Origin: Sphaerochaeta associata
GTDB taxonomy: Bacteria > Spirochaetota > Spirochaetia > Sphaerochaetales > Sphaerochaetaceae
Reading direction: 5' to 3'
NCBI RefSeq assembly: GCF_022869165.1
Contig: NZ_CP094929.1
Coordinates: 434,001-498,000, forward strand
DNA length: 64,000 nt
Part shown: positions 1 to 64,000 of the stretch, in pieces
Numbering within the stretch: position 1 is the first letter of the stretch
How the letters are laid out: every line of letters begins with the position of its first letter
Notes under the pieces: model-generated
The model's input: only the letters and a program-made list of their open reading frames with translations
Told to the model about the DNA's origin: nothing
Databases searched by the model: none
Made by a program: the position numbers and the translations under genes

Positions 1-2
1 GG

Positions 3-62
3 ATAGAGCGGGTGGTGAGTGGGGATTATCAGGGGTATTATTACATGATGTATACTAATTAG
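3..62 (+). CDS. C-terminal end of an unidentified protein (cut by window edge)
   Basis: One frame is open from the window edge to a TAG at 60-62 and would encode about 19 residues ending in YYYMMYTN. The aromatic-rich end is plausible for an enzyme of the same polysaccharide operon, which continues 66 bases later. Too short to name, and another frame is also open for a similar stretch, so this is a guess from context only. Confidence 0.25.
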   Translation: MERVVSGDYQGYYYMMYTN

Positions 63-127
63 AAATGATTAATTCCATCGATGTTTATTGCTTCTAACAA
101 TAATAATAAGGGATATCTAGGATATAC

Positions 128-1126
128 ATGTTGATTTTTTGTACATTGTTCGACTCAAAATACCTTGATAAAGGGATTGCTTTATACGAATCGCTCTGTA
201 GCGTAGAGGATGAATTCAAACTCTACGTATTTGCGTTCGATCAGAGGGCTTATGATATTCTTTCTTGCCAAAATTATGAGAAGATGCGGTTGGTTTCTTT
301 AAAAGAATTCGAAACTGAACAGATGCTCAAGGTTAAACAAGAAAGATCAGCTGCTGAGTATTGTTGGACATGTACTCCAATTACCATAGATTATGTGTTG
401 AGAGAATTCAGTGAGCCACATTGTACATATCTTGATGCAGATTTATATTTTTTCGCATCTCCAAAAGTATTATTCCAAGAGCTACAAGATTCGAATAAAT
501 CTGTAATCATCACTGAGCACCGATTTCCTCCATCGGAACAGAAACAGATGGTTGAGAGAGCTGGCAAGTATTGTGTGCAATTCAATACATTTCTAAATAA
601 CAAACAAGCGAAAGAAGTTTTGGGAACTTGGAAAGAGCAATGTCTTGATTGGTGCTTTTATACTCCTAATGGAGAAAGAATGGGAGATCAAAAGTATCTT
701 GAAGCTTGGACTAACGATTATTCCTGCGTTCATGAGTTGCAACATTTGGGCGGAGGGGTGGCACCTTGGAACATTGCCCAATATTCTTTATTCGATGAAA
801 ATAGGAAGATCCTGATATATAATCAGTCTACATTTCCTCTAGTGTTTTATCATTTCCAGAATATTCGGTATCTACCATTCAATCTGGTGAATCTTAGGTC
901 GGGGACGAAAGATCGGAAGATGAAAAATGCGATTTATCTCCCATATTTAAAGCATATCGAAATGATTAGGGCAATGTTACATGATGAGTATCAACTTATT
1001 TTCACTATTAAAAAATCATACTATCAGAATCCATTATTACGTGTTATCCAGAACTATGTAATGCCCTTTAAGATAACAAGTCTTTCAGATATTGTATCTC
1101 TTAGAAAATTGAGGAAAAGTATATGA
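128..1126 (+). CDS. Putative glycosyltransferase with a GT8-like DxD motif
   Basis: A 332-residue protein. The N-terminus (MLIFCTLFDSKYLDKGIALYESL) has the pattern of nucleotide-sugar transferases that begin with a Rossmann-like strand, followed near residue 100 by TYLDADLYFF, a DxD-type metal and nucleotide-sugar binding motif. No signal peptide or membrane span is seen, so a cytoplasmic enzyme working on a lipid-linked glycan at the inner membrane is expected. Its stop overlaps the start of the downstream aminotransferase by 4 bases (ATGA), which implies translational coupling within the polysaccharide operon. Donor and acceptor cannot be told from sequence. Confidence 0.7.
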   Translation: MLIFCTLFDSKYLDKGIALYESLCSVEDEFKLYVFAFDQRAYDILSCQNYEKMRLVSLKEFETEQMLKVKQERSAAEYCWTCTPITIDYVLREFSEPHCTYLDADLYFFASPKVLFQELQDSNKSVIITEHRFPPSEQKQMVERAGKYCVQFNTFLNNKQAKEVLGTWKEQCLDWCFYTPNGERMGDQKYLEAWTNDYSCVHELQHLGGGVAPWNIAQYSLFDENRKILIYNQSTFPLVFYHFQNIRYLPFNLVNLRSGTKDRKMKNAIYLPYLKHIEMIRAMLHDEYQLIFTIKKSYYQNPLLRVIQNYVMPFKITSLSDIVSLRKLRKSI

Positions 1127-2217
1127 ATATTCCTGTAAACGATCTTCATCGGGTAAATTTACCATTTCAGGTGGAACTTGAGAAAAAGGCTCTCGAGGTA
1201 ATACGAAGTGGATGGTTTGTTCTTGGGAAGGAAGTTGAATTATTTGAACAGGAATTTGCTGCTAAGCTTGAGATCCCTTATTGTATTGGAATTGATAATG
1301 GACTGAATGCAATAAAGCTTGGATGTCAGGCTTTGGGTATCGGAGTCGGTGATGAAGTAATCATGCAGGCAAATACGTACATAGCGACTGTACTTGGTGT
1401 AACATGGAACGGAGCAACTCCAATATTTGTTGAACCAAATGACTTTTATAACATTGATGCAGGCTTGTTGAAATTAAAAATTACTTCTAAAACTAAAGCT
1501 GTATTGGTAACTCATTTATATGGGCAGACATCTGAGATGGATTCAGTTGTTGAATTTTGTAAAGAGAACAACTTGTTTCTGCTTGAAGATTGTGCGCAGT
1601 CCCATTTCTCCAAGTATAATGGTCAATACTCAGGTACCTTTGGAGATCTTGGATTCTTTAGTTTTTATCCTACGAAGAATCTAGGCGCTCTCGGGGATGC
1701 TGGATGTGTTGTCACGAAGAATGAGCATACGGCGACTCTGCTGAAAATGCTGCGAAACTATGGGAGCAGAGTCAGATACCAAAATCTTGTTGCTGGGCAT
1801 AATGCTCGGTTGGATGAGATACAAGCTGCATTTCTGCGAATAAAACTGACCCATATGGATGCTATCAATCAAGAACGTAATTCAATTGCAGAACGCTATA
1901 ACGCAGAGATTACAAATCCAAGAATTTCTAAACCTAAAATTGCAGATAAGGCAACACATGTTTGGCACCTTTATGTAGTGCAAGTTGAGGAACAGGAACG
2001 ATTTCGGACGTATCTCAAGGTTAATGGGATACAATCTGATGTGCACTATCCAACACCTCCACATTTGTCGGAAGCATATAAACACCTTGGGTACCATGTG
2101 GGTGATTTTCCGATTACTGAAAAGTTTTCGCATTCAATCGTCTCGATTCCAATTTATAATGGCATGCAGAACGTAGAAATTGATTATGTTATCAAGGTGA
2201 TGAATGAGTATGAATAA
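1123..2217 (+). CDS. DegT/DnrJ/EryC1/StrS-family sugar aminotransferase (FdtB/QdtB-like)
   Basis: A 364-residue PLP-dependent aminotransferase of the sugar-nucleotide family. The motif FSFYPTKNLGALGDAG places the Schiff-base lysine at residue 185; the N-terminal PVNDL and the GNGxNAI-like segment (GIDNGLNAIKLG) are family signatures. It would transfer an amino group from glutamate to a keto sugar nucleotide. The next gene is an FdtA-type 3,4-ketoisomerase, and this pairing is known for making dTDP-3-amino-3,6-dideoxyhexoses (Fuc3N or Qui3N); that assignment is inferred from context. The rmlA and rmlB genes that would supply the substrate are not in the window. It overlaps the following gene by 14 bases. 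Confidence 0.85.
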   Translation: MNIPVNDLHRVNLPFQVELEKKALEVIRSGWFVLGKEVELFEQEFAAKLEIPYCIGIDNGLNAIKLGCQALGIGVGDEVIMQANTYIATVLGVTWNGATPIFVEPNDFYNIDAGLLKLKITSKTKAVLVTHLYGQTSEMDSVVEFCKENNLFLLEDCAQSHFSKYNGQYSGTFGDLGFFSFYPTKNLGALGDAGCVVTKNEHTATLLKMLRNYGSRVRYQNLVAGHNARLDEIQAAFLRIKLTHMDAINQERNSIAERYNAEITNPRISKPKIADKATHVWHLYVVQVEEQERFRTYLKVNGIQSDVHYPTPPHLSEAYKHLGYHVGDFPITEKFSHSIVSIPIYNGMQNVEIDYVIKVMNEYE

Positions 2218-2614
2218 GAAACATTATTTGATCGATTTGAAAGAACTTGGTGATGAAAGAGGCAGTCTTGTTGTTCTTGAGGAGAATAAAGAGTTCCCTT
2301 TCCCTATTCGCAGAGTCTTTTATGATTTTAATACGGATCCAACAATTTCTAGGGGCAATCATGCAAACAAAGAATCACGTTTTGGCTTTATTTCTTTACA
2401 AGGTTCGTGTGTTGTTGAAGTTGATGACGGGTTCGATAAAGTTGAATACTTGCTAGATTCCCCGTTTCAATGCTTATTCGTGGATAAAATGCTTTGGAAG
2501 TCGATGAAGTGCTTTTCTCCGGATAATATTTTATTGATTATTTCTGACTGCAAGTATTCACGAGAAGAATACATCTATAACTATTCTGATTTTTTACTTT
2601 CAACTACTATATAG
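2204..2614 (+). CDS. WxcM/FdtA-type dTDP-4-keto-6-deoxyglucose 3,4-ketoisomerase-like cupin
   Basis: A 136-residue single-domain cupin. The conserved core RGNHANKESRFGF corresponds to the active-site loop of FdtA/QdtA proteins, where the usual pattern is RGxHAHK; the second His is Asn here. Expected reaction: 3,4-keto isomerisation of dTDP-4-keto-6-deoxyglucose, feeding the aminotransferase just upstream. The start at 2204 overlaps the upstream gene; an in-frame ATG at 2210 is an alternative. The gene ends just before the outer edge of the insertion-sequence nest and is intact. The family is clear; the exact product isomer (galacto or gluco) is not. Confidence 0.8.
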   Translation: MSMNKKHYLIDLKELGDERGSLVVLEENKEFPFPIRRVFYDFNTDPTISRGNHANKESRFGFISLQGSCVVEVDDGFDKVEYLLDSPFQCLFVDKMLWKSMKCFSPDNILLIISDCKYSREEYIYNYSDFLLSTTI

Positions 2615-2651
2615 TAAGAACAACTTTTAATCTGTAACTTTTAGTTTTTAG

Positions 2652-2670
2652 GGCTCCCGAAAAGGGAGCC
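2652..2670 (+). other. Perfect 7-bp hairpin just inside element B's left end
   Basis: GGCTCCC, a GAAAA loop, then GGGAGCC. No T-run follows on the + strand; on the minus strand the hairpin is followed by a short A/T-rich stretch. It may shield the element from read-through of the upstream operon, a known habit of insertion sequences, or act as a weak terminator after the FdtA-like gene. Confidence 0.5.
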
Positions 2671-2755
2671 TGAATATTCATAAATTCATATCAGGGAACC
2701 ACCTTTTCACTTGTTGTCGGGGAGGTGTCATCTCAAATTCCCGACCTAATTATAT

Positions 2756-3532
2756 CTAGGCCTCCTCGTCTTCCTGTTCGTCATCTTCTTCAGACTCCAT
2801 TGGCTTCTCAAGATTCACTATCTTTCCCTTCCAATGGTACTCTATCTTTAAGAGGCTGAAGATCAGCCTCTGGGCCTTGGTGGGCACCGTCCACAGGTCC
2901 TTGTAGGTGCCGGTGAAGTGGATTCTGGAATAGGTCGACACCTTGTTCAGCATGTCCTTGAAATCCCAGTACTTCCTGTTCCTGGGCTTGATGGCCGAGA
3001 CCTTGCCTCTCAGGTCGTTGAGCAGGATGAGGGTGATGAAGTTGACGAAAAGCCTGCCCTTCATGGTCTTCTCTGTGTGCACGTTGAGCCTGTTGCAGTC
3101 CAAGAGGTTCTTCATGTCGTCGAAGTGCAGCTCGATGTCGCACCTGCGGTTGTAGTGCCCCAGGGCCTTGGATGCATCCTTCTGTGCATTGGTGAGGATG
3201 ATCCAGAACCCGCTGTAGCCGTCGATGTAGGCATTGACGGCCTCCTCGTTCAGGCTGACCTTCCTTCCCCGCTTGGGGGTATCCTTGACGGTGAAGTAGG
3301 TGTCGTACAGGTTCCTGTGCTTCTCGAAGGCATCCCCGCCTGCAAGCTCCTCCTCGCACTTTCTCAGCTTGAGCATCAGCGATGCGATGTCCTGCTCCTT
3401 CCTGACGGGGTCGAAGTAGACATGCCTCCAGGTCCTGCCGTAGGACTCGGTCTTGTAGTCGGTGACGCCATAGATGTAGGACTTGTCGTCCTCGGGATTG
3501 CGGATGATGTTGGCGGGTCTTCGGATTGAGGG
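2756..3532 (-). pseudogene. C-terminal part of element A transposase (disrupted)
   Basis: Matches the last ~255 residues of the intact 31523-33181 transposase, from SIRRPANII to the acidic tail EEDDEQEDEEA. It includes the Y/R...E region (HYNRRCDIELHFDDMKNLLDC) that carries the catalytic Glu of IS4-superfamily DDE transposases. The remaining start of the frame (IFLGIFSLRYT) is translated IS21 end sequence, showing the break point at TGAGGG (3527-3532). Confidence 0.95.
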
Positions 3533-3689
3533 TGTGTAGCGTAAACTAAAAATCCCTAGAAAGATCACTTCATCTTCCTTGGTCTGATCACGGGAAATTC
3601 CCGGGATTGTTCAAAGGGACAGTTGAGAAGCTGCCCTTTGGAAAGTAACCTTTGATGTAGAAACAAATACATTAAAGGAGAAAGGAGAA

Positions 3690-5162
3690 GTGCTCAACAT
3701 GTCCCAAATCAATTGTATCAGAGATTTGAGGAAAGAGGGATACTCAGTGGCAAGGATTGCCAGGGAAGTATCGGTCGATGAGAAGACGGCGAGGAAGTAC
3801 CTCTGCATGGAAGACTTCTCACCGAAGCCGCCTCAAAAGAAGGAGGGGTTGCCCAGCAAGCTGGACCCCTACAAGCCGCAGATAGACGGATGGCTTTCCA
3901 ACGATGAAAAGGAGAATTCGAAACAGCGCCATACCGCCCAGCGCGTCTATGACAGGTTGGTGGAGCTGCATCCGGAATTCGGTTGCTCCTACCCAACGGT
4001 ATCGCGGTATGTGAGGAAAACACGTGCACAACGCTCGAGTTACAGGGCCTGCCAGGAGCTGGTATGGCATCCGGGTGAGGCCCAGGGGGACTTCGGCGAG
4101 GCGGACTGCTATGAAAGAGGCGTCAAGCAGCGCAAGCATTATCTTGTCTGCGTGTTTCCGAATTCAAATGCGGATTTTCCCCAGATGTTCAACGGAGAGA
4201 CCAGCGAATGCATCTGCCAGGGCTTTCAGGACGTCTTTGAGTTCATCGGCGGAGTCTTCCCCCTGGTTGTGATAGACAATGCCACCGGAGCAGGTCGTCG
4301 CATCGGGCAGGAGATACGGGAAGCGAAGCTCTTCGCCCAATTCAGGGCTCACTACGGCTTCTCCATACGATTCTGCAGTCCGGGTAGTGGATGGGAAAAG
4401 GGGTGCGTCGAGAATAAAATCGGCACGGTCCGCAGGAACCGGTTCGTTCCCCTGCCCGAGTTCGACGACCTGCAGCAATACAACAAGGGCTTGCTGGAGC
4501 AGGCGACGAGCTTTCAGGGAAATACCCATTACAAGAAGAACACAATCATAGGCGAGCTTTTCGAACAGGACCGCGAGGCACTGCTGCCGCTGCCCCGACA
4601 CCGTTTTGATGTCTGTCGGTATGTGTACGCCAAGGCCGACGGGTACGGGAAGGTGGAGATTGACGGCAACCACCATTACTCAACCCGTCCCGAATACCGG
4701 GGAAGCGAAGTGCTGGTGGGCATCCGGGCCCACACCGTCGACATCTATGACGAGAAGCGCAAGATCCTGGTGAGCCACGTCCGCAAATTCGGCAAGGAGC
4801 GGTCCGACAGCGTCGACCCAAGAACCTCCATGGCCGTACTCATGAGAAATGTGGGAGCGTGGCCCAACAGCGGTGTGAGGGAGATGGTGTCCTCCCCCGT
4901 ACGCGATTATCTCGATGCGCTGGACAGGGAATCGCTGAAGGATGCCCTGCGAACGATGAACCTGCTGAGCGAGCGCTACAGCTTCGAAAGAGCACTTGAT
5001 GCGTTCGACCTGGTGCTGAGGAACCCCGGCAACGCCCCGTTCAGCGATGCAATGGTGTTTGCGGCGAGGATGGCGGAGTTCGGGGACCAAACCGACCTGG
5101 ACGCCGGTCCCGACCTTTCGTTGTACGACCAGCTTCTGGAACAACGGAGGGTGCAGCCATGA
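3690..5162 (+). CDS. istA: IS21-family transposase IstA
   Basis: A 490-residue transposase. The N-terminus has a helix-turn-helix (about residues 8-36, LRKEGYSVARIAREVSVDEKT), followed by an rve-type DDE catalytic core. From the sequence the triad is likely Asp134 (QGDFGEAD), Asp196 (VVIDNATG) and Glu241 (GCVENKIG). The C-terminal half has the Mu-transposase-like beta-barrel region. The GTG at 3690 follows AAAGGAG by about 9 bases; the ATG at 3699 follows GGAG by 11 bases and is an equal candidate. It overlaps istB by 4 bases (ATGA), the usual IS21 coupling. Confidence 0.97.
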   Translation: MLNMSQINCIRDLRKEGYSVARIAREVSVDEKTARKYLCMEDFSPKPPQKKEGLPSKLDPYKPQIDGWLSNDEKENSKQRHTAQRVYDRLVELHPEFGCSYPTVSRYVRKTRAQRSSYRACQELVWHPGEAQGDFGEADCYERGVKQRKHYLVCVFPNSNADFPQMFNGETSECICQGFQDVFEFIGGVFPLVVIDNATGAGRRIGQEIREAKLFAQFRAHYGFSIRFCSPGSGWEKGCVENKIGTVRRNRFVPLPEFDDLQQYNKGLLEQATSFQGNTHYKKNTIIGELFEQDREALLPLPRHRFDVCRYVYAKADGYGKVEIDGNHHYSTRPEYRGSEVLVGIRAHTVDIYDEKRKILVSHVRKFGKERSDSVDPRTSMAVLMRNVGAWPNSGVREMVSSPVRDYLDALDRESLKDALRTMNLLSERYSFERALDAFDLVLRNPGNAPFSDAMVFAARMAEFGDQTDLDAGPDLSLYDQLLEQRRVQP

Positions 5163-5950
5163 TGATGACTTCAACCATCCGCATCCAACGTAGGGAAGAG
5201 ATATCGGACATGTGCCGGAAACTGTTCCTTTCCCAACAACTGGTAGCGTTGTGCCAGCAGGCAACGCCGAGGCAGGAAGAGTTCCTGCATGACGTGCTGT
5301 CAATGGAGGTGGAGAGCCGGGAACGCTCAAAACGCTCCAGGCTGCTCAACCGGGCCCGGTTTCCCATGCCCAAGAGCATGGAAGGCTACGACTATTCTCA
5401 TGTGCGCCTGCCGCCTTCCATTACCAGGGTGGAACTGGAAGGCTGCGAATTCATTGGCAGGAAGACCAACCTGGTCTGCTATGGACCGGTGGGAACCGGG
5501 AAAACGCATATGGCCATAGCACTGGGGATGAAGGCCTGCGAGATGGGCCTTGCAGCCCGGTTCTATACGGTGACCGAGCTGGTGCTGAAACTGGCCGAGG
5601 CACGGAAGAACGGAGTCTTGGAACGCTTGGTGTCGGACATACGCAGACTGGATCTGCTCATTCTTGATGAGTGGGGGTACGTACCGGTGGACAAGGAGGG
5701 GTCCCAGCTCCTGTTCCGCATCATCAGCGACAGCTACGAGAGCAAAAGCCTCATTCTTACGACGAACCTCGAGTTTTCCAAGTGGGGTGGCATCTTCACC
5801 GACCAGCAGATGGCTGCAGCAATGATCGACAGGCTCATCCACCATGGGCACCTGCTTGTGTTCGAGGGGCAGAGCTACCGGATGGAGCATGCATTGATGC
5901 GGAAGACCGCATCCGAGCGGTCGAAAGGGGGTGACGAACATGGTCGTTGA
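5159..5950 (+). CDS. istB: IS21-family helper ATPase IstB
   Basis: A 263-residue AAA+ ATPase related to DnaA/DnaC. Walker A is GPVGTGKT at about residues 109-116 and Walker B is LLILDEWG near residue 166. In the family this protein selects target DNA and stimulates strand transfer by IstA. The start overlaps the istA stop. The 3' end overlaps the third small gene of the element. Confidence 0.97.
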   Translation: MMMTSTIRIQRREEISDMCRKLFLSQQLVALCQQATPRQEEFLHDVLSMEVESRERSKRSRLLNRARFPMPKSMEGYDYSHVRLPPSITRVELEGCEFIGRKTNLVCYGPVGTGKTHMAIALGMKACEMGLAARFYTVTELVLKLAEARKNGVLERLVSDIRRLDLLILDEWGYVPVDKEGSQLLFRIISDSYESKSLILTTNLEFSKWGGIFTDQQMAAAMIDRLIHHGHLLVFEGQSYRMEHALMRKTASERSKGGDEHGR

Positions 5951-6305
5951 CAAACAATACTTGCGTGAATTGCGTTCGTGTTACCGATACGACGGTACAA
6001 AATTCACCGAGGAGCTCGAGCAGATCATATTGGACCGGTTGGGGATAGAACCCAGCCCGCATGAATACTCGGAACAGGACCTGCATGAGCAGGCCAGAAA
6101 GATAGTAATGCAGTACCAAAGCCCTGAAGGAAGGCTTCGACTGTTGTACGGCTTGGACAAGATCGAGAACGAGATGGCTTACCTGGGCAACAAGCTTGCC
6201 TACCTGAAAGGTAAAATTGCACATCAGCTGCATGGGGAAACGGATCCAAACGTGATCTTTGTGATTGAGGATGAATATGAGGATGTCCCTGATTACAAGC
6301 CATAG
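5940..6305 (+). CDS. Third, conserved small gene of the IS21 element (unknown function)
   Basis: About 121 residues from the ATG at 5940, which lies 9 bases after a G-rich ribosome site within istB; a GTG at 5931 is an alternative start. The protein is acidic at the C-terminus (FVIEDEYEDVPDYKP) and its middle (LLYGLDKIENEMAYLGNKLAYLKGKI) has the heptad-like pattern of a coiled coil. No signal peptide or known motif is recognised. IS21 elements normally have only istA and istB. This gene sits inside the element, overlaps istB, and is unchanged in copy 2. Possible roles: a transposition regulator or accessory factor. Confidence 0.75.
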   Translation: MVVDKQYLRELRSCYRYDGTKFTEELEQIILDRLGIEPSPHEYSEQDLHEQARKIVMQYQSPEGRLRLLYGLDKIENEMAYLGNKLAYLKGKIAHQLHGETDPNVIFVIEDEYEDVPDYKP

Positions 6306-6418
6306 TTTCTGGATATCTGCATAGATTCCTGTGCAGATGATAAAACCCGGGAATTTCCCGTGATTAGACACGGGATTCCCTGGTGATTAGACCAAGGATT
6401 TTTGCTTGACAAAACACA

Positions 6419-7306
6419 TGAGGGCCTGACCTTGTCGATCAATTCCTTCTGCCACTTGAGGCTGGAGGGGACGGGGATGGTGAACTTCTGTCCCTTATCC
6501 GCTATGTTCCTGAGGTTCGCCTCGCTGTAGAAGCCCCGGTCGCCGACCAGGTTGATGTCCTTCACATCGAGCTTTTCCAGGCTGCGCAGCACATGGTCGA
6601 GGACGAGTGAATCGGACATGCTCCCGGGCAATTCCGAGTACCAGAGAGGGACGTTCGACGAGTGGGCGCTGAGCAGGCCGAGGTTTATCTGCCTCAGGTT
6701 CTCGTGGTCCCGGTTGTACCCCCGCTCCACATAGGTGTTGTTTTTTCCATAGGACGAAATCGAGGTTATATCGAAAAGCAGTGCCTTTTTCTTCGCCTGC
6801 TTGGCAATCCAAAGCTTGAAGAAGGTGTTGCGCCTGTCGTCGGACAGGGAGGCAAGCAGCTCGCTGATCCGCTGCGAGCAAAGGGCGTTGCCGTTGAAAC
6901 CACGATCGTTCAGCCAGTCCTCGGCTCTGCTGAGGGCCTTGCCCTCGCAGACGCTGTACCGTGCAAGCTGAAGGATGGCATCGGCATCGTCGGCTCCGAA
7001 GGCTTCCTTCAGAACAGGCTGTATGCCGACGTCCTTGACCACCTTGTCCAGGATGAGGTTCTGTCCCATCAGGGTGGTTTTCGAGACAAGCGGATTCTCG
7101 GCCTTGGAGGCTTCCTTCCTGGCCAGGTAGAAATCGTTGTATATCTCGCTTCCATCCGGACCGAGTCGGCCGATGCACTTTCGCTTGTGCTCGCCGCGCT
7201 TCTTCTCGCTGTTCCAGAAGGCCTGGTCCTCGTAGAGGTAGGTGACACCGTTCTTCTTGTTGGTGACACGGATGATTTTCATCGGTTTTGCATTGGCATC
7301 TATCAT
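6419..7306 (-). pseudogene. N-terminal part of element A transposase (disrupted)
   Basis: Matches the first ~295 residues of the intact transposase at 31523-33181, with only a few base differences. It includes the first Asp region (LLFDITSISSYG) and the second (LVGDRGFYSEANL), and stops at DKVRPS where the IS21 element entered. The frame then runs into IS21 sequence. The upstream promoter (GTGACA, 17 bp, TATAAT on the minus strand) is still present. Confidence 0.95.
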
Positions 7307-7459
7307 AGATACAATTATACCTATGTTTAGAGCTTTTGTCACGCACTTTCCGACATTATATGCAACTATTTAAAAGAATTATCTAATCCCTAGATATAAC
7401 TGGGACGGGAATTTGAGGTGTCATACTATAATGGGTATACCTAAATAGGGAGACCCAAG

Positions 7460-9005
7460 ATGACACAGAAACCGCAGTTCATCCAGTCCTTCAAAAGGCC
7501 CGCCGGCACCGAGATCAAGCTCATCAACGGCCACTACTACCTGTATGAGCGCAAGAGCGTCTACGACCCACAGATAAAGCGCAAGAAGAAGAAATCAGGC
7601 GCGCTCCTGGGCGCCATCACCGAGGATGGGTTCACCCCCCAAGAAGGAGAAGGTCTCCGAGCAAGAACTGAGGGAGGTTCAGTGCGTCGAGTACGGGGCC
7701 TGCAGCTACCTGTACCAGGCCAACGGGGCCATGATGGACGGCTTGAGGCGGTTCTTCCCCGACACCTGGAAGACGGTTTTCACCCTTGCCGCGCTCAAGT
7801 GCATCGGGGAGGCCTCGCTGAAGCGGGTGCAGACCTGTTATGAGACCAGCTATCTTTCGGTCCTGTTCCCCCGCCTCGGGCTGTCCGCCCCCTCGCTCAC
7901 CCATGTCATGAGGGAGCTGGGAAGAAACCGCGACGGCATCTGCTCCTACATGAGGGACGGCCTGTCCGCCTACAGCGGCTTCATCCTTGTCGACGGGCAC
8001 CGGATCATCAGCGAATCGCGGAACATGCCGCTCACGCAGATGAGCTACGACAGCAGGATGCGCTACGAGCCGCAGATCAACCTGCTGTACCTGTTCGGGA
8101 GGAAGGACGGGACGAGGCTTCCGCTGTACTACAAACAGTTCGCAGGCAGCGTGCCCGACTGCCTGGCGCTTCCCGACATCGGGGATGAGGCGGGGATTGG
8201 GGGTTCCGGCATCACCGTGATAGTGGACAAGGGCTTCGGGTCCGAGGACGACTTCAGTGCCATCACCGGGTCTGGGATGCACTACATCATCCCGCTGAGA
8301 AGGAACACGACCGAGGCGCAGATCCCTGCGAACACATCGCTGTACGCCAATGCGTTCAACTTCCGCCAGCGCAGCGTATTCTGGATATCCGGTACCAAGG
8401 ATAGATGCAAGGTCGTGGTCTATTACGACATGCTGCTTGCCATGCATGAGACGAACGATCTCATCTGCCGCCTCGAGAAGAAGAACAATACCATGGCAGC
8501 CGCGCTGCAAAAGGAGGGGGCACGACGCAGCAAAGGCAAGAGCAAGCTCACCGACGAGCAGATTGCCGCGATGCAGAGCATCGACGTCGCCAGCAATGTA
8601 CAGCAGCGCAGCGAAATCGGCACTCTCATACTCAAGACCGACCGCCTGGACCTCGACGAGTCCCAGATCTATGCCTTGTACAAGACACGACAGGAGATCG
8701 AGCAGAATTCCAAATGCTACGACGACACCCTGGATCTGGACGCCAGTTTCATGCAGGACCAGGATACCTTCGAGGGGTGGCTGTTCGTCAACCACCTGGC
8801 CCTTCAGATGCTGTACAGCATCCTCGACCACGTCGCCCAGGCAAACCTGGCGGGCAGGTATTCCTTCAAGGATGTGCTCAGGACCCTTGAAGGAATTCGG
8901 GCGAACAAGATCCACGGACAGTGGAGATTGTCGCAGTTCACCAAGAATACCCGGAAGCTGTGTACCGACCTGAACATCAAGATTGACGGTCCTCTAGTCG
9001 GTTAG
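7460..9005 (+). pseudogene. Element B transposase (IS4/IS1634-like) with a frameshift at a C-run
   Basis: Two frames together make one transposase of about 514 residues. Frame one starts at 7460 (MTQKPQFIQSFKRP) and is good until about 7637. The rest of the protein (KKEKVSEQELREVQ onward) continues in the +1 frame to 9005. The switch lies at six C's (7635-7640); five would restore one frame. Catalytic candidates are FILVDGHRI, VIVDKGFGS and the C-terminal YKTRQEIEQNSKCYDD. This is either a one-base insertion that kills the gene or, less likely, a programmed +1 shift. Its promoter is also split by element A. Confidence 0.8.
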
Positions 9006-9058
9006 GGAAACCTAAGATTTAAAAGTTACACATTAATAATTCTTAAAAGAAGTTAGAA

Positions 9059-10216
9059 ATGAAGATTGTGATTGTTTGTTTTACCTATTCACCAAGCTTT
9101 TCCTATATGGAAAATCAACTAGCGAAAGCTTTTCAAGTTCTTGGGCATAATGTAAGTTTGATTGCCTCGACTGAAAGTTATGTTCAAGACAAAATTGAGC
9201 GTTTTAGTCCTGGAGATTATGTTTATGATAATTTGGCCGTTAAACGAATTTCATTTGCTTGGAAAGGTAATTACCTAGCGCATAAACTTTGGAAAATGAA
9301 AGGATTATCTCAAGCTTTGGAAGATTTCCAGCCAGACATAATTTATCACATGAATATTTGTGGTTTGGAGATTAAAAATTCAGTCATTTATGTAAACCAT
9401 AATCCTAAAACGACTATTTTTTTTGATAATCATGCTGCTTTCTATAATTCTGGAAAGAATTGGGTTTCGAAATATCTCCGTTATCAGTTAATCTTAGGCA
9501 ATTATGTGAGAAGAGCGTCAGAAAAGTCGATGAAGATATTTTATATCGGAAATGGTGAGAAATATTTTTTAGAAAATAATTTCCATATTCCAACCCAAAA
9601 ACTGGAATTATTTCCACTTGGGGATTTCATTTTATCGGATGATCAGTATTTAGTAACTCGGAAACAGATAAGGACTCAAAATTCTGTGAGCAATGAATGT
9701 CAAGTAATATGTCATACTGGAAAACTAAACAAGTCAAAGTATACCATAGAAATAATTAATTCATTTCTCTATGCTGGCGTACAGGATTCGCAACTCTGGA
9801 TAATTGGAGGTATTGAAAATGATATCTACGATGATGTAATGACGTTAATCCATGAAAATTCTGATAGAATCAAATATTTTGGATGGAAAAATTCAAGTCA
9901 ATTAAGTGAACTACTTTGTGCTTGCGATATATATGTTCAATTATCAGTGTCTTCCACATTTCTAACTGCATTATGCAGAAAGTGTGTAGGAGTCTCAATA
10001 AATCCAGTTGATACATATAACTATATTCCAAAAGAAATTTACTATCAGATTGCGACTCCTTCATGTTTAAAGCATACTCTCAAAAAAATCCTAGATTTTC
10101 CGGGACAAATTTCTAGTAAACGACAAGAATCTTATATTTTTGCGAAGGATAACCTCGATTATCTGACTTTAGTTGATCGTTTGATTCTTCAACCGCATGC
10201 TAATAAAAATATTTGA
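9059..10216 (+). CDS. Putative GT4-like glycosyltransferase
   Basis: A 385-residue protein, strongly AT-rich like the flanking polysaccharide genes. The start MKIVIVCFTYSPSFSYMENQLAKAFQVLGHNVSLI is the classic N-terminal Rossmann strand and helix of GT-B glycosyltransferases. The C-terminal half contains VICHTGKLNKSKYTIEII and a later KYFGWKNSSQLSELLCACDIYVQLS, matching the nucleotide-sugar side of GT4 enzymes, although the usual E-x7-E signature is not obvious. Cytoplasmic. The stop is 14 bases before the wbpA start. Substrate unknown. Confidence 0.7.
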   Translation: MKIVIVCFTYSPSFSYMENQLAKAFQVLGHNVSLIASTESYVQDKIERFSPGDYVYDNLAVKRISFAWKGNYLAHKLWKMKGLSQALEDFQPDIIYHMNICGLEIKNSVIYVNHNPKTTIFFDNHAAFYNSGKNWVSKYLRYQLILGNYVRRASEKSMKIFYIGNGEKYFLENNFHIPTQKLELFPLGDFILSDDQYLVTRKQIRTQNSVSNECQVICHTGKLNKSKYTIEIINSFLYAGVQDSQLWIIGGIENDIYDDVMTLIHENSDRIKYFGWKNSSQLSELLCACDIYVQLSVSSTFLTALCRKCVGVSINPVDTYNYIPKEIYYQIATPSCLKHTLKKILDFPGQISSKRQESYIFAKDNLDYLTLVDRLILQPHANKNI

Positions 10217-11560
10217 ATAAGTGTGGAAAAATGAATATAATCCAATGTTTAGAAAAAATCACAAATAGAGAAATTGAAATTGGGGTCATCGGTCTCGGCT
10301 ACGTCGGTCTCCCTCTTGCCGTAGAGAAAGCCAAAGCAGGATTCAAGACCACCGGCTTCGATGTCCAACAGAAGAAAGTGGACATGGTGAACCAAGGCAT
10401 CAACTATATTGGCGATGTGGTGCAGGAAGACCTTGCTGCCCTGGTGAAGTCGGGGATGCTTCGTGCCACCAGCGACTTCTCCTTTGTAGCCGACTGCGAC
10501 TTCATTGCCATCTGTGTGCCTACTCCTTTGGACGAGCACCAGCAACCGGATATTTTCTATGTGAGGGATTCAGTTATTGAGATTTCTAAGTACTTAAAAA
10601 AGGAATCCATCGTAGTCCTTGAGTCCACCACCTACCCCGGTACCACCGAGGAATTGGTAAAGCCGTTGTTGGAAAAAGGTTCCGGGCTTGTCTGCGGTGA
10701 GGATTTTTACCTTGGATTCTCTCCTGAGCGTGTCGATCCGGGCAATCTCATCTACAAGACAAAGAACACCCCCAAAGTGGTCGGAGGCATCGGCAAGGAT
10801 GCCACTGAAGTTATTGCTGCCGTCTACCGTGCCGTACTCTCCAGTGATGTCTACGAAGTTTCCAGCCCGGCTATAGCCGAGATGGAGAAAATTCTGGAGA
10901 ACACCTATCGTAATGTGAACATCGGGCTGGTGAACGAGCTTGCAAAGCTCTGCCATGAAATGGGCATAAGTATCTGGGAAGTAATCGATGCGGCGAAGAC
11001 CAAGCCCTATGGGTTCCAGGCCTTCTATCCCGGCCCTGGACTTGGCGGGCATTGCATCCCGCTCGATCCCTACTACCTTTCTTGGAAAGCGAGGGAGTAC
11101 GGATTTCATACGTCGATGATAGAGAGCTCGATGATGATCAACGACCGCATGCCTGAATACACGGTAGAGCGTGCCTCCAAGATTCTGAACAGGTTCAGGA
11201 AAGCCCTCAACGGATCGAAGGTATTGGTGTTGGGTGTAGCCTACAAGCAGGATATCGACGACTACCGCGAGAGTCCGGCACTCAAGGTCATCGAGATACT
11301 GGAGAGGCAAGGGGCGGAAGTGACCTACTACGACCCCTGGGTGGCAGAGTACCGGTACAAGGGAAGGGCTGTGCAGGGTTTGAAGGAACTCACGAAGGAG
11401 ACTTGTGTAGCGTAAACTAAAAATCCCTAGAAAGATCACTTCATCTTCCTTGGTCTGATCACGGGAAATTCCCGGGATTGTTCAAAGGGACAGTTGAGAA
11501 GCTGCCCTTTGGAAAGTAACCTTTGATGTAGAAACAAATACATTAAAGGAGAAAGGAGAA

Positions 11561-13033
11561 GTGCTCAACATGTCCCAAATCAATTGTATCAGAGATTTGA
11601 GGAAAGAGGGATACTCAGTGGCAAGGATTGCCAGGGAAGTATCGGTCGATGAGAAGACGGCGAGGAAGTACCTCTGCATGGAAGACTTCTCACCGAAGCC
11701 GCCTCAAAAGAAGGAGGGGTTGCCCAGCAAGCTGGACCCCTACAAGCCGCAGATAGACGGATGGCTTTCCAACGATGAAAAGGAGAATTCGAAACAGCGC
11801 CATACCGCCCAGCGCGTCTATGACAGGTTGGTGGAGCTGCATCCGGAATTCGGTTGCTCCTACCCAACGGTATCGCGGTATGTGAGGAAAACACGTGCAC
11901 AACGCTCGAGTTACAGGGCCTGCCAGGAGCTGGTATGGCATCCGGGTGAGGCCCAGGGGGACTTCGGCGAGGCGGACTGCTATGAAAGAGGCGTCAAGCA
12001 GCGCAAGCATTATCTTGTCTGCGTGTTTCCGAATTCAAATGCGGATTTTCCCCAGATGTTCAACGGAGAGACCAGCGAATGCATCTGCCAGGGCTTTCAG
12101 GACGTCTTTGAGTTCATCGGCGGAGTCTTCCCCCTGGTTGTGATAGACAATGCCACCGGAGCAGGTCGTCGCATCGGGCAGGAGATACGGGAAGCGAAGC
12201 TCTTCGCCCAATTCAGGGCTCACTACGGCTTCTCCATACGATTCTGCAGTCCGGGTAGTGGATGGGAAAAGGGGTGCGTCGAGAATAAAATCGGCACGGT
12301 CCGCAGGAACCGGTTCGTTCCCCTGCCCGAGTTCGACGACCTGCAGCAATACAACAAGGGCTTGCTGGAGCAGGCGACGAGCTTTCAGGGAAATACCCAT
12401 TACAAGAAGAACACAATCATAGGCGAGCTTTTCGAACAGGACCGCGAGGCACTGCTGCCGCTGCCCCGACACCGTTTTGATGTCTGTCGGTATGTGTACG
12501 CCAAGGCCGACGGGTACGGGAAGGTGGAGATTGACGGCAACCACCATTACTCAACCCGTCCCGAATACCGGGGAAGCGAAGTGCTGGTGGGCATCCGGGC
12601 CCACACCGTCGACATCTATGACGAGAAGCGCAAGATCCTGGTGAGCCACGTCCGCAAATTCGGCAAGGAGCGGTCCGACAGCGTCGACCCAAGAACCTCC
12701 ATGGCCGTACTCATGAGAAATGTGGGAGCGTGGCCCAACAGCGGTGTGAGGGAGATGGTGTCCTCCCCCGTACGCGATTATCTCGATGCGCTGGACAGGG
12801 AATCGCTGAAGGATGCCCTGCGAACGATGAACCTGCTGAGCGAGCGCTACAGCTTCGAAAGAGCACTTGATGCGTTCGACCTGGTGCTGAGGAACCCCGG
12901 CAACGCCCCGTTCAGCGATGCAATGGTGTTTGCGGCGAGGATGGCGGAGTTCGGGGACCAAACCGACCTGGACGCCGGTCCCGACCTTTCGTTGTACGAC
13001 CAGCTTCTGGAACAACGGAGGGTGCAGCCATGA
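11561..13033 (+). CDS. istA: IS21-family transposase IstA (copy 2)
   Basis: 490 residues, the same protein as the copy at 3690, including helix-turn-helix and the D-D-E candidates at residues 134, 196 and 241. The GTG at 11561 or ATG at 11570 are the possible starts. Appears fully intact and able to move both copies. Confidence 0.97.
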   Translation: MLNMSQINCIRDLRKEGYSVARIAREVSVDEKTARKYLCMEDFSPKPPQKKEGLPSKLDPYKPQIDGWLSNDEKENSKQRHTAQRVYDRLVELHPEFGCSYPTVSRYVRKTRAQRSSYRACQELVWHPGEAQGDFGEADCYERGVKQRKHYLVCVFPNSNADFPQMFNGETSECICQGFQDVFEFIGGVFPLVVIDNATGAGRRIGQEIREAKLFAQFRAHYGFSIRFCSPGSGWEKGCVENKIGTVRRNRFVPLPEFDDLQQYNKGLLEQATSFQGNTHYKKNTIIGELFEQDREALLPLPRHRFDVCRYVYAKADGYGKVEIDGNHHYSTRPEYRGSEVLVGIRAHTVDIYDEKRKILVSHVRKFGKERSDSVDPRTSMAVLMRNVGAWPNSGVREMVSSPVRDYLDALDRESLKDALRTMNLLSERYSFERALDAFDLVLRNPGNAPFSDAMVFAARMAEFGDQTDLDAGPDLSLYDQLLEQRRVQP

Positions 13034-13821
13034 TGATGACTTCAACCATCCGCATCCAACGTAGGGAAGAGATATCGGACATGTGCCGGAAACTGTTCCT
13101 TTCCCAACAACTGGTAGCGTTGTGCCAGCAGGCAACGCCGAGGCAGGAAGAGTTCCTGCATGACGTGCTGTCAATGGAGGTGGAGAGCCGGGAACGCTCA
13201 AAACGCTCCAGGCTGCTCAACCGGGCCCGGTTTCCCATGCCCAAGAGCATGGAAGGCTACGACTATTCTCATGTGCGCCTGCCGCCTTCCATTACCAGGG
13301 TGGAACTGGAAGGCTGCGAATTCATTGGCAGGAAGACCAACCTGGTCTGCTATGGACCGGTGGGAACCGGGAAAACGCATATGGCCATAGCACTGGGGAT
13401 GAAGGCCTGCGAGATGGGCCTTGCAGCCCGGTTCTATACGGTGACCGAGCTGGTGCTGAAACTGGCCGAGGCACGGAAGAACGGAGTCTTGGAACGCTTG
13501 GTGTCGGACATACGCAGACTGGATCTGCTCATTCTTGATGAGTGGGGGTACGTACCGGTGGACAAGGAGGGGTCCCAGCTCCTGTTCCGCATCATCAGCG
13601 ACAGCTACGAGAGCAAAAGCCTCATTCTTACGACGAACCTCGAGTTTTCCAAGTGGGGTGGCATCTTCACCGACCAGCAGATGGCTGCAGCAATGATCGA
13701 CAGGCTCATCCACCATGGGCACCTGCTTGTGTTCGAGGGGCAGAGCTACCGGATGGAGCATGCATTGATGCGGAAGACCGCATCCGAGCGGTCGAAAGGG
13801 GGTGACGAACATGGTCGTTGA
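13030..13821 (+). CDS. istB: IS21-family helper ATPase IstB (copy 2)
   Basis: 263 residues, the same as the first copy, with intact Walker A (GPVGTGKT) and Walker B (LLILDEWG). Overlaps istA by 4 bases. Confidence 0.97.
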   Translation: MMMTSTIRIQRREEISDMCRKLFLSQQLVALCQQATPRQEEFLHDVLSMEVESRERSKRSRLLNRARFPMPKSMEGYDYSHVRLPPSITRVELEGCEFIGRKTNLVCYGPVGTGKTHMAIALGMKACEMGLAARFYTVTELVLKLAEARKNGVLERLVSDIRRLDLLILDEWGYVPVDKEGSQLLFRIISDSYESKSLILTTNLEFSKWGGIFTDQQMAAAMIDRLIHHGHLLVFEGQSYRMEHALMRKTASERSKGGDEHGR

Positions 13822-14176
13822 CAAACAATACTTGCGTGAATTGCGTTCGTGTTACCGATACGACGGTACAAAATTCACCGAGGAGCTCGAGCAGATCATA
13901 TTGGACCGGTTGGGGATAGAACCCAGCCCGCATGAATACTCGGAACAGGACCTGCATGAGCAGGCCAGAAAGATAGTAATGCAGTACCAAAGCCCTGAAG
14001 GAAGGCTTCGACTGTTGTACGGCTTGGACAAGATCGAGAACGAGATGGCTTACCTGGGCAACAAGCTTGCCTACCTGAAAGGTAAAATTGCACATCAGCT
14101 GCATGGGGAAACGGATCCAAACGTGATCTTTGTGATTGAGGATGAATATGAGGATGTCCCTGATTACAAGCCATAG
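13811..14176 (+). CDS. Third small gene of the IS21 element (copy 2)
   Basis: About 121 residues, the same as the frame at 5940-6305. That it is kept intact with its istB overlap in the second copy shows it is part of the mobile unit rather than flanking host DNA. Function unknown; predicted coiled-coil middle and acidic tail. Confidence 0.75.
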   Translation: MVVDKQYLRELRSCYRYDGTKFTEELEQIILDRLGIEPSPHEYSEQDLHEQARKIVMQYQSPEGRLRLLYGLDKIENEMAYLGNKLAYLKGKIAHQLHGETDPNVIFVIEDEYEDVPDYKP

Positions 14177-14437
14177 TTTCTGGATATCTGCATAGATTCC
14201 TGTGCAGATGATAAAACCCGGGAATTTCCCGTGATTAGACACGGGATTCCCTGGTGATTAGACCAAGGATTTTTGCTTGACAAAACACAAGACTCTGCAA
14301 GAGTCCGACCTGGTAATGGTCACTGCCGCGCACAGCAATTTGGATTATGGCTTTGTACAGCAGCATGCAAAAGCAATTTTCGACACCAAGAACGTGATGA
14401 AGGCAATCAAGAACCGCGACAACATAGAGGTGCTGTG

Positions 14438-15514
14438 ATGAGATATGCATTGATCGGCTGTGGGAGGATTTCTCCGAACCATCTGGCTGCGGCCCAAGCA
14501 AACAAACTTGAGATAGTTGGCCTGTGCGACATCGATGCAGCCATGCTTGAAGACAAGATTCTTAAGTTCAAATTGGATGCTTCGAAAGTTGCACAGTACG
14601 ATGACTATCAGCTGATGCTCGACGAACAGAAGCCCGAGCTGGTCTCCATCTGCACCGAGAGCGGAAAGCATGCCGCGATCGCCCTGGAGTGCATCAGACG
14701 AGGCATAAACATCATTGTTGAGAAACCGATAGCATTGTCGATAGAGGATGCAGATGCAATAATTGAGGAAGCAAGAAAGCATAACGTCAAGGTCTGTGCA
14801 TGCCACCAGAACCGTTTCAACAAGTCGGTGGTGAAGATCCGCGAGGCGATGGACCAGCGGCGGTTCGGTCGCTTGTTCTACGGTACGGCCCACATCCGCT
14901 GGAACCGGGGTCATGAATATTACGACCGTGCTTCCTGGCGAGGCACCTGGGAGCAGGACGGAGGAGCACTAATGAACCAGTGCATCCACAACATTGACCT
15001 TTTAAGATGGATGATGGGAAACGAGGTGACTGAGGTATTCGCCTACACCGACAAGCTCAACCATCCCTACATCGAGGCAGAGGACCTGGGCATCGCCCTC
15101 ATCCGGTTCGCCAACGGCTCCTACGGCATCATCGAAGGAACCACGGACATTTATCCGAAGAACCTGGAGGAGACGCTCTACCTGTTCGGCGAGAAGGGGA
15201 CGGTGAAGGCCGGGGGCCAGTCGGTGAACATCATCGAGGAGTGGCGGTTCGCCGATATGCTCGACGACGCCGATGAGGTGAAAGCCACCTACCACGAGAA
15301 TCCGCCGAACGTGTACGGCTTCGGCCACACCCCCTTGTTCGCAGATGTAATCGATGCAATCAGGACTGATCGGCAGCCGAAGGTGACAGCCGAGGACGGC
15401 AAACGTGCCCTGGAACTGGTACTGGCTATATACAAGTCAGCTGCCGAGGGAAGGCCGGTGAAGCTTCCCTTGGAAGCGTGTGCCACAACCGATTTTACCG
15501 GGAGGTTCTCCTGA
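14438..15514 (+). CDS. wbpB: Gfo/Idh/MocA oxidoreductase, WbpB-like
   Basis: About 358 residues from the ATG at 14438, which overlaps the tail stop of wbpA by one base; this start gives [20 protein letters not shown], the expected N-terminal NAD-binding strand with [20 protein letters not shown] is the family EKP motif, and the C-terminal substrate domain follows. In the known pathway WbpB oxidises UDP-GlcNAcA at C3 so that WbpE can add an amino group. It is one base from wbpD (ATG inside the stop), so the genes are coupled. Expression may now depend on read-through or outward transcription from the IS21 element. Confidence 0.88.
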
Positions 15515-16086
15515 TGGATGAATGGTATGTGCATCCCTCATCCTACGTGGATGACAAGGTAACCATAGGCAAAGGGACAAAGATCTGGCACTTCTGCCAC
15601 ATCCAAAGCGGAGCAACGATCGGCGAGAACTGCTCGCTCGGACAGAACGTGAACGTCTCCAACAATGTAACAATCGGCAACGGCTGCAAGATCCAGAATA
15701 ATGTTTCGTTGTATGAAGGTGTGACACTGGAGAACCATGTGTTCTGCGGCCCCTCCTGTGTGTTCACCAACGACCTGACCCCCAGGGCGAAGTACCCCAA
15801 GGGGAGGGCTGGCTATCTGAAGACGCTGGTAAAGGAAGGAGCCTCCATCGGGGCCAATGCAACCATTGTTTGCGGCATAACCATCGGAAGATGGGCACTT
15901 ATAGGAAGCGGGGCGGTGGTGACCAAGGATGTCCCCGATCATGCCCTGATGGTGGGGGTTCCCGCCAAGCAGAAGGGTTGGGCCTGCGAATGCGGCTCAA
16001 TTCTGGAAGGAGATCTTCACTGCAAGAGCTGCGGTCGACAGTATGAACAGCAGGAAAGCGGGCTTGTTGAAAGTAAGAGGGATTGA
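15514..16086 (+). CDS. wbpD: Hexapeptide-repeat N-acetyltransferase, WbpD-like
   Basis: About 190 residues starting at the ATG at 15514 ([14 protein letters not shown]). Left-handed beta-helix repeats ([32 protein letters not shown]) run through most of the protein, and the [15 protein letters not shown] segment is typical of the WbpD/WlbB group that acetylates the 3-amino group of UDP-GlcNAc3NA. The C-terminus has a small zinc-ribbon-like stretch, CECG...CKSCG. A preceding GGAGG ribosome site supports the start. Alternative names (PglD-like) are less likely given wbpB and wbpE as neighbours. Confidence 0.88.
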
Positions 16087-16088
16087 AC

Positions 16089-17216
16089 ATGGAATTTCGT
16101 GATCTGAAGAAGCAGTACCAGGTACTCAAGGAACGGATGGACAAGGCCGTCTTCGAGGTGATGACCGATTGCAACTTCATCAGCGGCAGGCAGGTGAAGG
16201 AGCTGGAGGAGAAGCTGGCGTCCTATATGGGTGTGAAGCATTGTATCACCTGCGGCAACGGAACCGACGCCCTGTCGATGATGCTGATGGCCTGGGGCAT
16301 TGGAGAAGGCGATGCGGTGTTCGTCCCCGACTTCACCTTCTTCGCAACCGGTGAGGTCGTCTCCTTCGAGGGTGCGACACCGGTGTTCGTCGATGTCGAT
16401 TCTGATACCTTCAACATGGATCCCGTAAGTCTTGAGAAGGCCATCCTGGCCGTCAAGGCTGAGGGTAGGCTGAATCCAAGGGTTGTGATTCCCGTCGATT
16501 TGTTCGGCCTCCCTGCCGATTATGACCACATCAATGAGATTGGACACAAGTATGGCATGAAGGTGCTTGAGGATGCGGCACAGGGATTCGGAGGGATGTA
16601 CAAGGGCAGAAGAGCGGGTTCGCTCGGCGATGCAGCAACCACCTCTTTCTTCCCGGCTAAGCCTCTGGGCTGTTACGGCGACGGCGGAGCAATCTTCACC
16701 AACGACGACCAGGAGGCTGAATATCTCCGATCGATAGCTGTGCACGGCAAGGGCTCGTTCAAGTACGACAACGTACGCATAGGCTGGAACTCGCGCCTTG
16801 ATACCATCCAGGCAGCAATCCTGTTGGTAAAGTTTGACGCCTTCATTGAGTATGAGCTGGAGGATGTGAACAAGGTAGCGGCTTGGTATACTGAAGCCTT
16901 GAAGGGCAAGGTGAAGACGCCTGTTGTTCCTGAGGGCTGTTATTCAAGCTGGGCACAGTACACCATCCAAGTGAAGAATGAAGAAGAACGCACTGCCTTG
17001 CAGCAAAAGCTCAAGGAACAGGGTATCCCCACCATGGTGTATTATCCCAAGCCGATGCATGAGCAGACGGCCTATAAAGATTTAAAGCCTTATGTACCTT
17101 GTTCTAATACTGTGAGTCTATGTAAGACTGTGGTTTCATTGCCTTTGGATCCATATAAGGGTGAGCAAACTGTAAGGAATATCTCACAATTTATTAATGA
17201 CTGTTGTTGTTATTAA
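16089..17216 (+). CDS. wbpE: DegT/DnrJ-family aminotransferase, WbpE-like
   Basis: 375 residues from ATG 16089 (MEFRDLKKQYQ), preceded by AGAGGGA at a good distance; the in-frame TTG at 16083 is unlikely. The PLP lysine is near residue 191 in TSFFPAKPLGCYGDGG. GNGTDALSMMLMAWGIG and the MEFRDLKKQ start resemble WbpE/WlbC, which aminates UDP-3-keto-GlcNAcA. Codon usage turns sharply AT-rich in the last ~45 codons, as if the gene end came from a different source (see findings). Ends the wbp set. Confidence 0.88.
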   Translation: MEFRDLKKQYQVLKERMDKAVFEVMTDCNFISGRQVKELEEKLASYMGVKHCITCGNGTDALSMMLMAWGIGEGDAVFVPDFTFFATGEVVSFEGATPVFVDVDSDTFNMDPVSLEKAILAVKAEGRLNPRVVIPVDLFGLPADYDHINEIGHKYGMKVLEDAAQGFGGMYKGRRAGSLGDAATTSFFPAKPLGCYGDGGAIFTNDDQEAEYLRSIAVHGKGSFKYDNVRIGWNSRLDTIQAAILLVKFDAFIEYELEDVNKVAAWYTEALKGKVKTPVVPEGCYSSWAQYTIQVKNEEERTALQQKLKEQGIPTMVYYPKPMHEQTAYKDLKPYVPCSNTVSLCKTVVSLPLDPYKGEQTVRNISQFINDCCCY

Positions 17217-17237
17217 TTTCAATACAAGAAAATTTCT

Positions 17238-18371
17238 ATGAGAATATTAATTGTCGCAGGTGGATATCCCACTGAAAAGTATTACCTGAATGGAATATTT
17301 GAATTTGATCAAGCTCAAGCTTTAGCAAAGCAAGGGCATGAAGTGATTTTTGCTGCTATTGACCTCAGGTCTGTTAGGCGCTGGCGGCATTGGTTTTTCG
17401 AAAGTATCGAGAAAAATAATGTAAGTATTGAAGTTGTAAATATTCCTTTAGGCCCAGTGGCTCCAATCGTATTGCATTTTTTTGGTTTGCTCGGATTAAA
17501 ATACATATATAGAAAGTGTCTAAAAAAATTTGGGAAACCTGATGTTATTCATGCGCATTTTACAGATTATGCTTATATTGCACTTCAATCTCTCAAGAAA
17601 ACAAAAATTCCAATAGTGATGACAGAGCATTCCTCGGGAATTAACTGTATAAATATTGATCAGAAATTATGTAGAACTGCTGAGAAAGTATATCATAATG
17701 TAAATACAGTAATTGCCGTAAGTAATGAGCTAAAAGCAAAAATTATGCAGGAATTTTCGATTAAAGCATTATACATTCCAAATGTTGTTGACCTAAAGAT
17801 ATTTTCATATGATTCAAATCCAAATAAAGACAGTAAGTTTAGGATAATTTCTGTTGGTAATCTTATTCCAAGAAAACGAATGAAAGCTCTAATAAGCGGA
17901 TTTGCTAGTTTTGTTAAGTTTGTTCCTGATTCCGAATTATTTATCTATGGATCTGGTCCTGAAAAAGATAATTTACAAGCTCAAATCTCCAGCTTGAGGC
18001 TATCAGATAGAATAGTTTTAAAGGGAAGTTGTAAAAGAGATATCATTGCTAATGCACTGAAAACAGCTTCCTGTTTTGTTTTAGTCTCAGAAGTCGAGAC
18101 TTTTGGTGTGGTGCTAGTCGAAGCAATGGCGTGCGGTCTTCCCGTAATTGCTACGAAATCGGGAGGGCCAGAAAGCTTTATTCATTCTGGAAATGGAATA
18201 CTAATTCCAGTTGACGATGAGCAATCGCTTTTGGATGCACTGAAAAAAATGTATCTAACAATCAATGATTACAATCGTGGGGAAATATCTTCAGAGGTTA
18301 AGCAATTGTTCTCTGCTGAATCAATAGTAAATCAGCTAGAATCGGTTTATGAAAGAGTGATTTATGATTAA
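17238..18371 (+). CDS. GT4-family glycosyltransferase
   Basis: A 377-residue GT-B enzyme. N-terminal MRILIVAGGYPTEKYYLNGIFEFDQAQALAKQGHEV is the acceptor-side Rossmann strand; IISVGNLIPRKRMKALI is the start of the donor domain. VSEVETFGVVLVEAMACGLPVIATKSGGPESF carries the E-x7-E (EVETFGVVLVEAMA) that binds the nucleotide sugar. It starts 21 bases after wbpE, is AT-rich, and overlaps the polymerase gene by 8 bases. Likely adds one sugar of the repeat unit at the cytoplasmic face. Confidence 0.88.
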   Translation: MRILIVAGGYPTEKYYLNGIFEFDQAQALAKQGHEVIFAAIDLRSVRRWRHWFFESIEKNNVSIEVVNIPLGPVAPIVLHFFGLLGLKYIYRKCLKKFGKPDVIHAHFTDYAYIALQSLKKTKIPIVMTEHSSGINCINIDQKLCRTAEKVYHNVNTVIAVSNELKAKIMQEFSIKALYIPNVVDLKIFSYDSNPNKDSKFRIISVGNLIPRKRMKALISGFASFVKFVPDSELFIYGSGPEKDNLQAQISSLRLSDRIVLKGSCKRDIIANALKTASCFVLVSEVETFGVVLVEAMACGLPVIATKSGGPESFIHSGNGILIPVDDEQSLLDALKKMYLTINDYNRGEISSEVKQLFSAESIVNQLESVYERVIYD

Positions 18372-19767
18372 TACCATATTATACCTTTTTTTGATTACTT
18401 CCTTCTTTCCTGTTATTGATTTTTCTATCGATCTCGGTTTTTTTCAATTGTCAATTTTTCGAGTTATTACAATTATTGTAATTTGTATGTCATTCTTCAT
18501 TGCTATTAAGCAACGACACGAATGCTTTAGTATTATAAGAAGTATGAATATCTATGCTATAAGTTTTCACTCGGTTTGGTTACTTTATGCAATATTGACT
18601 GTATTTTGGATAAAAGATTATTCACATTGGTTTAAGTCAGTATATTTTTTAGGGTTAAGTCTCTTCTCTATTATTTTTTTTAATTATTTCTTTAAGGAGA
18701 AGAAACAGATTAAGGTAGCCATGATTTTGATTACAATTATCCTCGTAATTAATTCAGTAATTGGTATATATGAAGTTTTTTCATCAAATTATTTCTTTTT
18801 AAGTAATGAATTAGTATCTAATTATTCATATTACCATCTTCCAGTTAGCTGGTTCAATAATACAAACGATTTTGCAATGCTTATGCTAATTGGTTTTAAT
18901 CTATGTCTCTTTTGCAAGAATCTATTCACTAATAAAGTGATACGTATTTTCTTTCTAATTGATGGCTCATTAATGATTTCATTGATTTTTCTTGCGGGGT
19001 CTAGAGCAAACGTTTTTGGTTTAGCAATCTCGGTTATATTGTTGATATGTTTTTACATAATCAAAAGAGCGAAAAAGCAAATATTCGATTTAGCTATTAT
19101 TATGATGCTAGCAATACTATCGTTATTTGTATTGAACCAAATGGGGTTATACCGTCAAGGAACATCTATCACGTCAACGGTGTCGGGAGTTTATCAAATG
19201 ATAAGTACTCCTGCAGAAGTAGGCGAGCAATCAGGTACTACTCAACAAACAATAACGATACATGAAAATATTGATGAATCAATTAATACTCGTATAAATT
19301 TAATAAAAAATGGTTTATACTTTTTATATAGAACATATGGATTTGGAGTCGGATCTGGAAACATTGAGTATTGGATGGAGAACTATGCAATTTTCCCAAT
19401 AAGTACAATCAATATGCATAATTGGTGGTTTGAAATACTTACGGCATATGGAGTATTAATCCTCATTGGCTACTTGATTTTCTATGGGAGGATTATTCTC
19501 CATGCGATGGTTATTGCTTTTACTTATCCATTGGATAGCAGAGAATCACAACTCTCAATTATTACAATATGTATAATGGGAGGATTGATATTTGGTTTGA
19601 TTAGTTCTAGCTCAAACTTTGGAAGTGAATGGTTGTGTGTTTTTATGGCAGTTCTTTCTTCATTGTCTATAATAATTAAACCCAAATTTAGAGTTGATGC
19701 CAATTTTTTTGAAAAAATTGCTATTAGGTTTTCATATTTAGGGCAAATGAGGGATCTGGAGCAATGA
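18364..19767 (+). CDS. O-antigen polymerase / ligase-like membrane protein (Wzy-like, first copy)
   Basis: 467 residues, with about ten or more hydrophobic spans and a large loop roughly between residues 260 and 345 that contains the conserved-looking RINLIKNGLYFL ... GFGVGSGNIEYWM ... MHNWWFEILTAYGVLIL stretch. This pattern (R near the loop start, G-x-G, then HN) is the Wzy_C/O-antigen-ligase signature. Expected in the inner membrane, joining lipid-linked repeat units in the periplasm. Its stop overlaps the flippase start. Polymerase against ligase cannot be separated from sequence, but position before a flippase favours Wzy. Confidence 0.85.
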   Translation: MINTILYLFLITSFFPVIDFSIDLGFFQLSIFRVITIIVICMSFFIAIKQRHECFSIIRSMNIYAISFHSVWLLYAILTVFWIKDYSHWFKSVYFLGLSLFSIIFFNYFFKEKKQIKVAMILITIILVINSVIGIYEVFSSNYFFLSNELVSNYSYYHLPVSWFNNTNDFAMLMLIGFNLCLFCKNLFTNKVIRIFFLIDGSLMISLIFLAGSRANVFGLAISVILLICFYIIKRAKKQIFDLAIIMMLAILSLFVLNQMGLYRQGTSITSTVSGVYQMISTPAEVGEQSGTTQQTITIHENIDESINTRINLIKNGLYFLYRTYGFGVGSGNIEYWMENYAIFPISTINMHNWWFEILTAYGVLILIGYLIFYGRIILHAMVIAFTYPLDSRESQLSIITICIMGGLIFGLISSSSNFGSEWLCVFMAVLSSLSIIIKPKFRVDANFFEKIAIRFSYLGQMRDLEQ

Positions 19768-21221
19768 AATCTGATACAAATTCAATATCCTTTTTCAAAA
19801 ATGTATTGAGTTTTTCATACGCATCACTAATTACGGCTGCTATTGGATTTGTCATCATTCCATTTGCAACTCGATTGTTCTCTCCTTCTGAAATGGGCAA
19901 AATCAATCTCTTTTCTACAGTTGCAAGTTTATTTTCAATGCTAGCAATTGCAGGGATTGATCAGTCATATGTTCGTTACCATGCTGAAGTTTCAGACCAT
20001 GGTATCTTGGTTGGCGATTGTATAAGGCTCAGCATAATTTCATGGGCTTTTGTTTCTTCTATAGTTTTTCTTTTTCGAGAGTACATAGCAAAATTGATTA
20101 TCGGTGAGTCTTCATTAACCTTAATAATCATTTTAATTTTGTATATTTTATTTACCAATATTCAGAGATTTTCATCACTTGATTATAGGCTCAAGCAAGA
20201 TGCTTGGAACTATACTCTACATTCAGTATTACATGCTTTAGCAAATAATGTTTTATTTTTTTTTATAGCATATTGGAATAGAACGGCATTGTTTGCCTTA
20301 GGAATGAGGGTTTTTCTTGTAATACTCTTATCTGTAATCTATATCTTTTTCTTTCAAAAATCGTTCTTCTCACAAGCATTACATAGATATAAGGCTTCAG
20401 AGAAAAGTAAAATTCTTAAGTTTGGTCTTCCTTTATTACCGGCTTCCATTTTTTATTGGATTAATGGATCTGTGTCGAAATTTATACTTGCTCGTTATTG
20501 GGGTTTTGATATAGTAGGATTCTTTGGTATTGCTTTAACTCTATCAAGTGTTGTTGGAATTATTCAAACAGGTTTTAATACATTCTGGGCTCCATATGCT
20601 ATGAAGTATTACGAATCTGAATCTGTTCGAATTCAGAAAGTACATCATTATATAGTTTGTATACTTTCAATTTTCGTAATATGTCTAATGCTTTTTCAAG
20701 ACATAATATTTTTATTGCTTGATGTATCATATCAAGCAAGCCAACAAATATTCCCTCTACTGATTATTACTCATGTTCTATACACAATTTCTGAAACAAC
20801 CGGCCTTGGGATTCCGCTTTCTGGAAAAACATATTTCCAAGCAATACTGGTTTTTTTGTCGATGATTGTAAATATCCTATTATGTGTCATTCTAATTCCT
20901 CGATTTGGACTTATAGGATGCGCGATAAGTGTTGTCTTTTCCGATATAATTATGGTTTCACTTCGCACAATACTTGGCCAAAAATATTATAAAAGTGTTG
21001 ATTCTTTTAAATGTACAATTTTTACTGTTGTTCTATTACTCTTCACTGCATCACTCAATCTTTTTCTTCCTATGTTTCCAAGAATAGTCATTACAATATT
21101 AATCTTATTAGTGATTACACTAGTCTATCTTCATGAAATTGAGCGGCTAATTCTTATAATAAGTTCTCTTCTAAGAGAATATTTATTTAAATTGTCAGGT
21201 AAACGAAAAGATGATTCTTAA
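19764..21221 (+). CDS. Polysaccharide flippase (Wzx-like, first copy)
   Basis: 485 residues with about twelve to fourteen hydrophobic spans. The N-terminus (SFFKNVLSFSYASLITAAIGFVIIPFATRLFSPSEMGKINLFS) has the hallmark of MVF/Wzx flippases, including the FSPSEMG turn and, later, the YWGFDIVGFFG repeat. It would move the completed undecaprenyl-linked repeat across the inner membrane for polymerisation. Very AT-rich. It overlaps the upstream gene by 4 bases and is followed by a terminator, so it closes the first half of the locus. Confidence 0.9.
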   Translation: MKSDTNSISFFKNVLSFSYASLITAAIGFVIIPFATRLFSPSEMGKINLFSTVASLFSMLAIAGIDQSYVRYHAEVSDHGILVGDCIRLSIISWAFVSSIVFLFREYIAKLIIGESSLTLIIILILYILFTNIQRFSSLDYRLKQDAWNYTLHSVLHALANNVLFFFIAYWNRTALFALGMRVFLVILLSVIYIFFFQKSFFSQALHRYKASEKSKILKFGLPLLPASIFYWINGSVSKFILARYWGFDIVGFFGIALTLSSVVGIIQTGFNTFWAPYAMKYYESESVRIQKVHHYIVCILSIFVICLMLFQDIIFLLLDVSYQASQQIFPLLIITHVLYTISETTGLGIPLSGKTYFQAILVFLSMIVNILLCVILIPRFGLIGCAISVVFSDIIMVSLRTILGQKYYKSVDSFKCTIFTVVLLLFTASLNLFLPMFPRIVITILILLVITLVYLHEIERLILIISSLLREYLFKLSGKRKDDS

Positions 21222-21274
21222 AAATGAATTTTGAAAGAGTTAATAATAATTTTATCTTGACGTTCCTGTTACTG

Positions 21275-21308
21275 CCCAGCTTACTTAAAAGAAAAAGCTG
21301 GGTTTTTT
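21275..21308 (+). terminator. Rho-independent terminator after the first flippase
   Basis: An 8-bp perfect stem CCCAGCTT (21275-21282) / AAGCTGGG (21295-21302), 12-base loop, then six T's (21303-21308). It divides the polysaccharide locus in two transcription units. Confidence 0.9.
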
Positions 21309-21466
21309 ATATCGATACATTTGGTGGGTTTCTATTCCCTGATTTTAAAATGCAGGGTACATTGTCTAATGTTTCTGAGAACTTGATAGCTAGCTTGATA
21401 TTTTATATATAGCTTTGGCTATCATTTACAGTGTCTGTATTCTTGAAAGACTTGTCGAGGTAGCGC

Positions 21467-22435
21467 ATGGCTGAGTTTCCAATTGTTACAGTACTAATGA
21501 GCACCTATAACGAACCTGTTGAGTATATTCAGGCTGCTCTCTCTTCTATTCTTAACCAAACCTATTTCAATCTGGAAGTCTTGGTTATTGTCGATAATCC
21601 ACAAAACCTGGAAGCCATTTCATTCCTTAAATCTTCTTCTCAAAAAGATAACCGGATAACAATCCACATCAATGAGCGTAACAGAGGCCTTGTATATTGT
21701 CTTAATTATGGGATCTCCATCGCCAAAGGTGAGTATATTGCCAGAATGGATGCAGATGACATCTCCTTTCATAAGCGAATCGAACAAGAATTGGAGTTTC
21801 TTCTAGAGCATGATCACGATTTGGTATCTACGGGCATTGTTGCCATCGACGAAGGAGGTAAAGTCTTGGAAGGGGAGAAGCATCCCAAATACCAGCCTGG
21901 TCGTAATCTTGAAAAGCAGATGTACTTTGAGAACATGGTAGCTCATCCTACCGTCCTTATACGGAAAAAAGCCTTAGATAGGTTGAATGGCTATCGAACA
22001 ATCAAATCAGCCGAAGACTATGATCTCTGGCTCCGTTTCCTTACTGATGGATATTCAATTGGATTTCTGGAGACACCATTGTTATACCGACGAATCTCGT
22101 ATGAAGGTGTCTCTCGATTGAATAGGTATGTTCAGTTTTTAGGAGCTGAATATGTTCGGTTGCTCTATAGGCAACGAAAGAAATTAGGTCGTGACGATCA
22201 TTCGGAAGAGTATTACAATGCATTTCTAAAAAAACATCACTACTTTGATAAGAAGGCATTGGAGGCATATCATGCTTCCTACAAAGAATATTGCCTGGCA
22301 AAAGAGATGCTAAGAAACGGAAAGAAATTGACAGCATTCAAGCTTTTCGTTCATTCTACAATAGCTTCAAAACTTCGAATGAAGCACGTTTGGGTTATGA
22401 GCCGAAATAAAGTGAGGAACTTTCTTTTTGCCTAG
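21467..22435 (+). CDS. GT2-family glycosyltransferase
   Basis: A 322-residue GT-A enzyme. FPIVTVLMSTYNEPVEYIQAALSSILNQTYFNLEVLVIVDN is the family N-terminus and ARMDADDISFHKRIEQE gives the DxD motif (MDADD) near residue 100. The C-terminal third is basic and without membrane spans. A ribosome-like GAGG lies 7 bases before the ATG. It begins the second transcription unit of the locus. Donor sugar unknown. Confidence 0.9.
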   Translation: MAEFPIVTVLMSTYNEPVEYIQAALSSILNQTYFNLEVLVIVDNPQNLEAISFLKSSSQKDNRITIHINERNRGLVYCLNYGISIAKGEYIARMDADDISFHKRIEQELEFLLEHDHDLVSTGIVAIDEGGKVLEGEKHPKYQPGRNLEKQMYFENMVAHPTVLIRKKALDRLNGYRTIKSAEDYDLWLRFLTDGYSIGFLETPLLYRRISYEGVSRLNRYVQFLGAEYVRLLYRQRKKLGRDDHSEEYYNAFLKKHHYFDKKALEAYHASYKEYCLAKEMLRNGKKLTAFKLFVHSTIASKLRMKHVWVMSRNKVRNFLFA

Positions 22436-22453
22436 AGAGCAAAAGAGAACAAC

Positions 22454-23560
22454 ATGGAAACTTTACTATTCTACATTTCCAATATTTCGAAAGGTGGTGC
22501 CCAACGGGTCATCACCACGCTTTCAAATCATTTTTCTGAAAAATATCACGTTATTCTTGTAACAACTACCGTCGGAGAAGGAACATATCCTCTGAATCCG
22601 AATATTACTCATCTATCGTTGGATTTTGCTGCAGAAGACATAAAAGCGAACAAGCTTACAAAGAATCGTAAGCGAAATATACGGTTCAAACAAATAATAC
22701 AAAGGTATCAACCTTCTGTAATTATTACCTTTCTTGAGCGGGAAATCTTGAGGGTACTGTACTTGAAACCTCAGCTCTCCGTACCTGTAATCATTTCATT
22801 CAGAAATGATCCCAATGTTGACTATTCCTCTTGGCTGCAACGGTTCGCTATCATGAGATTGATCAAACGAGCCGACGGCATCGTATTTCAGACTCCTGAT
22901 GCCAAACAGTTTTTTACTGGTCATTATTCTAGTAAGGACACAATAATTCCTAACCCTATACATCCAACTTTCCTTAAAGAGAGGGCCATTGGGTCTCGTG
23001 ATGCACGTATTGTAACCGTAGGGAAGTTATTCCCTCAGAAGAATCATGCACTGCTCATTCGCTCGTTTGCACATATTGCATCAGAATTTCCTGAACATAC
23101 CCTAGAGATATACGGTGAAGGAGAATTGAGAAACTCATTGCAGCAGTTGATTGATTCATTTGGATTGCAATCAAGAATTTTCCTTAAGGGTGTCAGAAAT
23201 GATATCGAGAAAGTATTGGAGCAAGCAGCTCTCTTTGTGCTCTCCTCGGACTATGAGGGTGTCTCCAACGCTCTCATGGAGGCAATGGCTTTAGGGCTTC
23301 CTGTGATCTCCACCGATTGTCCTTGCGGAGGCTCAGCCATGCTTATCAGACACGGAGTAAATGGATTATTGGTTCCAGTTGGGGATGAGAGAGCATTAGT
23401 TGAATCAATGCGTTCAATGGTAAATGACCCTGTTTATGCTGAAGCACTTGGTACAGTAGCTAGAAAGATTCGCCAGGAAGTAGATCCCCAAGTGGTATTT
23501 GCATCTTGGGAATCCTTCATTCATGATGTAGTCAGTATGGGTAAAGAAATCGATGAGTAG
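22454..23560 (+). CDS. GT4-family glycosyltransferase
   Basis: 368 residues. The start FYISNISKGGAQRVITTLSNHF is the glycine-rich acceptor loop of the GT4 group that includes N-acetylgalactosamine transferases. IVTVGKLFPQKNHALLIRSFA begins the donor domain, and SSDYEGVSNALMEAMALGLPVISTDCPCGG is the E-x7-E nucleotide-sugar site (EGVSNALMEAMA). It overlaps the next gene by 8 bases. Likely adds a hexose or HexNAc to the growing unit. Confidence 0.9.
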   Translation: METLLFYISNISKGGAQRVITTLSNHFSEKYHVILVTTTVGEGTYPLNPNITHLSLDFAAEDIKANKLTKNRKRNIRFKQIIQRYQPSVIITFLEREILRVLYLKPQLSVPVIISFRNDPNVDYSSWLQRFAIMRLIKRADGIVFQTPDAKQFFTGHYSSKDTIIPNPIHPTFLKERAIGSRDARIVTVGKLFPQKNHALLIRSFAHIASEFPEHTLEIYGEGELRNSLQQLIDSFGLQSRIFLKGVRNDIEKVLEQAALFVLSSDYEGVSNALMEAMALGLPVISTDCPCGGSAMLIRHGVNGLLVPVGDERALVESMRSMVNDPVYAEALGTVARKIRQEVDPQVVFASWESFIHDVVSMGKEIDE

Positions 23561-24464
23561 CATTGCATATAAAATTCGGAAAGGGTTGAAGAATCCTCAT
23601 ATCGTTGGAGAATATCTGCTGGAGAGGAAACTAGCCAGAATTATTCCCGATCGATTATATCTGTCTTGGCTGTATAGGTTAAAGATGGGAATGTCCCTTA
23701 ACTTGAAAAATCCGACAACATTCAATGAGAAACTTCAGTGGTTGAAGCTCCATGACCATAATCTTCTCTATCCTTCCTTGGTCGACAAGTATGAAGTTCG
23801 GCAGTTTGTGAAGGATACAATTGGAGAACAATACTTGATTCCGTTGCTGGGAGTCTATAATACAGTAGATGAGATTGAATTCTCCACTCTTCCTGGAACA
23901 TTCGTTCTCAAGCCAACCCACACTTCTGGTGATGTCATATTATGCAAAGATAAAGATCTGCTTTCTCCTGAATTAACCAAGCAGAAGATGAATATGTGGT
24001 TACAGAAACGCTATTTTTGGGGTCTTCGAGAATGGCCTTATAAACATATTAATCCACGTATTATTTGTGAATCAATGATACAAACTGAAGATGGAAGGAG
24101 TCCAAAGGATTACAAGATTTTTTGTTTTCATGGAGTGCCCAAATTTGCCTTTGTTGCGTCAGATAGGGGAGTCGACACTAAGTTTGATTTCTTTGATGTT
24201 GATTGGAATCGTCAACCTGTCAAACAGCATTACTCTACGAGCAATTATGATTTACCAAAACCTTTGCAATGGGATGAAATGCTTCAATTAGCTAGGAAAC
24301 TCTCACAAGGTATCCCACATGTACGAGTGGATTTTTATATCGATGTTGCAGGACGCATATTTTTTGGAGAACTGACATTTTTCCATTTCTCAGGTTTAGA
24401 AAAATTTGAGCCTGACTCCTATGATACCCTACTGGGTAGTTGGATTGATTTGGCAGCCTTATGA
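23553..24464 (+). CDS. TupA-like ATP-grasp protein of polysaccharide synthesis
   Basis: 303 residues. The stretches YRLKMGMSLNLKNPTTFNEKLQWLKLHD, LKPTHTSGDVILCKD and DYKIFCFHGVPKFAFVASDRG fit the ATPgrasp_TupA family, known from teichuronopeptide synthesis and common in O-antigen loci. ATP-grasp enzymes join a carboxylate to an amine or thiol, so an amino-acid or amide link to a uronic-acid sugar is possible; that is inference. It is fitting that the locus has a UDP-aminouronic acid pathway. It overlaps both neighbours by 4-8 bases. Confidence 0.8.
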   Translation: MSSIAYKIRKGLKNPHIVGEYLLERKLARIIPDRLYLSWLYRLKMGMSLNLKNPTTFNEKLQWLKLHDHNLLYPSLVDKYEVRQFVKDTIGEQYLIPLLGVYNTVDEIEFSTLPGTFVLKPTHTSGDVILCKDKDLLSPELTKQKMNMWLQKRYFWGLREWPYKHINPRIICESMIQTEDGRSPKDYKIFCFHGVPKFAFVASDRGVDTKFDFFDVDWNRQPVKQHYSTSNYDLPKPLQWDEMLQLARKLSQGIPHVRVDFYIDVAGRIFFGELTFFHFSGLEKFEPDSYDTLLGSWIDLAAL

Positions 24465-25951
24465 CAAGAAAACAGAAACTTATTCTAAATACAGCAAGCT
24501 CACTTATTCATCAATTGATTACTGTTGTATGTGGAATCATTCTTCCTCGTGCCTATATCGCATCATTTGGGTCGGAAGTAAATGGCTTGGTTGCTTCCAT
24601 CACCCAATTCATATCCATAATTACCTTCCTGGAATTAGGCGTAGGAGCAGTAGTCCAAGCTGCATTATACTTTCCACTTGCTAAGAAAGAGACTGAGGAG
24701 ATCAGCCGCATTATTATCTCCTCCAATAGGTTTTTTAAAAAGATAGGTGGGATTCTTATCCTTTACTCTCTCGTACTGTTTTTTCTCTACCCTATGTTGA
24801 TTGACACAACACATTCCTTTTTCTATACAGGATCTTTAGTAGCCATTCTTGCACTCAGTGCGTTTGCGCAGTATTTCTTCGGTATTTCTTATCAGCTGTT
24901 ATTACAGGCGGACCAACTCGCTTTTGTCGCCTTGCTCACCAATACCGTAACGGTAATCATAAATACAATAGTTGTCCTGTTGTTGATCAAGTACGAAAAA
25001 TCCGTACAAATTGTAAAACTTGTATCTTCGATGATATTTCTTATTCGTCCAATTATCTTCCAGATTGTTGTAAAAAAACGCTATAGATTGCAGCTTTCCA
25101 TCCCGCTCCATGTTGAGCCAATTAAACAGAAATGGAATGGCATCGCCCAACATATCGCCTCTGTTGTACTCAATAGTACGGATATTGTTGTATTAACCGT
25201 TTTCAGTTCCTTCAGCCTGGTATCGGTATATTCGGTGTATTATCTTGTCGTCAATAGTATTAAGAAAATCTTGATATCCTTTACGTCAGGGTTCCAAGCC
25301 CTCTTTGGCAATATGCTTTCAAATAATGAACTTTCCAAATTGAATCAAGCATTTGAGAAGTTTGAATGGATAATGCATACCTTTGTGACTATTTTCTTCA
25401 CGTGTACCGGGATTCTTATAATCCCCTTTATTATAGTCTATACAGCAACAATTACCGACTATGAATATGTGTATCCGGTCTTTGGTATCCTGCTGGTTGT
25501 TGCACATGCGCTCTATTGTATTCGGCTTCCATACAACCAACTTGTGCTTGCTGCAGGGCATTTCAAAGAGACCCAGACAAGTGCAATTATTGAAGCCAGT
25601 ATAAACATTGTAATCTCGATTGTATTAGTACAAGCATATGGCTTGATTGGTGTTGCATTAGGAACTCTTGTTGCAATGCTTTACCGAACAGTCTATCTGG
25701 CCTGGTATCTCTCAAAAAATATTATAAAGCGCACATTAAGGCATTTCTATCTTCACATAGTTGTAGATGCTATATCTGTAGTGACAATGGTATGTGCTAC
25801 CCAATGGATTACTCTTTCAAGTATTTCCTTCTTTGCTTGGTTTGTTATGGCTCTCAAAGTAGTCCTAATTTGTTCAATTGTTTCTTTCTTGGTAAATGCG
25901 GTGTTTTACCCACGATTACTTAAAGCAATACCGAAGGGAATTATGCGTTGA
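24461..25951 (+). CDS. Polysaccharide flippase (Wzx/MVF-like, second copy)
   Basis: 496 residues with about fourteen hydrophobic spans, starting MTRKQKLILNTASSLIHQLITVVCGIILPRAYIASFGSEVNGLVAS, a variant of the Wzx N-terminus (FGSEVNG) common in Firmicutes and spirochaetes. It is clearly different in sequence from the flippase at 19764. Coupled to the ATP-grasp gene by ATGA. Presumed to export a second lipid-linked glycan. Confidence 0.88.
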   Translation: MTRKQKLILNTASSLIHQLITVVCGIILPRAYIASFGSEVNGLVASITQFISIITFLELGVGAVVQAALYFPLAKKETEEISRIIISSNRFFKKIGGILILYSLVLFFLYPMLIDTTHSFFYTGSLVAILALSAFAQYFFGISYQLLLQADQLAFVALLTNTVTVIINTIVVLLLIKYEKSVQIVKLVSSMIFLIRPIIFQIVVKKRYRLQLSIPLHVEPIKQKWNGIAQHIASVVLNSTDIVVLTVFSSFSLVSVYSVYYLVVNSIKKILISFTSGFQALFGNMLSNNELSKLNQAFEKFEWIMHTFVTIFFTCTGILIIPFIIVYTATITDYEYVYPVFGILLVVAHALYCIRLPYNQLVLAAGHFKETQTSAIIEASINIVISIVLVQAYGLIGVALGTLVAMLYRTVYLAWYLSKNIIKRTLRHFYLHIVVDAISVVTMVCATQWITLSSISFFAWFVMALKVVLICSIVSFLVNAVFYPRLLKAIPKGIMR

Positions 25952-26065
25952 TCTTTCTAAATACTGCAGTTTTAAGACATTCCCATACTGTCGCCAATGG
26001 TGATGGAATATGATAAGCTCAGACGAAACATGCAAGAGTTTGTGTAGTCGATAAAGAGGTTTGTT

Positions 26066-28792
26066 GTGACGTCATTTTTATATACTGTTATCGTATATCC
26101 GATAGAATTACTTGTTGAATTGCTTTTTGTCTTCTTCTTTAAAGCTTTTGATAGTACCGGGTTTGCCATAGCTGGAATCAGTCTGATGGTAAGCTTGCTT
26201 TCTCTTCCCCTCTATCATATTGCCGATCAATTGCAGAAGAAAGAGCGGGACATGCGCATACAAATGCAGAATGGAATCCAGAGAATCAAATCAACCTTTA
26301 AGGGCGATGAGCAATACATGATTCTCTCTACTTTCTACAGGCAACACCATTATCATCCTGCATATGCTCTTCGTAGTTCTGTCAGCCTTCTCATTCAGGT
26401 TCCATTCTTTATTGCTGCCTATCAGTTTCTTTCTCATCTTCCCCATTTGCAGGCTGAAAGCTTTCTTTTCATCAAGGATCTGGGGCAACCTGATCATATG
26501 TTCATGCTCGGTTCTCTTCCAATAAATGTACTTCCATTGATAATGACCCTAATCAACATAGCAGCCGGTGCAATCTATACAAAAGGATTCCCTCTGCGAG
26601 ATAAAGTTCAGTTGTATGGTATGGCTGGGTTATTTCTTATACTTCTGTATCAGTCTCCAGCGGGGTTGGTTTTCTACTGGACCCTGAACAATGTTTTCTC
26701 ATTGGTAAAAAATATCTTTTATAAAATGAAGCAACCCTTGAAGGTGTTGTATGTTACGGCTGTCGTTGCAAGTGTTGGATTAACAGTAGCCATACTTGTT
26801 ATAAAATCAAATTTCCCTCTTAGCAAACAGCTGGTACTTTTTGCAGGTTGTGGAGGGATAATTTCCCTTCCATTTCTTGTAAAAATCGTGGGATTTATTG
26901 AGAAAAGGTATCTCTCTACCTTCTCAATGAAAAGATCAAGCGTTTTCAATGTCTATATTTTATCAATCCTGCTTCTATGGTTCCTTAGTGGCATTGTGGT
27001 GCCATCAAGCCTGATACTTTCTTCTCCTATCGAATTTGCATTCACTGGAACCGTTGAGAATCCTCTTTCCTACATGTACCATACTGCCTCATTTTTCTTG
27101 GGTTTATGTGTGGTCTGGCCTTTGTTTTTGTATGCAATGGCCAGTAGAAAAATGAGAGGGTTCTTTTCAATTATCTTTTTTATACTTTCTCTAACAGCAA
27201 TAATTAATCTTTTCATCTTCAAGGGCGACTATGGCCTTGTAAGCAAAGTATTATTGTACGATGAGCCGGCACGTCTTTCCGCTTCCTTGATCCAAACGGT
27301 ACTTCCCATTTTCATAACTATTATTCTATCAATCGGCACATTTGCTTGTATTCGAAACGGGTGGTCAAAGGTGCTTACCAGTATACTCACGATTCTCATC
27401 CTTACTTCTGCGGGAATGGGTGTATATGCTGCAGTGAATATCCAAATAGCTTATACTGCCCATGCTAAGAATGTGGCAGAGAATGTGGATAAGAGTACTC
27501 TTCATGAGATCAATCCAGTGATTCCTCTCAGCAAAACTGAAAAGAATGTAGTCGTCCTCTTTCTTGATAGAGCTATCAACTCTTTCTTGCCAATCGTATT
27601 CGAACAGTTTCCCGAGCTCACTGAGCAGTATAGAGGATTTGTCTATTATCCCAATACTGTTTCTCCTGGAAGGGTAACGCTTTCTGGTTCTCCTCCAGTT
27701 ATGGGAGGATATGAGTACACTCCGGATGCAATGAACCTGCGTAGTACCGAACGTTTGGTAGACAAGCACAACGAAGCTTCATTGGTGCTTCCAAGAATTT
27801 TTTCCGAAGCGGGATACCGTGCTTCTGTATTTGATCCTCCAATGCCTAACCATAAATGGTCAAATGACTTTACAGCCTTTCGTCCGTATCCAGAAGTACA
27901 GGTTCGTGGCTTGAATGGTGTATATTCCTATAAGTATAAAATGGAGCATCCTGAGAACGAATTATGGGGACCTGACTACGAGAGCAGAATCATCAAGCGT
28001 CGTCTTCCTATGTTTTCATTTCTAAGAACCATTTATCCTGCAGTTCGAAGTCTTTTGTATTACGAGGGCACATACTTCCTGATGGATGAGAATACGCAAA
28101 ACACCAACAGTTTTATTAATGCATATTCTGTGCTGTATTACCTTCCCCAGCTTACTGCGATTGATAGCGCAAAAGGATCATATGTCTTTCTTGTCAATGA
28201 TACTCCACACGAACCAATTTTCTTACAAGCCCCAGAATATGTGCCAGTTGTAAAAGTAACAGATATATCGAACCCTCTCCAAGCTGATACGTATTACGAT
28301 CAGAAAGCTCAGATACATTATCATGCCAATGTAGCGGCACTACGAAAGGTAGGTGAATGGTTGGAATTTCTCAAACAAGAGGGAGTATACGACAACACGA
28401 GAATTATCATTGTTGCTGATCATGGGAATAATTTGAAAGCACCGGTTTTCAAAGATTTTGAGCAACTAAAAGAGGTCCTTGCGGCATACCACCCATTGTT
28501 CATGGCTAAGGATTTCTATGCATCCGAAGAATTTTCTACTGACACTCAGTTTATGACAACTGCGGACGTTCCTGCCATGGCTATCAAGGATCTACCCGTT
28601 TCAACCATAAATCCTTTCACTAAAAATGACTTGTTTTCTGTTATTGAGAAAGATGTAGTTAATGTGTACTCATCCTCTTCAGAGCCAAACAACAATAGGG
28701 GTAACACATTTAGTTTTAATTATTCAGAGAGCTTTTCTGTACATGATTCAGTGTTTGATGAGGCTAATTGGAAGCACATTAGTCCAAAATGA
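26066..28792 (+). CDS. YidC/Oxa1-like domain fused to an alkaline-phosphatase-superfamily (sulfatase/phosphotransferase-like) domain
   Basis: 908 residues from a GTG preceded by AGAGGT. Residues ~1-220 look like a YidC/Oxa1/Alb3 insertase core: IELLVELLFVFFF, SLPLYHIADQLQKKERDMR, VPFFIAAYQFLSHL, and YQSPAGLVFYWTLNNVFSLVKNIFY, the last being the family's typical penultimate helix. Residues ~225-470 add more membrane spans. From ~490 on is a periplasmic domain: VVVLFLDRAINSFLP (first metal Asp), GRVTLSGSPPVMGG (possible Thr/Ser nucleophile) and IIVADHGNN (Asp-His metal pair), as in LtaS, EptA or sulfatase-like enzymes. The next gene is a CDP-glycerol-type transferase. Role: perhaps transfer or removal of a phospho-group on the glycan; not established. 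Confidence 0.8.
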   Translation: MTSFLYTVIVYPIELLVELLFVFFFKAFDSTGFAIAGISLMVSLLSLPLYHIADQLQKKERDMRIQMQNGIQRIKSTFKGDEQYMILSTFYRQHHYHPAYALRSSVSLLIQVPFFIAAYQFLSHLPHLQAESFLFIKDLGQPDHMFMLGSLPINVLPLIMTLINIAAGAIYTKGFPLRDKVQLYGMAGLFLILLYQSPAGLVFYWTLNNVFSLVKNIFYKMKQPLKVLYVTAVVASVGLTVAILVIKSNFPLSKQLVLFAGCGGIISLPFLVKIVGFIEKRYLSTFSMKRSSVFNVYILSILLLWFLSGIVVPSSLILSSPIEFAFTGTVENPLSYMYHTASFFLGLCVVWPLFLYAMASRKMRGFFSIIFFILSLTAIINLFIFKGDYGLVSKVLLYDEPARLSASLIQTVLPIFITIILSIGTFACIRNGWSKVLTSILTILILTSAGMGVYAAVNIQIAYTAHAKNVAENVDKSTLHEINPVIPLSKTEKNVVVLFLDRAINSFLPIVFEQFPELTEQYRGFVYYPNTVSPGRVTLSGSPPVMGGYEYTPDAMNLRSTERLVDKHNEASLVLPRIFSEAGYRASVFDPPMPNHKWSNDFTAFRPYPEVQVRGLNGVYSYKYKMEHPENELWGPDYESRIIKRRLPMFSFLRTIYPAVRSLLYYEGTYFLMDENTQNTNSFINAYSVLYYLPQLTAIDSAKGSYVFLVNDTPHEPIFLQAPEYVPVVKVTDISNPLQADTYYDQKAQIHYHANVAALRKVGEWLEFLKQEGVYDNTRIIIVADHGNNLKAPVFKDFEQLKEVLAAYHPLFMAKDFYASEEFSTDTQFMTTADVPAMAIKDLPVSTINPFTKNDLFSVIEKDVVNVYSSSSEPNNNRGNTFSFNYSESFSVHDSVFDEANWKHISPK

Positions 28793-28811
28793 GCAAAGGA
28801 GACTTAAGTAG

Positions 28812-30047
28812 ATGATACTTTTCTATATAGACCCCGGTACAGGGAGCATGCTTTTTTCCATAGTCATTGGTTTGGTGACTATGCTCTATTTTCTTGGAAA
28901 AGCAGCATTCATTAAGGTAAAGTTTATTCTCTCTGGAGGAAAAGCAACCACTTCGAAAAATCATTATCCTTTGGTCATTTATTCTGAAAGCAAGCGGTAT
29001 TGGAATGTTTTTAAGCCAGTTCTAGATGCATTGGAAAGAAAAGCTATTCCAACTGTGTATTACGCATCATCAGAAGACGACCCAGTCTTCTCAGTAGCAT
29101 ATAAACATATTACAAGTGAGTTTATTGGGGAAGGCAACAAAGCTTTCACTCGATTGAATTTCCTTGAGGCAGATGTGTGCTTGATGACTACTCCTGGTCT
29201 GGATGTCTATCAGCTCAAGCGCTCAAGAGGCGTTAAGCACTATGCCCATATCCTGCACTCAGTTGATGACGCAACAGGATATCGACTTTTTGGGTTAGAC
29301 TATTTTGATTCTGTACTCCTTTCTGGCGAATATCAAAAAGCGCATATTCGGCTTTTGGAAACACAAAGAGGTATCAAAGAAAAAGAGTTGGTAGTTGTTG
29401 GATGTCCCTACCTTGATGAGCTGCAAAAGAAAGTAGCAGATCTGCCTAAACGAAAGAATGAATCCTTTACGGTACTCGTGGCTCCTTCATGGGGAAAAAG
29501 TGGGATTCTGAGTAGATATGGAGCATCTCTTCTTGATTCCTTGGTACAAACAGGATTCTCAATTATTGTGAGACCTCACCCACAATCGAAACAATCAGAA
29601 AAAGAGATACTTGAAGCTCTAGAAATGCGATACAAGGCCGCTCAGAATCTCGAGTGGGATTATTCTAATGAGAATCTGAATGTCCTTTCTCGGTCGGACA
29701 TCATGATATCTGACTTTTCAGGAGTTATCTTTGATTATGCGTTTCTCTTTAATAAACCGTTTCTTTACGTGAATAGTAATTTTGATGCTCGACCGTATGA
29801 TGCATACGATCTAGAAGAACAGCCGTGGAAATTCCGGGTCCTTCCTGAAATTGGAGTTGAACTTCAAGAAAACGACTTTGGGAGAATCGGTCAACTTATT
29901 CTTGAAACAAGCAAGAGTTCGATACTTGAGGAAAAAAGAAAGAATGCCAATGCTACAGCATGGCAATACAAAGGGAAGAGCGGCGAGATGGTTGCCGATT
30001 TCTTGGTTGGTGTTCTTGCTGGACTGAAAGAAAGCAAGGATATGTAA
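28812..30047 (+). CDS. CDP-glycerol:glycerophosphotransferase-family protein
   Basis: 411 residues with a hydrophobic N-terminus (YIDPGTGSMLFSIVIGLVTMLYFLG, one span) followed by a GT-B-like TagB/TagF-type domain: KHYAHILHSVDD, VLVAPSWGKSGIL, IIVRPHPQSKQSEKE and MISDFSGVIFDYAFLFNKPFLYV. RPHP and SDxSGxxFDY are the conserved motifs of the family (Pfam Glyphos_transf). It would transfer glycerol phosphate or a related polyol phosphate from a CDP donor. Good ribosome site AAAGGAGA. It starts 19 bases after the YidC-fusion gene, so the two are probably expressed together. No tagD-like CDP-glycerol synthetase is in the window. Confidence 0.85.
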   Translation: MILFYIDPGTGSMLFSIVIGLVTMLYFLGKAAFIKVKFILSGGKATTSKNHYPLVIYSESKRYWNVFKPVLDALERKAIPTVYYASSEDDPVFSVAYKHITSEFIGEGNKAFTRLNFLEADVCLMTTPGLDVYQLKRSRGVKHYAHILHSVDDATGYRLFGLDYFDSVLLSGEYQKAHIRLLETQRGIKEKELVVVGCPYLDELQKKVADLPKRKNESFTVLVAPSWGKSGILSRYGASLLDSLVQTGFSIIVRPHPQSKQSEKEILEALEMRYKAAQNLEWDYSNENLNVLSRSDIMISDFSGVIFDYAFLFNKPFLYVNSNFDARPYDAYDLEEQPWKFRVLPEIGVELQENDFGRIGQLILETSKSSILEEKRKNANATAWQYKGKSGEMVADFLVGVLAGLKESKDM

Positions 30048-30128
30048 TAAGTGTAGCCGTGCACTATACTGCTTATAGACTTGGAAGTATAAATAGTAAT
30101 AGAGGTTGTAAAGAGCTCTGTTTCTTGT

Positions 30129-30159
30129 AATACTCTCCTATACTTAGGGGAGTATTTTT
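30129..30159 (+). promoter_or_regulatory. Terminator-like hairpin overlapping the ribosome site of the second polymerase gene
   Basis: AATACTCTCC (30129-30138) pairs with GGGGAGTATT (30147-30156; one G-U pair) with an 8-base loop, followed by T's up to 30159. The next base is the A of the ATG at 30160. The GGGGAG that should serve as ribosome-binding site (30147-30152) is inside the right arm. The structure may therefore both stop most transcription and hide the ribosome site. Confidence 0.7.
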
Positions 30160-31407
30160 ATGTCTAATTCTCGTTCTATGGACCTCTTTGACCATATATG
30201 TGATGCCTCACTGTTAATCTTTTTTCCTGTTTTGGTAGTTCTTGGAACAAATGCCAAGAAGTTTTTTATACCGGTAGAGATTCTGTTCTTGTCGGTTTTT
30301 ACCATTAGGTTCTTTGTAAAACGGTCTACACTCTCTTTATATACTATTTGGACAATAGGGCTTTCGCTGTTGGCGCTAGTCTCTACAACGTATGCACCAA
30401 ACCAAACAGCTGCTATGCGTTGGGCTATTTCTGTTATACAAGTTGTAATCTTTGGCAATTTGCTGGTCCCCTATTTTCGAGACGATAAAAGAAATGTCCA
30501 TGTTTTCTTCCTTTCGTTTATACTTTCTGCTGTCGGATTAGGATTTCGCTTGTGGATGTCAGCTCCTCCTGAGCAATTGATGAATACTCGTCTGGGTGAA
30601 TCAATTGGTTTTAACGCAAATTTTGTGGGTTTCATATTTGCCATTGCGGCACTTATAAACTTGTATTACGTTATTCTGGAAAAACGCTGGATAGCTCTTC
30701 CTTTGTTTTTTGTGTTAAGTGTAATTGGTTTGTTCTCAGGTTCACGTAAAACCATGATAATTCTTTTTGTTGGTATAGTTCTCTTGTCAATTTTATCATC
30801 TCGAAAACCACATACAATTTTCATATCGATGATTCTTAGCTTGTTATTTGTTGCTGGGTTTCTCCTGATATCCTTTCAATGGGAGCCATTGAAAAATATA
30901 ATTGGATATAGAATTCAAATTTTCTTAACAACTTTTACAGGCCAATCGATTGATGCGAGTGCAAATGAACGAATAGAGATGATTCGCCTCGGGATTGATA
31001 TGATCAAGCAAAAACCATTTTTTGGTTGGGGCTTGCATGCATTTTCAGACTTAGAGAAATTTGGAGTATATTCTCATAATAATTATATAGAAATTGCTGT
31101 CTCTTGGGGCATGTTTGGCCTAATTTGGTACTATCTATTTTTGGGTTATGTAATTATAAAAGGAATCGGGATTCTGCTTTCTCGACATCGTACTAGCCTT
31201 GTGGTTTTCTCTGTGATGATGCTACTCATTCTTTGCTTGGATGATTTCGGTCGTGTTCGTTTTTATGATGAGGTTTCACACATATTATATGCACTTTGTT
31301 ATGCAATTATTGTTATGCATCTTCCACTTAGAGGTATCGATATCATTAGCTTGTTGATCAAACCTTTCCAGCGGTTTATTCATATAAAATCCCTCAGACA
31401 AGAGTAA
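30160..31407 (+). CDS. O-antigen polymerase / ligase-like membrane protein (second copy)
   Basis: 415 residues, about eleven hydrophobic spans. The Wzy_C-type loop holds RIEMIRLGIDMIKQKPFFGWGLHAFSDLEKFGVYSHNNYIEIAVSWGMFGLI, with the GWG and SHNNYIE pattern typical of O-antigen ligase and polymerase proteins. It differs from the one at 18364. Its TAA stop (31405-31407) forms part of the 7-bp target duplication of the IS element that follows, so the coding region is just preserved. Likely polymerises the second glycan, or attaches it to its carrier. Confidence 0.85.
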   Translation: MSNSRSMDLFDHICDASLLIFFPVLVVLGTNAKKFFIPVEILFLSVFTIRFFVKRSTLSLYTIWTIGLSLLALVSTTYAPNQTAAMRWAISVIQVVIFGNLLVPYFRDDKRNVHVFFLSFILSAVGLGFRLWMSAPPEQLMNTRLGESIGFNANFVGFIFAIAALINLYYVILEKRWIALPLFFVLSVIGLFSGSRKTMIILFVGIVLLSILSSRKPHTIFISMILSLLFVAGFLLISFQWEPLKNIIGYRIQIFLTTFTGQSIDASANERIEMIRLGIDMIKQKPFFGWGLHAFSDLEKFGVYSHNNYIEIAVSWGMFGLIWYYLFLGYVIIKGIGILLSRHRTSLVVFSVMMLLILCLDDFGRVRFYDEVSHILYALCYAIIVMHLPLRGIDIISLLIKPFQRFIHIKSLRQE

Positions 31408-31486
31408 TTTACTCAAATTCCCGTCCCAGTTATATCTAGGGATTAGATAATTCTTTTAAATAGTTGCAGATAATGTCGGAAAGTGC

Positions 31487-31515
31487 GTGACAAAAGCTCC
31501 AAACATAGGTATAAT
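31487..31515 (+). promoter_or_regulatory. Transposase promoter of element A
   Basis: GTGACA (31487-31492), 17 bp, TATAAT (31510-31515). The -10 is perfect and the -35 matches five of six. The same sequence is present in copy 1 near 7314-7342. It shows that the GTG at 31487 cannot be the translation start. Confidence 0.75.
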
Positions 31516-31522
31516 TGTATCT

Positions 31523-33181
31523 ATGATAGATGCCAATGCAAAACCGATGAAAATCATCCGTGTCACCAACAAGAAGAACGGTGTCACCTACCTCTACGAG
31601 GACCAGGCCTTCTGGAACAGCGAGAAGAAGCGCGGCGAGCACAAGCGAAAGTGCATCGGCCGACTCGGTCCGGATGGAAGCGAGATATACAACGATTTCT
31701 ACCTGGCCAGGAAGGAAGCCTCCAAGGCCGAGAATCCGCTTGTCTCGAAAACCACCCTGATGGGACAGAACCTCATCCTGGACAAGGTGGTCAAGGACGT
31801 CGGCATACAGCCTGTTCTGAAGGAAGCCTTCGGAGCCGACGATGCCGATGCCATCCTTCAGCTTGCACGGTACAGCGTCTGCGAGGGCAAGGCCCTCAGC
31901 AGAGCCGAGGACTGGCTGAACGATCGTGGTTTCAACGGCAACGCTCTTTGCTCGCAGCGGATCAGCGAGCTGCTTGCCTCCCTGTCCGACGACAGGCGCA
32001 ACACCTTCTTCAAGCTTTGGATTGCCAAGCAGGCGAAGAAAAAGGCACTGCTTTTCGATATAACCTCGATTTCGTCCTATGGAAAAAACAACACCTATGT
32101 GGAGCGGGGGTACAACCGGGACCACGAGAACCTGAGGCAGATAAACCTCGGCCTGCTCAGCGCCCACTCGTCGAACGTCCCTCTCTGGTACTCGGAATTG
32201 CCCGGGAGCATGTCCGATTCACTCGTCCTCGACCATGTGCTGCGCAGCCTGGAAAAGCTCGATGTGAAGGACATCAACCTGGTCGGCGACCGGGGCTTCT
32301 ACAGCGAGGCGAACCTCAGGAACATAGCGGATAAGGGACAGAAGTTCACCATCCCCGTCCCCTCCAGCCTCAAGTGGCAGAAGGAATTGATCGACAAGGT
32401 CAGGCCCTCAATCCGAAGACCCGCCAACATCATCCGCAATCCCGAGGACGACAAGTCCTACATCTATGGCGTCACCGACTACAAGACCGAGTCCTACGGC
32501 AGGACCTGGAGGCATGTCTACTTCGACCCCGTCAGGAAGGAGCAGGACATCGCATCGCTGATGCTCAAGCTGAGAAAGTGCGAGGAGGAGCTTGCAGGCG
32601 GGGATGCCTTCGAGAAGCACAGGAACCTGTACGACACCTACTTCACCGTCAAGGATACCCCCAAGCGGGGAAGGAAGGTCAGCCTGAACGAGGAGGCCGT
32701 CAATGCCTACATCGACGGCTACAGCGGGTTCTGGATCATCCTCACCAATGCACAGAAGGATGCATCCAAGGCCCTGGGGCACTACAACCGCAGGTGCGAC
32801 ATCGAGCTGCACTTCGACGACATGAAGAACCTCTTGGACTGCAACAGGCTCAACGTGCACACAGAGAAGACCATGAAGGGCAGGCTTTTCGTCAACTTCA
32901 TCACCCTCATCCTGCTCAACGACCTGAGAGGCAAGGTCTCGGCCATCAAGCCCAGGAACAGGAAGTACTGGGATTTCAAGGACATGCTGAACAAGGTGTC
33001 GACCTATTCCAGAATCCACTTCACCGGCACCTACAAGGACCTGTGGACGGTGCCCACCAAGGCCCAGAGGCTGATCTTCAGCCTCTTAAAGATAGAGTAC
33101 CATTGGAAGGGAAAGATAGTGAATCTTGAGAAGCCAATGGAGTCTGAAGAAGATGACGAACAGGAAGACGAGGAGGCCTAG
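31523..33181 (+). CDS. IS1634-like DDE transposase (intact)
   Basis: About 552 residues from ATG 31523 (MIDANAKPMKIIR); the ATG at 31547 (MKIIRVTNKKNG) is an alternative, and both lie downstream of the visible promoter. Catalytic region: LLFDITSISSYG (Asp), LVGDRGFYSEANL (Asp) and HYNRRCDIELHFDDMKN (the Y-R-E type motif of the IS4 superfamily). The acidic C-terminus EEDDEQEDEEA is unusual. This is the only intact transposase for element A in the window and could mobilise copy 1 in trans. Confidence 0.95.
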   Translation: MIDANAKPMKIIRVTNKKNGVTYLYEDQAFWNSEKKRGEHKRKCIGRLGPDGSEIYNDFYLARKEASKAENPLVSKTTLMGQNLILDKVVKDVGIQPVLKEAFGADDADAILQLARYSVCEGKALSRAEDWLNDRGFNGNALCSQRISELLASLSDDRRNTFFKLWIAKQAKKKALLFDITSISSYGKNNTYVERGYNRDHENLRQINLGLLSAHSSNVPLWYSELPGSMSDSLVLDHVLRSLEKLDVKDINLVGDRGFYSEANLRNIADKGQKFTIPVPSSLKWQKELIDKVRPSIRRPANIIRNPEDDKSYIYGVTDYKTESYGRTWRHVYFDPVRKEQDIASLMLKLRKCEEELAGGDAFEKHRNLYDTYFTVKDTPKRGRKVSLNEEAVNAYIDGYSGFWIILTNAQKDASKALGHYNRRCDIELHFDDMKNLLDCNRLNVHTEKTMKGRLFVNFITLILLNDLRGKVSAIKPRNRKYWDFKDMLNKVSTYSRIHFTGTYKDLWTVPTKAQRLIFSLLKIEYHWKGKIVNLEKPMESEEDDEQEDEEA

Positions 33182-33377
33182 ATATAATTAGGTCGGGAAT
33201 TTGAGTAATTTACAACAAAGTAATAGAATGCCGAGGTGTAATACGTTCGTTATTAAAAATGAATCAAATATTTCACATTTGTGTATAATGCATGTATGGA
33301 TGACTCATGTCCGAGTTGTAAATTGATAGCAAGGAGATATAGTCAATCAACAATTTCTGTTGTACGACTGGTGATGT

Positions 33378-34499
33378 ATGCAAGGTATTTCTATTCTGAT
33401 TCTCTCCAACGACGTTGACTATCTCTATACGCTGCGTTTGGAGACCATTGAAAGACTTCTTCAATCAGGGGCTTCCGTTGCTCTCTCCGCACCATACAAC
33501 GACCGTGTTGAGTTCTTTGAGAAGTTGGGATGTACGTTTCATCCTGTTGAATTTACTCCAAGAGGGAAGAACCCTTTCTCCAATCTTGGAGTTTTGCTCA
33601 AATACTTCAGGCTGATTAAACAGACTAAGCCTGATGTTGTACTGACCTATACCATTAAGTCCAATATCTACGGTGGCTTGGTTTGTAGAATACTGAAGGT
33701 TCCTCAGATAGCTAACATGACAGGTCTTGGTAAAGCTCTGATGGATGAGAATCTCGTCCAGAAAGTAGTGTTAACATTGCTTCGTGTTGCATTTAAAAAG
33801 GCACGGACTGTATTTTTGCAGAATGCAAGAGACCTGCAGTATTTTCTTGACCACCGCATCACCACCAAAGAGCAGTCGGTTCTTATCCCAGGTTCAGGCG
33901 TCAATCTCGCCCGCCATCCGTTGGAACCGTATCCAGAAGATGATGGGTCGATTCGTCTCATCTATATTGCCCGTATAATTAAGGACAAAGGGATTGAGGA
34001 GATGATGGCAGCGGCAAAGGCCATTCATCAGAAGTATCCTTACTTCAGCTGCGATATAGCAGGTTTTATTGGAGAGGCAGTGTATGAACCTCAATTGGCT
34101 GACTACTCAGCCTCAGAGGCTGGAAAGTACTTAGGATTTCAGAAGGACATTCATAGTCTGATCAAGAAAAGTCATGCAGTGGTACTGCCTTCCTATCACT
34201 TGGAAGGTATTGCCAATGTTCTCTTGGAAGGAGCTTCTGCAGGAAGACCTGTGTTGTCAACAGACCATATAGGCTGTCGTGATACATTCGATGATGGAGT
34301 ATCGGGCATTATGTTTGCCCCGCGCTCTGTAGAAGCCTTGGTTGAGGCGATTGAGAAGTTCATTCATCTTCCCTACGACCAGAAACAAGCTATGGGTCTG
34401 GCTGGAAGGAAGAAAGTTGAACGAGAATTTGACCGCGAGATTATTGTGAATGAGTATATGAAGGCTGTAGCGAAGATTGTAGGGCAGAAGGCGGAATGA
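33378..34499 (+). CDS. GT4-family glycosyltransferase
   Basis: 373 residues. GISILILSNDVDYLYTLRLETIERLLQSGASVAL is the N-terminal Rossmann part, with the KPDVVLTYTIKSNIYGGLVCRILKVP segment typical of the CapM/WbnK/PglA-like GT4 subgroup. IYIARIIKDKGIEEMMAAA begins the donor domain; PSYHLEGIANVLLEGASAGRPVLSTDHIGC gives the E-x7-E site (EGIANVLLEGAS). The 172 bases upstream hold a TATAAT at 33284-33289 that may start a new transcript after the IS. The gene is followed after one base by the next glycosyltransferase. Confidence 0.88.
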   Translation: MQGISILILSNDVDYLYTLRLETIERLLQSGASVALSAPYNDRVEFFEKLGCTFHPVEFTPRGKNPFSNLGVLLKYFRLIKQTKPDVVLTYTIKSNIYGGLVCRILKVPQIANMTGLGKALMDENLVQKVVLTLLRVAFKKARTVFLQNARDLQYFLDHRITTKEQSVLIPGSGVNLARHPLEPYPEDDGSIRLIYIARIIKDKGIEEMMAAAKAIHQKYPYFSCDIAGFIGEAVYEPQLADYSASEAGKYLGFQKDIHSLIKKSHAVVLPSYHLEGIANVLLEGASAGRPVLSTDHIGCRDTFDDGVSGIMFAPRSVEALVEAIEKFIHLPYDQKQAMGLAGRKKVEREFDREIIVNEYMKAVAKIVGQKAE

Positions 34500-34500
34500 T

Positions 34501-35634
34501 GTGAACAAAAGCCAAATGAGTAATCAACCCATTCGAGTCCTTCAGGTACTAGGCGGCCTGTTTCACGGTGGTGCCGAAGCCATGATTATGAATCTGTATC
34601 GCAATGTCGATACCCGGGTTGTGCAATTCGATTTCCTTGTCCACACAGATCAAGAAGGCGTCTTTGACAAAGAAATACTTGATCGCGGAGGGGTGGTCCA
34701 TCATGCTCCAGCATATAAGGGAATCAATCATTTTGCTTATAAGGCATGGTGGAAGACATTCTTAAGACAACATCCAGAATATGGGTGTATTCATTTCCAT
34801 ATCCGCGGTACTTCGGCCATTGCAATTCCGATTTGCAAGCGATTAGGTAGAACTACAATCATTCATGCCCACAGTACTTCAAATGGGAAGAGTTTAGTTT
34901 CGTTCATAAAAGGGCTTTTCCAATTGTCCTTACGAAGAGATGCCGATTACCTCTTTGCCTGTTCCGAACCCGCAGGAAGATGGTTGTTTGGGCAAAAGAC
35001 CTTGCAAGCTCCCAATTTCCATCTATGGAAGAACGCGATTGATACAAGTAGGTATCAATTCTCCCAAGCCACTCGAAATCGAGTTCGTTCAGAACTCGGA
35101 CTGGAAGATTCCTTTGTTGTAGGACATATTGGACGTTTTATCGATGCAAAGAATCATGGATTTCTCCTGGAGATCTTTCAGGAGGTTCTCAAGCGAGAGC
35201 CTCATGCCAGGTTATTGTTAATCGGTGACGGCCCAAACCGCAAAGCGATTGAGGATAAAGTGGAACTACTGAGATTGGGCCAGGCGGTTATCTTTGCCGG
35301 ATTCCGATCTGATGTTCCTGAAATGCTTCAGGCAATGGATGTATTTTTGTTTCCTTCTCTGTATGAAGGGTTACCAGTTACTTTGATTGAGGCTCAAGCA
35401 AGTGGATTGCCAAGTGTTGTATCAGATACGATTGCAAAAGAAATTGAAGTGACCGATTTGATTCAATTCGTTTCACTTGAAAGTGTTGCAAAAGCATGGG
35501 CTGATATAATTTTTACGATATCGAGAGACAATATTCGCAAAGATACCAGTAAGTCAATTATTGAAGCAGGGTATGATATCAAGCAATCGGCGAAGGAATT
35601 GCAAGCTTTCTACCTTTCGTGTGACATTTGTTAA
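34501..35634 (+). CDS. GT4-family glycosyltransferase (EpsF-like)
   Basis: 377 residues from the GTG at 34501, preceded by an AGGCGGA ribosome-like site; an ATG at 34516 is possible. RVLQVLGGLFHGGAEAMIMNLYRN is the GG-A-E motif of the EpsF-type GT4 proteins. VGHIGRFIDAKNHGFLLEIF opens the donor domain and PSLYEGLPVTLIEAQASGLPSVVSD has the E-x7-E (EGLPVTLIEAQA). Likely adds a sugar of the second repeat unit. Confidence 0.88.
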   Translation: MNKSQMSNQPIRVLQVLGGLFHGGAEAMIMNLYRNVDTRVVQFDFLVHTDQEGVFDKEILDRGGVVHHAPAYKGINHFAYKAWWKTFLRQHPEYGCIHFHIRGTSAIAIPICKRLGRTTIIHAHSTSNGKSLVSFIKGLFQLSLRRDADYLFACSEPAGRWLFGQKTLQAPNFHLWKNAIDTSRYQFSQATRNRVRSELGLEDSFVVGHIGRFIDAKNHGFLLEIFQEVLKREPHARLLLIGDGPNRKAIEDKVELLRLGQAVIFAGFRSDVPEMLQAMDVFLFPSLYEGLPVTLIEAQASGLPSVVSDTIAKEIEVTDLIQFVSLESVAKAWADIIFTISRDNIRKDTSKSIIEAGYDIKQSAKELQAFYLSCDIC

Positions 35635-35757
35635 TAAGATATTCCGTAGATATTTTTCGCAAGACTTTGAGATGCTAGTAGGTATATATCAAGAATGAGA
35701 GAATCTAGAGTATGTTTGACGTATTACCTTGAGGAATGCGAATAGGAGGAGTGGGTG

Positions 35758-37572
35758 ATGCAAGCAATAATCTTGGCTGCTGGAATGGGTAAGCGATTAA
35801 AAGAGTTAACCAAGGATAATACAAAATGTATGATAGAGGTGAATGGAGAGACACTCATTGAGAGAATACTCACCCAGCTTGATAGTTTGAATCTCGAACG
35901 TATTGTGCTTGTGATTGGATATAAAGGTGAAAAATTAGCATCGTACGTAAAATCTCTTCCCATCAAAACTGAAATAATTTTCATCACCAACCCGATTTAT
36001 GATAAGACCAATAATATCTATTCTCTTTACTTGGCCAAAGAATATCTTCTTGAACAGGACACCTTGCTACTTGAGTCGGATCTTATTATTGAGGATGGAA
36101 TTCTTAATGTGTTGATTCAGAACCCAGATCCCAATATTGTTCTGGTGGCGAAGTATGAAAGTTGGATGGATGGTACTGTCGTCACGCTGGATGAAAGTCA
36201 ACAGATTAAAAGTTTCCTTGGTAAGAAGGATTTTCATTTTTGCGATACCATGACTTATTACAAAACAGTTAACATTTATAAATTCAGCAGAGCTTTTTCT
36301 ATGACTCATTATGTCCCATTCTTGGAAGCATATTGCAAAGCTTTGGGGAACAACGAGTACTATGAGCAAGTGCTAAAAGTCATTGCACTGCTGGACAATC
36401 CTGGAATCAAGGCATTGGTTTTGGATACGGAAAAATGGTATGAGATTGATGATATCCAAGACCTTGATATCGCCCAGACCCTGTTCGAAAAGAACAAGAA
36501 TACAAGATTTGAGAAAATGAACGCACGGTATGGAGGATTTTGGAGATTTCCTCGACTTTTAGATTACTGCTATCTGGTGAATCCGTATTATCCTCCTACC
36601 AAGTTGATTGACGAAATGCAGGCGAGTTTCACTAGTTTGATAACACAATATCCATCGGGACAAAAAGTAAACAATCTTCTTGCAGCCAATTATTATGGAC
36701 TTCATAGAGAGAATGTAATTGTCGGTAATGGTGCCGCTGAGCTGATCAAAGCAATTATGGAAAACACTGAAGGAATCATCGGAATACTTTCACCTTCGTT
36801 TGATGAGTATAGAAATCGTGTATCAGGAAATAGAATCTCACTGTTTACCGTACAATCAGATGATTTCTCGTATACTGCCGATCAGATTATTTCTCACTTT
36901 CAGAATAAACCAATCTCAACCTTGCTACTGATAAATCCCGATAACCCATCTGGAAACTACATAGAACAGCATGATGTATTGAAACTCGCTTCTTGGACAC
37001 AAGAGCGAGGTATCATATTCTTGGTCGATGAATCGTTCAGCGATTTTGCCTTGGCAAAAGAACCAAGCTCACTCTTGGACCAATCTACTCTAGAAAGGTA
37101 CACAAATTTAGTTGTAATAAAGAGTATTTCCAAATCATTTGGAGTTCCTGGCGTTCGTCTCGGCCTTTTGGCAACAACGAATAAGACTATTCTCTCAAGT
37201 GTGTCTAAAAATGTCTCCATCTGGAATATCAATTCCTTTGGAGAATTCTATATGCAGATTTGGGGAAAATATCGTGCAACCTATGAGCATGCATTGGTGA
37301 TGCTCAAGGATGAACGAGATCGTTTAGCAACAGCATTGAATCAAATTGATTATCTTACGGTGTTTCCTTCACAAGCCAACTATATTATGTGTGAGGTAAA
37401 AGGCCCGAAGAAGGCCTATGACTTGGCAGTAGAATTATTGGATTCTCATAATATTCTTATTAAGGACTTATCGAGCAAACGTGGAATCTCGCCACGGCAG
37501 TGTATTCGAATTGCTGTTCGCAACAAGGAAGATAATGATGCATTGATTAATGCTTTGAGAAGTCTTGTCTAA
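35758..37572 (+). CDS. Fused nucleotidyltransferase-aminotransferase (PntC / LicC-like)
   Basis: About 604 residues from the ATG at 35758, 7 bases after AGGAGGA. Residues 1-235 are an NTP transferase: MQAIILAAGMGKRLKELTKDNTKCM holds the nucleotide loop, then ETLIERIL, NNIYSLYLAKEYL and LLLESDLIIEDGIL, resembling LicC-type CTP:phosphocholine cytidylyltransferases. Residues ~250-604 are a class I/II PLP aminotransferase (GNGAAELIKAIM, LINPDNPSGN, LVDESFSDF, SISKSFGVPGVRLGLL with Lys459). From memory, PntC of Treponema denticola is a fusion of this kind that makes and CDP-activates 2-aminoethylphosphonate. No PEP mutase is in the window, so a phosphoethanolamine or phosphocholine-like product is also possible. 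Confidence 0.8.
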   Translation: MQAIILAAGMGKRLKELTKDNTKCMIEVNGETLIERILTQLDSLNLERIVLVIGYKGEKLASYVKSLPIKTEIIFITNPIYDKTNNIYSLYLAKEYLLEQDTLLLESDLIIEDGILNVLIQNPDPNIVLVAKYESWMDGTVVTLDESQQIKSFLGKKDFHFCDTMTYYKTVNIYKFSRAFSMTHYVPFLEAYCKALGNNEYYEQVLKVIALLDNPGIKALVLDTEKWYEIDDIQDLDIAQTLFEKNKNTRFEKMNARYGGFWRFPRLLDYCYLVNPYYPPTKLIDEMQASFTSLITQYPSGQKVNNLLAANYYGLHRENVIVGNGAAELIKAIMENTEGIIGILSPSFDEYRNRVSGNRISLFTVQSDDFSYTADQIISHFQNKPISTLLLINPDNPSGNYIEQHDVLKLASWTQERGIIFLVDESFSDFALAKEPSSLLDQSTLERYTNLVVIKSISKSFGVPGVRLGLLATTNKTILSSVSKNVSIWNINSFGEFYMQIWGKYRATYEHALVMLKDERDRLATALNQIDYLTVFPSQANYIMCEVKGPKKAYDLAVELLDSHNILIKDLSSKRGISPRQCIRIAVRNKEDNDALINALRSLV

Positions 37573-37629
37573 AATATTCCTGTTCATAATCGAATATTTC
37601 TACGGGGGGAATCTGTCATCAGGTTCCCC
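37572..37629. terminator. Two hairpins between convergent genes
   Basis: AAATATTC (37572-37579) pairs with GAATATTT (37592-37599). GGGGAA (37606-37611) pairs with TTCCCC (37624-37629), followed on the + strand by TTT. They lie between the + strand fusion gene and the minus-strand LacI gene and probably end one or both transcripts, though no long T-run is present. Confidence 0.5.
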
Positions 37630-37639
37630 TTTCCTGTCT

Positions 37640-38638
37640 TCAACCCTTACTACTCTTTCGGGGAATCAACTTCGACTGCAGTACATGTTGGCTCTTGGAG
37701 TAGATGCCGGTGTGGATCACCTGCTTGAGAAGGCTTACCCCCAGCATACCCATCTCCTGTAGCGGTAATTCAAAGGTGGTGATGGGCGTATTCCAGAACT
37801 CTGAGAAGTCGCGGTTGTCAAAACCAACCACTCGTACCTGGTTCGGAATATGGATGTTCATTTTTTGGAGTGCTGAAATAGCACCGGCTGCAATATAGTC
37901 ATTGGCGCAGAATATGCCATCGGTTTGGGGATGGTCGTTCATCAGTATTTGGGCAGCCTCAAAGCCATGATCGAAGTCATAGTTGCCGTAATAGTTGTTT
38001 TGTGGCATCTCAAGCTTCAGTTCTTTCGTTCTCTGAGAGAATCCCTTCAGACGATCCTGTACACTCAATCGATCCTCAGGACCACAAATCATCGCAGGGT
38101 GGCGCATTCCGCATCCATACAAGTGTTCCGCCGCCTGATAACCCCCCGTAGTATTGTCTACTACCACGCTGATCATCTCCTGGGCCGCCATATTGATTGA
38201 AACAATCGGAATGTCTGAGTTCTGCGTATCGAGATTGAACTCCTTCCAAATAGGAATATGGTGACAGAATAGAATTCCCTCGACCTTATGGCTCTTTAGG
38301 AAGTTGTACGCCTTCTTCAAGTCATTGCCAAACTCAACACCGCTGACGAAGAACAAGGAGTACTGGCCACCGGACAGGCCATGCTCGATACCCCGCACTA
38401 TCTGGTTTACGAAGGTCTCGGTGATATCGGCTGCCAAGCACCCAATAATCCCGGAGTTCCCCCGCTTCATGCGTGACGCACTCCAGGAAGGAACATAGCC
38501 AAGCTGCTCGATTGCCTCGAGCACCTTCTTGCGGGTGGCTTCACCGACCGGGCGCTTGCCGTTGAGGGTATGCGTAACCGTAGCAGGGGAAACCCCGGCA
38601 GCTTTCGCTACATCTACGATTGTCACTACATCACGCAT
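37640..38638 (-). CDS. LacI-family transcriptional regulator
   Basis: 332 residues from the ATG at 38638, right after AGGAGGG; a TTG further upstream is less likely. The N-terminus VTIVDVAKAAGVSPATVTHTLNGKRPVGEATRKKV is a textbook LacI helix-turn-helix with hinge (SASRMKRG), followed by a periplasmic-binding-like effector domain (FVNQIVRGIEHGL, DGIFCANDYIAAGAI, VVGFDNRDFSEFW). It is the last gene of the minus-strand GH31 operon and probably represses it through the palindrome at 44114-44123. The effector is likely an oligosaccharide breakdown product. Confidence 0.93.
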   Translation of the reverse strand: MRDVVTIVDVAKAAGVSPATVTHTLNGKRPVGEATRKKVLEAIEQLGYVPSWSASRMKRGNSGIIGCLAADITETFVNQIVRGIEHGLSGGQYSLFFVSGVEFGNDLKKAYNFLKSHKVEGILFCHHIPIWKEFNLDTQNSDIPIVSINMAAQEMISVVVDNTTGGYQAAEHLYGCGMRHPAMICGPEDRLSVQDRLKGFSQRTKELKLEMPQNNYYGNYDFDHGFEAAQILMNDHPQTDGIFCANDYIAAGAISALQKMNIHIPNQVRVVGFDNRDFSEFWNTPITTFELPLQEMGMLGVSLLKQVIHTGIYSKSQHVLQSKLIPRKSSKG

Positions 38639-38680
38639 ACGCCCTCCTCTTGGCAAGTGTAAAGCCTCTAACAGCCTTTG

Positions 38681-41026
38681 TCACCCGCTTATTGCAACTA
38701 CCATACTTTCGCCTACCTTGAGAGAGTCAGGATCGAACGAGGGCTGTGAGACGGTATACCCTTCAGGCACCTTGATGGTAAAGACTCGTTGCTTTTTAAT
38801 GGCATCAACCTTCTTGGTAATCACCAGGGATTGGTCGGTTACTTGGAACTCCCAAAGGTTATATTGCTTTCCGGCAAGCTCACTGCTTCCATCATCCTCA
38901 AAGTAGGAGGAATGTATCTCTTTCCCTGTTGTTTTACAGGGATGGACTAGAAGCTCCACCTTCTCAAACACACCGCTTTGGAGGTGTGTCAGCCCAGGAG
39001 CGGTCGGGATCACCGACCCCTCCTTGGCAAACCAGAGGCTCTCACCGTCAGGGGGATAGGGGAGTTCCAGGTTTATTCCTCCCTCGAACGCTGTTCCATC
39101 CTTGCTGTACCACCACAAGCCCTGAGGGAGGTAAACATCAGCGTTGGTTTTTCCCTTTTCGGTAACCAAGACCTTCAGAATATGCGGTCCGAACAGACTA
39201 TTGATCTCATCACCCTTGATATTGTTATCATCGGGAAACTCCAACAAGAGAGAGCGTTCGATCGGCGTACCCTCGGCAGCCGCCTCAAAAGCACAGGTAT
39301 AGATATAGGGCATGAACCGGTAGTGCTCGAGAATGAGAGAGCGGATGTGAGGCAAAGCACTCTCATACGACCACGGCTCGGTGGGATTACCGTCCTCACG
39401 CCAGGAGTGAATCACAAAGCGACCCTGAAACACCGCCGACTGGGCTGAGCGTACCAACAGCTCTTCCTCGGGAAACGCCCCGAAGAACCCACCCAAGTCA
39501 TGGCCGAAGTAAGGCAGTCCTGAAAGACTGAACCCCTGACCCATATACTGGTTGTACTTCAGTGTCTTCCAATCGCTCACATTGTCTCCCGACCACGTCC
39601 TGGCAAACCGTTGCATGCCTGCATAACCGCTTCGGCTGTAGATCCAAGGACGCTTCCGTGGTTGCTCCTGCTTGAACGCCTCGTAGGAAGCCTCTGCCAT
39701 CCGAATAGGGTAGAGGGTCTTCGTCTTGAAAGCCTCGAGCTCAACATCCTCAAGTTCCAGTTCATTGTTGTCATTCCAAATCCCGGTGCATCCGTGGTCG
39801 AGATACTGAGCCTTGAGCTGGCTCTTCCACCACTCTTTAGCCTCGGGGTTGTTGAAGTCGATGAAGGAGGCCTCCCCTCCCCAGAAGAACTCCTGATACG
39901 GCCGGCCGCTCTGGTCCTTGATGAAGTACCCCTTCTCTGCCAACTCTGTATACCACGGATGGCTGGTCAGGATTCCCGGCTTGATGTTCATGCACAAATT
40001 ATATCCACGCGCCGAGAGGGAAGTCAGAAACGCCTTGTGGTCGGGAAACTTCTGCTTGTTCCAGAGAAACGCATACCGCTTGCCCTCGGCACTCTTCAAA
40101 TAGCCTGAGGAGACATACATCCCCTCACAGGGAATCTGGTGCTCCTCAATGGTGGCAAAGTAGTTCAGGATTCTCTGTTCTGCATCATCGGGTTCGGCAT
40201 AGTTCATGGAAGAGCCGAAGAACCCAAAGCTGAACAGCGGTGGGAAGGCGGGAAAACCTGTAACCTTGAAGTAATTCTTGAGAACCTGGTGGTAGGAATC
40301 GCCCAAAAAGGTTACATAGCTGTACGGCCCGCCTTCCACCTCAACGGAGAAGAAAAACGGACTCTCCCGACCCAGGTCGAAGAGCTTGATCAAGCTCTGG
40401 TCGAAGAGCAGCCCGCACATGGCGCCGGTTTGCGCATTACGCTTGATCATAAAGGGAATGGACTTATACAGCGGATCGGAATTGGAAGCATCGTAGCCGA
40501 GGGAGTCGCGGTTGTACATGGAGAATCGTCTTCCCCTTCTGTTGGGTAAGCCGCTCTTATCCCCGAGGCCGTAGAACTCATCCGCCTCTGAAAGCGGGAA
40601 GTTGAACCTGCTGAAGGATTCCTGTGAACCTTCCTTGGTAAAGCAGCGCACCTGGTAGGAGGGCAGCACCGTGTCAGCGGTTCCCACCCGGCCACCGTGC
40701 TGCAGGATTCCCGCATACCAGATGCTGATAAGGGCGTACCGCTTCTCAAGTACCACCCTACTCAGACCGCAGGTGAGAATAAAGGCCTCGCTCTCTTCCT
40801 TTATGCTGATCTGCTCGTCCAATTGCAGAGACTTGGAAGGGCTGGTGATGTACTGGCTCGCCTTGGCGAACGTCTCATGGATGGATACGTGGTCGAACTG
40901 ATAGCTGACCTTCACAATCTCGGAGGTGAAGAACTGTATATGTATTTCACCACCGACGCCCTTGGCGATAACCAAGGAAGGGGAGTGAAAACGACATGCA
41001 GACAGAGAGTGAATGATATGTTTCAT
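38681..41026 (-). CDS. Glycoside hydrolase family 31 (alpha-glucosidase / alpha-xylosidase-like)
   Basis: 781 residues. The catalytic nucleophile is the Asp of GIWNDNNELE (near residue 417), at the site where the family has WxDMNE. The acid/base Asp is in WSGDNVSDW (near residue 480). GLPYFGHDLGGFFG and EDGNPTEPW are other GH31 landmarks. No signal peptide, so it is cytoplasmic, acting on sugars brought in by the adjacent ABC transporter. The gene starts 4 bases after the permease stop. Substrate (alpha-glucoside, alpha-xyloside or sulfoquinovoside) cannot be decided here. Confidence 0.92.
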   Translation of the reverse strand: MKHIIHSLSACRFHSPSLVIAKGVGGEIHIQFFTSEIVKVSYQFDHVSIHETFAKASQYITSPSKSLQLDEQISIKEESEAFILTCGLSRVVLEKRYALISIWYAGILQHGGRVGTADTVLPSYQVRCFTKEGSQESFSRFNFPLSEADEFYGLGDKSGLPNRRGRRFSMYNRDSLGYDASNSDPLYKSIPFMIKRNAQTGAMCGLLFDQSLIKLFDLGRESPFFFSVEVEGGPYSYVTFLGDSYHQVLKNYFKVTGFPAFPPLFSFGFFGSSMNYAEPDDAEQRILNYFATIEEHQIPCEGMYVSSGYLKSAEGKRYAFLWNKQKFPDHKAFLTSLSARGYNLCMNIKPGILTSHPWYTELAEKGYFIKDQSGRPYQEFFWGGEASFIDFNNPEAKEWWKSQLKAQYLDHGCTGIWNDNNELELEDVELEAFKTKTLYPIRMAEASYEAFKQEQPRKRPWIYSRSGYAGMQRFARTWSGDNVSDWKTLKYNQYMGQGFSLSGLPYFGHDLGGFFGAFPEEELLVRSAQSAVFQGRFVIHSWREDGNPTEPWSYESALPHIRSLILEHYRFMPYIYTCAFEAAAEGTPIERSLLLEFPDDNNIKGDEINSLFGPHILKVLVTEKGKTNADVYLPQGLWWYSKDGTAFEGGINLELPYPPDGESLWFAKEGSVIPTAPGLTHLQSGVFEKVELLVHPCKTTGKEIHSSYFEDDGSSELAGKQYNLWEFQVTDQSLVITKKVDAIKKQRVFTIKVPEGYTVSQPSFDPDSLKVGESMVVAISG

Positions 41027-41030
41027 GCGT

Positions 41031-41855
41031 TCAACCTTTAACCGATCCTGCAGCGATGCCAGAGAAGAAGAACCTCTGGAAAGCCAGGAAGACTATGATG
41101 ACGGGAATTATGGCGATGGTGGTCATGGCAAGCAGGTCCGACCAGTTGATCTGCAGCTGACCGACGAAGTTCGCCAACGCCTGCTGGATGGTCTGCTTGC
41201 GGTTGTCGGTGATGACGATCAAGGGCCAGAGGTAGTCGTTCCAACGCCACATGAAGCTGAAAATGGCGATGGTGGCGACAATGGGCTTGCTCATGGGAAG
41301 AATGAGGCGGAAGAAAATGGTATGTTCTCTTGCCCCGTCGATGCGGGCAGCCTCGATCAGTGAGTTAGGCAGTGTCACCAAATACTGACGGGCAAGGAAT
41401 ACCCCTGTAGGAGTAGCTGCCGGTGGAATGATGATTCCCCACAGCGAATTCAGCATTCCAAGGCTTTTCAGCTGAAGGAAAATCGGGATCATGATGACCT
41501 GCAACGGAATCATGAGGGTTGCGATCATCACCGTGAAGATGATGTCCCTGCCGGTGAAAATGTATTTGGCCAAGGCATAACCTGCCATCAGGTTTATCAA
41601 TACCGTAAGAGCGGTGGAAACAACCGCAACGAAGACCGTATTTGAGAAGTATACCGGAAAGTTTCCTGCCGCAAGGCTGGAAACATAGTTCTCAAGCGTC
41701 CAATCCTGGGGGATGAAGGTCAGAGGAACCCGGAACAGCTCGCTCTGGGGCTTGAAGGAGGAGAGAACGACCCAAAGCACCGGTAGCAGGGTTATAAGGG
41801 AGAGCAGGATTAACACGGTGTAGTGCAGTGTTTTGGAAATAGGTTGCTTATTCAT
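41031..41855 (-). CDS. ABC sugar transporter permease (MalG/UgpE type)
   Basis: 274 residues with six hydrophobic spans. The EAA loop is EAARIDGAREHTIFFRLILP, which contacts the ATPase. The N-terminal LHYTVLILLSLITLLPVLWVVLSSFKPQSELF is typical of the second CUT1 permease. It overlaps the other permease by 8 bases. No ATPase gene is in this operon, so a shared MsmK-like ATPase elsewhere is expected. Confidence 0.93.
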   Translation of the reverse strand: MNKQPISKTLHYTVLILLSLITLLPVLWVVLSSFKPQSELFRVPLTFIPQDWTLENYVSSLAAGNFPVYFSNTVFVAVVSTALTVLINLMAGYALAKYIFTGRDIIFTVMIATLMIPLQVIMIPIFLQLKSLGMLNSLWGIIIPPAATPTGVFLARQYLVTLPNSLIEAARIDGAREHTIFFRLILPMSKPIVATIAIFSFMWRWNDYLWPLIVITDNRKQTIQQALANFVGQLQINWSDLLAMTTIAIIPVIIVFLAFQRFFFSGIAAGSVKG

Positions 41856-42738
41856 GTGATGCCTCCCTTCCGCTGAGTTTGAACTGCAGGACGGTGAAAA
41901 GGGAGATGATGAGCATCAACACGATCGACATGGCGCTTGCATAGCCCATGCGATCCTCCAGGAAGGCCACCTGATAGACCTGTTGGACGATGAACTTGGT
42001 AGCATAGCCAGGTCCTCCCTTGGTCATCACCGAAATCAACTCATATGCCTTGAAGGAGGCGATGGTGGCAAGCACCAACACCACCAGCAGGGTGCTGCGC
42101 AGTAGCGGCAGTGTGATGGATGTAAAGGTCTTGGGAGCCGAGGCCCCATCAATTTTTGCAGCCTCGTAGAGCTCGATGGGAATGGCCTGCAGTCCCGCGA
42201 TGAGGACGACCATATAGTACCCGGCCTGTGCCCAGATTGAGACGCCGATAATGGAAACCATGGCCAGCTTGCTGTCGGTCAGCCAACGGACTCCGTTGCC
42301 TCCAGCGGCGCGAAGCAGATAGTTGATGATTCCCATCTCATCACCAAGGATGAAGCGCCAGGCAATACCAACGGTTATCATGCTCAAGAGCGACGGTATG
42401 TAGAAGAGGGAGCGAAAGAGTTTCTCGCCCTTGATGGTATTCTTATAGAGCAGCAAGGCCAAGGCCAATGCATAGACCATGATCAAGGCAACGGTGAAGA
42501 ATGAGTAGACAATTGTATTGCTGAAGGTTTTCCAGAAGACTTCATCACCAATGAGTTCGATGAAGTTATCAAAACCGATGAAAACCGGAGTGGTGAACAC
42601 ACCCCACTCGGTGAAGGACATCCTCAGACCTTGGATGGCTGGGATAATGATGAATGTCCCGAAAATGAGAATGTTGGGAAGCAGAAAGAGCAGCGGGGCT
42701 GCTGTCTGATGAAAGTTTCCCTTGGTATGTCGTTTCAT
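41848..42738 (-). CDS. ABC sugar transporter permease (MalF/UgpA type)
   Basis: 296 residues from the ATG at 42738 (MKRHTKGNFHQTAAPLLFLLPNILIFGTF), preceded by AGGA. Six spans, with EAAKIDGASAPKTFTSITLP as the EAA loop. Upstream in-frame sequence rich in Ser, Glu and Pro does not look coding and was left out. Pairs with the 41031 permease. Confidence 0.92.
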   Translation of the reverse strand: MKRHTKGNFHQTAAPLLFLLPNILIFGTFIIIPAIQGLRMSFTEWGVFTTPVFIGFDNFIELIGDEVFWKTFSNTIVYSFFTVALIMVYALALALLLYKNTIKGEKLFRSLFYIPSLLSMITVGIAWRFILGDEMGIINYLLRAAGGNGVRWLTDSKLAMVSIIGVSIWAQAGYYMVVLIAGLQAIPIELYEAAKIDGASAPKTFTSITLPLLRSTLLVVLVLATIASFKAYELISVMTKGGPGYATKFIVQQVYQVAFLEDRMGYASAMSIVLMLIISLFTVLQFKLSGREASHE

Positions 42739-42821
42739 AGGAATCCTGAAAGGCAGGCAGCCCTGCCGGTCTGAAGGATCGGGCTCCTCCTTGGTGGAGG
42801 AGCCGATATCCATAGTGCAGG

Positions 42822-44078
42822 TTACTTAAAGAACGTTGCGCCTCTGTTGTCAACATTGGCCACAGCCTGTTCGGCGGTGATGTTGCCAAGCAGCACTTCC
42901 ACGATCTGCTCGCGGATGTAGGTGGTGACCTTGCTCAGGTTGGTATTCTTCCACTCGTTTGCGGTGTAGGCCGGGGTGACCTTCAGCTCTTCGAGGAAGA
43001 CCTCAAAGTCTCCGCTGTTGGAAGGATAGGTGACCTGTGCATCGTTGCGTGAAGGGATGTTGAAGGTGTCGCGGCTGTACATCTCGTTGTGAGACTTGTC
43101 AGCAAAAGCGGCCATGAATTTGAATGCCTCTTCCTGGTTCTTTGCTCCCTTGAAGGAGGCAACGAACTTTCCACCGGGAACGGAGGAGTTGATCGCGCCC
43201 TTGGGCATGCGTACAGCCTTCCATTCAAAGTCCTTCACGTTCTTGTTGTAGGTGTTGATGTTCCAGCTGCCGCCGATATGACCGGCAACAAGTCCTGCTT
43301 GGAAGAGCTCGGCAGGGTTCTCGGAGCCGAGCCATACGCTCTTGGGCACCAGACCTTCGTCGTGCAGATGCTTGAACCACTTCAATGTTGCAATGGTACC
43401 GGGGTTGTTGAACTTGATGTTCGACTGGTCCTCATTGAGGAAACGACCGTTCCACTGGTACATGAGCGTAGAGAAGCGGTGCGGGGTGAAGTCAACGGCA
43501 AGACCGTACTTCATTGCAGGATTGGCTGCGATGACCTTTTTGACGATGGTTTCCCATTCACTCCATGTCCATGTCTTGCTGACCTCATCCACATCGATGC
43601 CGGCCTTGTCGAATGCAGTCTTGTTGACCAGCATGCCGTTGGCTGTTGCTTCGGTGGGGTAGGCGATGAACTTGCCTTCCTTGTTGGTGGCGAATGCCAC
43701 CATGGAGGGCAGGTACTGCTTCTTCACCGCCTCGACATCGGCGACGTGATTCTCGATTGGCTCCAGGCTGTCGACAACCACCGACAAAGTGTTGGTGGTG
43801 ATACGTGCAAGGTCGGGAGGGTTGCCGCCGCTGATCATCAGCTTGAGTTTCTGGTCATACTCGTTGTAGGCGACAATCTGGAGGTCCAACTTCACATGCG
43901 GGTTGGCCTTCAGGTACTCATCCATGGTCTTCAGAAAGACATCGGACTCATTGGCGTCATTGAACCACAATACCGAAAGGGTCACATCTTTTTTCGCACC
44001 CTCTTCCTTGGTTCCCGCTGCAAACATAGCCGTAGTGGCGAGCAACAGGATCATCAATGTCACGATTACTTTTTTCAT
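42822..44078 (-). CDS. ABC sugar-binding protein (CUT1 family)
   Basis: 418 residues from the ATG at 44078, 7 bases after AAGGAGG. Signal peptide MKKVIVTLMILLLATTAMFAAGTKE; no lipobox Cys, so probably a soluble periplasmic protein. LSVLWFNDANESDVFLKTMDEYLKANPHVKLDLQIVAYNEYDQKLKLMISGGNPPDL is the classic start of the family, and LFQAGLVAGHIGGSWNIN a ligand-site loop. First gene of the operon with the two permeases, GH31 and LacI. Confidence 0.94.
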   Translation of the reverse strand: MKKVIVTLMILLLATTAMFAAGTKEEGAKKDVTLSVLWFNDANESDVFLKTMDEYLKANPHVKLDLQIVAYNEYDQKLKLMISGGNPPDLARITTNTLSVVVDSLEPIENHVADVEAVKKQYLPSMVAFATNKEGKFIAYPTEATANGMLVNKTAFDKAGIDVDEVSKTWTWSEWETIVKKVIAANPAMKYGLAVDFTPHRFSTLMYQWNGRFLNEDQSNIKFNNPGTIATLKWFKHLHDEGLVPKSVWLGSENPAELFQAGLVAGHIGGSWNINTYNKNVKDFEWKAVRMPKGAINSSVPGGKFVASFKGAKNQEEAFKFMAAFADKSHNEMYSRDTFNIPSRNDAQVTYPSNSGDFEVFLEELKVTPAYTANEWKNTNLSKVTTYIREQIVEVLLGNITAEQAVANVDNRGATFFK

Positions 44079-44113
44079 GCAGATCCTCCTTATTTGGATT
44101 AGCAAATTTACGC

Positions 44114-44162
44114 AAAACGTTTTTACTTTTTTAGTATAGGTCCACGTTTCTTCATTTGTCAA
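44114..44162 (-). promoter_or_regulatory. Promoter and LacI-type operator of the GH31 operon
   Basis: Read on the minus strand: TTGACA (44157-44162), 18 bp, TATACT (44133-44138), then the palindrome AAAACGTTTT (44114-44123) starting about 9 bases after the -10, at or just after the expected transcription start. LacI-family operators have this AAAnCGnTTT-like core and this location blocks initiation. Confidence 0.85.
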
Positions 44163-44219
44163 GGATTGGTTGTACAAGAAGAACACGATGAACGCATGGA
44201 AATATCGGATGATTGCAAC

Positions 44220-44248
44220 AAAGGGGAAGCCTCATCAGCTTCCCCTTT
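44220..44248 (-). terminator. Terminator hairpin after the GH29-CutC-MlrC operon
   Basis: A perfect 11-bp stem AAAGGGGAAGC (44220-44230) / GCTTCCCCTTT (44238-44248) with a 7-base loop. On the minus strand it is followed by TTTGTTG. It stands between the MlrC-like stop (44284) and the promoter of the next operon. Confidence 0.88.
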
Positions 44249-44283
44249 GTCATGTAAACACACAAAGAATACGGTTGCAAATC

Positions 44284-45756
44284 CTAGATTAATTCCAATG
44301 TGGCCTCAAACTCCTTGTCCAGCGGATACATCGGCCTGGGAAGGTTCTTGTAGGGAAGCCGCTCGAATAGCTCGTCGGAGGAACCTGTGGTAAGTGCCAT
44401 CATCGAGCGCTTTGCGATGGCGCGGATCTCCGGCTCAAGGTACCCAAGCTTCACCACGATCGCCTTCCTCTGCTTGGGCTCGGCTCCCAGGACCCTCATC
44501 ATCTCGGGGTCGTAGCAGCCCACATGCTTGCTCGCCACCACCACATCGACACCCTCTACATCAAGAAGGGCGAGGTCGGCGCCGTTGGCCCCCTCCCACT
44601 GTTCTTTCAGTGCTTTTACGGTTGCCTTCGCTCTGACTGGTTTACTCTTGACGGTGTCGAACTTCGCTCCGAGCAAACACTCAAAGCTTGCACCCACGCC
44701 TTTCTCGAAAGCTTCCCTGACCACCTGCGGGTCGTAGAAACCCTGGTAGAGCAGGGGTGGGTCGAGCTTGGAGAGGACGGGGTCGGAAAGAATGAGTGAA
44801 AGGAAATTGGTGACATCGCCGCTGCTTCCTGCAGTGGGGTTGTCCCCGCTGTCGCTGATGACCACCGGGTATACACCGCTCTCAATCGATTCTCTGGTTG
44901 CCTTCAGGGCATCGGAAGGCATCCTCGTCTCGTTGTAGAAGCCGAACTCCTTCTTTCTGGACCAGAAGATCTGTGCAAGCTCCTTTGCAAGGCGGTCTGC
45001 TTTGTCTTGGTCGTCCTGGGTCACCACCACCGCATGCACCGCGTTCTCCTTCCCGTCGGCCCAGGGGAAGCCCAAAAGGTAGGAGCAGGCGAGTACGCCT
45101 TGCTGTTGTTCCCTTGATCGGAGTTCTTTGATCAGGCTCTTCATCGGCTCGACCGAGGTCTCGCTCTGCTCGCCTGCGATGAGCATGGGGATGCGCACCG
45201 CCGCCATCGTCGGCTTCTTTCCCATCTCCAGGGTGCGGATGACCATCAGGGCTGCATGGATGCCCGTCTCGTAGGTGTCGGTGTGGGGGGCGCACTTATA
45301 GCCGACGAAGCCGTCTGCTGCATGGCGCATCCGCTTGGTCAGGGTCGCATGCATGTCCAGGCTGGTGAACAAGGGGGTGGCCGGATGCACTTCTCTTATG
45401 GCCTGGAGCAGGTCCTGCTCGGCCTCCCCGAGATTCTGCACGCGCATGCTGCCGTGCAGCGACAGGCAGATGGCATCGATCGAGCCGGCTTCCTTGAGCT
45501 TCTGCAACAACTCAGCTTTCAATTCCTGGTAGTAGTCATGGTCCCACACCCCGTTGGGCACCGCACGGGCGACCAGACTGGGGATTACCTCATATCCAGC
45601 AGCCACGAGGGTGTTGATGATGCCGCTGTACGAGCTCTCTCTTTTAGTGAACAAGTCCGCTCCCCTGGTGACCCAGATCTCGTCCCTGCCGGTGATGATG
45701 GGGTTGAAGGTGTCGCTCTCGTGGTGGAGCCCTCCTACGAATACTCGCTTTTTCAT
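44284..45756 (-). CDS. MlrC-like M81-family protein
   Basis: 490 residues. KRVFVGGLHHESDTFNPIITGRDEIW at the N-terminus and LHGSMRVQNLGEAEQDLLQAIREV, SLDMHATLTKRM, GYKCAPHTDTYETG and ISDSGDNPTAGSSGDVTNFL are the landmarks of the MlrC family (metal-binding His and Asp). The founding member linearises nothing itself but cleaves peptides in microcystin breakdown; in heterotrophs of this kind the true substrate is unknown. Cytoplasmic. Its start overlaps the cutC stop by 4 bases, so it is coupled to cutC and the fucosidase. Confidence 0.88.
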   Translation of the reverse strand: MKKRVFVGGLHHESDTFNPIITGRDEIWVTRGADLFTKRESSYSGIINTLVAAGYEVIPSLVARAVPNGVWDHDYYQELKAELLQKLKEAGSIDAICLSLHGSMRVQNLGEAEQDLLQAIREVHPATPLFTSLDMHATLTKRMRHAADGFVGYKCAPHTDTYETGIHAALMVIRTLEMGKKPTMAAVRIPMLIAGEQSETSVEPMKSLIKELRSREQQQGVLACSYLLGFPWADGKENAVHAVVVTQDDQDKADRLAKELAQIFWSRKKEFGFYNETRMPSDALKATRESIESGVYPVVISDSGDNPTAGSSGDVTNFLSLILSDPVLSKLDPPLLYQGFYDPQVVREAFEKGVGASFECLLGAKFDTVKSKPVRAKATVKALKEQWEGANGADLALLDVEGVDVVVASKHVGCYDPEMMRVLGAEPKQRKAIVVKLGYLEPEIRAIAKRSMMALTTGSSDELFERLPYKNLPRPMYPLDKEFEATLELI

Positions 45757-46487
45757 CGCTTTGCCCCCACGATGGCTCCCACCCGGCCGGCATCGGTGTG
45801 GCTGATGCTGAACTCGGCCTGTCTGAGCATGCCGCCCATGTAGATGTGCTCGGGGCGGTAGGTCATCTTCGACTCGTAGGCGCCCGGGACGAACACGTGG
45901 TACTCCTTGGCCCCCACCTGCTGCTGCAGGTAGGCGAAGTTGCGCTCGGTGATGCCGCAGCCGGGCATGACAATGATCCTGTCCCCGGCCTGCCTCACCA
46001 GCATCTTCAGCGTTTCGAGTCCCTCGATGACCGTGGCCTCAAGACCGCTGGTCAGAAGGCGGTCGACTCCCAGGTCGATGAGCGTCTCAAGAGAACGACT
46101 GGCGTTGGGAGTCATATCAAAGGCACGGTGGAAGGTGACCGAACAGGGCCTGGCAAGGGCGATGATCTCCTTGCTCCTCTGTACATCAATCTCACCATCG
46201 GGGGTGAGGATGCCGAAGACGATGCCGTCTGCCCCCGCCTCCCTGAAGAGCCTGACATCCTCCTTCATCGCCTCGAACTCGAGGTCGCTGTAGCAGAAGT
46301 CGCCTCCACGCGGCCTGATCATGACGTTCATGGCAATCTTGCTGTGCTTTCGGGCTGTCTTGAAGGCCCCAAGAGACGGGGTGGTGCCACCCTCGAAGAG
46401 GTCGGCGCAGAACTCGACGCGGTCGGCTCCGCCGGCTTCGGCTGCCAGTACGCTCTCAATCGATTCCAGACAAATCTCAATCTTCAT
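45753..46487 (-). CDS. cutC: CutC-family TIM-barrel protein
   Basis: 244 residues. KIEICLESIESVLAAEAGGADRVEFCADLFEGGTTPSLG, MIRPRGGDFCYSDLEFEAM, VFGILTPDGEIDVQRSKEII, VTFHRAFDMTPN and ILTSG-like RLLTSGLEAT are the conserved CutC motifs. It was named for copper tolerance in E. coli, but the link to copper is disputed and a sugar-related role is likely in operons such as this one. Overlaps both neighbours by 4 bases (ATGA each time). Confidence 0.93.
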   Translation of the reverse strand: MKIEICLESIESVLAAEAGGADRVEFCADLFEGGTTPSLGAFKTARKHSKIAMNVMIRPRGGDFCYSDLEFEAMKEDVRLFREAGADGIVFGILTPDGEIDVQRSKEIIALARPCSVTFHRAFDMTPNASRSLETLIDLGVDRLLTSGLEATVIEGLETLKMLVRQAGDRIIVMPGCGITERNFAYLQQQVGAKEYHVFVPGAYESKMTYRPEHIYMGGMLRQAEFSISHTDAGRVGAIVGAKR

Positions 46488-47818
46488 AGTGTTTCTTCCT
46501 TTCTCAGTACCAGTCGTATGGTGGTATCGACAAGCTCGCTTCTCTTCAGCTCATCGCCGATTGTATGCAAACAAATTTCATGAGTTCCTTTCTTCAGCTG
46601 TAAACCAGTGATGAAAAAATCAGAAGTGCGGCTCTTTTGGAGGGAACTGCAGTAACGATTTCCTCCAACCTCAAGGCAGAGCTTTTGCTCCTTGGCAATG
46701 CCTTGCTCACTCAGCCACCCGATGGAAAGCCTGGTGTCCTCATCCTGCTCAAGGGTCCAGCAAAGGGTGGTGGGGATGGGGCGGTAGGAGTAGTACTCTG
46801 TTCCCGTATAACGATGAAGCATCAAGGGCTTGGGACAGGCTTGGTCTGGGAGTACTCTTGGAAGGGTTCTCTTCATCGTCTCTCTTCTCAGCGGCTCTTT
46901 GGCAAGCTCGTCTCCAATCCCCTCAAGCACCTCCTGCTCAAAGCCCTGGATGGCGCCATTTCCCATCAGACCGATGTTGAGCAGGTAATTGCCACCTTCC
47001 TTCACGACACTGCGGGCAGTATTGGTTAGTTCCTTGATTTTCTCATCCCTGTTTCCACGAACCTGCCAGCTGCGGTATCCCCACGTCTCCTTATAGATGG
47101 ATGCCGGGGTCTGCCACGGACAATTCAAAGGGACGGTGGGTAGCTGGTTGTCTCCCATCGTCAAGAAATCCTGCTTGTCGTTCCAGATTCTCCCATTGAC
47201 CATGCAGGTGGGCTGCAATCTCTGTACCAGATCGTAGACTTCCTGGCTTTGCTCGTCTGTGGGAGCTCCCATATCCATCCACAGCTCACAGATGGATCCG
47301 TAGTTGGAAAGAAGCTCGGTAAGCTGGGCGATGTTCAGCTTCTGGTGAGATTCAGGGATTTGGTCGCTGTTATGACTGCTGATGGGCAGGGCATCGGCGA
47401 AGTGCCAATCGATCCAGGAAAAGTAAATTCCGAAGGCAAGCCCTTGTTTCCGACACTCGTCGCTGAGGTCCTTCACGATATCGCGCCTGCAGGCGGCTTT
47501 GGTGCTGTTGTAGTCGGTGGTGGCGGTGTCGAACAAACAGAATCCATCATGGTGCTTGCTTGTAATAACCAGATACTTCATTCCAGCCCGCTTTGCCGTA
47601 GCAACAATATGCTTTGGATCAAACTCCGGAAGGTTGAACTGGCTGGTCAAAGCCTCATAGTCGGCCTGGGGCAGGTAGCCGTGGGAGAGTATCTGCTCGG
47701 AGTAGCCCCGGGTGATGGGTTTTCCCTTCCACACCCCGCCGGGAAGAGAGTAGAGCCCGAAATGAATGAAGAGGCCGAACTGAAGGTCGAGCCACTGTTG
47801 TACTGCTTCGCGTTTCAT
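46484..47818 (-). CDS. Alpha-L-fucosidase, glycoside hydrolase family 29
   Basis: 444 residues from the ATG at 47818 (MKREAVQQWLDLQFGLFIHFGLYSLPGGVW), after AAGGAGA; the longer open frame upstream runs through the divergent promoter and is rejected. FGLFIHFGLYS, YLVITSKHHDGFCLFDT and GSICELWMDMG are GH29 signatures; the nucleophile is expected at an Asp of LWMDMG. No signal peptide, so cytoplasmic. First gene of a coupled operon with cutC and the MlrC-like gene, divergent from an Lpl-type transporter. Confidence 0.9.
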   Translation of the reverse strand: MKREAVQQWLDLQFGLFIHFGLYSLPGGVWKGKPITRGYSEQILSHGYLPQADYEALTSQFNLPEFDPKHIVATAKRAGMKYLVITSKHHDGFCLFDTATTDYNSTKAACRRDIVKDLSDECRKQGLAFGIYFSWIDWHFADALPISSHNSDQIPESHQKLNIAQLTELLSNYGSICELWMDMGAPTDEQSQEVYDLVQRLQPTCMVNGRIWNDKQDFLTMGDNQLPTVPLNCPWQTPASIYKETWGYRSWQVRGNRDEKIKELTNTARSVVKEGGNYLLNIGLMGNGAIQGFEQEVLEGIGDELAKEPLRRETMKRTLPRVLPDQACPKPLMLHRYTGTEYYSYRPIPTTLCWTLEQDEDTRLSIGWLSEQGIAKEQKLCLEVGGNRYCSSLQKSRTSDFFITGLQLKKGTHEICLHTIGDELKRSELVDTTIRLVLRKEETL

Positions 47819-48020
47819 CGCTGTGTCTCCTTGATGACAGCTTAGCGTGAGCCGGGGCGGTACAACAGGGTCAAAGTTTCCAAGGACCTTCTTGTATTGC
47901 GTCATTTTTTCAAAGTTCGACCTCTCTTGCAAAAAATGACGCCTGAGTGTGAAGCTAAGCTGACCGAGCTTTGGAAACTTGACTCTTATGCATATCTGAC
48001 TTCCATGCGACGATTTTGTC
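47819..48020. promoter_or_regulatory. Divergent promoter region with nested inverted repeats
   Basis: 202 bases between the fucosidase and the transporter operon. A perfect 12-bp inverted repeat GCGTCATTTTTT (47899-47910) / AAAAAATGACGC (47931-47942) is spaced 20 bases apart, so the half-sites lie about three helix turns apart. A second pair CAGCTTAGC (47838-47846) / GCTAAGCTG (47954-47962) and a third, imperfect pair around GTTTCCAA (47870-47886 and 47970-47985) are also inverted. No clear -35/-10 pair was found for either direction. Probable binding sites of a shared regulator such as the AraC protein at 53177. Confidence 0.65.
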
Positions 48021-48956
48021 ATGAAGAACGCACTCAACCAACCACGACAGCTCAGCCTGGGAAGAAAGATGGGCAGACACTGGCAGTTCTATGTCATTGT
48101 TGCTCTTCCCATGCTCTACTTCATCATCTTCAAGTACGTTCCCATGTATGGCGTCCTGCTTGCATTCAAGCGGTACCGCGTCAGCCAAGGGATCTGGAAC
48201 AGCCCCTGGGTGGGCTTCTATCAGTTTGAGAAGTTCTTTACGAACCCCTCGAGCCTGAAGATCATGTTCAACACCTTCTCGCTGAGCATGTACGCCCTGG
48301 TCTCATCCATTCCGCTGGCGGTAATTCTAGCCATAGCCCTCAACGAGACCGGCTCGAAAATCTGGCGCAAGAGCGTGCAGATGGTCACCTATGCCCCCTA
48401 CTTCATCTCCACCGTAGTCATGGTAGCCATCCTGATGCAGTTCCTCGACCCCGCCTTGGGCCTGTTCAATGCGATCAGGGCGGCATTCGGCAAGGATTCG
48501 ATCAACTTCATGGGTGAAGCCCATATGTTCAAGCACATCTACGTCTGGTCGGCCCTCTGGCAGAACACCGGCTACAACGCGATTATCTACCTGGCCGCCC
48601 TCACCGGCATAAACCCCGAGCTTTACGAAGCTGCGAAGGTCGACGGAGTGAACAAGTTCCAGAAAATCTGGTACGTGGACCTGCCCTGCATCAAGAATAC
48701 CATCGTCATCATGTTCATCATGAACATGGGCTTTGTCATGAGCCTGGGTTTTGAAAAGGCCTTCCTCATGCAGAATCCTCTCAATTTGCAGACCGCCGAG
48801 ATCATGTCCACCTACGTCTACAAGATGGGCTTGATCAACAGTGACTTCAGCTACTCAACCGCCATCGATGTGGTCAACTCAATCATTAACATCGTCCTGA
48901 TTTTGACTTTCAACCGCATTGCCAAGAGTAAAAACAAGGAAGGAGGGCTGTGGTAA
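48021..48956 (+). CDS. ABC transporter permease, LplB type
   Basis: 311 residues, six spans. HWQFYVIVALPMLYFIIFKYVPMYGVLLAFKRYRVSQGIW is the LplB-type N-terminus with the KYxPMYG motif; EAAKVDGVNKFQKIWYVDLP is the EAA loop. Lpl-type permeases import complex oligosaccharides such as those from pectin or host glycans. The ORF ends TAATG, sharing a base with the next start. Confidence 0.93.
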   Translation: MKNALNQPRQLSLGRKMGRHWQFYVIVALPMLYFIIFKYVPMYGVLLAFKRYRVSQGIWNSPWVGFYQFEKFFTNPSSLKIMFNTFSLSMYALVSSIPLAVILAIALNETGSKIWRKSVQMVTYAPYFISTVVMVAILMQFLDPALGLFNAIRAAFGKDSINFMGEAHMFKHIYVWSALWQNTGYNAIIYLAALTGINPELYEAAKVDGVNKFQKIWYVDLPCIKNTIVIMFIMNMGFVMSLGFEKAFLMQNPLNLQTAEIMSTYVYKMGLINSDFSYSTAIDVVNSIINIVLILTFNRIAKSKNKEGGLW

Positions 48957-49849
48957 TGCACTACAAACGAAAAGAACTTGCAACAGACCGAGTGTTTTCA
49001 TTGGTAGTGAACAGCTTTCTGTTCATAAGCCTGGTCATCGTCCTCTATCCGCTGCTGTATATCGTCGCCTGCTCGTTCAGTGAGCCGCAGGCAGTGATGG
49101 CCAAGAAGGTGTGGCTCTTTCCCGTCAATTTTGATTTGGTAAGCTACAAGGCAGTCTTTACCAACAAGCAGATTGGAACCGGCTATATGAACAGCCTCTA
49201 CTATATGGTGACAGGGACTGTGGTCAGCGTGCTGCTTACCATGTTGCTCGCCTATCCGCTTTCGCGCAAGGAGTTCTACGGGCGCTCGGTGGTGACCAAG
49301 CTCATCCTCTTTACCATGCTCTTCACCGGTGGAACCATCCCCCTGTACCTGGTGGTGCGCAACCTCGGCATCTACGACTCCAGGTGGGCGATCATCCTTC
49401 CCAACGCCATTACCGTTTGGAACGTCATTATAGCCCGCACCTTCCTGCAGGAGAACATCTCCGATGAGCTGTACGAAGCAGCCGAAATCGATGGCTGCTC
49501 GGACATTCGCTTCCTTATCTCGTTCGTCTTCCCCCTAAGCGGTGCGATAGTGGCCGTCCTTGCCCTTTTCTATGCAGTAGGGCAGTGGAACAAGTACTTC
49601 GATGCCCTGTTGTATCTGCAGAAGCAGGCCCTCTATCCCCTGCAGATTGTGCTGCGCAATATTCTGATCATCAACCGCAACACTCCCTCAATGACCGTCG
49701 ATGTCGAGGCCGCCATCAGGGCTCAGGGCCTCAGCGAGACGATCCGCTATGCAGTCATCGTTGTAGCCAGTGTTCCGCTTCTGGTAATCTACCCGTTCGT
49801 GCAAAGGTTTTTCGTCAAGGGAGTCATGATCGGCTCCGTCAAAGGTTAG
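48956..49849 (+). CDS. ABC transporter permease, LplC/YtcP type
   Basis: 297 residues from ATG 48956, 8 bases after AGGAGGG; the GTG at 48950 is too close to that site. Six spans; EAAEIDGCSDIRFLISFVFP is the EAA loop. FSLVVNSFLFISLVIVLYPLLYIVACSFSEP is typical of the LplC group. Partner of the preceding permease. Confidence 0.93.
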   Translation: MHYKRKELATDRVFSLVVNSFLFISLVIVLYPLLYIVACSFSEPQAVMAKKVWLFPVNFDLVSYKAVFTNKQIGTGYMNSLYYMVTGTVVSVLLTMLLAYPLSRKEFYGRSVVTKLILFTMLFTGGTIPLYLVVRNLGIYDSRWAIILPNAITVWNVIIARTFLQENISDELYEAAEIDGCSDIRFLISFVFPLSGAIVAVLALFYAVGQWNKYFDALLYLQKQALYPLQIVLRNILIINRNTPSMTVDVEAAIRAQGLSETIRYAVIVVASVPLLVIYPFVQRFFVKGVMIGSVKG

Positions 49850-49895
49850 GAGTACACAGCTTCCCTGTGGAGGCTGCATACAATAGGAGGAATCC

Positions 49896-51599
49896 ATGAA
49901 GAAAACGTTGTGTATCGTATTGCTGGTCGCTCTTTTGCTGCCGGCCTCGCTGGTTGCCCAAGGCTCGAAGGAGAGTGCTACGGCAAAATCTACTGTTGAG
50001 TATACCCCTGTCGGGACCTTCCCGATCGTGAAGACCCCCATTACGGTGGACATCATGGTCGCTCAGCCCCCCTGTGTCGAGGATTACAACACCAACCGGT
50101 TCACCAAGTACATGGAAGAACTGACCGGTATCAAGGTGAACTACATCATGATTCCCGAGCAGGCCGCAACCGAAAAGCTCGCCTTGGTTCTGGCAAGCGG
50201 CGATTACCCCGATGCCTTTCTTGGCTTTGGTGTAAACAATACTTTGGAAACCACCTATGGTGCTCAGGAAGGCCTCTTCATGCCGCTGAACAAGTTCTAC
50301 TCCAAAGAGTGGATGCCCAACATGATGAAAGCTTTTGAAGAGTTCCCCGGCGGTATCGGGTTCATGACCAATATCGACGGAAACATCTACTCGCTTCCCC
50401 GCCTCGAAGGTTGCTACCACTGCTCCAACCAGGCAAAGCTGTTCGTCTACCAGCCCTTCCTTGACAAGCTTGGCATGAAGATGCCCACCACCACCGATGA
50501 GTTCTACCAGGTGCTGAAGGCCATGAAGGAACAGGACGCCAACGGCAACGGCAAGGCAGACGAAATTCCACTCGCCGGCTCCATCATCGGCTGGTCCGAC
50601 CAAGTCGAGCGCTTCTTGCTCAACTCCTTCATCTACACCGACCTGGACACCAACATTAACGCCAACGCCGATGACAACGTAGGCTACATGATGAACAACG
50701 GCAAGGTCGACACCGCTGTGAACAAGCCGGCTTTCCGTGAGGGTCTTGCCTTCATCAATAAGCTGTACAAGGAAGGTCTGCTCTATAACGGATCCTTCAC
50801 CCAGGATTCCAGCCAGCTGACCCAGCTCGTCGAGAGCTCAGCCCAGCCGGTCGTCGGTTTTGCAGCTGGTGGTTGGAGAGGCCAGTTCGCCACTATTGGT
50901 GGAGAGCGTTTCAACAACTTCCGCGCCATTGCCCCCCTGAAAGGACCCAAAGGCGCACAGTACTCGGTTGCTTTCTTCCAGAATCCTGAAATCGGTGAAC
51001 TGGTGCTCAGCAGCGACACCAAGTATGCCGAAGCCATCATGCGCTACTTCGATTTCATGTACAGCCCCGAAGGCACTCTTCTGCAGCGCAACGGCTTCAA
51101 AGGTGAGGCTTGGGATTGGGCGAAGAGCGGCCAGGTCGGTCTCGATGGAAAGCCTGCCGTTTGGCAGCAGCTGAAACTTTGGAACGACAAGGATCCCCAG
51201 AACGACACCTGGATCCAGACCTACACCGCAGCCATGACTCCGTCCTTGAAGAACGGCTTGGCCTCCAAGCCCATGACTCAGGACAATCCCGAGTACTACC
51301 TGCCGGGCAACAATGAAAAGACCCTCTTTGACGAGACATTCAACCTGTACAAGCCCTACGAGGACACCTCGGTGGAAGTTCCCGTACTGAAGTATACAGC
51401 CGAAGAGAGTGAGAAGTTCTCAACCGTCAAGCGTGAGCTTGCCAATTACATCCGCCAGAGTGCCGTCAAGTTCATGGTTGGTTCGTTGGATGTCAACGAC
51501 GACAAGGTATGGAACGAGTACGTTGCAAACCTGGAGAAGCTGCAGTTGAAGTCGGTTCTCGACCTCATGAACACTGCCTACGCTCGCCAGTACAAATAA
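49896..51599 (+). CDS. Extracellular solute-binding protein, LplA type
   Basis: 567 residues with signal peptide MKKTLCIVLLVALLLPASLVAQGSKES. TVDIMVAQPPCVEDYNTNRFTKYMEELTGIKVNYIMIP and the calcium-site-like QDANGNGKADEIPLAG segment are typical of the large LplA proteins. It would catch an oligosaccharide in the periplasm and hand it to the two permeases upstream. AGGAGG ribosome site 6 bases before the ATG. No ATPase in the operon. Confidence 0.93.
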   Translation: MKKTLCIVLLVALLLPASLVAQGSKESATAKSTVEYTPVGTFPIVKTPITVDIMVAQPPCVEDYNTNRFTKYMEELTGIKVNYIMIPEQAATEKLALVLASGDYPDAFLGFGVNNTLETTYGAQEGLFMPLNKFYSKEWMPNMMKAFEEFPGGIGFMTNIDGNIYSLPRLEGCYHCSNQAKLFVYQPFLDKLGMKMPTTTDEFYQVLKAMKEQDANGNGKADEIPLAGSIIGWSDQVERFLLNSFIYTDLDTNINANADDNVGYMMNNGKVDTAVNKPAFREGLAFINKLYKEGLLYNGSFTQDSSQLTQLVESSAQPVVGFAAGGWRGQFATIGGERFNNFRAIAPLKGPKGAQYSVAFFQNPEIGELVLSSDTKYAEAIMRYFDFMYSPEGTLLQRNGFKGEAWDWAKSGQVGLDGKPAVWQQLKLWNDKDPQNDTWIQTYTAAMTPSLKNGLASKPMTQDNPEYYLPGNNEKTLFDETFNLYKPYEDTSVEVPVLKYTAEESEKFSTVKRELANYIRQSAVKFMVGSLDVNDDKVWNEYVANLEKLQLKSVLDLMNTAYARQYK

Positions 51600-51613
51600 G
51601 CATCACAACACTG

Positions 51614-51636
51614 CATAGGGCCCTTGAGGCCCTATG
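51614..51636 (+). other. Intercistronic hairpin between the binding protein and sulfatase genes
   Basis: A perfect 9-bp stem CATAGGGCC (51614-51622) / GGCCCTATG (51628-51636) with a 5-base loop and no T-run. Such hairpins often protect the abundant binding-protein mRNA and lower expression of the gene downstream. Confidence 0.7.
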
Positions 51637-51660
51637 GTGTAGATAGGGAGGAGTGGACAG

Positions 51661-53127
51661 GTGCGAAAGAAGCCGAACATCGTCTATATACTTGCAGATG
51701 ATCTGGGCTACGGTGATGTCTCATCACTGAATCCCGATTGTCCTTTCGTCACCTCCCACTTCGACCGTTTGGCACAACAGGGCATGTGCTTCACCGACGC
51801 CCATGCCACCAGTGCCGTCTGCACCCCCAGTCGATACAGCATCATCACCGGGCGCTATAACTGGCGTTCACAGCTGAAGAGCTATGTGCTGGGTGGGTTT
51901 TCTCCGCCCCTTATTGATGAAAACAGAAAAACTGTGGCCCAACTCCTCAAACGAGGCGGGTACGCCACCCATGCAGTAGGCAAGTGGCATCTTGGCATGG
52001 ACCTTCCCAAACAGGAAGGGTTTGTTGAGGCCTCTGAGTTCGGTGACAGCCATCCCATCGACTATACCAAGCCCATCAAAGGCGGACCTATCAGCGTCGG
52101 CTTCGATTCCTATTACGGGATCAGCGGTTCACTGGATATGCCACCCTACGTCTATATCAAGGATGACATGTTCACTGCAGTTCCCACCAGGATCACCAGA
52201 GGCACAGGCAAGGGTTTTTGGCGCGAGGGTTTGACCGCCGATGATTTTGTCCATGAAGAGGTGCTTGACCATCTCACCGACAAGGCCTTGGAAGTGATCA
52301 GGGAGAACAGGCAGCGACCGTTCTTTCTCTACTTTGCCCTCCCGGCCCCCCATACTCCCATTCTTCCCCATCCAAGGTTCAGGGGAAAGTCGAACACCAA
52401 TGCCTATGGGGATTTTGTCCTTCACTGCGATGATGTGGTGGGTAGGGTGCTCGATGAGCTCAAAGAGAACGGCATCGATGAGCACACCCTGGTCATCTTC
52501 ACCAGCGACAACGGTTGCTCGCCGATGGCCGACTTTGCAGAGCTTGCACGGTTCGGGCACAACCCAAGCTACCACTTCAGGGGTATGAAATCGGACATTT
52601 TTGAAGGTGGACACCGGGTGCCGCTTCTGATGCGCTGGCCTGAGGTGATAGCGCCGCATTCAATTTCCAACCACCTTGTCTGCCTATCCGATTTCTATGC
52701 TACTGCCGCCGATATTCTTGGTTTCGGCTTGGCCGAGGATGAGGCGGTGGATAGTGTGAGCCTTCTGCCGTTGCTCTCAGACACTACTCACCCTGAAGTA
52801 CGAGATTCATTGGTCCATCAGAGCCTTGACGGTTCGCTATCCCTGAGAAAAGGAGCATACAAGCTTGAGATGTGCAAAGGCTCGGGCGGGTGGTCATACC
52901 CTTCAAGCGGAAGCGAGGATGCACAGAATCTTCCTTCCGTGCAGTTGTACAACCTTGAGTGCGATATTGCAGAGACGGTGAATGTGCAGGCCGAGCACCC
53001 TGATCTGGTAGCTGCCATGAGACAAGAACTTGCCTGCCTCGTAAGGGAAGGCAGAAGTACATCCGGCCCCCGACAGCTCAACGACGGGGTTGCTGTTTGG
53101 GAGACGGTTGCCTGGCTTGACGACTGA
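51661..53127 (+). CDS. Sulfatase, formylglycine (Cys) type
   Basis: 488 residues from a GTG preceded by AGGAGTGG. KPNIVYILADDLGYGDVSSLNPD has the metal Asp pair. SAVCTPSRYSIITGRY contains the CxPSR motif with Cys54, which must be changed to formylglycine by a maturase (anSME or FGE) not in this window. HAVGKWHLGM and IFTSDNGCSPMADF are other family motifs. No signal peptide, so it acts inside the cell on imported sugar. Together with the GH29 fucosidase it points to sulfated fucosides, inferred from context. Confidence 0.93.
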   Translation: MRKKPNIVYILADDLGYGDVSSLNPDCPFVTSHFDRLAQQGMCFTDAHATSAVCTPSRYSIITGRYNWRSQLKSYVLGGFSPPLIDENRKTVAQLLKRGGYATHAVGKWHLGMDLPKQEGFVEASEFGDSHPIDYTKPIKGGPISVGFDSYYGISGSLDMPPYVYIKDDMFTAVPTRITRGTGKGFWREGLTADDFVHEEVLDHLTDKALEVIRENRQRPFFLYFALPAPHTPILPHPRFRGKSNTNAYGDFVLHCDDVVGRVLDELKENGIDEHTLVIFTSDNGCSPMADFAELARFGHNPSYHFRGMKSDIFEGGHRVPLLMRWPEVIAPHSISNHLVCLSDFYATAADILGFGLAEDEAVDSVSLLPLLSDTTHPEVRDSLVHQSLDGSLSLRKGAYKLEMCKGSGGWSYPSSGSEDAQNLPSVQLYNLECDIAETVNVQAEHPDLVAAMRQELACLVREGRSTSGPRQLNDGVAVWETVAWLDD

Positions 53128-53176
53128 TACTTTTTCCCGTGAAAAGGGGTTTCCCTATGGTATACTGACTGCACCT

Positions 53177-55408
53177 ATGAGAAAGCCTGAGCATAAAATT
53201 CCTGCATCCAGAACACTGCTGTTGTTCCTTCCCGCCCTCATACTCTGTTTTGTCATACTCATTCTCGCCCAAAACTGGATGTTGATGACCGTGCGCAGGG
53301 ACAAGCAGGAGCAGACCTACTCGATGCTCCACCTCATTCGTTCCACCACCGACCTTTCGCTGGACCAGATGTACAAGCTCAGCCAGATGCTGCTCTTGGA
53401 CAACGATATCGCCAAATTCATCTACCAGGGAGAGATCGAGAGCGGTTCGGTAGATATTCAGACCCTCATCGATGCAAAAGGCGTCCTGCCTACGGCAACA
53501 AACATCAATGCCATGCTGGCCGAGGTCTACATATACTCCAACCGCAGCGGCTATATCCTCTCTTCTCAGAATGCCTTCCTGGAACCTGAGAAAATGTACC
53601 CTTCCATGTTCGCCTTCGAGGGATTGAACTACCGTCAGTTCCGCAGCAAGTACCTGACACCCGCCTTCAACCGTTCCTTCTTTCCCCAAACCGATGCCTT
53701 GGTGCATGGGAGAAATCGGTCGGTCATTCCGTTGGTCCAGACGTTTCCTTTGAATAATCCCGCAGCCAATGCGGGCAAGATCATGCTGCTGCTCGACAGC
53801 AGCTACATCGTGGACTTGCTTTCGCAGCAGATAGAGGGGGCGAGCCCCACCGTCTATGTCACAGACAGCAAGGGAACCGTGATCACCTACTCGGGCGACC
53901 CCGCCTTCATCCTGGGGGATGGGTATGCCGACGGTCAGCATCGAGTGTCCATTGAAGGCCAGGAGTATGTGCTCTCGGCCCTTTCCTCGAACGCAAGCGG
54001 TCTGAGGTTTTTCAGCCTGCTCTCGCTCAAACAGATCAACGCCATGCTCAATCCCATGTGGCCTTTGCTGGTGATTCTCAGCATCGGGATGTTCCTGCTG
54101 CTCTCCTTCTTTGCCGTCTATATGCTTGCACGCAGCAACCGCCACTGGACCGAGCTGCTCGGCTTGGTCGATGTAAGCGGGAAACCGCTTCCCTATGAGC
54201 AGGCGGTCGGGTACATCAAGAATATCGTTGAGGAGGACCGAAGCAAGGTACGCCAAGCCGGTGGCACTCCCTTTATCACCGACACATTCTTTCGTCGATT
54301 GATTCACGGGAAAATGCTGGGGACAGCCGAGATTCAGGCGATGCTCAAGCAGGTCCAGAAGGATATCGATTTGAACTCTCCCAACACCTTCCAAATGGTG
54401 CATATCGCGATCCACGATGTGCAGGATTTTCTATCCAGTGATCGGCTGGAGGACATCGACTTCACCCGAATTGCGGCCCAAAAGCAGGCGATGCGTGCGT
54501 TCGGCCAGCAGTACTACCTCTACATGGACTTCTCATTCTCGATTTGGATCATGCTCTGGCATGGTGACGGCCGCTTTCTGGATACACAGATCGATCAGTT
54601 CTATAAGGAGTTCATCCAAGTCTCGCCTTGTATCACGAGCATGGCGGTCAGTTCGGCCAAGCACAGTCTTGATGAGATTTTCTCGGCGACCAATGAGTGC
54701 AGCGAGGTCCAGCAGAGTCTGCTCAGTGAGAAACAGGTGGAAATCATGCGCCGTTATACCGAGTTGAGCCTCAAGCGTGAGCCGTACCACTACAGCCTCG
54801 ATATGGAGCGAAAGCTCTCCGTTGCCGTCATGAAAGGGGAGCGGCAGGCCTTGGAGGAGATCCTGAGGACCATCGAGCAGGATAACTTTGTTGCCAGGAA
54901 TCTGGGGCCTGAAGAGCATGCCAATCTCATGAAGGTTCTCTATGCGACGGCGATCAAGCTCAGTCAGAGCCTCAGGCTGACACTCCACCAGTCGGTGTTT
55001 GAGTCGTATGCCGAGGTCAAGCAGTTCTTTCTCTCCCAGGCGTTGGCGATCAACAGGGCAAAGAGTGATAAGGATGAGGTGCTCGTCCAACGGATTATTG
55101 GCTATATACACGACCATTATGCCGACCCGGGCTTGAACCTCTCCAATATGGCGGGTGACTTCGGCTTGAAGGAGAGCTTTCTCTACCACTTCATGCAGAC
55201 CCGCATGGAGACATCGTTTGCCCAGTATTTGGAGGCGTACCGCCTTGAGCGCGCTCTTGCCCTGTTTGCCGAGAAGCAGATGACGATCAGTGAGATCACC
55301 TCCTTCTGTGGGTACTCCAATGCCCAGACCTTCCGCAGGGCGTTCCAAAAGCGTTATGGCATGCTTCCCTCCGATTACCAGAAAACGGTTCTGTATCAGA
55401 AGAAGTAG
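53177..55408 (+). CDS. Membrane-anchored AraC-family regulator
   Basis: 743 residues from the ATG at 53177; the longer frame overlaps the sulfatase end. An N-terminal span (LLLFLPALILCFVILILAQ), an extracytoplasmic sensor region of about 270 residues, and a second span (WPLLVILSIGMFLLLSFFAVYMLA) precede a long cytoplasmic linker. The end is an AraC DNA-binding domain with two helix-turn-helix units (LNLSNMAGDFGLKESFLYHFMQ and MTISEITSFCGYSNAQTFRRAFQKRYGMLPSDY). Such proteins commonly sense an external sugar and switch on neighbouring Lpl-type transporter genes. Confidence 0.92.
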   Translation: MRKPEHKIPASRTLLLFLPALILCFVILILAQNWMLMTVRRDKQEQTYSMLHLIRSTTDLSLDQMYKLSQMLLLDNDIAKFIYQGEIESGSVDIQTLIDAKGVLPTATNINAMLAEVYIYSNRSGYILSSQNAFLEPEKMYPSMFAFEGLNYRQFRSKYLTPAFNRSFFPQTDALVHGRNRSVIPLVQTFPLNNPAANAGKIMLLLDSSYIVDLLSQQIEGASPTVYVTDSKGTVITYSGDPAFILGDGYADGQHRVSIEGQEYVLSALSSNASGLRFFSLLSLKQINAMLNPMWPLLVILSIGMFLLLSFFAVYMLARSNRHWTELLGLVDVSGKPLPYEQAVGYIKNIVEEDRSKVRQAGGTPFITDTFFRRLIHGKMLGTAEIQAMLKQVQKDIDLNSPNTFQMVHIAIHDVQDFLSSDRLEDIDFTRIAAQKQAMRAFGQQYYLYMDFSFSIWIMLWHGDGRFLDTQIDQFYKEFIQVSPCITSMAVSSAKHSLDEIFSATNECSEVQQSLLSEKQVEIMRRYTELSLKREPYHYSLDMERKLSVAVMKGERQALEEILRTIEQDNFVARNLGPEEHANLMKVLYATAIKLSQSLRLTLHQSVFESYAEVKQFFLSQALAINRAKSDKDEVLVQRIIGYIHDHYADPGLNLSNMAGDFGLKESFLYHFMQTRMETSFAQYLEAYRLERALALFAEKQMTISEITSFCGYSNAQTFRRAFQKRYGMLPSDYQKTVLYQKK

Positions 55409-55478
55409 GGGACTACAAATGGATATCATCAAGCTGTAGTGTGATATACTGATTAGCAATGAAGCATGGGAGCCCTCA

Positions 55479-56690
55479 ATGATACCTGCCAAGTACATCT
55501 GCATGCATAGGGATGATGAGGTCGCCGTATTGGAATTCAATTCGGAGGACGGTTATCTTCTTCGTGTCTTGGAAATAAGAAATATACATTTGGTCCCCTA
55601 CCGGGCACACATCAACGTTGAAAATTTTGCTGCATGGTGGCGAGATCGGGCGGTTCCTAAGACCCAAGGCTATATCCTGGAGGTTTTGCGGCAATACAAT
55701 ATCCCAACCACTCAGAGCTTCTTGCTTAGGAATCTAGGGTTGAGCTTGAACGACCATTACTGGGTCAAGCCGCTTGAGAGTTCTCTGCATTGGGATGAGG
55801 TCAGTCTATTTTCCAACAATTTCAGCGAGAGTTTCTCAGTATTGCAGGACACCAACCGGTTCAGGTCCTTTTCGCCTTCTGCCTCTACAGGGGGTGATCT
55901 TCCAAAGAAATGGGTGATCAAGGGTGGAATACGATACCTCATAAAGGATAGTGTAGGGCTTTCTGTTCAACAAAGTTTGAATGAGGTGTTTGCGACAGCT
56001 ATTCACGCATCGCAGCAACAAAGTGGCAGGTATGTGCCTTATGAATTGATACAGGAGAAAACCAATGGTCGACTTGCCTGTTCGTGTGCCTGCTTTACTT
56101 CCAATGTTTTGGAGTTCATTCCCGCATGGGACTTGGTTGGCAGCGAATCCTTGGCCAAGAGCTCTCCTTTGTTTAGCCGGTTCATAGCCAAGGCAATTGA
56201 AGGTGGTTTGGGAGAGGATGTGGTGTATTCTTTTCTGGATTATCAGATTGTCACCGATTTCCTGCTTTCCAATGTCGACCGGCATTTGAATAACTTTGGT
56301 GTGCTAAGGGATACATATTCCTTGGATTTTGTTGGTATGGCTCCTATATTCGATTCAGGAAATTCAATGTTTTATCAGAATCCTCTTATGGCCAAGTCTG
56401 CAATAGAACTCTTGAAGTTGCAGACCCGTGGTTTTTTCACAACCGAACGACGACATGTCGAACATGTGAGAAATCTTGGCTGTGTCGATGTTTCTCTCTT
56501 GCCTATTGAAGAGGATGCGAAGCTTCTCTATGCGCAGGACAAGGTTCTTCATGCAACCGGGTATGACGCCATTATTGCTCAAGGATATCGCTGGAAAGTA
56601 GCATTTCTTGAGGAGCTGCAGAGTGGAGTCAGCTTTGGAACACTGTACCAGAGAATATGCTCAGAAGTAAGGAATGGGCGCATGTATTGA
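55479..56690 (+). CDS. HipA-like serine/threonine kinase, without a HipB partner
   Basis: 403 residues. DFLLSNVDRHLNNFGVLRD matches the HipA catalytic loop (Asp and Asn of D-x4-N) and APIFDSGNSMF the metal-binding D-x-G. YWVKPLES and ISNNF-like VSLFSNNFSES are seen in the shorter HipA-like proteins of Firmicutes and spirochaetes. The usual HipB antitoxin gene is not next to it on either side. GGGAG precedes the ATG by about 8 bases. The gene lies between the AraC regulator and the Fbp importer, with no clear link to either. Function unknown. Confidence 0.75.
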   Translation: MIPAKYICMHRDDEVAVLEFNSEDGYLLRVLEIRNIHLVPYRAHINVENFAAWWRDRAVPKTQGYILEVLRQYNIPTTQSFLLRNLGLSLNDHYWVKPLESSLHWDEVSLFSNNFSESFSVLQDTNRFRSFSPSASTGGDLPKKWVIKGGIRYLIKDSVGLSVQQSLNEVFATAIHASQQQSGRYVPYELIQEKTNGRLACSCACFTSNVLEFIPAWDLVGSESLAKSSPLFSRFIAKAIEGGLGEDVVYSFLDYQIVTDFLLSNVDRHLNNFGVLRDTYSLDFVGMAPIFDSGNSMFYQNPLMAKSAIELLKLQTRGFFTTERRHVEHVRNLGCVDVSLLPIEEDAKLLYAQDKVLHATGYDAIIAQGYRWKVAFLEELQSGVSFGTLYQRICSEVRNGRMY

Positions 56691-56761
56691 GTTTTCAGCT
56701 TTGAATGGTTTTCCCTTGTTTCACATTCCGTGCCCTATTTCAGACATGAAAACCTACAAAT

Positions 56762-56791
56762 TTGTTGCTGGTTTGCAAAAAATCGTATAAT
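56762..56791 (+). promoter_or_regulatory. Promoter of the Fbp-type importer operon
   Basis: TTGTTG (56762-56767), 18 bp, TATAAT (56786-56791). Transcription would start near 56798, leaving a leader of about 60 bases that contains a small GGGG-TTGT-CCCC hairpin at 56830-56841. Confidence 0.7.
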
Positions 56792-56857
56792 CGTTGACCG
56801 CCCTATGTGAGCATGATACCTTCAAGTGAGGGGTTGTCCCCGAAAAGGAAGGTTTGC

Positions 56858-57874
56858 ATGAAACACACACAACGTGCTTTGGGTTTTCTCTTGATTATGC
56901 TGCTTGTTCTCGGCTCAGTCTTTGCCGCCGGTTCGAAAGAAGCTGCAGCACCTGCCAGTACAGCCTTGGAGGACAAGGTCTCCATGTATGCCAGTATTAC
57001 CTCCATTGAGCCGATCATCGAAGCATTTACTGCCGATACCGGGGTTGCTGCAGAGAACACCCGACTATCGACTGCACGCTTTGTCTCCACCGTGCTCACC
57101 GAGTTCGAAGCCGGCAAGCTTGCCGCCGACGTACTGCAGGGACCGCTTCCGGTGCTGGAAATCCTCAAGGAACAGGGCGTGATCGCCGACTACGTCTCCC
57201 CGATGGGCGAGACCTATCCCGAGTGGGCGAGAAGGGACGGCATCTACCTCTTTGGCATTGAATATGTCGCACTCATCTACAACACCGAGCTCGTTGCTCC
57301 GGCCGATGTTCCCAAGCGCTATGAAGATTTGACCGATCCCAAGTGGAAGGATCAGATTGTCATGGCAAACCCTGCCAGCCATGCAACGACCATCAGCTGG
57401 CTCGTAGGTTTGAAGGAACATGTCTTTGCCACCGAGAAAGAGTGGTATGACTTCCTGCGCGGTCTTGCTGCCAACAACCCGATGTTCGTCGCATCCTTCA
57501 GCCCGACTCCCGCCCCGATCGAGAGCGGTGAGAAGAAAATCGGCATTTCGATGCCCAAGTACATCGTAACCAAAGCTCCGGCTCCGCTGGCGTGGGCACA
57601 GGTATCGCAGCCGATGCTCGGCAGCCCCCGAGCCATTGCCATCACCAAGGACGCCCCCCATCCCAACGCTGCGAAAGCATTCATGGAGTACTGGCTTTCC
57701 AACAAGGCCATGGGCATGCTGGCAAACGAAGTCGGCGAGTATGTGCTGACTCCGGGTGTCTACCCCCCGATCAAGGATATCGAGAAGGCTGAGGTCATCG
57801 CCATTCGCGAGCTTTCCGACGAGGAACTGGTGAAGTGGGGTGCTGAGTTCGAAAAGATTTTCGAAAAGAAATAA
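56858..57874 (+). CDS. ABC importer binding protein, FbpA (ferric iron / anion) type
   Basis: 338 residues from the ATG at 56858, after AAGGAAGG. Signal peptide MKHTQRALGFLLIMLLVLGSVFAAGSKEA. VSMYASITSIEPIIEAFTADTGV is the cluster D start, and WKDQIVMANPASHATTISWLVGL and the GSPRAIAITKDAPHPNAAKAFMEYWLS are typical of the FbpA/thiamine-like group. The ligand may be ferric iron or a small phosphonate or anion; the sequence alone does not decide. First gene of a three-gene operon. Confidence 0.9.
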   Translation: MKHTQRALGFLLIMLLVLGSVFAAGSKEAAAPASTALEDKVSMYASITSIEPIIEAFTADTGVAAENTRLSTARFVSTVLTEFEAGKLAADVLQGPLPVLEILKEQGVIADYVSPMGETYPEWARRDGIYLFGIEYVALIYNTELVAPADVPKRYEDLTDPKWKDQIVMANPASHATTISWLVGLKEHVFATEKEWYDFLRGLAANNPMFVASFSPTPAPIESGEKKIGISMPKYIVTKAPAPLAWAQVSQPMLGSPRAIAITKDAPHPNAAKAFMEYWLSNKAMGMLANEVGEYVLTPGVYPPIKDIEKAEVIAIRELSDEELVKWGAEFEKIFEKK

Positions 57875-57900
57875 CCGATACGGAAAGCAGGAAGAAGCGG

Positions 57901-58989
57901 ATGGAAATTCAGATCAGCGGCGTCAAGAAGTACTATCATTCCGAGGGGAAAATCATCAAGGCACTGGACGGGGTGAACCTCACCATTCCAGCGAATAAGA
58001 TTTTTACCCTGCTTGGTCCCAGCGGTTGTGGTAAAACCACGCTGCTTCGGAGCATTGTCGGCCTGGAAACCCCTGATGAAGGGGAGATTCGTATCGGGGA
58101 CACCATTGTGTGGTCAAGTGAGAAACGCATCGATGTCCCTACCGAGAAGCGGGGACTGGGTATGGTGTTCCAGACCTACGCAATCTGGCCGCACATGGAT
58201 GTATTCAACAATGTTGCCTATCCGCTTCAGAACATGAAGCTTCCCAAGGATGAGATCGTGCGCAGGGTCGAGAAGACCCTGCAGTTCGTCCAGCTTGAGG
58301 GCTTCGGTAGTCGTCCTGCAACCCGTCTTTCGGGCGGTCAGCAGCAGCGTGTCGCCCTTGCGAGGGCGCTCGTTGCCGAGCCCAAGGTCATTTTGTTCGA
58401 TGAGCCGCTCTCCAACCTTGATGCCAAGCTTCGTGAGGAGACCCGCAAGGAGCTGCGCAGCTTCCTCAGTGAGCTGCAGATTACCGCAGTGTATGTAACC
58501 CATGACCGCATTGAAGCGCTGGCTCTCAGCGACCAGATCGGTGTCATGCGGGCGGGCAATATTATTGAGATTGGAGACCCGAAGAAGATTTACTTCGACT
58601 CCGAGCATCAGTTTGTAGCCGATTTCATCGGTCGTTCCAACCTGCTTCCGGTGACCATCCAGGAGCAGGGGAAGGACTTCACCAAGGTTGTTTCCGCCAT
58701 TGGAACGTTCACCTGCAGCAAACGGGAGTTTCCTGCAGGCAGTGAGATTACCCTCTGTATCAGGCCGGAGTTCGTCGACCTGATCGATCCGGCGGATAAG
58801 GGGAAGCATCAGAATACCTTGACCGGAAGAATGCACACCATGGTGTTTGTCGGAGAGGTGTATGAGAGTGAGATCATGGTCGGCGATCAACTGATAATGG
58901 TGAAAGTCGATCCCGATTCGAAGGTGAAGGAAGGGGATGAGGTGGTGGTTTCCATCGCAGCAGAGCACTGTCTATTGGTAGCAAGGTAG
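57901..58989 (+). CDS. ABC importer ATPase, FbpC/PotA type
   Basis: 362 residues. Walker A GPSGCGKTT near residue 39, signature LSGGQQQRVALARAL near residue 141 and Walker B VILFDEPLSNLD near residue 162, then a C-terminal TOBE-like domain (NLLPVTIQEQGKDF onward). EFVDLID fits a regulatory domain with two OB folds. Follows the binding-protein gene by 26 bases and precedes the permease by 7. Confidence 0.95.
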   Translation: MEIQISGVKKYYHSEGKIIKALDGVNLTIPANKIFTLLGPSGCGKTTLLRSIVGLETPDEGEIRIGDTIVWSSEKRIDVPTEKRGLGMVFQTYAIWPHMDVFNNVAYPLQNMKLPKDEIVRRVEKTLQFVQLEGFGSRPATRLSGGQQQRVALARALVAEPKVILFDEPLSNLDAKLREETRKELRSFLSELQITAVYVTHDRIEALALSDQIGVMRAGNIIEIGDPKKIYFDSEHQFVADFIGRSNLLPVTIQEQGKDFTKVVSAIGTFTCSKREFPAGSEITLCIRPEFVDLIDPADKGKHQNTLTGRMHTMVFVGEVYESEIMVGDQLIMVKVDPDSKVKEGDEVVVSIAAEHCLLVAR

Positions 58990-58996
58990 GGCTTCT

Positions 58997-60679
58997 ATGG
59001 CAAAAACACGGCATACAAAGCTTACCTATCTATTGATTCTTATTCTCGTTCTGCTCACCATGGCCCCGGTGGTCATGTTGGTGATCGGAAGCTTTTCGAA
59101 AGGGCTGCGCAACGTAGGCGCCTTTACCTTCGACAAGTATATCTCCGTCTACACCGACCCCGCCTTGTTGGCGGTCCTTCTCAACACCGTGGTGTTCGTA
59201 GGCGGCTCTGCACTCTTTGCGACGGTTCTCTCACTTTTTCTGGCATACCTGAACAACCGGACGAACATCCATTGGAAGTTCTTGTTCAAGGTCCTTTCGG
59301 TAGTGCCGATGATGATCCCCCACGTATTGTTTGCCGTCAGTTGGGCGCTCTTGCTCAATCCCTCCAACGGGATTCTGAACCTGTGGCTTCAGCAGGCTTT
59401 TGGTTTGGCAAAGGCTCCTTTCAACATCTATTCTCTTCCGGGTATGATCATGGTGGAAGGCTTGCTGGACTTGCCGATTGCCTATCTGATCATCTCTCCC
59501 GCCATGGCCTCGTTTGACGTATCGCTTGAAGAATCCTCCAAGGTCTTCGGCGGAAGCAACATGAAGACACTCTTCAAGATCACCCTGCCTGTGTTACGTC
59601 CTGCCATCCTGGCCGCCTTCATTTTGTGCGTAGTGCGCTGTCTTGCCTCCTTTGCCGTTCCTTCGGTTTTGGGAATGCCAGGACGTGTATACGTTCTTGC
59701 GACCTACATCTACCGAACGGTCAACACAGGCTTTATCGCAGACTACGGCAAGGCTGCAGCAATCGGGATGAGCATTCTGGTACTCTCCATCTCCCTCATT
59801 TATGTCTACCGCTATTTCACCCGCAGCAGCGAGAAGTTCGTCACGGTCTCAAGCCGCGGCTTCAAACCGGTGGTAATCGAGCTCAAGAAGGCGAGGATTC
59901 CCTTGTTCATCGTCCTGCTGCTGGTCTCTTTCGTTTTGATCGTCCTTCCTGTTCTGGTCCTGCTCTATACCTCGTTCGTCCCGTATTCGATGGTCCCGAG
60001 CGCAAGAGCGTTCTCCATGATGAATCTTGAGCACTGGAAGACGGTCATGAAGGACCCGATTTCCCTGCTCTCCTTGAAGAACAGTCTGTTCCTCGGAATC
60101 GTGGGGGCGACCTTGGGTACGGTCCTTTCGCTTTTTGTCGCCTATGTCATCGTAAAGGTGAAGAGCAAGGCTGCTGGTGTGCTTGAGTCGCTTAGTTTCC
60201 TCTCCTTTTCCTTCCCTGGTATCGTCATCGGTATCGGGTTCATGTGGTTCTTCATCAAGACGCCGCTCTATGCAACCATCTGGGCTCTCTTGATCGGCTA
60301 CATCGCCACCTACCTGCCGTATGGCATTCGCCCGTTGACCAGTGCATTTGTGCAGATTCACAGCCACTTGGAGGAGTCCTCGGCTGTGTGTGGTGCAAGC
60401 CTGCTGACCACCATGCGACGCATCGTGGTCCCTCTCCTGGTTCCAGGCATTGTCTCCGGCTGGGTGTTGATGGCTACGATGTTCCTGCGCGAACTTTCCC
60501 TTTCGGTGGTGCTCTCCCGTCCTGGTACGGAGGTTCTGGCAGTTCAGATTCTTCGTTTCAGCGAGGATGGGCTGTGGGGCAGGCTCTCTGCCTTGGGAAT
60601 CATCATGATATTCTTCTCAACACTGTTGGTGGTGGCAGCCAACTTGGTGGGTAACCACTATAAGCCTGCTCATAACTAA
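58997..60679 (+). CDS. ABC importer permease, FbpB type (two permease halves fused)
   Basis: 560 residues with about twelve spans in two homologous halves. The first EAA-like loop is EESSKVFGGSNMKTLFKITLP and the second EESSAVCGASLLTTMRRIVVP. Fusion of the two domains in one chain is usual for this family. Completes the importer. A strong terminator follows. Confidence 0.94.
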   Translation: MAKTRHTKLTYLLILILVLLTMAPVVMLVIGSFSKGLRNVGAFTFDKYISVYTDPALLAVLLNTVVFVGGSALFATVLSLFLAYLNNRTNIHWKFLFKVLSVVPMMIPHVLFAVSWALLLNPSNGILNLWLQQAFGLAKAPFNIYSLPGMIMVEGLLDLPIAYLIISPAMASFDVSLEESSKVFGGSNMKTLFKITLPVLRPAILAAFILCVVRCLASFAVPSVLGMPGRVYVLATYIYRTVNTGFIADYGKAAAIGMSILVLSISLIYVYRYFTRSSEKFVTVSSRGFKPVVIELKKARIPLFIVLLLVSFVLIVLPVLVLLYTSFVPYSMVPSARAFSMMNLEHWKTVMKDPISLLSLKNSLFLGIVGATLGTVLSLFVAYVIVKVKSKAAGVLESLSFLSFSFPGIVIGIGFMWFFIKTPLYATIWALLIGYIATYLPYGIRPLTSAFVQIHSHLEESSAVCGASLLTTMRRIVVPLLVPGIVSGWVLMATMFLRELSLSVVLSRPGTEVLAVQILRFSEDGLWGRLSALGIIMIFFSTLLVVAANLVGNHYKPAHN

Positions 60680-60701
60680 GAACGTATATACTCAATACAG
60701 G

Positions 60702-60732
60702 CCCCTTCTTGCGGATGCAGGAAGGGGTTTTT
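60702..60732 (+). terminator. Rho-independent terminator after the Fbp-type operon
   Basis: CCCCTTC (60702-60708) pairs with GAAGGGG (60721-60727), loop of 12 bases, then TTTTT (60728-60732). Confidence 0.92.
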
Positions 60733-60819
60733 ACAATCAGGATACACAACTATCTGGGTGTCTCTGATCATTTCTTGAATAGGTATCACGAGAAGTGTCG
60801 GAAAATCACTTGAAATAAT

Positions 60820-60866
60820 CCGATAATACTAGCTTTATCGGATAATATCGGATAATATCAGATATG
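60820..60866 (+). promoter_or_regulatory. Operator-like repeats upstream of the AlbA_2 gene
   Basis: A palindrome CCGATAA (60820-60826) / TTATCGG (60835-60841) runs into three tandem 10-bp repeats, ATCGGATAAT twice (60837-60856) and a degenerate third (60857-60866). The 10-bp period puts every copy on the same face of the helix. The last repeat merges with the ribosome site (GGAGG), so a bound protein would block the gene directly. Confidence 0.75.
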
Positions 60867-60875
60867 GAGGATGCC

Positions 60876-62225
60876 ATGCGATATGAATCAATCGAGTCAA
60901 AAATCCTGGAATTTAAGGAACGGTTAGATGACTACTCCCGACTGCTGGAGACAGTCACAGCCTTCGCAAACACGCAGGGAGGAACAATCATCATCGGTAT
61001 CAGGGATAGTGATCGGCTGATTGTCGGTTTAGACAGGGACGATATTGAACGCTATAGCCAAGAACTACCTCAGGCTATCGTAGATGCCGTATCACCACAA
61101 ATTGCGGTAGACTTGTACGAACAGCATATCGGAGGGAAGACCTGTGTAACAATCCGTGTATTTCCAGGCCCGCAGAAACCTTATTTTCTGAAAAGAGTAG
61201 GGTATCCCCTTGGGGTGTTCATCCGTTTTGGCGCTCATAACAGGGTTGCTGATACCTATGCAATCGAGCAATTCTCCCAGAGCCGTAGTGGGGTACGGTA
61301 CGAACAGCAACCCTGTCCAGAGATTTCCTATGAGGATCTCTCGAAAGATTTGCTTGGGAATCTGTTCACCGACTATGACCAATCGATACTCATTGGAGCT
61401 GGATATGCTTTAGCAGAAGTATCGGGCAGGACCATCCCAAATGTTGCCGGAACGCTGTTATTCTACCCTAATCATCAAAAAATCATAGCAGAGTCAGGAA
61501 TTGCGGTAAGTGTCTATGCAGATGATGATAAACGGTATTTGATCAAGAAAGAGGATTTTTCTGGTGGGCTCATTCCCATGGTTGAGCAAGTGTACGCTTT
61601 CATCATGAGTCTTCTGGGCTCACACTATGAGCTGGATGGATTGGTCAAGCGTCCGGTAGCGTATGACATACCGCAAACTGCCATTCGTGAAGCACTTGTC
61701 AATACAGTGGCACATAGGGCTTACGACTATGAGGCTCCTACGCGGATTACTCTTTTTCCGGATAGGATTGAATTCTTGAATCCGGGTACGTTCTATGCTC
61801 CCATCAATCCAGAGAATCTCAAGGAAGGCCTTTCTCGATACCGAAATCCCTTGATTTCCGATGCCTTGAGGAAGAAAGGATATATGGAAAAGCAAGGTAT
61901 AGGTATCAACCTCATCATAGCAAGTTGCCTTGAAGCTGGTCTCGGGGAGCCTCAGTTCATCGAGCTTGAGCATCATGTGAAACTGGTCATGTTCAGAAGG
62001 CAATCAAGCGCCGATTATGTTTCTGATGCTCCAGAGTATCCCTACGACATTCCTGTCATGAAGCGATATTTCTCAGCAAAAGGATTCTTTTCCTCCAAGG
62101 AATTCGCCCAATACATTGGTAAATCACTATCTATGGCCAAGAAGGTACTGTTTGATTTACAACAGCAGAAGGTGGTTGAAATGGTTGGTAAAGGTCCTGC
62201 CACGAAGTATCGGTTTATCAACTAG
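60876..62225 (+). CDS. AlbA_2 / Schlafen-type putative DNA-binding ATPase
   Basis: 449 residues from the ATG at 60876, 5 bases after GGAGG; ATGs at 60864 and 60871 (other frame for the latter) are less likely. Residues ~1-150 are an AlbA_2 domain: ESKILEFKERLDDYSRLLETVTAFANTQGGTIIIGI. Then an HATPase_c_4-like region (DIPQTAIREALVNTVAHRAYDYEAPTRITLFPDRIEFLNPG) and a C-terminal winged-helix stretch (FFSSKEFAQYIGKSLSMAKKVLFDLQQQKVV). These proteins are common in accessory DNA as regulators and sometimes defence factors. It overlaps the opposing antitoxin gene by 4 bases. Confidence 0.85.
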   Translation: MRYESIESKILEFKERLDDYSRLLETVTAFANTQGGTIIIGIRDSDRLIVGLDRDDIERYSQELPQAIVDAVSPQIAVDLYEQHIGGKTCVTIRVFPGPQKPYFLKRVGYPLGVFIRFGAHNRVADTYAIEQFSQSRSGVRYEQQPCPEISYEDLSKDLLGNLFTDYDQSILIGAGYALAEVSGRTIPNVAGTLLFYPNHQKIIAESGIAVSVYADDDKRYLIKKEDFSGGLIPMVEQVYAFIMSLLGSHYELDGLVKRPVAYDIPQTAIREALVNTVAHRAYDYEAPTRITLFPDRIEFLNPGTFYAPINPENLKEGLSRYRNPLISDALRKKGYMEKQGIGINLIIASCLEAGLGEPQFIELEHHVKLVMFRRQSSADYVSDAPEYPYDIPVMKRYFSAKGFFSSKEFAQYIGKSLSMAKKVLFDLQQQKVVEMVGKGPATKYRFIN

Positions 62226-62590
62226 ATGAATCGGCCTGCAGGCACATCGAACAAGGATCCCAGCTTAAGGGCCATAGCCCTGCTTATGGGTTTGATCCCG
62301 TTCTCCATGTTGGATACAAACTGCTTGGAGATTCCCAGCTTGCTGCCAAGCTCGGTCTGATTCATATGGGCAAGCCTCCGGTAGAAACGCAAGTTGCCTC
62401 CTGGAGTCTCTTCGGCCTTCGACTCCTTGTACCAAGCCATTTCTTGAACTTCCATCAAGGTATCTTCTTCCTCCTCAAATTCTATATGCATATAGTTTTT
62501 ATATTCAGAGGAGAGAGAATCCAGAAGATGTTTAGGAATTTTCCCCGAGACAGTGAAATTAATAGGGGGCTTTTTCACGACTACCAACAT
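62222..62590 (-). CDS. XRE-family antitoxin
   Basis: 122 residues from the ATG at 62590 (MLVVVKKPPINFTVSGKIPKHLL), preceded by GGAGGT. The C-terminus is a Cro/C1 helix-turn-helix, FYRRLAHMNQTELGSKLGISKQFVSNMENGIKPISRAMALKLG. The N-terminal half has the form of antitoxins that wrap a RelE/HigB toxin. It starts 32 bases inside the end of the upstream toxin frame, the normal toxin-first arrangement. The toxin gene is broken by a stop codon, so this is an orphan antitoxin, perhaps still a repressor. Confidence 0.88.
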   Translation of the reverse strand: MLVVVKKPPINFTVSGKIPKHLLDSLSSEYKNYMHIEFEEEEDTLMEVQEMAWYKESKAEETPGGNLRFYRRLAHMNQTELGSKLGISKQFVSNMENGIKPISRAMALKLGSLFDVPAGRFI

Positions 62591-62807
62591 ATAGTACCTC
62601 CACAATCCATGTGTCTTTTTCACATCGCCAACATGCTACCCAATGATACGCAAGATGGCAATGATACGTTTATTTTCCCAATGCACTAAAATTATGATAC
62701 TTCGGTTGCACCGGGCCAGTCTCCTTAATATCGTCAATCAAATGCCGTAACGTTTCTTTGGCATTTTTTGGCATTTCCCTAATTACTTTGCTGAACTTGG
62801 ATGACAT
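62559..62807 (-). pseudogene. RelE/HigB-like toxin gene with an in-frame stop
   Basis: Read on the minus strand from the ATG at 62807 (MSSKFSKVIREMPKNAKETLRHLIDDIKETG) the frame meets TAA at codon 46 (62670-62672), then continues in the same frame for 36 codons to a second TAA at 62559-62561 with YHCHLAYHWVACWRCEKDTWIVEVLYVGSREKAPY. That second half, with its KYHCHL-type start and YVGSREKAPY end, is the conserved C-terminus of plasmid-maintenance toxins that pair with XRE antitoxins. A single change would restore about 81 residues. Either a natural knockout or a base-call error; the antitoxin is intact. Confidence 0.8.
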
Positions 62808-62997
62808 TTTTATGATGTAGTTCACACATAGATAGTACTATAAAATATATTACATTGCAAGTGATTTCCCATAGCTTGACATATACCCTCAGGGAATGTC
62901 TTTTTTCACATCCTAAGATGAAAGCATATTTATAAATTCCCTATCGAGTACTTATCAGAAAGAAAATTGATTCCTTACATTGCTAAGAGTTAATGTA
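62808..62997. other. AT-rich spacer between toxin remnant and nitrilase gene
   Basis: 190 bases, no coding frame. A TTGACA (62877-62882) is present on the + strand but there is no matching -10 or gene. The promoter of the toxin-antitoxin pair should lie near 62810-62870 on the minus strand, where TATAGTACTATC-like AT-rich sequence is seen; not assigned. Confidence 0.4.
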
Positions 62998-63957
62998 TCA
63001 TTCATAGTGGAATCTCACCGTTCTGGTATCCTCTTCCTTCCCTGTTTTCTCTGAGAGAGGGGAGTAGAGCTCGGGCCTGCGGGCCTTCATCCATCGTCTG
63101 CCATTGCTTGAGGGAAGCAATGAAGCATCCAACTCAGCAATAACCATATCCTGCTCGATCGCTTTTGACTCTGTAAGTATCTCTCCGTAGGGGTCGAGGA
63201 TCATGGCATTGCCGGTACGTACCTCATCGTCATCCCTTCCAACCCCGTTGCTGAAGATTAGGAACATGCCGTTGTCATGGGCACGGGAGGGAAGCCAGCG
63301 CATCAACCACTGTCGGCCCTTAGGGCCTTGGAACTCAGAGAGGAGCTCTGCTTCTTTTGTTGAACGCTCCTCCCACAGTGCAACATCGATTCGCTTCATA
63401 CCCTTCGGACTAGCAGAGTTGCACCCGCCTGTCTGGTGGGGGGCGAGCAGCACCTCAGCCCCCAGAAGGGCCGTGATGCGGGCATTCTCCACGATGTTGT
63501 TATCGTAGCAGGTAAGTACTCCCAACCTCACTCCCTCTGGAATGTCGAAGACGGTGTAGGAGGACCCGCTTTGCATATGGGCGCTGATGAAGGTATGCAG
63601 TTTTCTGTGTGTGTGGACAGTGCCGTCGCTGAGCGTCACGACATAGGAATTGTAGAGCTCGCCTTGCTCTGAAATTTCAATCAACCCCGCTCCGATGGTC
63701 ATGCCATATTGCAGGGAAAGACTCCTCAGATAGTGGACCGATGAACCGGATGGAACTGGTTCTGCAAGGTCTATGATCTCTTCTTTGCTGAGATTGCGCA
63801 CATGCCAGTAACCGGTGATGCACATCTCGGGAAAGACGATGAGGTTGACTCCTTTGTTTGCTGCCTGCTCTACAAAGTGTGTAATGGTCTTCAGGTTTGC
63901 CTGCTTGTCCCCCGCCTTATGCCGGAACTGTACGCTCGCTGCCTTGATGTTGTGCAT
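62998..63957 (-). CDS. Nitrilase-family carbon-nitrogen hydrolase
   Basis: 319 residues from the ATG at 63957 (MHNIKAASVQFRHKAGDKQANLK), after GGAGGA; the open frame continues to the window edge but the upstream part is not needed. The catalytic triad is visible: Glu in IVFPEMCITGYW, Lys in HRKLHTFI and Cys in GVLTCYDNNIVENAR. The family hydrolyses amides or nitriles, for example carbamoylputrescine or N-carbamoyl amino acids. Cytoplasmic. The neighbours on the left are the toxin-antitoxin remnant; the right neighbour is outside the window, so no pathway can be given. Confidence 0.9.
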   Translation of the reverse strand: MHNIKAASVQFRHKAGDKQANLKTITHFVEQAANKGVNLIVFPEMCITGYWHVRNLSKEEIIDLAEPVPSGSSVHYLRSLSLQYGMTIGAGLIEISEQGELYNSYVVTLSDGTVHTHRKLHTFISAHMQSGSSYTVFDIPEGVRLGVLTCYDNNIVENARITALLGAEVLLAPHQTGGCNSASPKGMKRIDVALWEERSTKEAELLSEFQGPKGRQWLMRWLPSRAHDNGMFLIFSNGVGRDDDEVRTGNAMILDPYGEILTESKAIEQDMVIAELDASLLPSSNGRRWMKARRPELYSPLSEKTGKEEDTRTVRFHYE

Positions 63958-64000
63958 GAAATCCTCCGCAAAAACTATACCACGGAATTGTTGCCACACT

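Follow-up and report, generated by a model that had tools for sequence, protein, structure and literature searches.

A YidC-fold protein fused to an alkaline-phosphatase-superfamily domain and its TagF-like partner: a probable system for placing small phosphate or phosphonate groups on surface glycans

The locus and its two-gene unit

The window analysed is a 64,000-nucleotide stretch of contig NZ_CP094929.1 from Sphaerochaeta associata, hereafter the host genome, and contains a polysaccharide locus in which all of the genes described here lie on the forward strand. At its center are two neighboring genes, F (26066-28792) and T (28812..30047), whose reading frames and arrangement are confirmed as a sequence-only reading had described them. 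F encodes a protein of 908 residues, composed of a YidC/Oxa1-fold domain (residues 1-222, 26066..26731), about seven more membrane helices (residues 223-485, 26732..27520) and an alkaline-phosphatase-superfamily transferase domain (residues 486-908, 27521..28792). T encodes a GT-B, TagF/TarL-like transferase (PF04464) that has a membrane helix at its N-terminus and carries the motif YIDPGTGS. The context includes a TupA-like ATP-grasp gene (23553..24464) and, directly upstream of F, a probable polysaccharide flippase (24461..25951), which has no Pfam match and is named from its position and hydrophobicity only. Downstream of T lie a gene of the Wzy/O-antigen-ligase family (30160..31407), a DDE transposase (31487..33181) and a head-group activation module of 605 residues (35755..37572), in which a LicC/PntC-like NTP transferase is fused to a CobD-like PLP decarboxylase. 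The distance between the F-T pair and this module is explained in part by the transposase that lies between them.

Relatives of F number at least 555, and the fusion architecture is found in all 78 loci fetched from a collection of 84,980 species; F is therefore neither a chance fusion nor an assembly join. A pair of separate YidC-like and transferase genes seemed to be present in L102/L094, but the overlapping frames continue each other and look like one frameshifted F. In L137, a sulfatase-like gene stands by itself close to the module; it resembles the F catalytic domain in the surroundings of the D-H motif only and was set aside. A search for plasmid-borne relatives gave matches to the YidC part only and none over most of F, and a literature search for a YidC-sulfatase fusion, or for YidC together with PepM, returned nothing relevant, leaving the fusion undescribed there.

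Domain architecture of F and T

The N-terminal domain of F belongs to the same fold and sequence family as YidC, Oxa1 and Alb3. It was assessed by sequence profiles, since the VIA-align structural comparisons mostly spanned residues 491-908. PF02096 (60KD_IMP/YidC) matches residues 32-219 (E 9.7e-20, 71.6 bits against a cut-off of 35) and hhalign relates the domain to Escherichia coli YidC (E 2.2e-13), while the NCBIfam profile yidC_oxa1_cterm falls narrowly under its cut-off (79.9 against 84.3 bits). The layout is that of a lateral helix (2-28), a first span with a cytoplasmic hairpin (31-93) and further spans at 98-123, 155-171, 177-194 and 199-219. Unlike the known members, the domain is fused to an enzyme, sits in a clade of its own (support 100/100 in a tree of YidC domains) and is not the housekeeping copy, a separate canonical YidC being encoded elsewhere in the host genome. 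With E. coli R366 and B. halodurans R72 as references for the groove charge, the Lys/Arg position is neutral (N, S, T, Q or G; S43 in F) in 71 of 71 F proteins, whereas it is K or R in all five canonical YidC proteins compared. Hence, of the earlier description as a YidC-like insertase, the fold stands (PF02096, hhalign) and the insertase role is doubtful. The neutral residue argues against classical insertion, yet it is no demonstration of lipid transport. Purified E. coli YidC has been reported to scramble lipids (PMC10491306). Conservation within F is highest in the YidC domain (median identity 55%, against 24% and 37% for the remaining parts), and in the tandem F copies of three loci (L048, L054 and L094) the YidC parts are 89-98% alike and the catalytic parts 46-75%. 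This contrast fits shared donor handling with variable acceptors, as the model proposed below would expect.

The second domain is recognized most clearly from its predicted structure. In the AlphaFold model of F (mean pLDDT 90.6, pTM 0.84) it resembles PbgA/YejM, EptA and LtaS most closely among PDB entries, with Foldseek E-values of 4.5e-9 to PbgA and 5.4e-8 to EptA, and VIA-align gives in most rows a Z of about 19-21 and an rmsd of about 3.6-4.6 Å over about 275-336 residues. The Sulfatase profile PF00884 is weak over residues 513-792 (E 0.0075, 16.1 bits against a cut-off of 25); the structural match supersedes it, and the domain is assigned to the alkaline-phosphatase superfamily. The odd pairing of the two folds in one protein, noticed from the letters alone, is thus borne out by the model together with the profile matches. 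The likeness to PbgA may extend into the membrane: residues 284-908 align with PbgA 10-550 and, from 284 onward, the helices of F can be aligned with the five-span PbgA/YejM membrane domain, the helix positions fitting although the rmsd for the two parts jointly is 14.9 Å.

The set of predicted catalytic residues is complete. The motifs LFLDRA (D501), TLSGSPPVMGG (T538) and IIVADHGNN (D785, H786), which had been read as metal and nucleophile motifs, are joined by H715, and all five residues are invariant in 71 of 71 F relatives. In low-scoring alignments, T538 and D501 fall on EptA and YejM positions and T538 on the threonine region of EptA; Asp501 stands where LtaS and EptA have Glu. F shares with EptA, LtaS and PbgA(YejM) an external alkaline-phosphatase-superfamily domain, a threonine nucleophile and conserved acidic and His metal ligands, and possibly also a five-span membrane part, and differs from them by its leading YidC-fold domain, about two extra spans and its tie to T.

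The designation of T as TagB/F-like also holds. T scores 45.4 bits against PF04464 (cut-off 22.1), its model adopts the GT-B fold and has TagF (3l7k, E 6.6e-11) as one of its best structural matches, it also matches TagF/TarL/Cps3D, and it shares with TagF, TarL, TarF and Cps3D two invariant histidines, H149 and H256. It departs from these enzymes in lying far below the NCBIfam TarF/TarL equivalog cut-offs (12-14 bits against 550-1000), in having neighbors that point to donors other than CDP-glycerol and in its conserved short N-terminal membrane helix with the YIDPGTGS motif, which is kept in most relatives. Searches for this motif beyond T gave one weak plasmid match (E 8) and no informative literature.

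Distribution of the pair and its neighboring modules

F and T belong together. They occur in identical genomes both among 100 relatives (21 genomes; Fisher p 4.9e-22, kinship ignored) and among 299 genomes of the phylum to which one Clostridia member belongs (2 genomes), which is the consistent co-occurrence anticipated for F and the transferase, and T was never found without F in either survey. In 48 of 78 distant loci, no more than 200 nt separate T from F. In 18 genomes without T at the F locus it is encoded elsewhere in 15, and the other three, which may be incomplete, gave no T match. One T often accompanies two or more copies of F.

The pair adjoins interchangeable CTP-dependent head-group modules: genes for CMP-aminoethylphosphonate, genes probably for CMP-hydroxyethylphosphonate or, as in the host genome, the cytidylyltransferase-CobD fusion, whose activation domain matches LicC and PntC structures and which is predicted to make CDP-ethanolamine or CDP-aminopropanol. 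In the host genus, all 11 genomes with F-T carry exactly one module (6 PepM, 5 cytidylyltransferase-CobD), against 3 of 15 genomes without F-T that carry any (p 4.9e-5). The modules have been exchanged repeatedly while the F-T pair stayed constant: the T tree requires at least 9 changes and the F tree at least 13, against a shuffled mean of 17.2. The head-group label appears to fit T only somewhat better than F. Many F-T loci outside the host genus have no recognized head-group module within 6 kb.

Which head group is handled in the host? PepM adjoins F-T in six host-genus genomes, but no PepM (TIGR02320) was found in the host genome, and a PepM-made phosphonate is ruled out there because PEP mutase is absent. 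A phosphoglycerol substituent, the proposal of the sequence-only reading, would agree with the CDP-glycerol transferase Pfam domain in T and with the LtaS-like catalytic half of F. The host genome, however, gives no match at E 1e-5 to a TagD-type CDP-glycerol maker (TIGR01518), and the recurrent neighbors make CMP-phosphonates or, by prediction, CDP-ethanolamine or CDP-aminopropanol. With the TagD-family gene absent, the phosphoglycerol proposal is not supported, and we consider it very improbable.

One of the closest known systems is the Lic/Pnt pathway, in which a LicC or PntC cytidylyltransferase precedes a LicD-type transferase and a small head group bound for the cell surface is likewise activated with CTP. 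The host genome differs in having no LicD (PF04991), and transfer would be carried out by a TagF-like enzyme together with a YidC-fused transferase acting outside the cytoplasm. LicD is present in the loci of several module genomes without F-T; it is also present in several F-T loci, so F-T is not everywhere a simple LicD replacement.

A possible relay and its alternatives

F-T is very probably a phosphate or phosphonate head-group transfer system of some kind, which would decorate a surface glycan with a small phosphate- or phosphonate-linked group. For the host, ethanolamine phosphate and aminopropanol phosphate are the probable candidates, and for sister species 2-aminoethylphosphonate and hydroxyethylphosphonate. 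In the cytoplasm, the neighboring module would activate the head group as its CDP or CMP derivative, and T, anchored in the membrane through its YIDPGTGS helix, would move the group from CDP or CMP to a carrier lipid in the membrane. A membrane path for the polar head of this carrier may then be offered by the YidC-like domain of F, and the outer LtaS/EptA-like domain would take the head group onto Thr538 and pass it to the glycan. Such a relay would retain the idea from the sequence-only reading of a core that delivers a substrate to an active site outside. Sequence and model establish the domains, the full set of catalytic residues, the F-T pairing and the exchange of modules. We infer that the carrier is a lipid, that the crossing takes place in the YidC-like groove, that a glycan is the acceptor and which head group is involved, and the chances of the full relay seem evenly balanced; T could, for example, use a glycan acceptor instead of a lipid. 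A more tentative extension, in which we have limited confidence, is that the YidC fold has been repurposed, its groove carrying the polar part of a dedicated lipid donor across the membrane to the fused catalytic domain, and that F-T is a general system with swappable substrates that completes the tailoring of surface glycans with phosphonates and amino-alcohol phosphates alike.

Why, then, should a TagF-like enzyme be tied to a protein such as F? It is possible, though rather unlikely, that T places the head group directly on a lipid-linked glycan in the cytoplasm, in the manner of LicD or TagB, and that F acts later and outside on the finished glycan, for instance by moving a glycan-phosphate unit or trimming phosphodiesters, with the YidC-like domain as a scaffold. 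TagF-like enzymes use glycan-lipid acceptors, T matches TagF/TarL/Cps3D, and LicD occupies loci with the same modules that lack any F; yet such a division of labor leaves unexplained why neither survey found T in a genome lacking F and why one T often serves alongside several F copies. Alternatively, F might draw on an ordinary phospholipid, with T acting in a separate step of the polysaccharide pathway. EptA- and LtaS-type enzymes draw on PE and PG, and together with PbgA/YejM they are the solved structures most closely related to F's catalytic half, but the matching occurrence of F and T and their linkage to CTP-dependent modules indicate a dedicated donor, and we regard this option as unlikely.

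The YidC-like domain could also be dedicated, as an insertase or chaperone, to one particular client: either the spans fused to it in F or the membrane segment of T that carries YIDPGTGS. Its strong homology to E. coli YidC and the conserved short membrane helix of T would suit this role, and short membrane proteins are known to be inserted by YidC (reviewed in PMC7618853). Against it stand the groove, neutral in every F protein where canonical YidC carries K or R, and the canonical YidC of the host genome, and we judge it improbable.

The assignment of F-T as a system is well supported, and its relay and crossing steps are inferred. According to PMC6697681, it is unknown how the Pnt pathway continues beyond CMP-aminoethylphosphonate, and F and T are candidate enzymes for the step in which CTP-activated phosphonates and related small head groups are joined to surface glycans. 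Spirochaetes and gut Clostridia together contain hundreds of such loci. F is a naturally occurring example of a YidC-type fold that is strongly selected, apparently for something other than inserting proteins, and it is relevant to the reported lipid scrambling by insertases. F-T is probably the missing machinery that places small phosphate or phosphonate groups on bacterial surface sugars.

Architecture of the fusion protein F

F, in which a YidC-fold domain is joined to further spans and an alkaline-phosphatase-superfamily domain, is encoded at 26066-28792 (GTG start, 908 aa) and is followed by the gene for its TagF-like partner, T (28812-30047, 411 aa). Both ORFs were placed exactly by the sequence-only reading. 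In Pfam, F residues 32-219 match the YidC family (PF02096, E 9.7e-20) and there is a weak match to the sulfatase family. In the confident AlphaFold model, built from 71 relatives (mean pLDDT 90.6, pTM 0.84), the C-terminal domain (about 491-908) has an alkaline-phosphatase-superfamily fold; PbgA/YejM, EptA and LtaS are its top Foldseek matches, and VIA-align gives Z of about 19-21 between the model and many superfamily members. The PbgA alignment starts at F residue 284 (rmsd 14.9 A, membrane and soluble parts being placed differently), so that the five spans of PbgA also seem to be represented in F. From the model we read F as a YidC core followed by two additional spans, then a membrane part of five spans of the LtaS/EptA type, and an external catalytic domain. 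The span count, taken from model helices and hydropathy, is approximate; with an odd number of added spans, the catalytic domain would face the outside. D501, T538, H715, D785 and H786 are invariant in 71/71 F proteins. D501 lies at the end of the first strand, T538 at a helix start and D785-H786 after a strand, as is usual in the superfamily. In low-scoring alignments, D501 falls on the aspartate of the YejM VDG and T538 on the second T of GTATA in EptA.

The YidC part is, judged from sequence, a true YidC relative (hhalign against E. coli YidC, E 2.2e-13), and in a tree of 25 F against 5 canonical proteins the F domains form their own clade with 100/100 support. The groove position of the positively charged R366 of E. 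coli is S43 in the window's F; each of the 71 F proteins has N, S, T, Q or G there, and the five canonical ones have K or R. A canonical YidC is encoded separately in the window's genome (G000:C1:5960). Within F, median pairwise identity is 55% in the YidC part, 24% in the middle spans and 37% in the catalytic domain. The YidC part, the best-conserved region, also accounts for 27 of the 41 invariant positions. Since this part is conserved, and nearly identical in some tandem copies with a diverged remainder (YidC part/middle/catalytic identity 0.97/0.41/0.46 at locus L048, up to 0.98/0.50/0.63 at L094), it is a constant module coupled to a variable catalytic one, not a decaying leftover. The same pattern in the tandem F copies of L048:5318-10670 (98% DNA identity over 660 nt), L054 and L094 points to gene conversion or domain swapping. 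At L102:3225-5989, a frameshift seems to have split one F gene into two overlapping frames.

The partner enzyme T and its association with F

T matches PF04464 (E 7.1e-12), and its model has a GT-B fold (pLDDT 90.3) with TagF second in Foldseek (E 6.6e-11); profile matches include the TagF-like Cps3D, TarL and TagF. H149 and H256 are invariant among T proteins and are, by our inference, the counterparts of the catalytic histidine pair in TagF. A single long helix (8-40) is modelled at the N-terminus. Most T proteins carry a YIDPGTGS motif, and several from Clostridia lack it.

The pairing of F with a CDP-glycerol-type transferase, noted as adjacency from the sequence alone, held consistently. 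F occurs in 21 of 100 relatives (three further search matches are canonical YidC and were left out) and T in the identical 21; among 299 genomes of the phylum to which a Clostridia member belongs, the same 2 have both. The named records among near relatives are Sphaerochaetaceae, and the window's own genome consists of one contig of 3.55 Mb. A species-wide scan gave at least 555 F relatives. F was present in all 78 loci fetched from it, with T on the locus in 59 and less than 200 nt away in 48; T lies elsewhere in the genome in 15 of 18 genomes without T at the F locus. Several genomes have two or more F per T. On these counts, F and T belong together.

Head-group modules and neighboring genes

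Beyond the 26066-30047 interval of the sequence-only reading, the window holds a head-group module, predicted to make a CTP-activated (CDP- or CMP-linked) small head group. It joins a LicC/PntC-like nucleotidyltransferase and a CobD-like PLP enzyme in one protein (35755-37572); genes for a transposase, a Wzy-family protein and two glycosyltransferases separate it from T. The nucleotidyltransferase half matches PntC-AEPT (6pd1) and LicC (1jyk), the PLP half a threonine-phosphate-decarboxylase-like enzyme (6oux, E 2.5e-48), and, judged by homology, the product should be CDP-ethanolamine or CDP-aminopropanol. Two other types fill this slot in sister species: PEP mutase, phosphonopyruvate decarboxylase and a nucleotidyltransferase-aminoethylphosphonate transaminase fusion, that is, a predicted route to CMP-aminoethylphosphonate; or PEP mutase, decarboxylase, iron alcohol dehydrogenase and nucleotidyltransferase, probably yielding CMP-hydroxyethylphosphonate. 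Within the genus, exactly one module is found in 11/11 F-T genomes and any module in 3/15 others (p 4.9e-5, uncorrected for kinship). Across 30 loci of known module type, the module label needs a minimum of 9 changes on the T tree and 13 on the F tree, against 17.2 with shuffled labels; these repeated changes mark F-T as the constant part. The label follows the T tree somewhat better, as would fit a role for T in reading the head group.

LicD, TagD and PEP mutase were each searched for in the window's genome and each is absent. LicD lies at or near the same locus in several relatives with a module and without F-T (G018, G040, G056, G066, G078); some F-T loci also carry it, so LicD and F-T are not strictly exclusive.

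TupA-like ATP-grasp (23553-24464) and Wzy-like polymerase (30160-31407) genes are separate in the window and form a single fused gene in sister species (L024:1415-3511, L032:13606-15726, L033:16124-18232), a fusion that suggests joint action. Proteins of 533-612 aa adjoin modules or T elsewhere (L131:413-2176, L134:5901-7667, L140:9198-10799, L141:1865-3703); of these, two match Wzi, a capsule-assembly protein (a weak match in one case), and two have no Pfam match. The Wzi-like neighbors hint at an outer-membrane capsule-like product. Nucleotide-heptose-pathway-like genes stand immediately 5' of F at L054, L070, L071, L081 and L087, read by Pfam at L081 (NTP transferase fused to HAD phosphatase) and by gene order and size at the others, a hint that heptose may be one acceptor sugar. 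The glycoside hydrolase family 31, alpha-L-fucosidase and classical sulfatase genes downstream (38681-41026, 46484-48037, 51661-53127) are a separate glycan-degradation region. An IS21-type pair (transposase and IstB) occurs twice, at 3690-5950 (identified by Pfam) and 11561-13821 (assigned from identical ORF lengths and spacing), bracketing about 5.6 kb; other transposases lie at 7626-9005 and 31487-33181.

A proposed mechanism for F-T

The analysis shows the domains, the catalytic residues, the F-T pairing and the module swapping; the mechanism that we propose goes beyond these. T would load the CDP- or CMP-activated head group onto a putative membrane carrier, the YidC-like domain of F would let the carrier's polar head cross the membrane, and the catalytic domain of F would transfer the head group, whose precise nature is conjectural, to a presumed glycan acceptor outside. 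In the chief alternative, T would act directly on the glycan in the cytoplasm. The crossing step by way of the YidC-like domain has support from outside, in that lipid scrambling has been shown for purified insertases, E. coli YidC among them (PMC10491306).

The component families are already known, and the nearest described logic to F-T with its module is the Lic/Pnt pathway. The YidC fusion, the F-T pairing and the link to a swappable module were not found in a literature search of a limited open-access collection. It is plausible that F represents a new use of the YidC fold.

Follow-up and report, generated by a model that had tools for sequence, protein, structure and literature searches.

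The surface-polysaccharide locus analysed here raises the question of what a single protein, in which a LicC-type nucleotidyltransferase (NTase) is fused to a PLP domain, does in a Sphaerochaeta associata genome that encodes no PEP mutase. An earlier note on this DNA had read the gene as a PntC-like fusion, stranded in the locus, that makes an amine and activates it with CTP, as in the route to 2-aminoethylphosphonate (AEP). Our analysis retains this amine-plus-CTP logic and gives up AEP, since pepM is absent and the PLP domain appears to belong to another family: with a probability of roughly 0.7, the fusion would be a self-contained CDP-ethanolamine synthase that starts from O-phosphoserine and serves glycan decoration. 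The window, that is, the whole 64,000-nucleotide stretch of DNA that was analysed, lies in a genome of one contig (3.55 Mb, 99.7% complete) and carries the following features.

21467 to 25951, plus strand: two glycosyltransferases, an ATP-grasp-like protein and a flippase (by eye from the sequence and by synteny; order as in the sister genomes G019 and G011)
26066 to 28792, plus strand: YidC-like membrane domain with a weak sulfatase/alkaline-phosphatase-like half, the constant partner of the Glyphos_transf gene
28812 to 30047, plus strand: CDP-glycerol-type transferase (Glyphos_transf, PF04464; Pfam and synteny), candidate user of CDP-ethanolamine
30160 to 31407, plus strand: O-antigen ligase/polymerase (Wzy_C; Pfam)
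31487 to 33181, plus strand: inserted IS transposase that separates the transferase from what follows downstream in the locus, with near-identical frames elsewhere in the window
33378 to 35634, plus strand: two group 1 glycosyltransferases upstream of the fusion (Pfam)
35758 to 37572, plus strand: fusion gene, NTase and predicted PLP decarboxylase-type domain, 604 aa, a single open frame
35758 to 36477, plus strand: N-terminal LicC/PntC-type cytidylyltransferase domain, residues 1-240 (Pfam, alignment; PMC6697681)
36520 to 37569, plus strand: C-terminal fold-type-I PLP domain, residues 255-604, assigned to the CobD/SMUL_1544 type by profiles, alignment and structure comparison
37132 to 37134, plus strand: codon of Lys459, the predicted PLP Schiff-base lysine, equivalent to CobD Lys216 by alignment
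37640 to 38656, minus strand: LacI-type regulator that closes the locus; its counterpart beside the pepM-ppd-PntC/AEPT cassette of a sister species (G002) is 86% identical

The fusion gene starts with an ATG at 35758 behind a good ribosome-binding site (AGGAGG at 35744-35749), and its product matches PF12804 (NTP_transf_3) over residues 3-133 (5e-11) and PF00155 (Aminotran_1_2) over residues 292-600 (4e-36). The two-domain fusion is genuine and no artefact, because full-length relatives at 54-70% identity exist in several phyla. Scanning one genome per species yielded 567 confirmed stretches, and the best 80 of these 567, used as our sample of loci, hold near-full-length relatives at 54-69% identity in Spirochaetota, Bacillota and Bacteroidota. 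Additionally, one relative at 50% identity was found in Fusobacterium vincentii, and distant full-length relatives (30-35%) in Rahnella, Erwinia, Gloeothece, Priestia and Pseudonocardia; E. coli genomes gave no DNA match. Because the fusion occurs in 80 sampled loci of three phyla without pepM nearby, the description of the gene as stranded does not hold. The LicC-type NTase and the PLP domain with Lys459, which had been recognised earlier, were both confirmed by the Pfam matches and by conservation: Lys459, within KSISKSFGVPG, is invariant in 55 of 55 relatives, and the invariant catalytic residues of the two domains among the 55 aligned members also include R13, K23, E106, D108 and R584. The AlphaFold2 model of the fusion has a mean pLDDT of 90.8. 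Our search of the open-access literature returned nothing on this fusion or on CDP-ethanolamine from phosphoserine, and no assay of any member of the fusion family.

The N-terminal domain carries the G-X-G-X-R...K motif of PF12804 nucleotidyltransferases, with NTK in place of PK, and in the alignment with Treponema denticola PntC (Tde-PntC) its R13, K23, E106 and D108 correspond to R15, K25, E104 and D106. In the PntC structure Glu104 lies where it can reach the primary amine of AEP, and the corresponding residue of LicC is Asp105, which is smaller (PMC6697681). The fusions have Glu106 at that site in 55 of 55 cases, so Asp105 of the LicC choline pocket is not matched, and Glu106 would fit a small primary amine equally well on a phosphate ester or on a phosphonate. 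These residues bear on whether the protein could be a CTP:phosphocholine enzyme of the LicC type whose PLP partner is unrelated. The presence of LicD neighbours in other genomes and the rank of LicC as second match of the N-terminal domain would suit such an enzyme, but Glu106 in place of Asp105 argues against it, as does the decarboxylase-type partner, which makes sense for ethanolamine and not for choline, and we consider it the least probable of all the alternatives. The choline-binding residues whose conservation, together with a lack of pepM, the earlier note would have taken as a sign of phosphocholine or phosphoethanolamine were not seen as far as the comparison went, and a small primary amine fits best. 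In the LicC/LicD pathway CTP likewise activates a phospho-alkylamine, and LicD-type transfer is shared by many fusion relatives; however, the amine-pocket residue differs and the fusion would make the amine itself. LicD was found in 42 of the 80 loci (best 80 of 567) and in 9 of 26 genomes of the genus, and was not found in this genome.

A likeness to PntC was also the basis for reading the protein as an enzyme that converts phosphonoacetaldehyde to CMP-2-aminoethylphosphonate (CMP-AEP). PntC-AEPT (T. denticola TDE1415, PDB 6PD1/6PD2) shares with the fusion the domain order, the N-terminal family, the R/K/Glu104-type residues and a spirochaete surface context, and Foldseek ranks it first for the full-length model. 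However, its PLP domain is a class V AEP transaminase and its route needs pepM and ppd, whereas the PLP domain of the fusion appears to be of class I/II decarboxylase type and Pfam and NCBIfam models detected no pepM in the complete 3.55 Mb genome. Therefore pepM is also absent from the window, as the earlier note had stated. Furthermore, neither pepM nor ppd occurs within flanks of up to 10 kb in the 80 loci (best 80 of 567). Two of 25 fusion-bearing genomes have pepM over the cut-off: in G074 it lies on a different contig from the fusion, and in G010, a MAG of the genus Sphaerochaeta, a pepM-ppd cluster with its own NTase (L122:2178-9190) sits about 5 kb from a second, truncated fusion copy at the contig end. 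The latter arrangement favours CMP-AEP and counts against CDP-ethanolamine; a Rhizobium cluster with distant split homologues (L130) that also has aepX likewise counts against CDP-ethanolamine. On the other side, the true PntC-AEPT with pepM and ppd sits in sister genomes of the genus, once in the same slot. The remaining sampled genomes of the genus with pepM over the cut-off (G002, G016, G018, G025) lack the fusion, G010 alone having both. The absence of pepM leads us to reject the AEP route for this genome; CMP-AEP as the product is thus highly improbable and close to refuted here, the sole escape being uptake of a phosphonate from outside.

The PLP domain had been called an aminotransferase. 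A fold-type-I PLP domain is indeed present, but its features indicate class I/II and the CobD/SMUL_1544 decarboxylase type and not the class V AEP transaminase of PntC. Its best PDB sequence match is SMUL_1544 (PDB 6OUX, 2.5e-48), entitled 'a decarboxylase'. The AlphaFold2 model matches CobD (PDB 1LC5) with Z 37.1, SMUL_1544 with Z 36.4 and most HisC entries with Z 33-35, margins small enough that the fold alone cannot decide. CobD-like and HisC-like PLP domains are also hard to tell apart by sequence: the NCBIfam CobD model scored above the HisC model in eight of eight fusions, with every CobD score under the cut-off (178.9 bits for the window fusion, cut-off 290.55 bits). In the domain tree, a branch with support 0.985 separates the fusions and SMUL_1544 from CobD and HisC. 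Additionally, Phe427, Trp489 and Arg/Lys588 of the fusions agree with CobD and SMUL_1544, whereas HisC has Tyr, Tyr and Gly/Ser, in an alignment made here with a small reference set rebuilt from printed alignments, in which the decarboxylase side is represented by three references, one of them (3FTB) annotated as HisC; Ser426 is common to the fusions and SMUL_1544. SMUL_1544 and CobD, the nearest relatives of the domain by sequence and fold, are of amino-acid phosphate decarboxylase type, but they are stand-alone enzymes of cobamide synthesis without a nucleotidyltransferase. SMUL_1544 has reportedly been assayed on phosphoserine. It was proposed to make ethanolamine phosphate, and the phosphoserine activity is quoted there solely as a proposal (PMC4585668).

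The difficulty of separating the two types gives room to a different reaction, in which the PLP domain would be an aminotransferase that turns dihydroxyacetone phosphate into serinol phosphate and the fusion would make CDP-serinol. HisC models match the fusion well, and Cj1437 of Campylobacter is HisC-like. Cj1437, an enzyme of a capsule locus, does carry out this reaction (PMC12409886). However, residues 427, 489 and 588 of the fusion are of decarboxylase type and not of HisC type, SMUL_1544 is the best match of the domain, and the phosphoserine-linked DUF1015 neighbour suits decarboxylation better, so that CDP-serinol seems an unlikely product.

In this regard, a DUF1015 gene lies directly beside the fusion in three of the 80 loci (L006, L010, L011) and in G058, and a DUF1015 gene is present in 24 of 25 fusion-bearing genomes versus 3 of 14 control genomes. 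The DUF1015 proteins of L010 and L011 have an ADGHHR motif, and in L116, L118 and L119 long DUF1015 genes adjoin serA- and serC-like genes. DUF1015 has been discussed together with the ParB fold, which is also the fold of the free serine kinases SerK and SbnI (PMC12704722). PDB sequence searches of DUF1015 against solved structures gave no match, SerK included. The neighbour, a putative serine kinase, points to phosphoserine, and DUF1015 may be a phosphoserine-related enzyme. This also bears on O-phospho-L-threonine as the substrate, which would lead to CDP-1-aminopropan-2-ol. Threonine phosphate is a substrate of CobD, and CobD ranks first among the structural matches, but the closest sequence is SMUL_1544, with its proposed product ethanolamine phosphate, and the associations with SerC and DUF1015 favour phosphoserine; we hold phosphothreonine to be quite improbable.

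For the proposed CDP-ethanolamine synthase, we infer substrate, product, order of steps and transferase as follows. The genome encodes SerC, which supplies O-phosphoserine, and phosphatidylserine decarboxylase was not found in it. The PLP domain would decarboxylate the serine-phosphate moiety of O-phospho-L-serine and the LicC/PntC-type domain would transfer CMP from CTP to the phosphate, giving CDP-ethanolamine. The route may pass through CDP-serine, because FrbH is described as cytidylylating before decarboxylating. FrbH of Streptomyces rubellomurinus is a cytidylyltransferase-decarboxylase fusion that cytidylylates and decarboxylates 2-amino-4-phosphonobutyrate in the FR-900098 pathway (PMC8976061, PMC8007912). 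It resembles the fusion in architecture, with an N-terminal cytidylyltransferase and a C-terminal PLP decarboxylase-type domain, and its substrate is the CH2-for-O isostere of O-phosphoserine. Unlike FrbH, which works in a pepM pathway to an antibiotic, the window fusion has no pepM, sits in a surface-polysaccharide locus and would use the natural phosphate ester. Lysines 458, 568 and 573 of FrbH (PMC8007912) are spaced as Lys459, Lys569 and Lys574 of the fusion; this spacing is a lead only, and was dropped as distinctive of FrbH, because some HisC enzymes also have Lys at 569. By architecture, FrbH is the closest precedent for the fusion; we do not claim family membership, because FrbH belongs to a pepM pathway and the comparison covered architecture and lysine spacing.

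The most telling result of our analysis is an exchange of cassettes in one sister species. The G002 locus runs from LicD through a YidC-like protein, the CDP-glycerol-type transferase and another YidC-like protein to pepM, ppd, PntC-AEPT and the LacI regulator, with the models for pepM, ppd and AEP aminotransferase all over their cut-offs and the aminotransferase of class V. The LacI regulators of the window and of G002 are 86% identical and the CDP-glycerol-type transferases 80%, and in the window the fusion occupies the slot of the cassette, between the sugar locus and the LacI regulator. In G016, pepM and an NTase likewise adjoin the same transferase pair, and a different sugar locus of G018 contains pepM-ppd-PntC/AEPT. 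The Glyphos_transf gene, whose presence upstream of the fusion had been pointed out and was borne out by PF04464 at 28812-30047, adjoins the fusion in L002, G004, G011 and G019 and is also common to pepM-bearing sister loci; in G011 and G019 the fusion lies directly 3' of the transferase and pepM is absent. Finding the same transferases with either a CMP-AEP cassette or the fusion is what would be expected if the fusion made the phosphate isostere CDP-ethanolamine. The transferase at 28812-30047 would then probably put phosphoethanolamine on the surface glycan, while pepM-ppd-PntC/AEPT, in the same slot and with the same transferase, makes the phosphonate isostere CMP-AEP in the sister species. 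Of the phosphono- or phospho-amine suggested earlier for this glycan, the phospho-amine is thus probable and the phosphono-amine, with no pepM, is not supported.

Two other aspects of the locus deserve mention. The YidC-like protein (26066-28792) has 908 aa with a YidC/Oxa1-like N-terminal domain, and five sister genomes retain it next to the CDP-glycerol-type transferase; L012 combines a YidC-like domain and an apparently similar transferase in one fusion. Its second half was considered as a phosphoethanolamine or LTA-type transferase and gave only weak sulfatase matches. In addition, near-identical transposase frames at 2756-7342, 11561-13821 and 31487-33181 interrupt the polysaccharide region, one copy being split by an IS21-like gene pair.

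The gene neighbourhoods in other genomes suggest a further modification of the amine. Among the 80 loci, an opine dehydrogenase directly adjoins the fusion in 25 and an ornithine-cyclodeaminase-family reductase in 18, usually within a few bases, and the two are almost mutually exclusive, only one locus having both. The linked opine dehydrogenase is nearest to octopine dehydrogenase, and the ornithine-cyclodeaminase-family neighbour to imine-type reductases and alanine dehydrogenase. Octopine dehydrogenase couples an amine with pyruvate. In many gut Bacillota and Bacteroidota, the adjacent enzyme would probably alkylate the amine reductively to N-(1-carboxyalkyl)ethanolamine phosphate, which LicD would attach. 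N-[(R)-1-carboxyethyl]ethanolamine phosphate, the product expected from the fusion and a pyruvate-using opine dehydrogenase, is known to decorate O-polysaccharides of Proteus mirabilis (PMC9630907), and no description of its biosynthetic genes was found in the literature. This proposed link does not apply to the window, where no opine dehydrogenase lies next to the fusion; that gap and the lack of LicD weigh against the CDP-ethanolamine reading. The one PF02317 gene of this genome (C1:323728) was rejected as acting with the fusion, since it belongs to a different sugar locus and shares only about 20% identity with the linked family.

Distant homologues on three plasmids lie in other settings. 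Plasmid pBM700 of Priestia megaterium has no pepM. Its distant full-length fusion is clustered (L132:2534-10638) with genes for an N-hydroxylase-like protein, an AAC(3)-family acyltransferase, two ATP-grasp proteins and DXP reductoisomerase; the cluster looks like a fosmidomycin-type one built on a phosphate ester and not on a phosphonate, perhaps fosfoxacin-like. On a Rahnella sikkimica plasmid (L131) a CDP-alcohol phosphatidyltransferase gene follows the distant fusion and would give a lipid-type and not a glycan product. Lastly, a plasmid of Rhizobium sp. 007 (L130) brings together aepX, distant split NTase and PLP genes, a CDP-alcohol phosphatidyltransferase and an octopine-dehydrogenase-family gene, which suggests an uncharacterized phosphonate or lipid pathway.

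The fusion is a widespread but unstudied two-domain bacterial enzyme. If our reading is true, many gut and environmental species would obtain CDP-ethanolamine directly from a universal metabolite and would need neither free ethanolamine nor ethanolamine kinase nor lipid turnover for it, and a known glycan substituent would gain a genetic explanation. At roughly even odds, bacteria swap a C-P cassette of three genes (pepM-ppd-PntC/AEPT) for a C-O-P cassette of one gene within the same surface-glycan locus and with the same transferase, and the one-protein route from phosphoserine to CDP-ethanolamine, often coupled to an opine dehydrogenase, widely supplies bacterial glycans with phosphoethanolamine and N-carboxyalkyl-ethanolamine phosphate. 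Phosphonate and phosphate headgroups would then be interchangeable cassettes, and a LicC-like fusion without pepM should therefore not be read as a broken phosphonate pathway.
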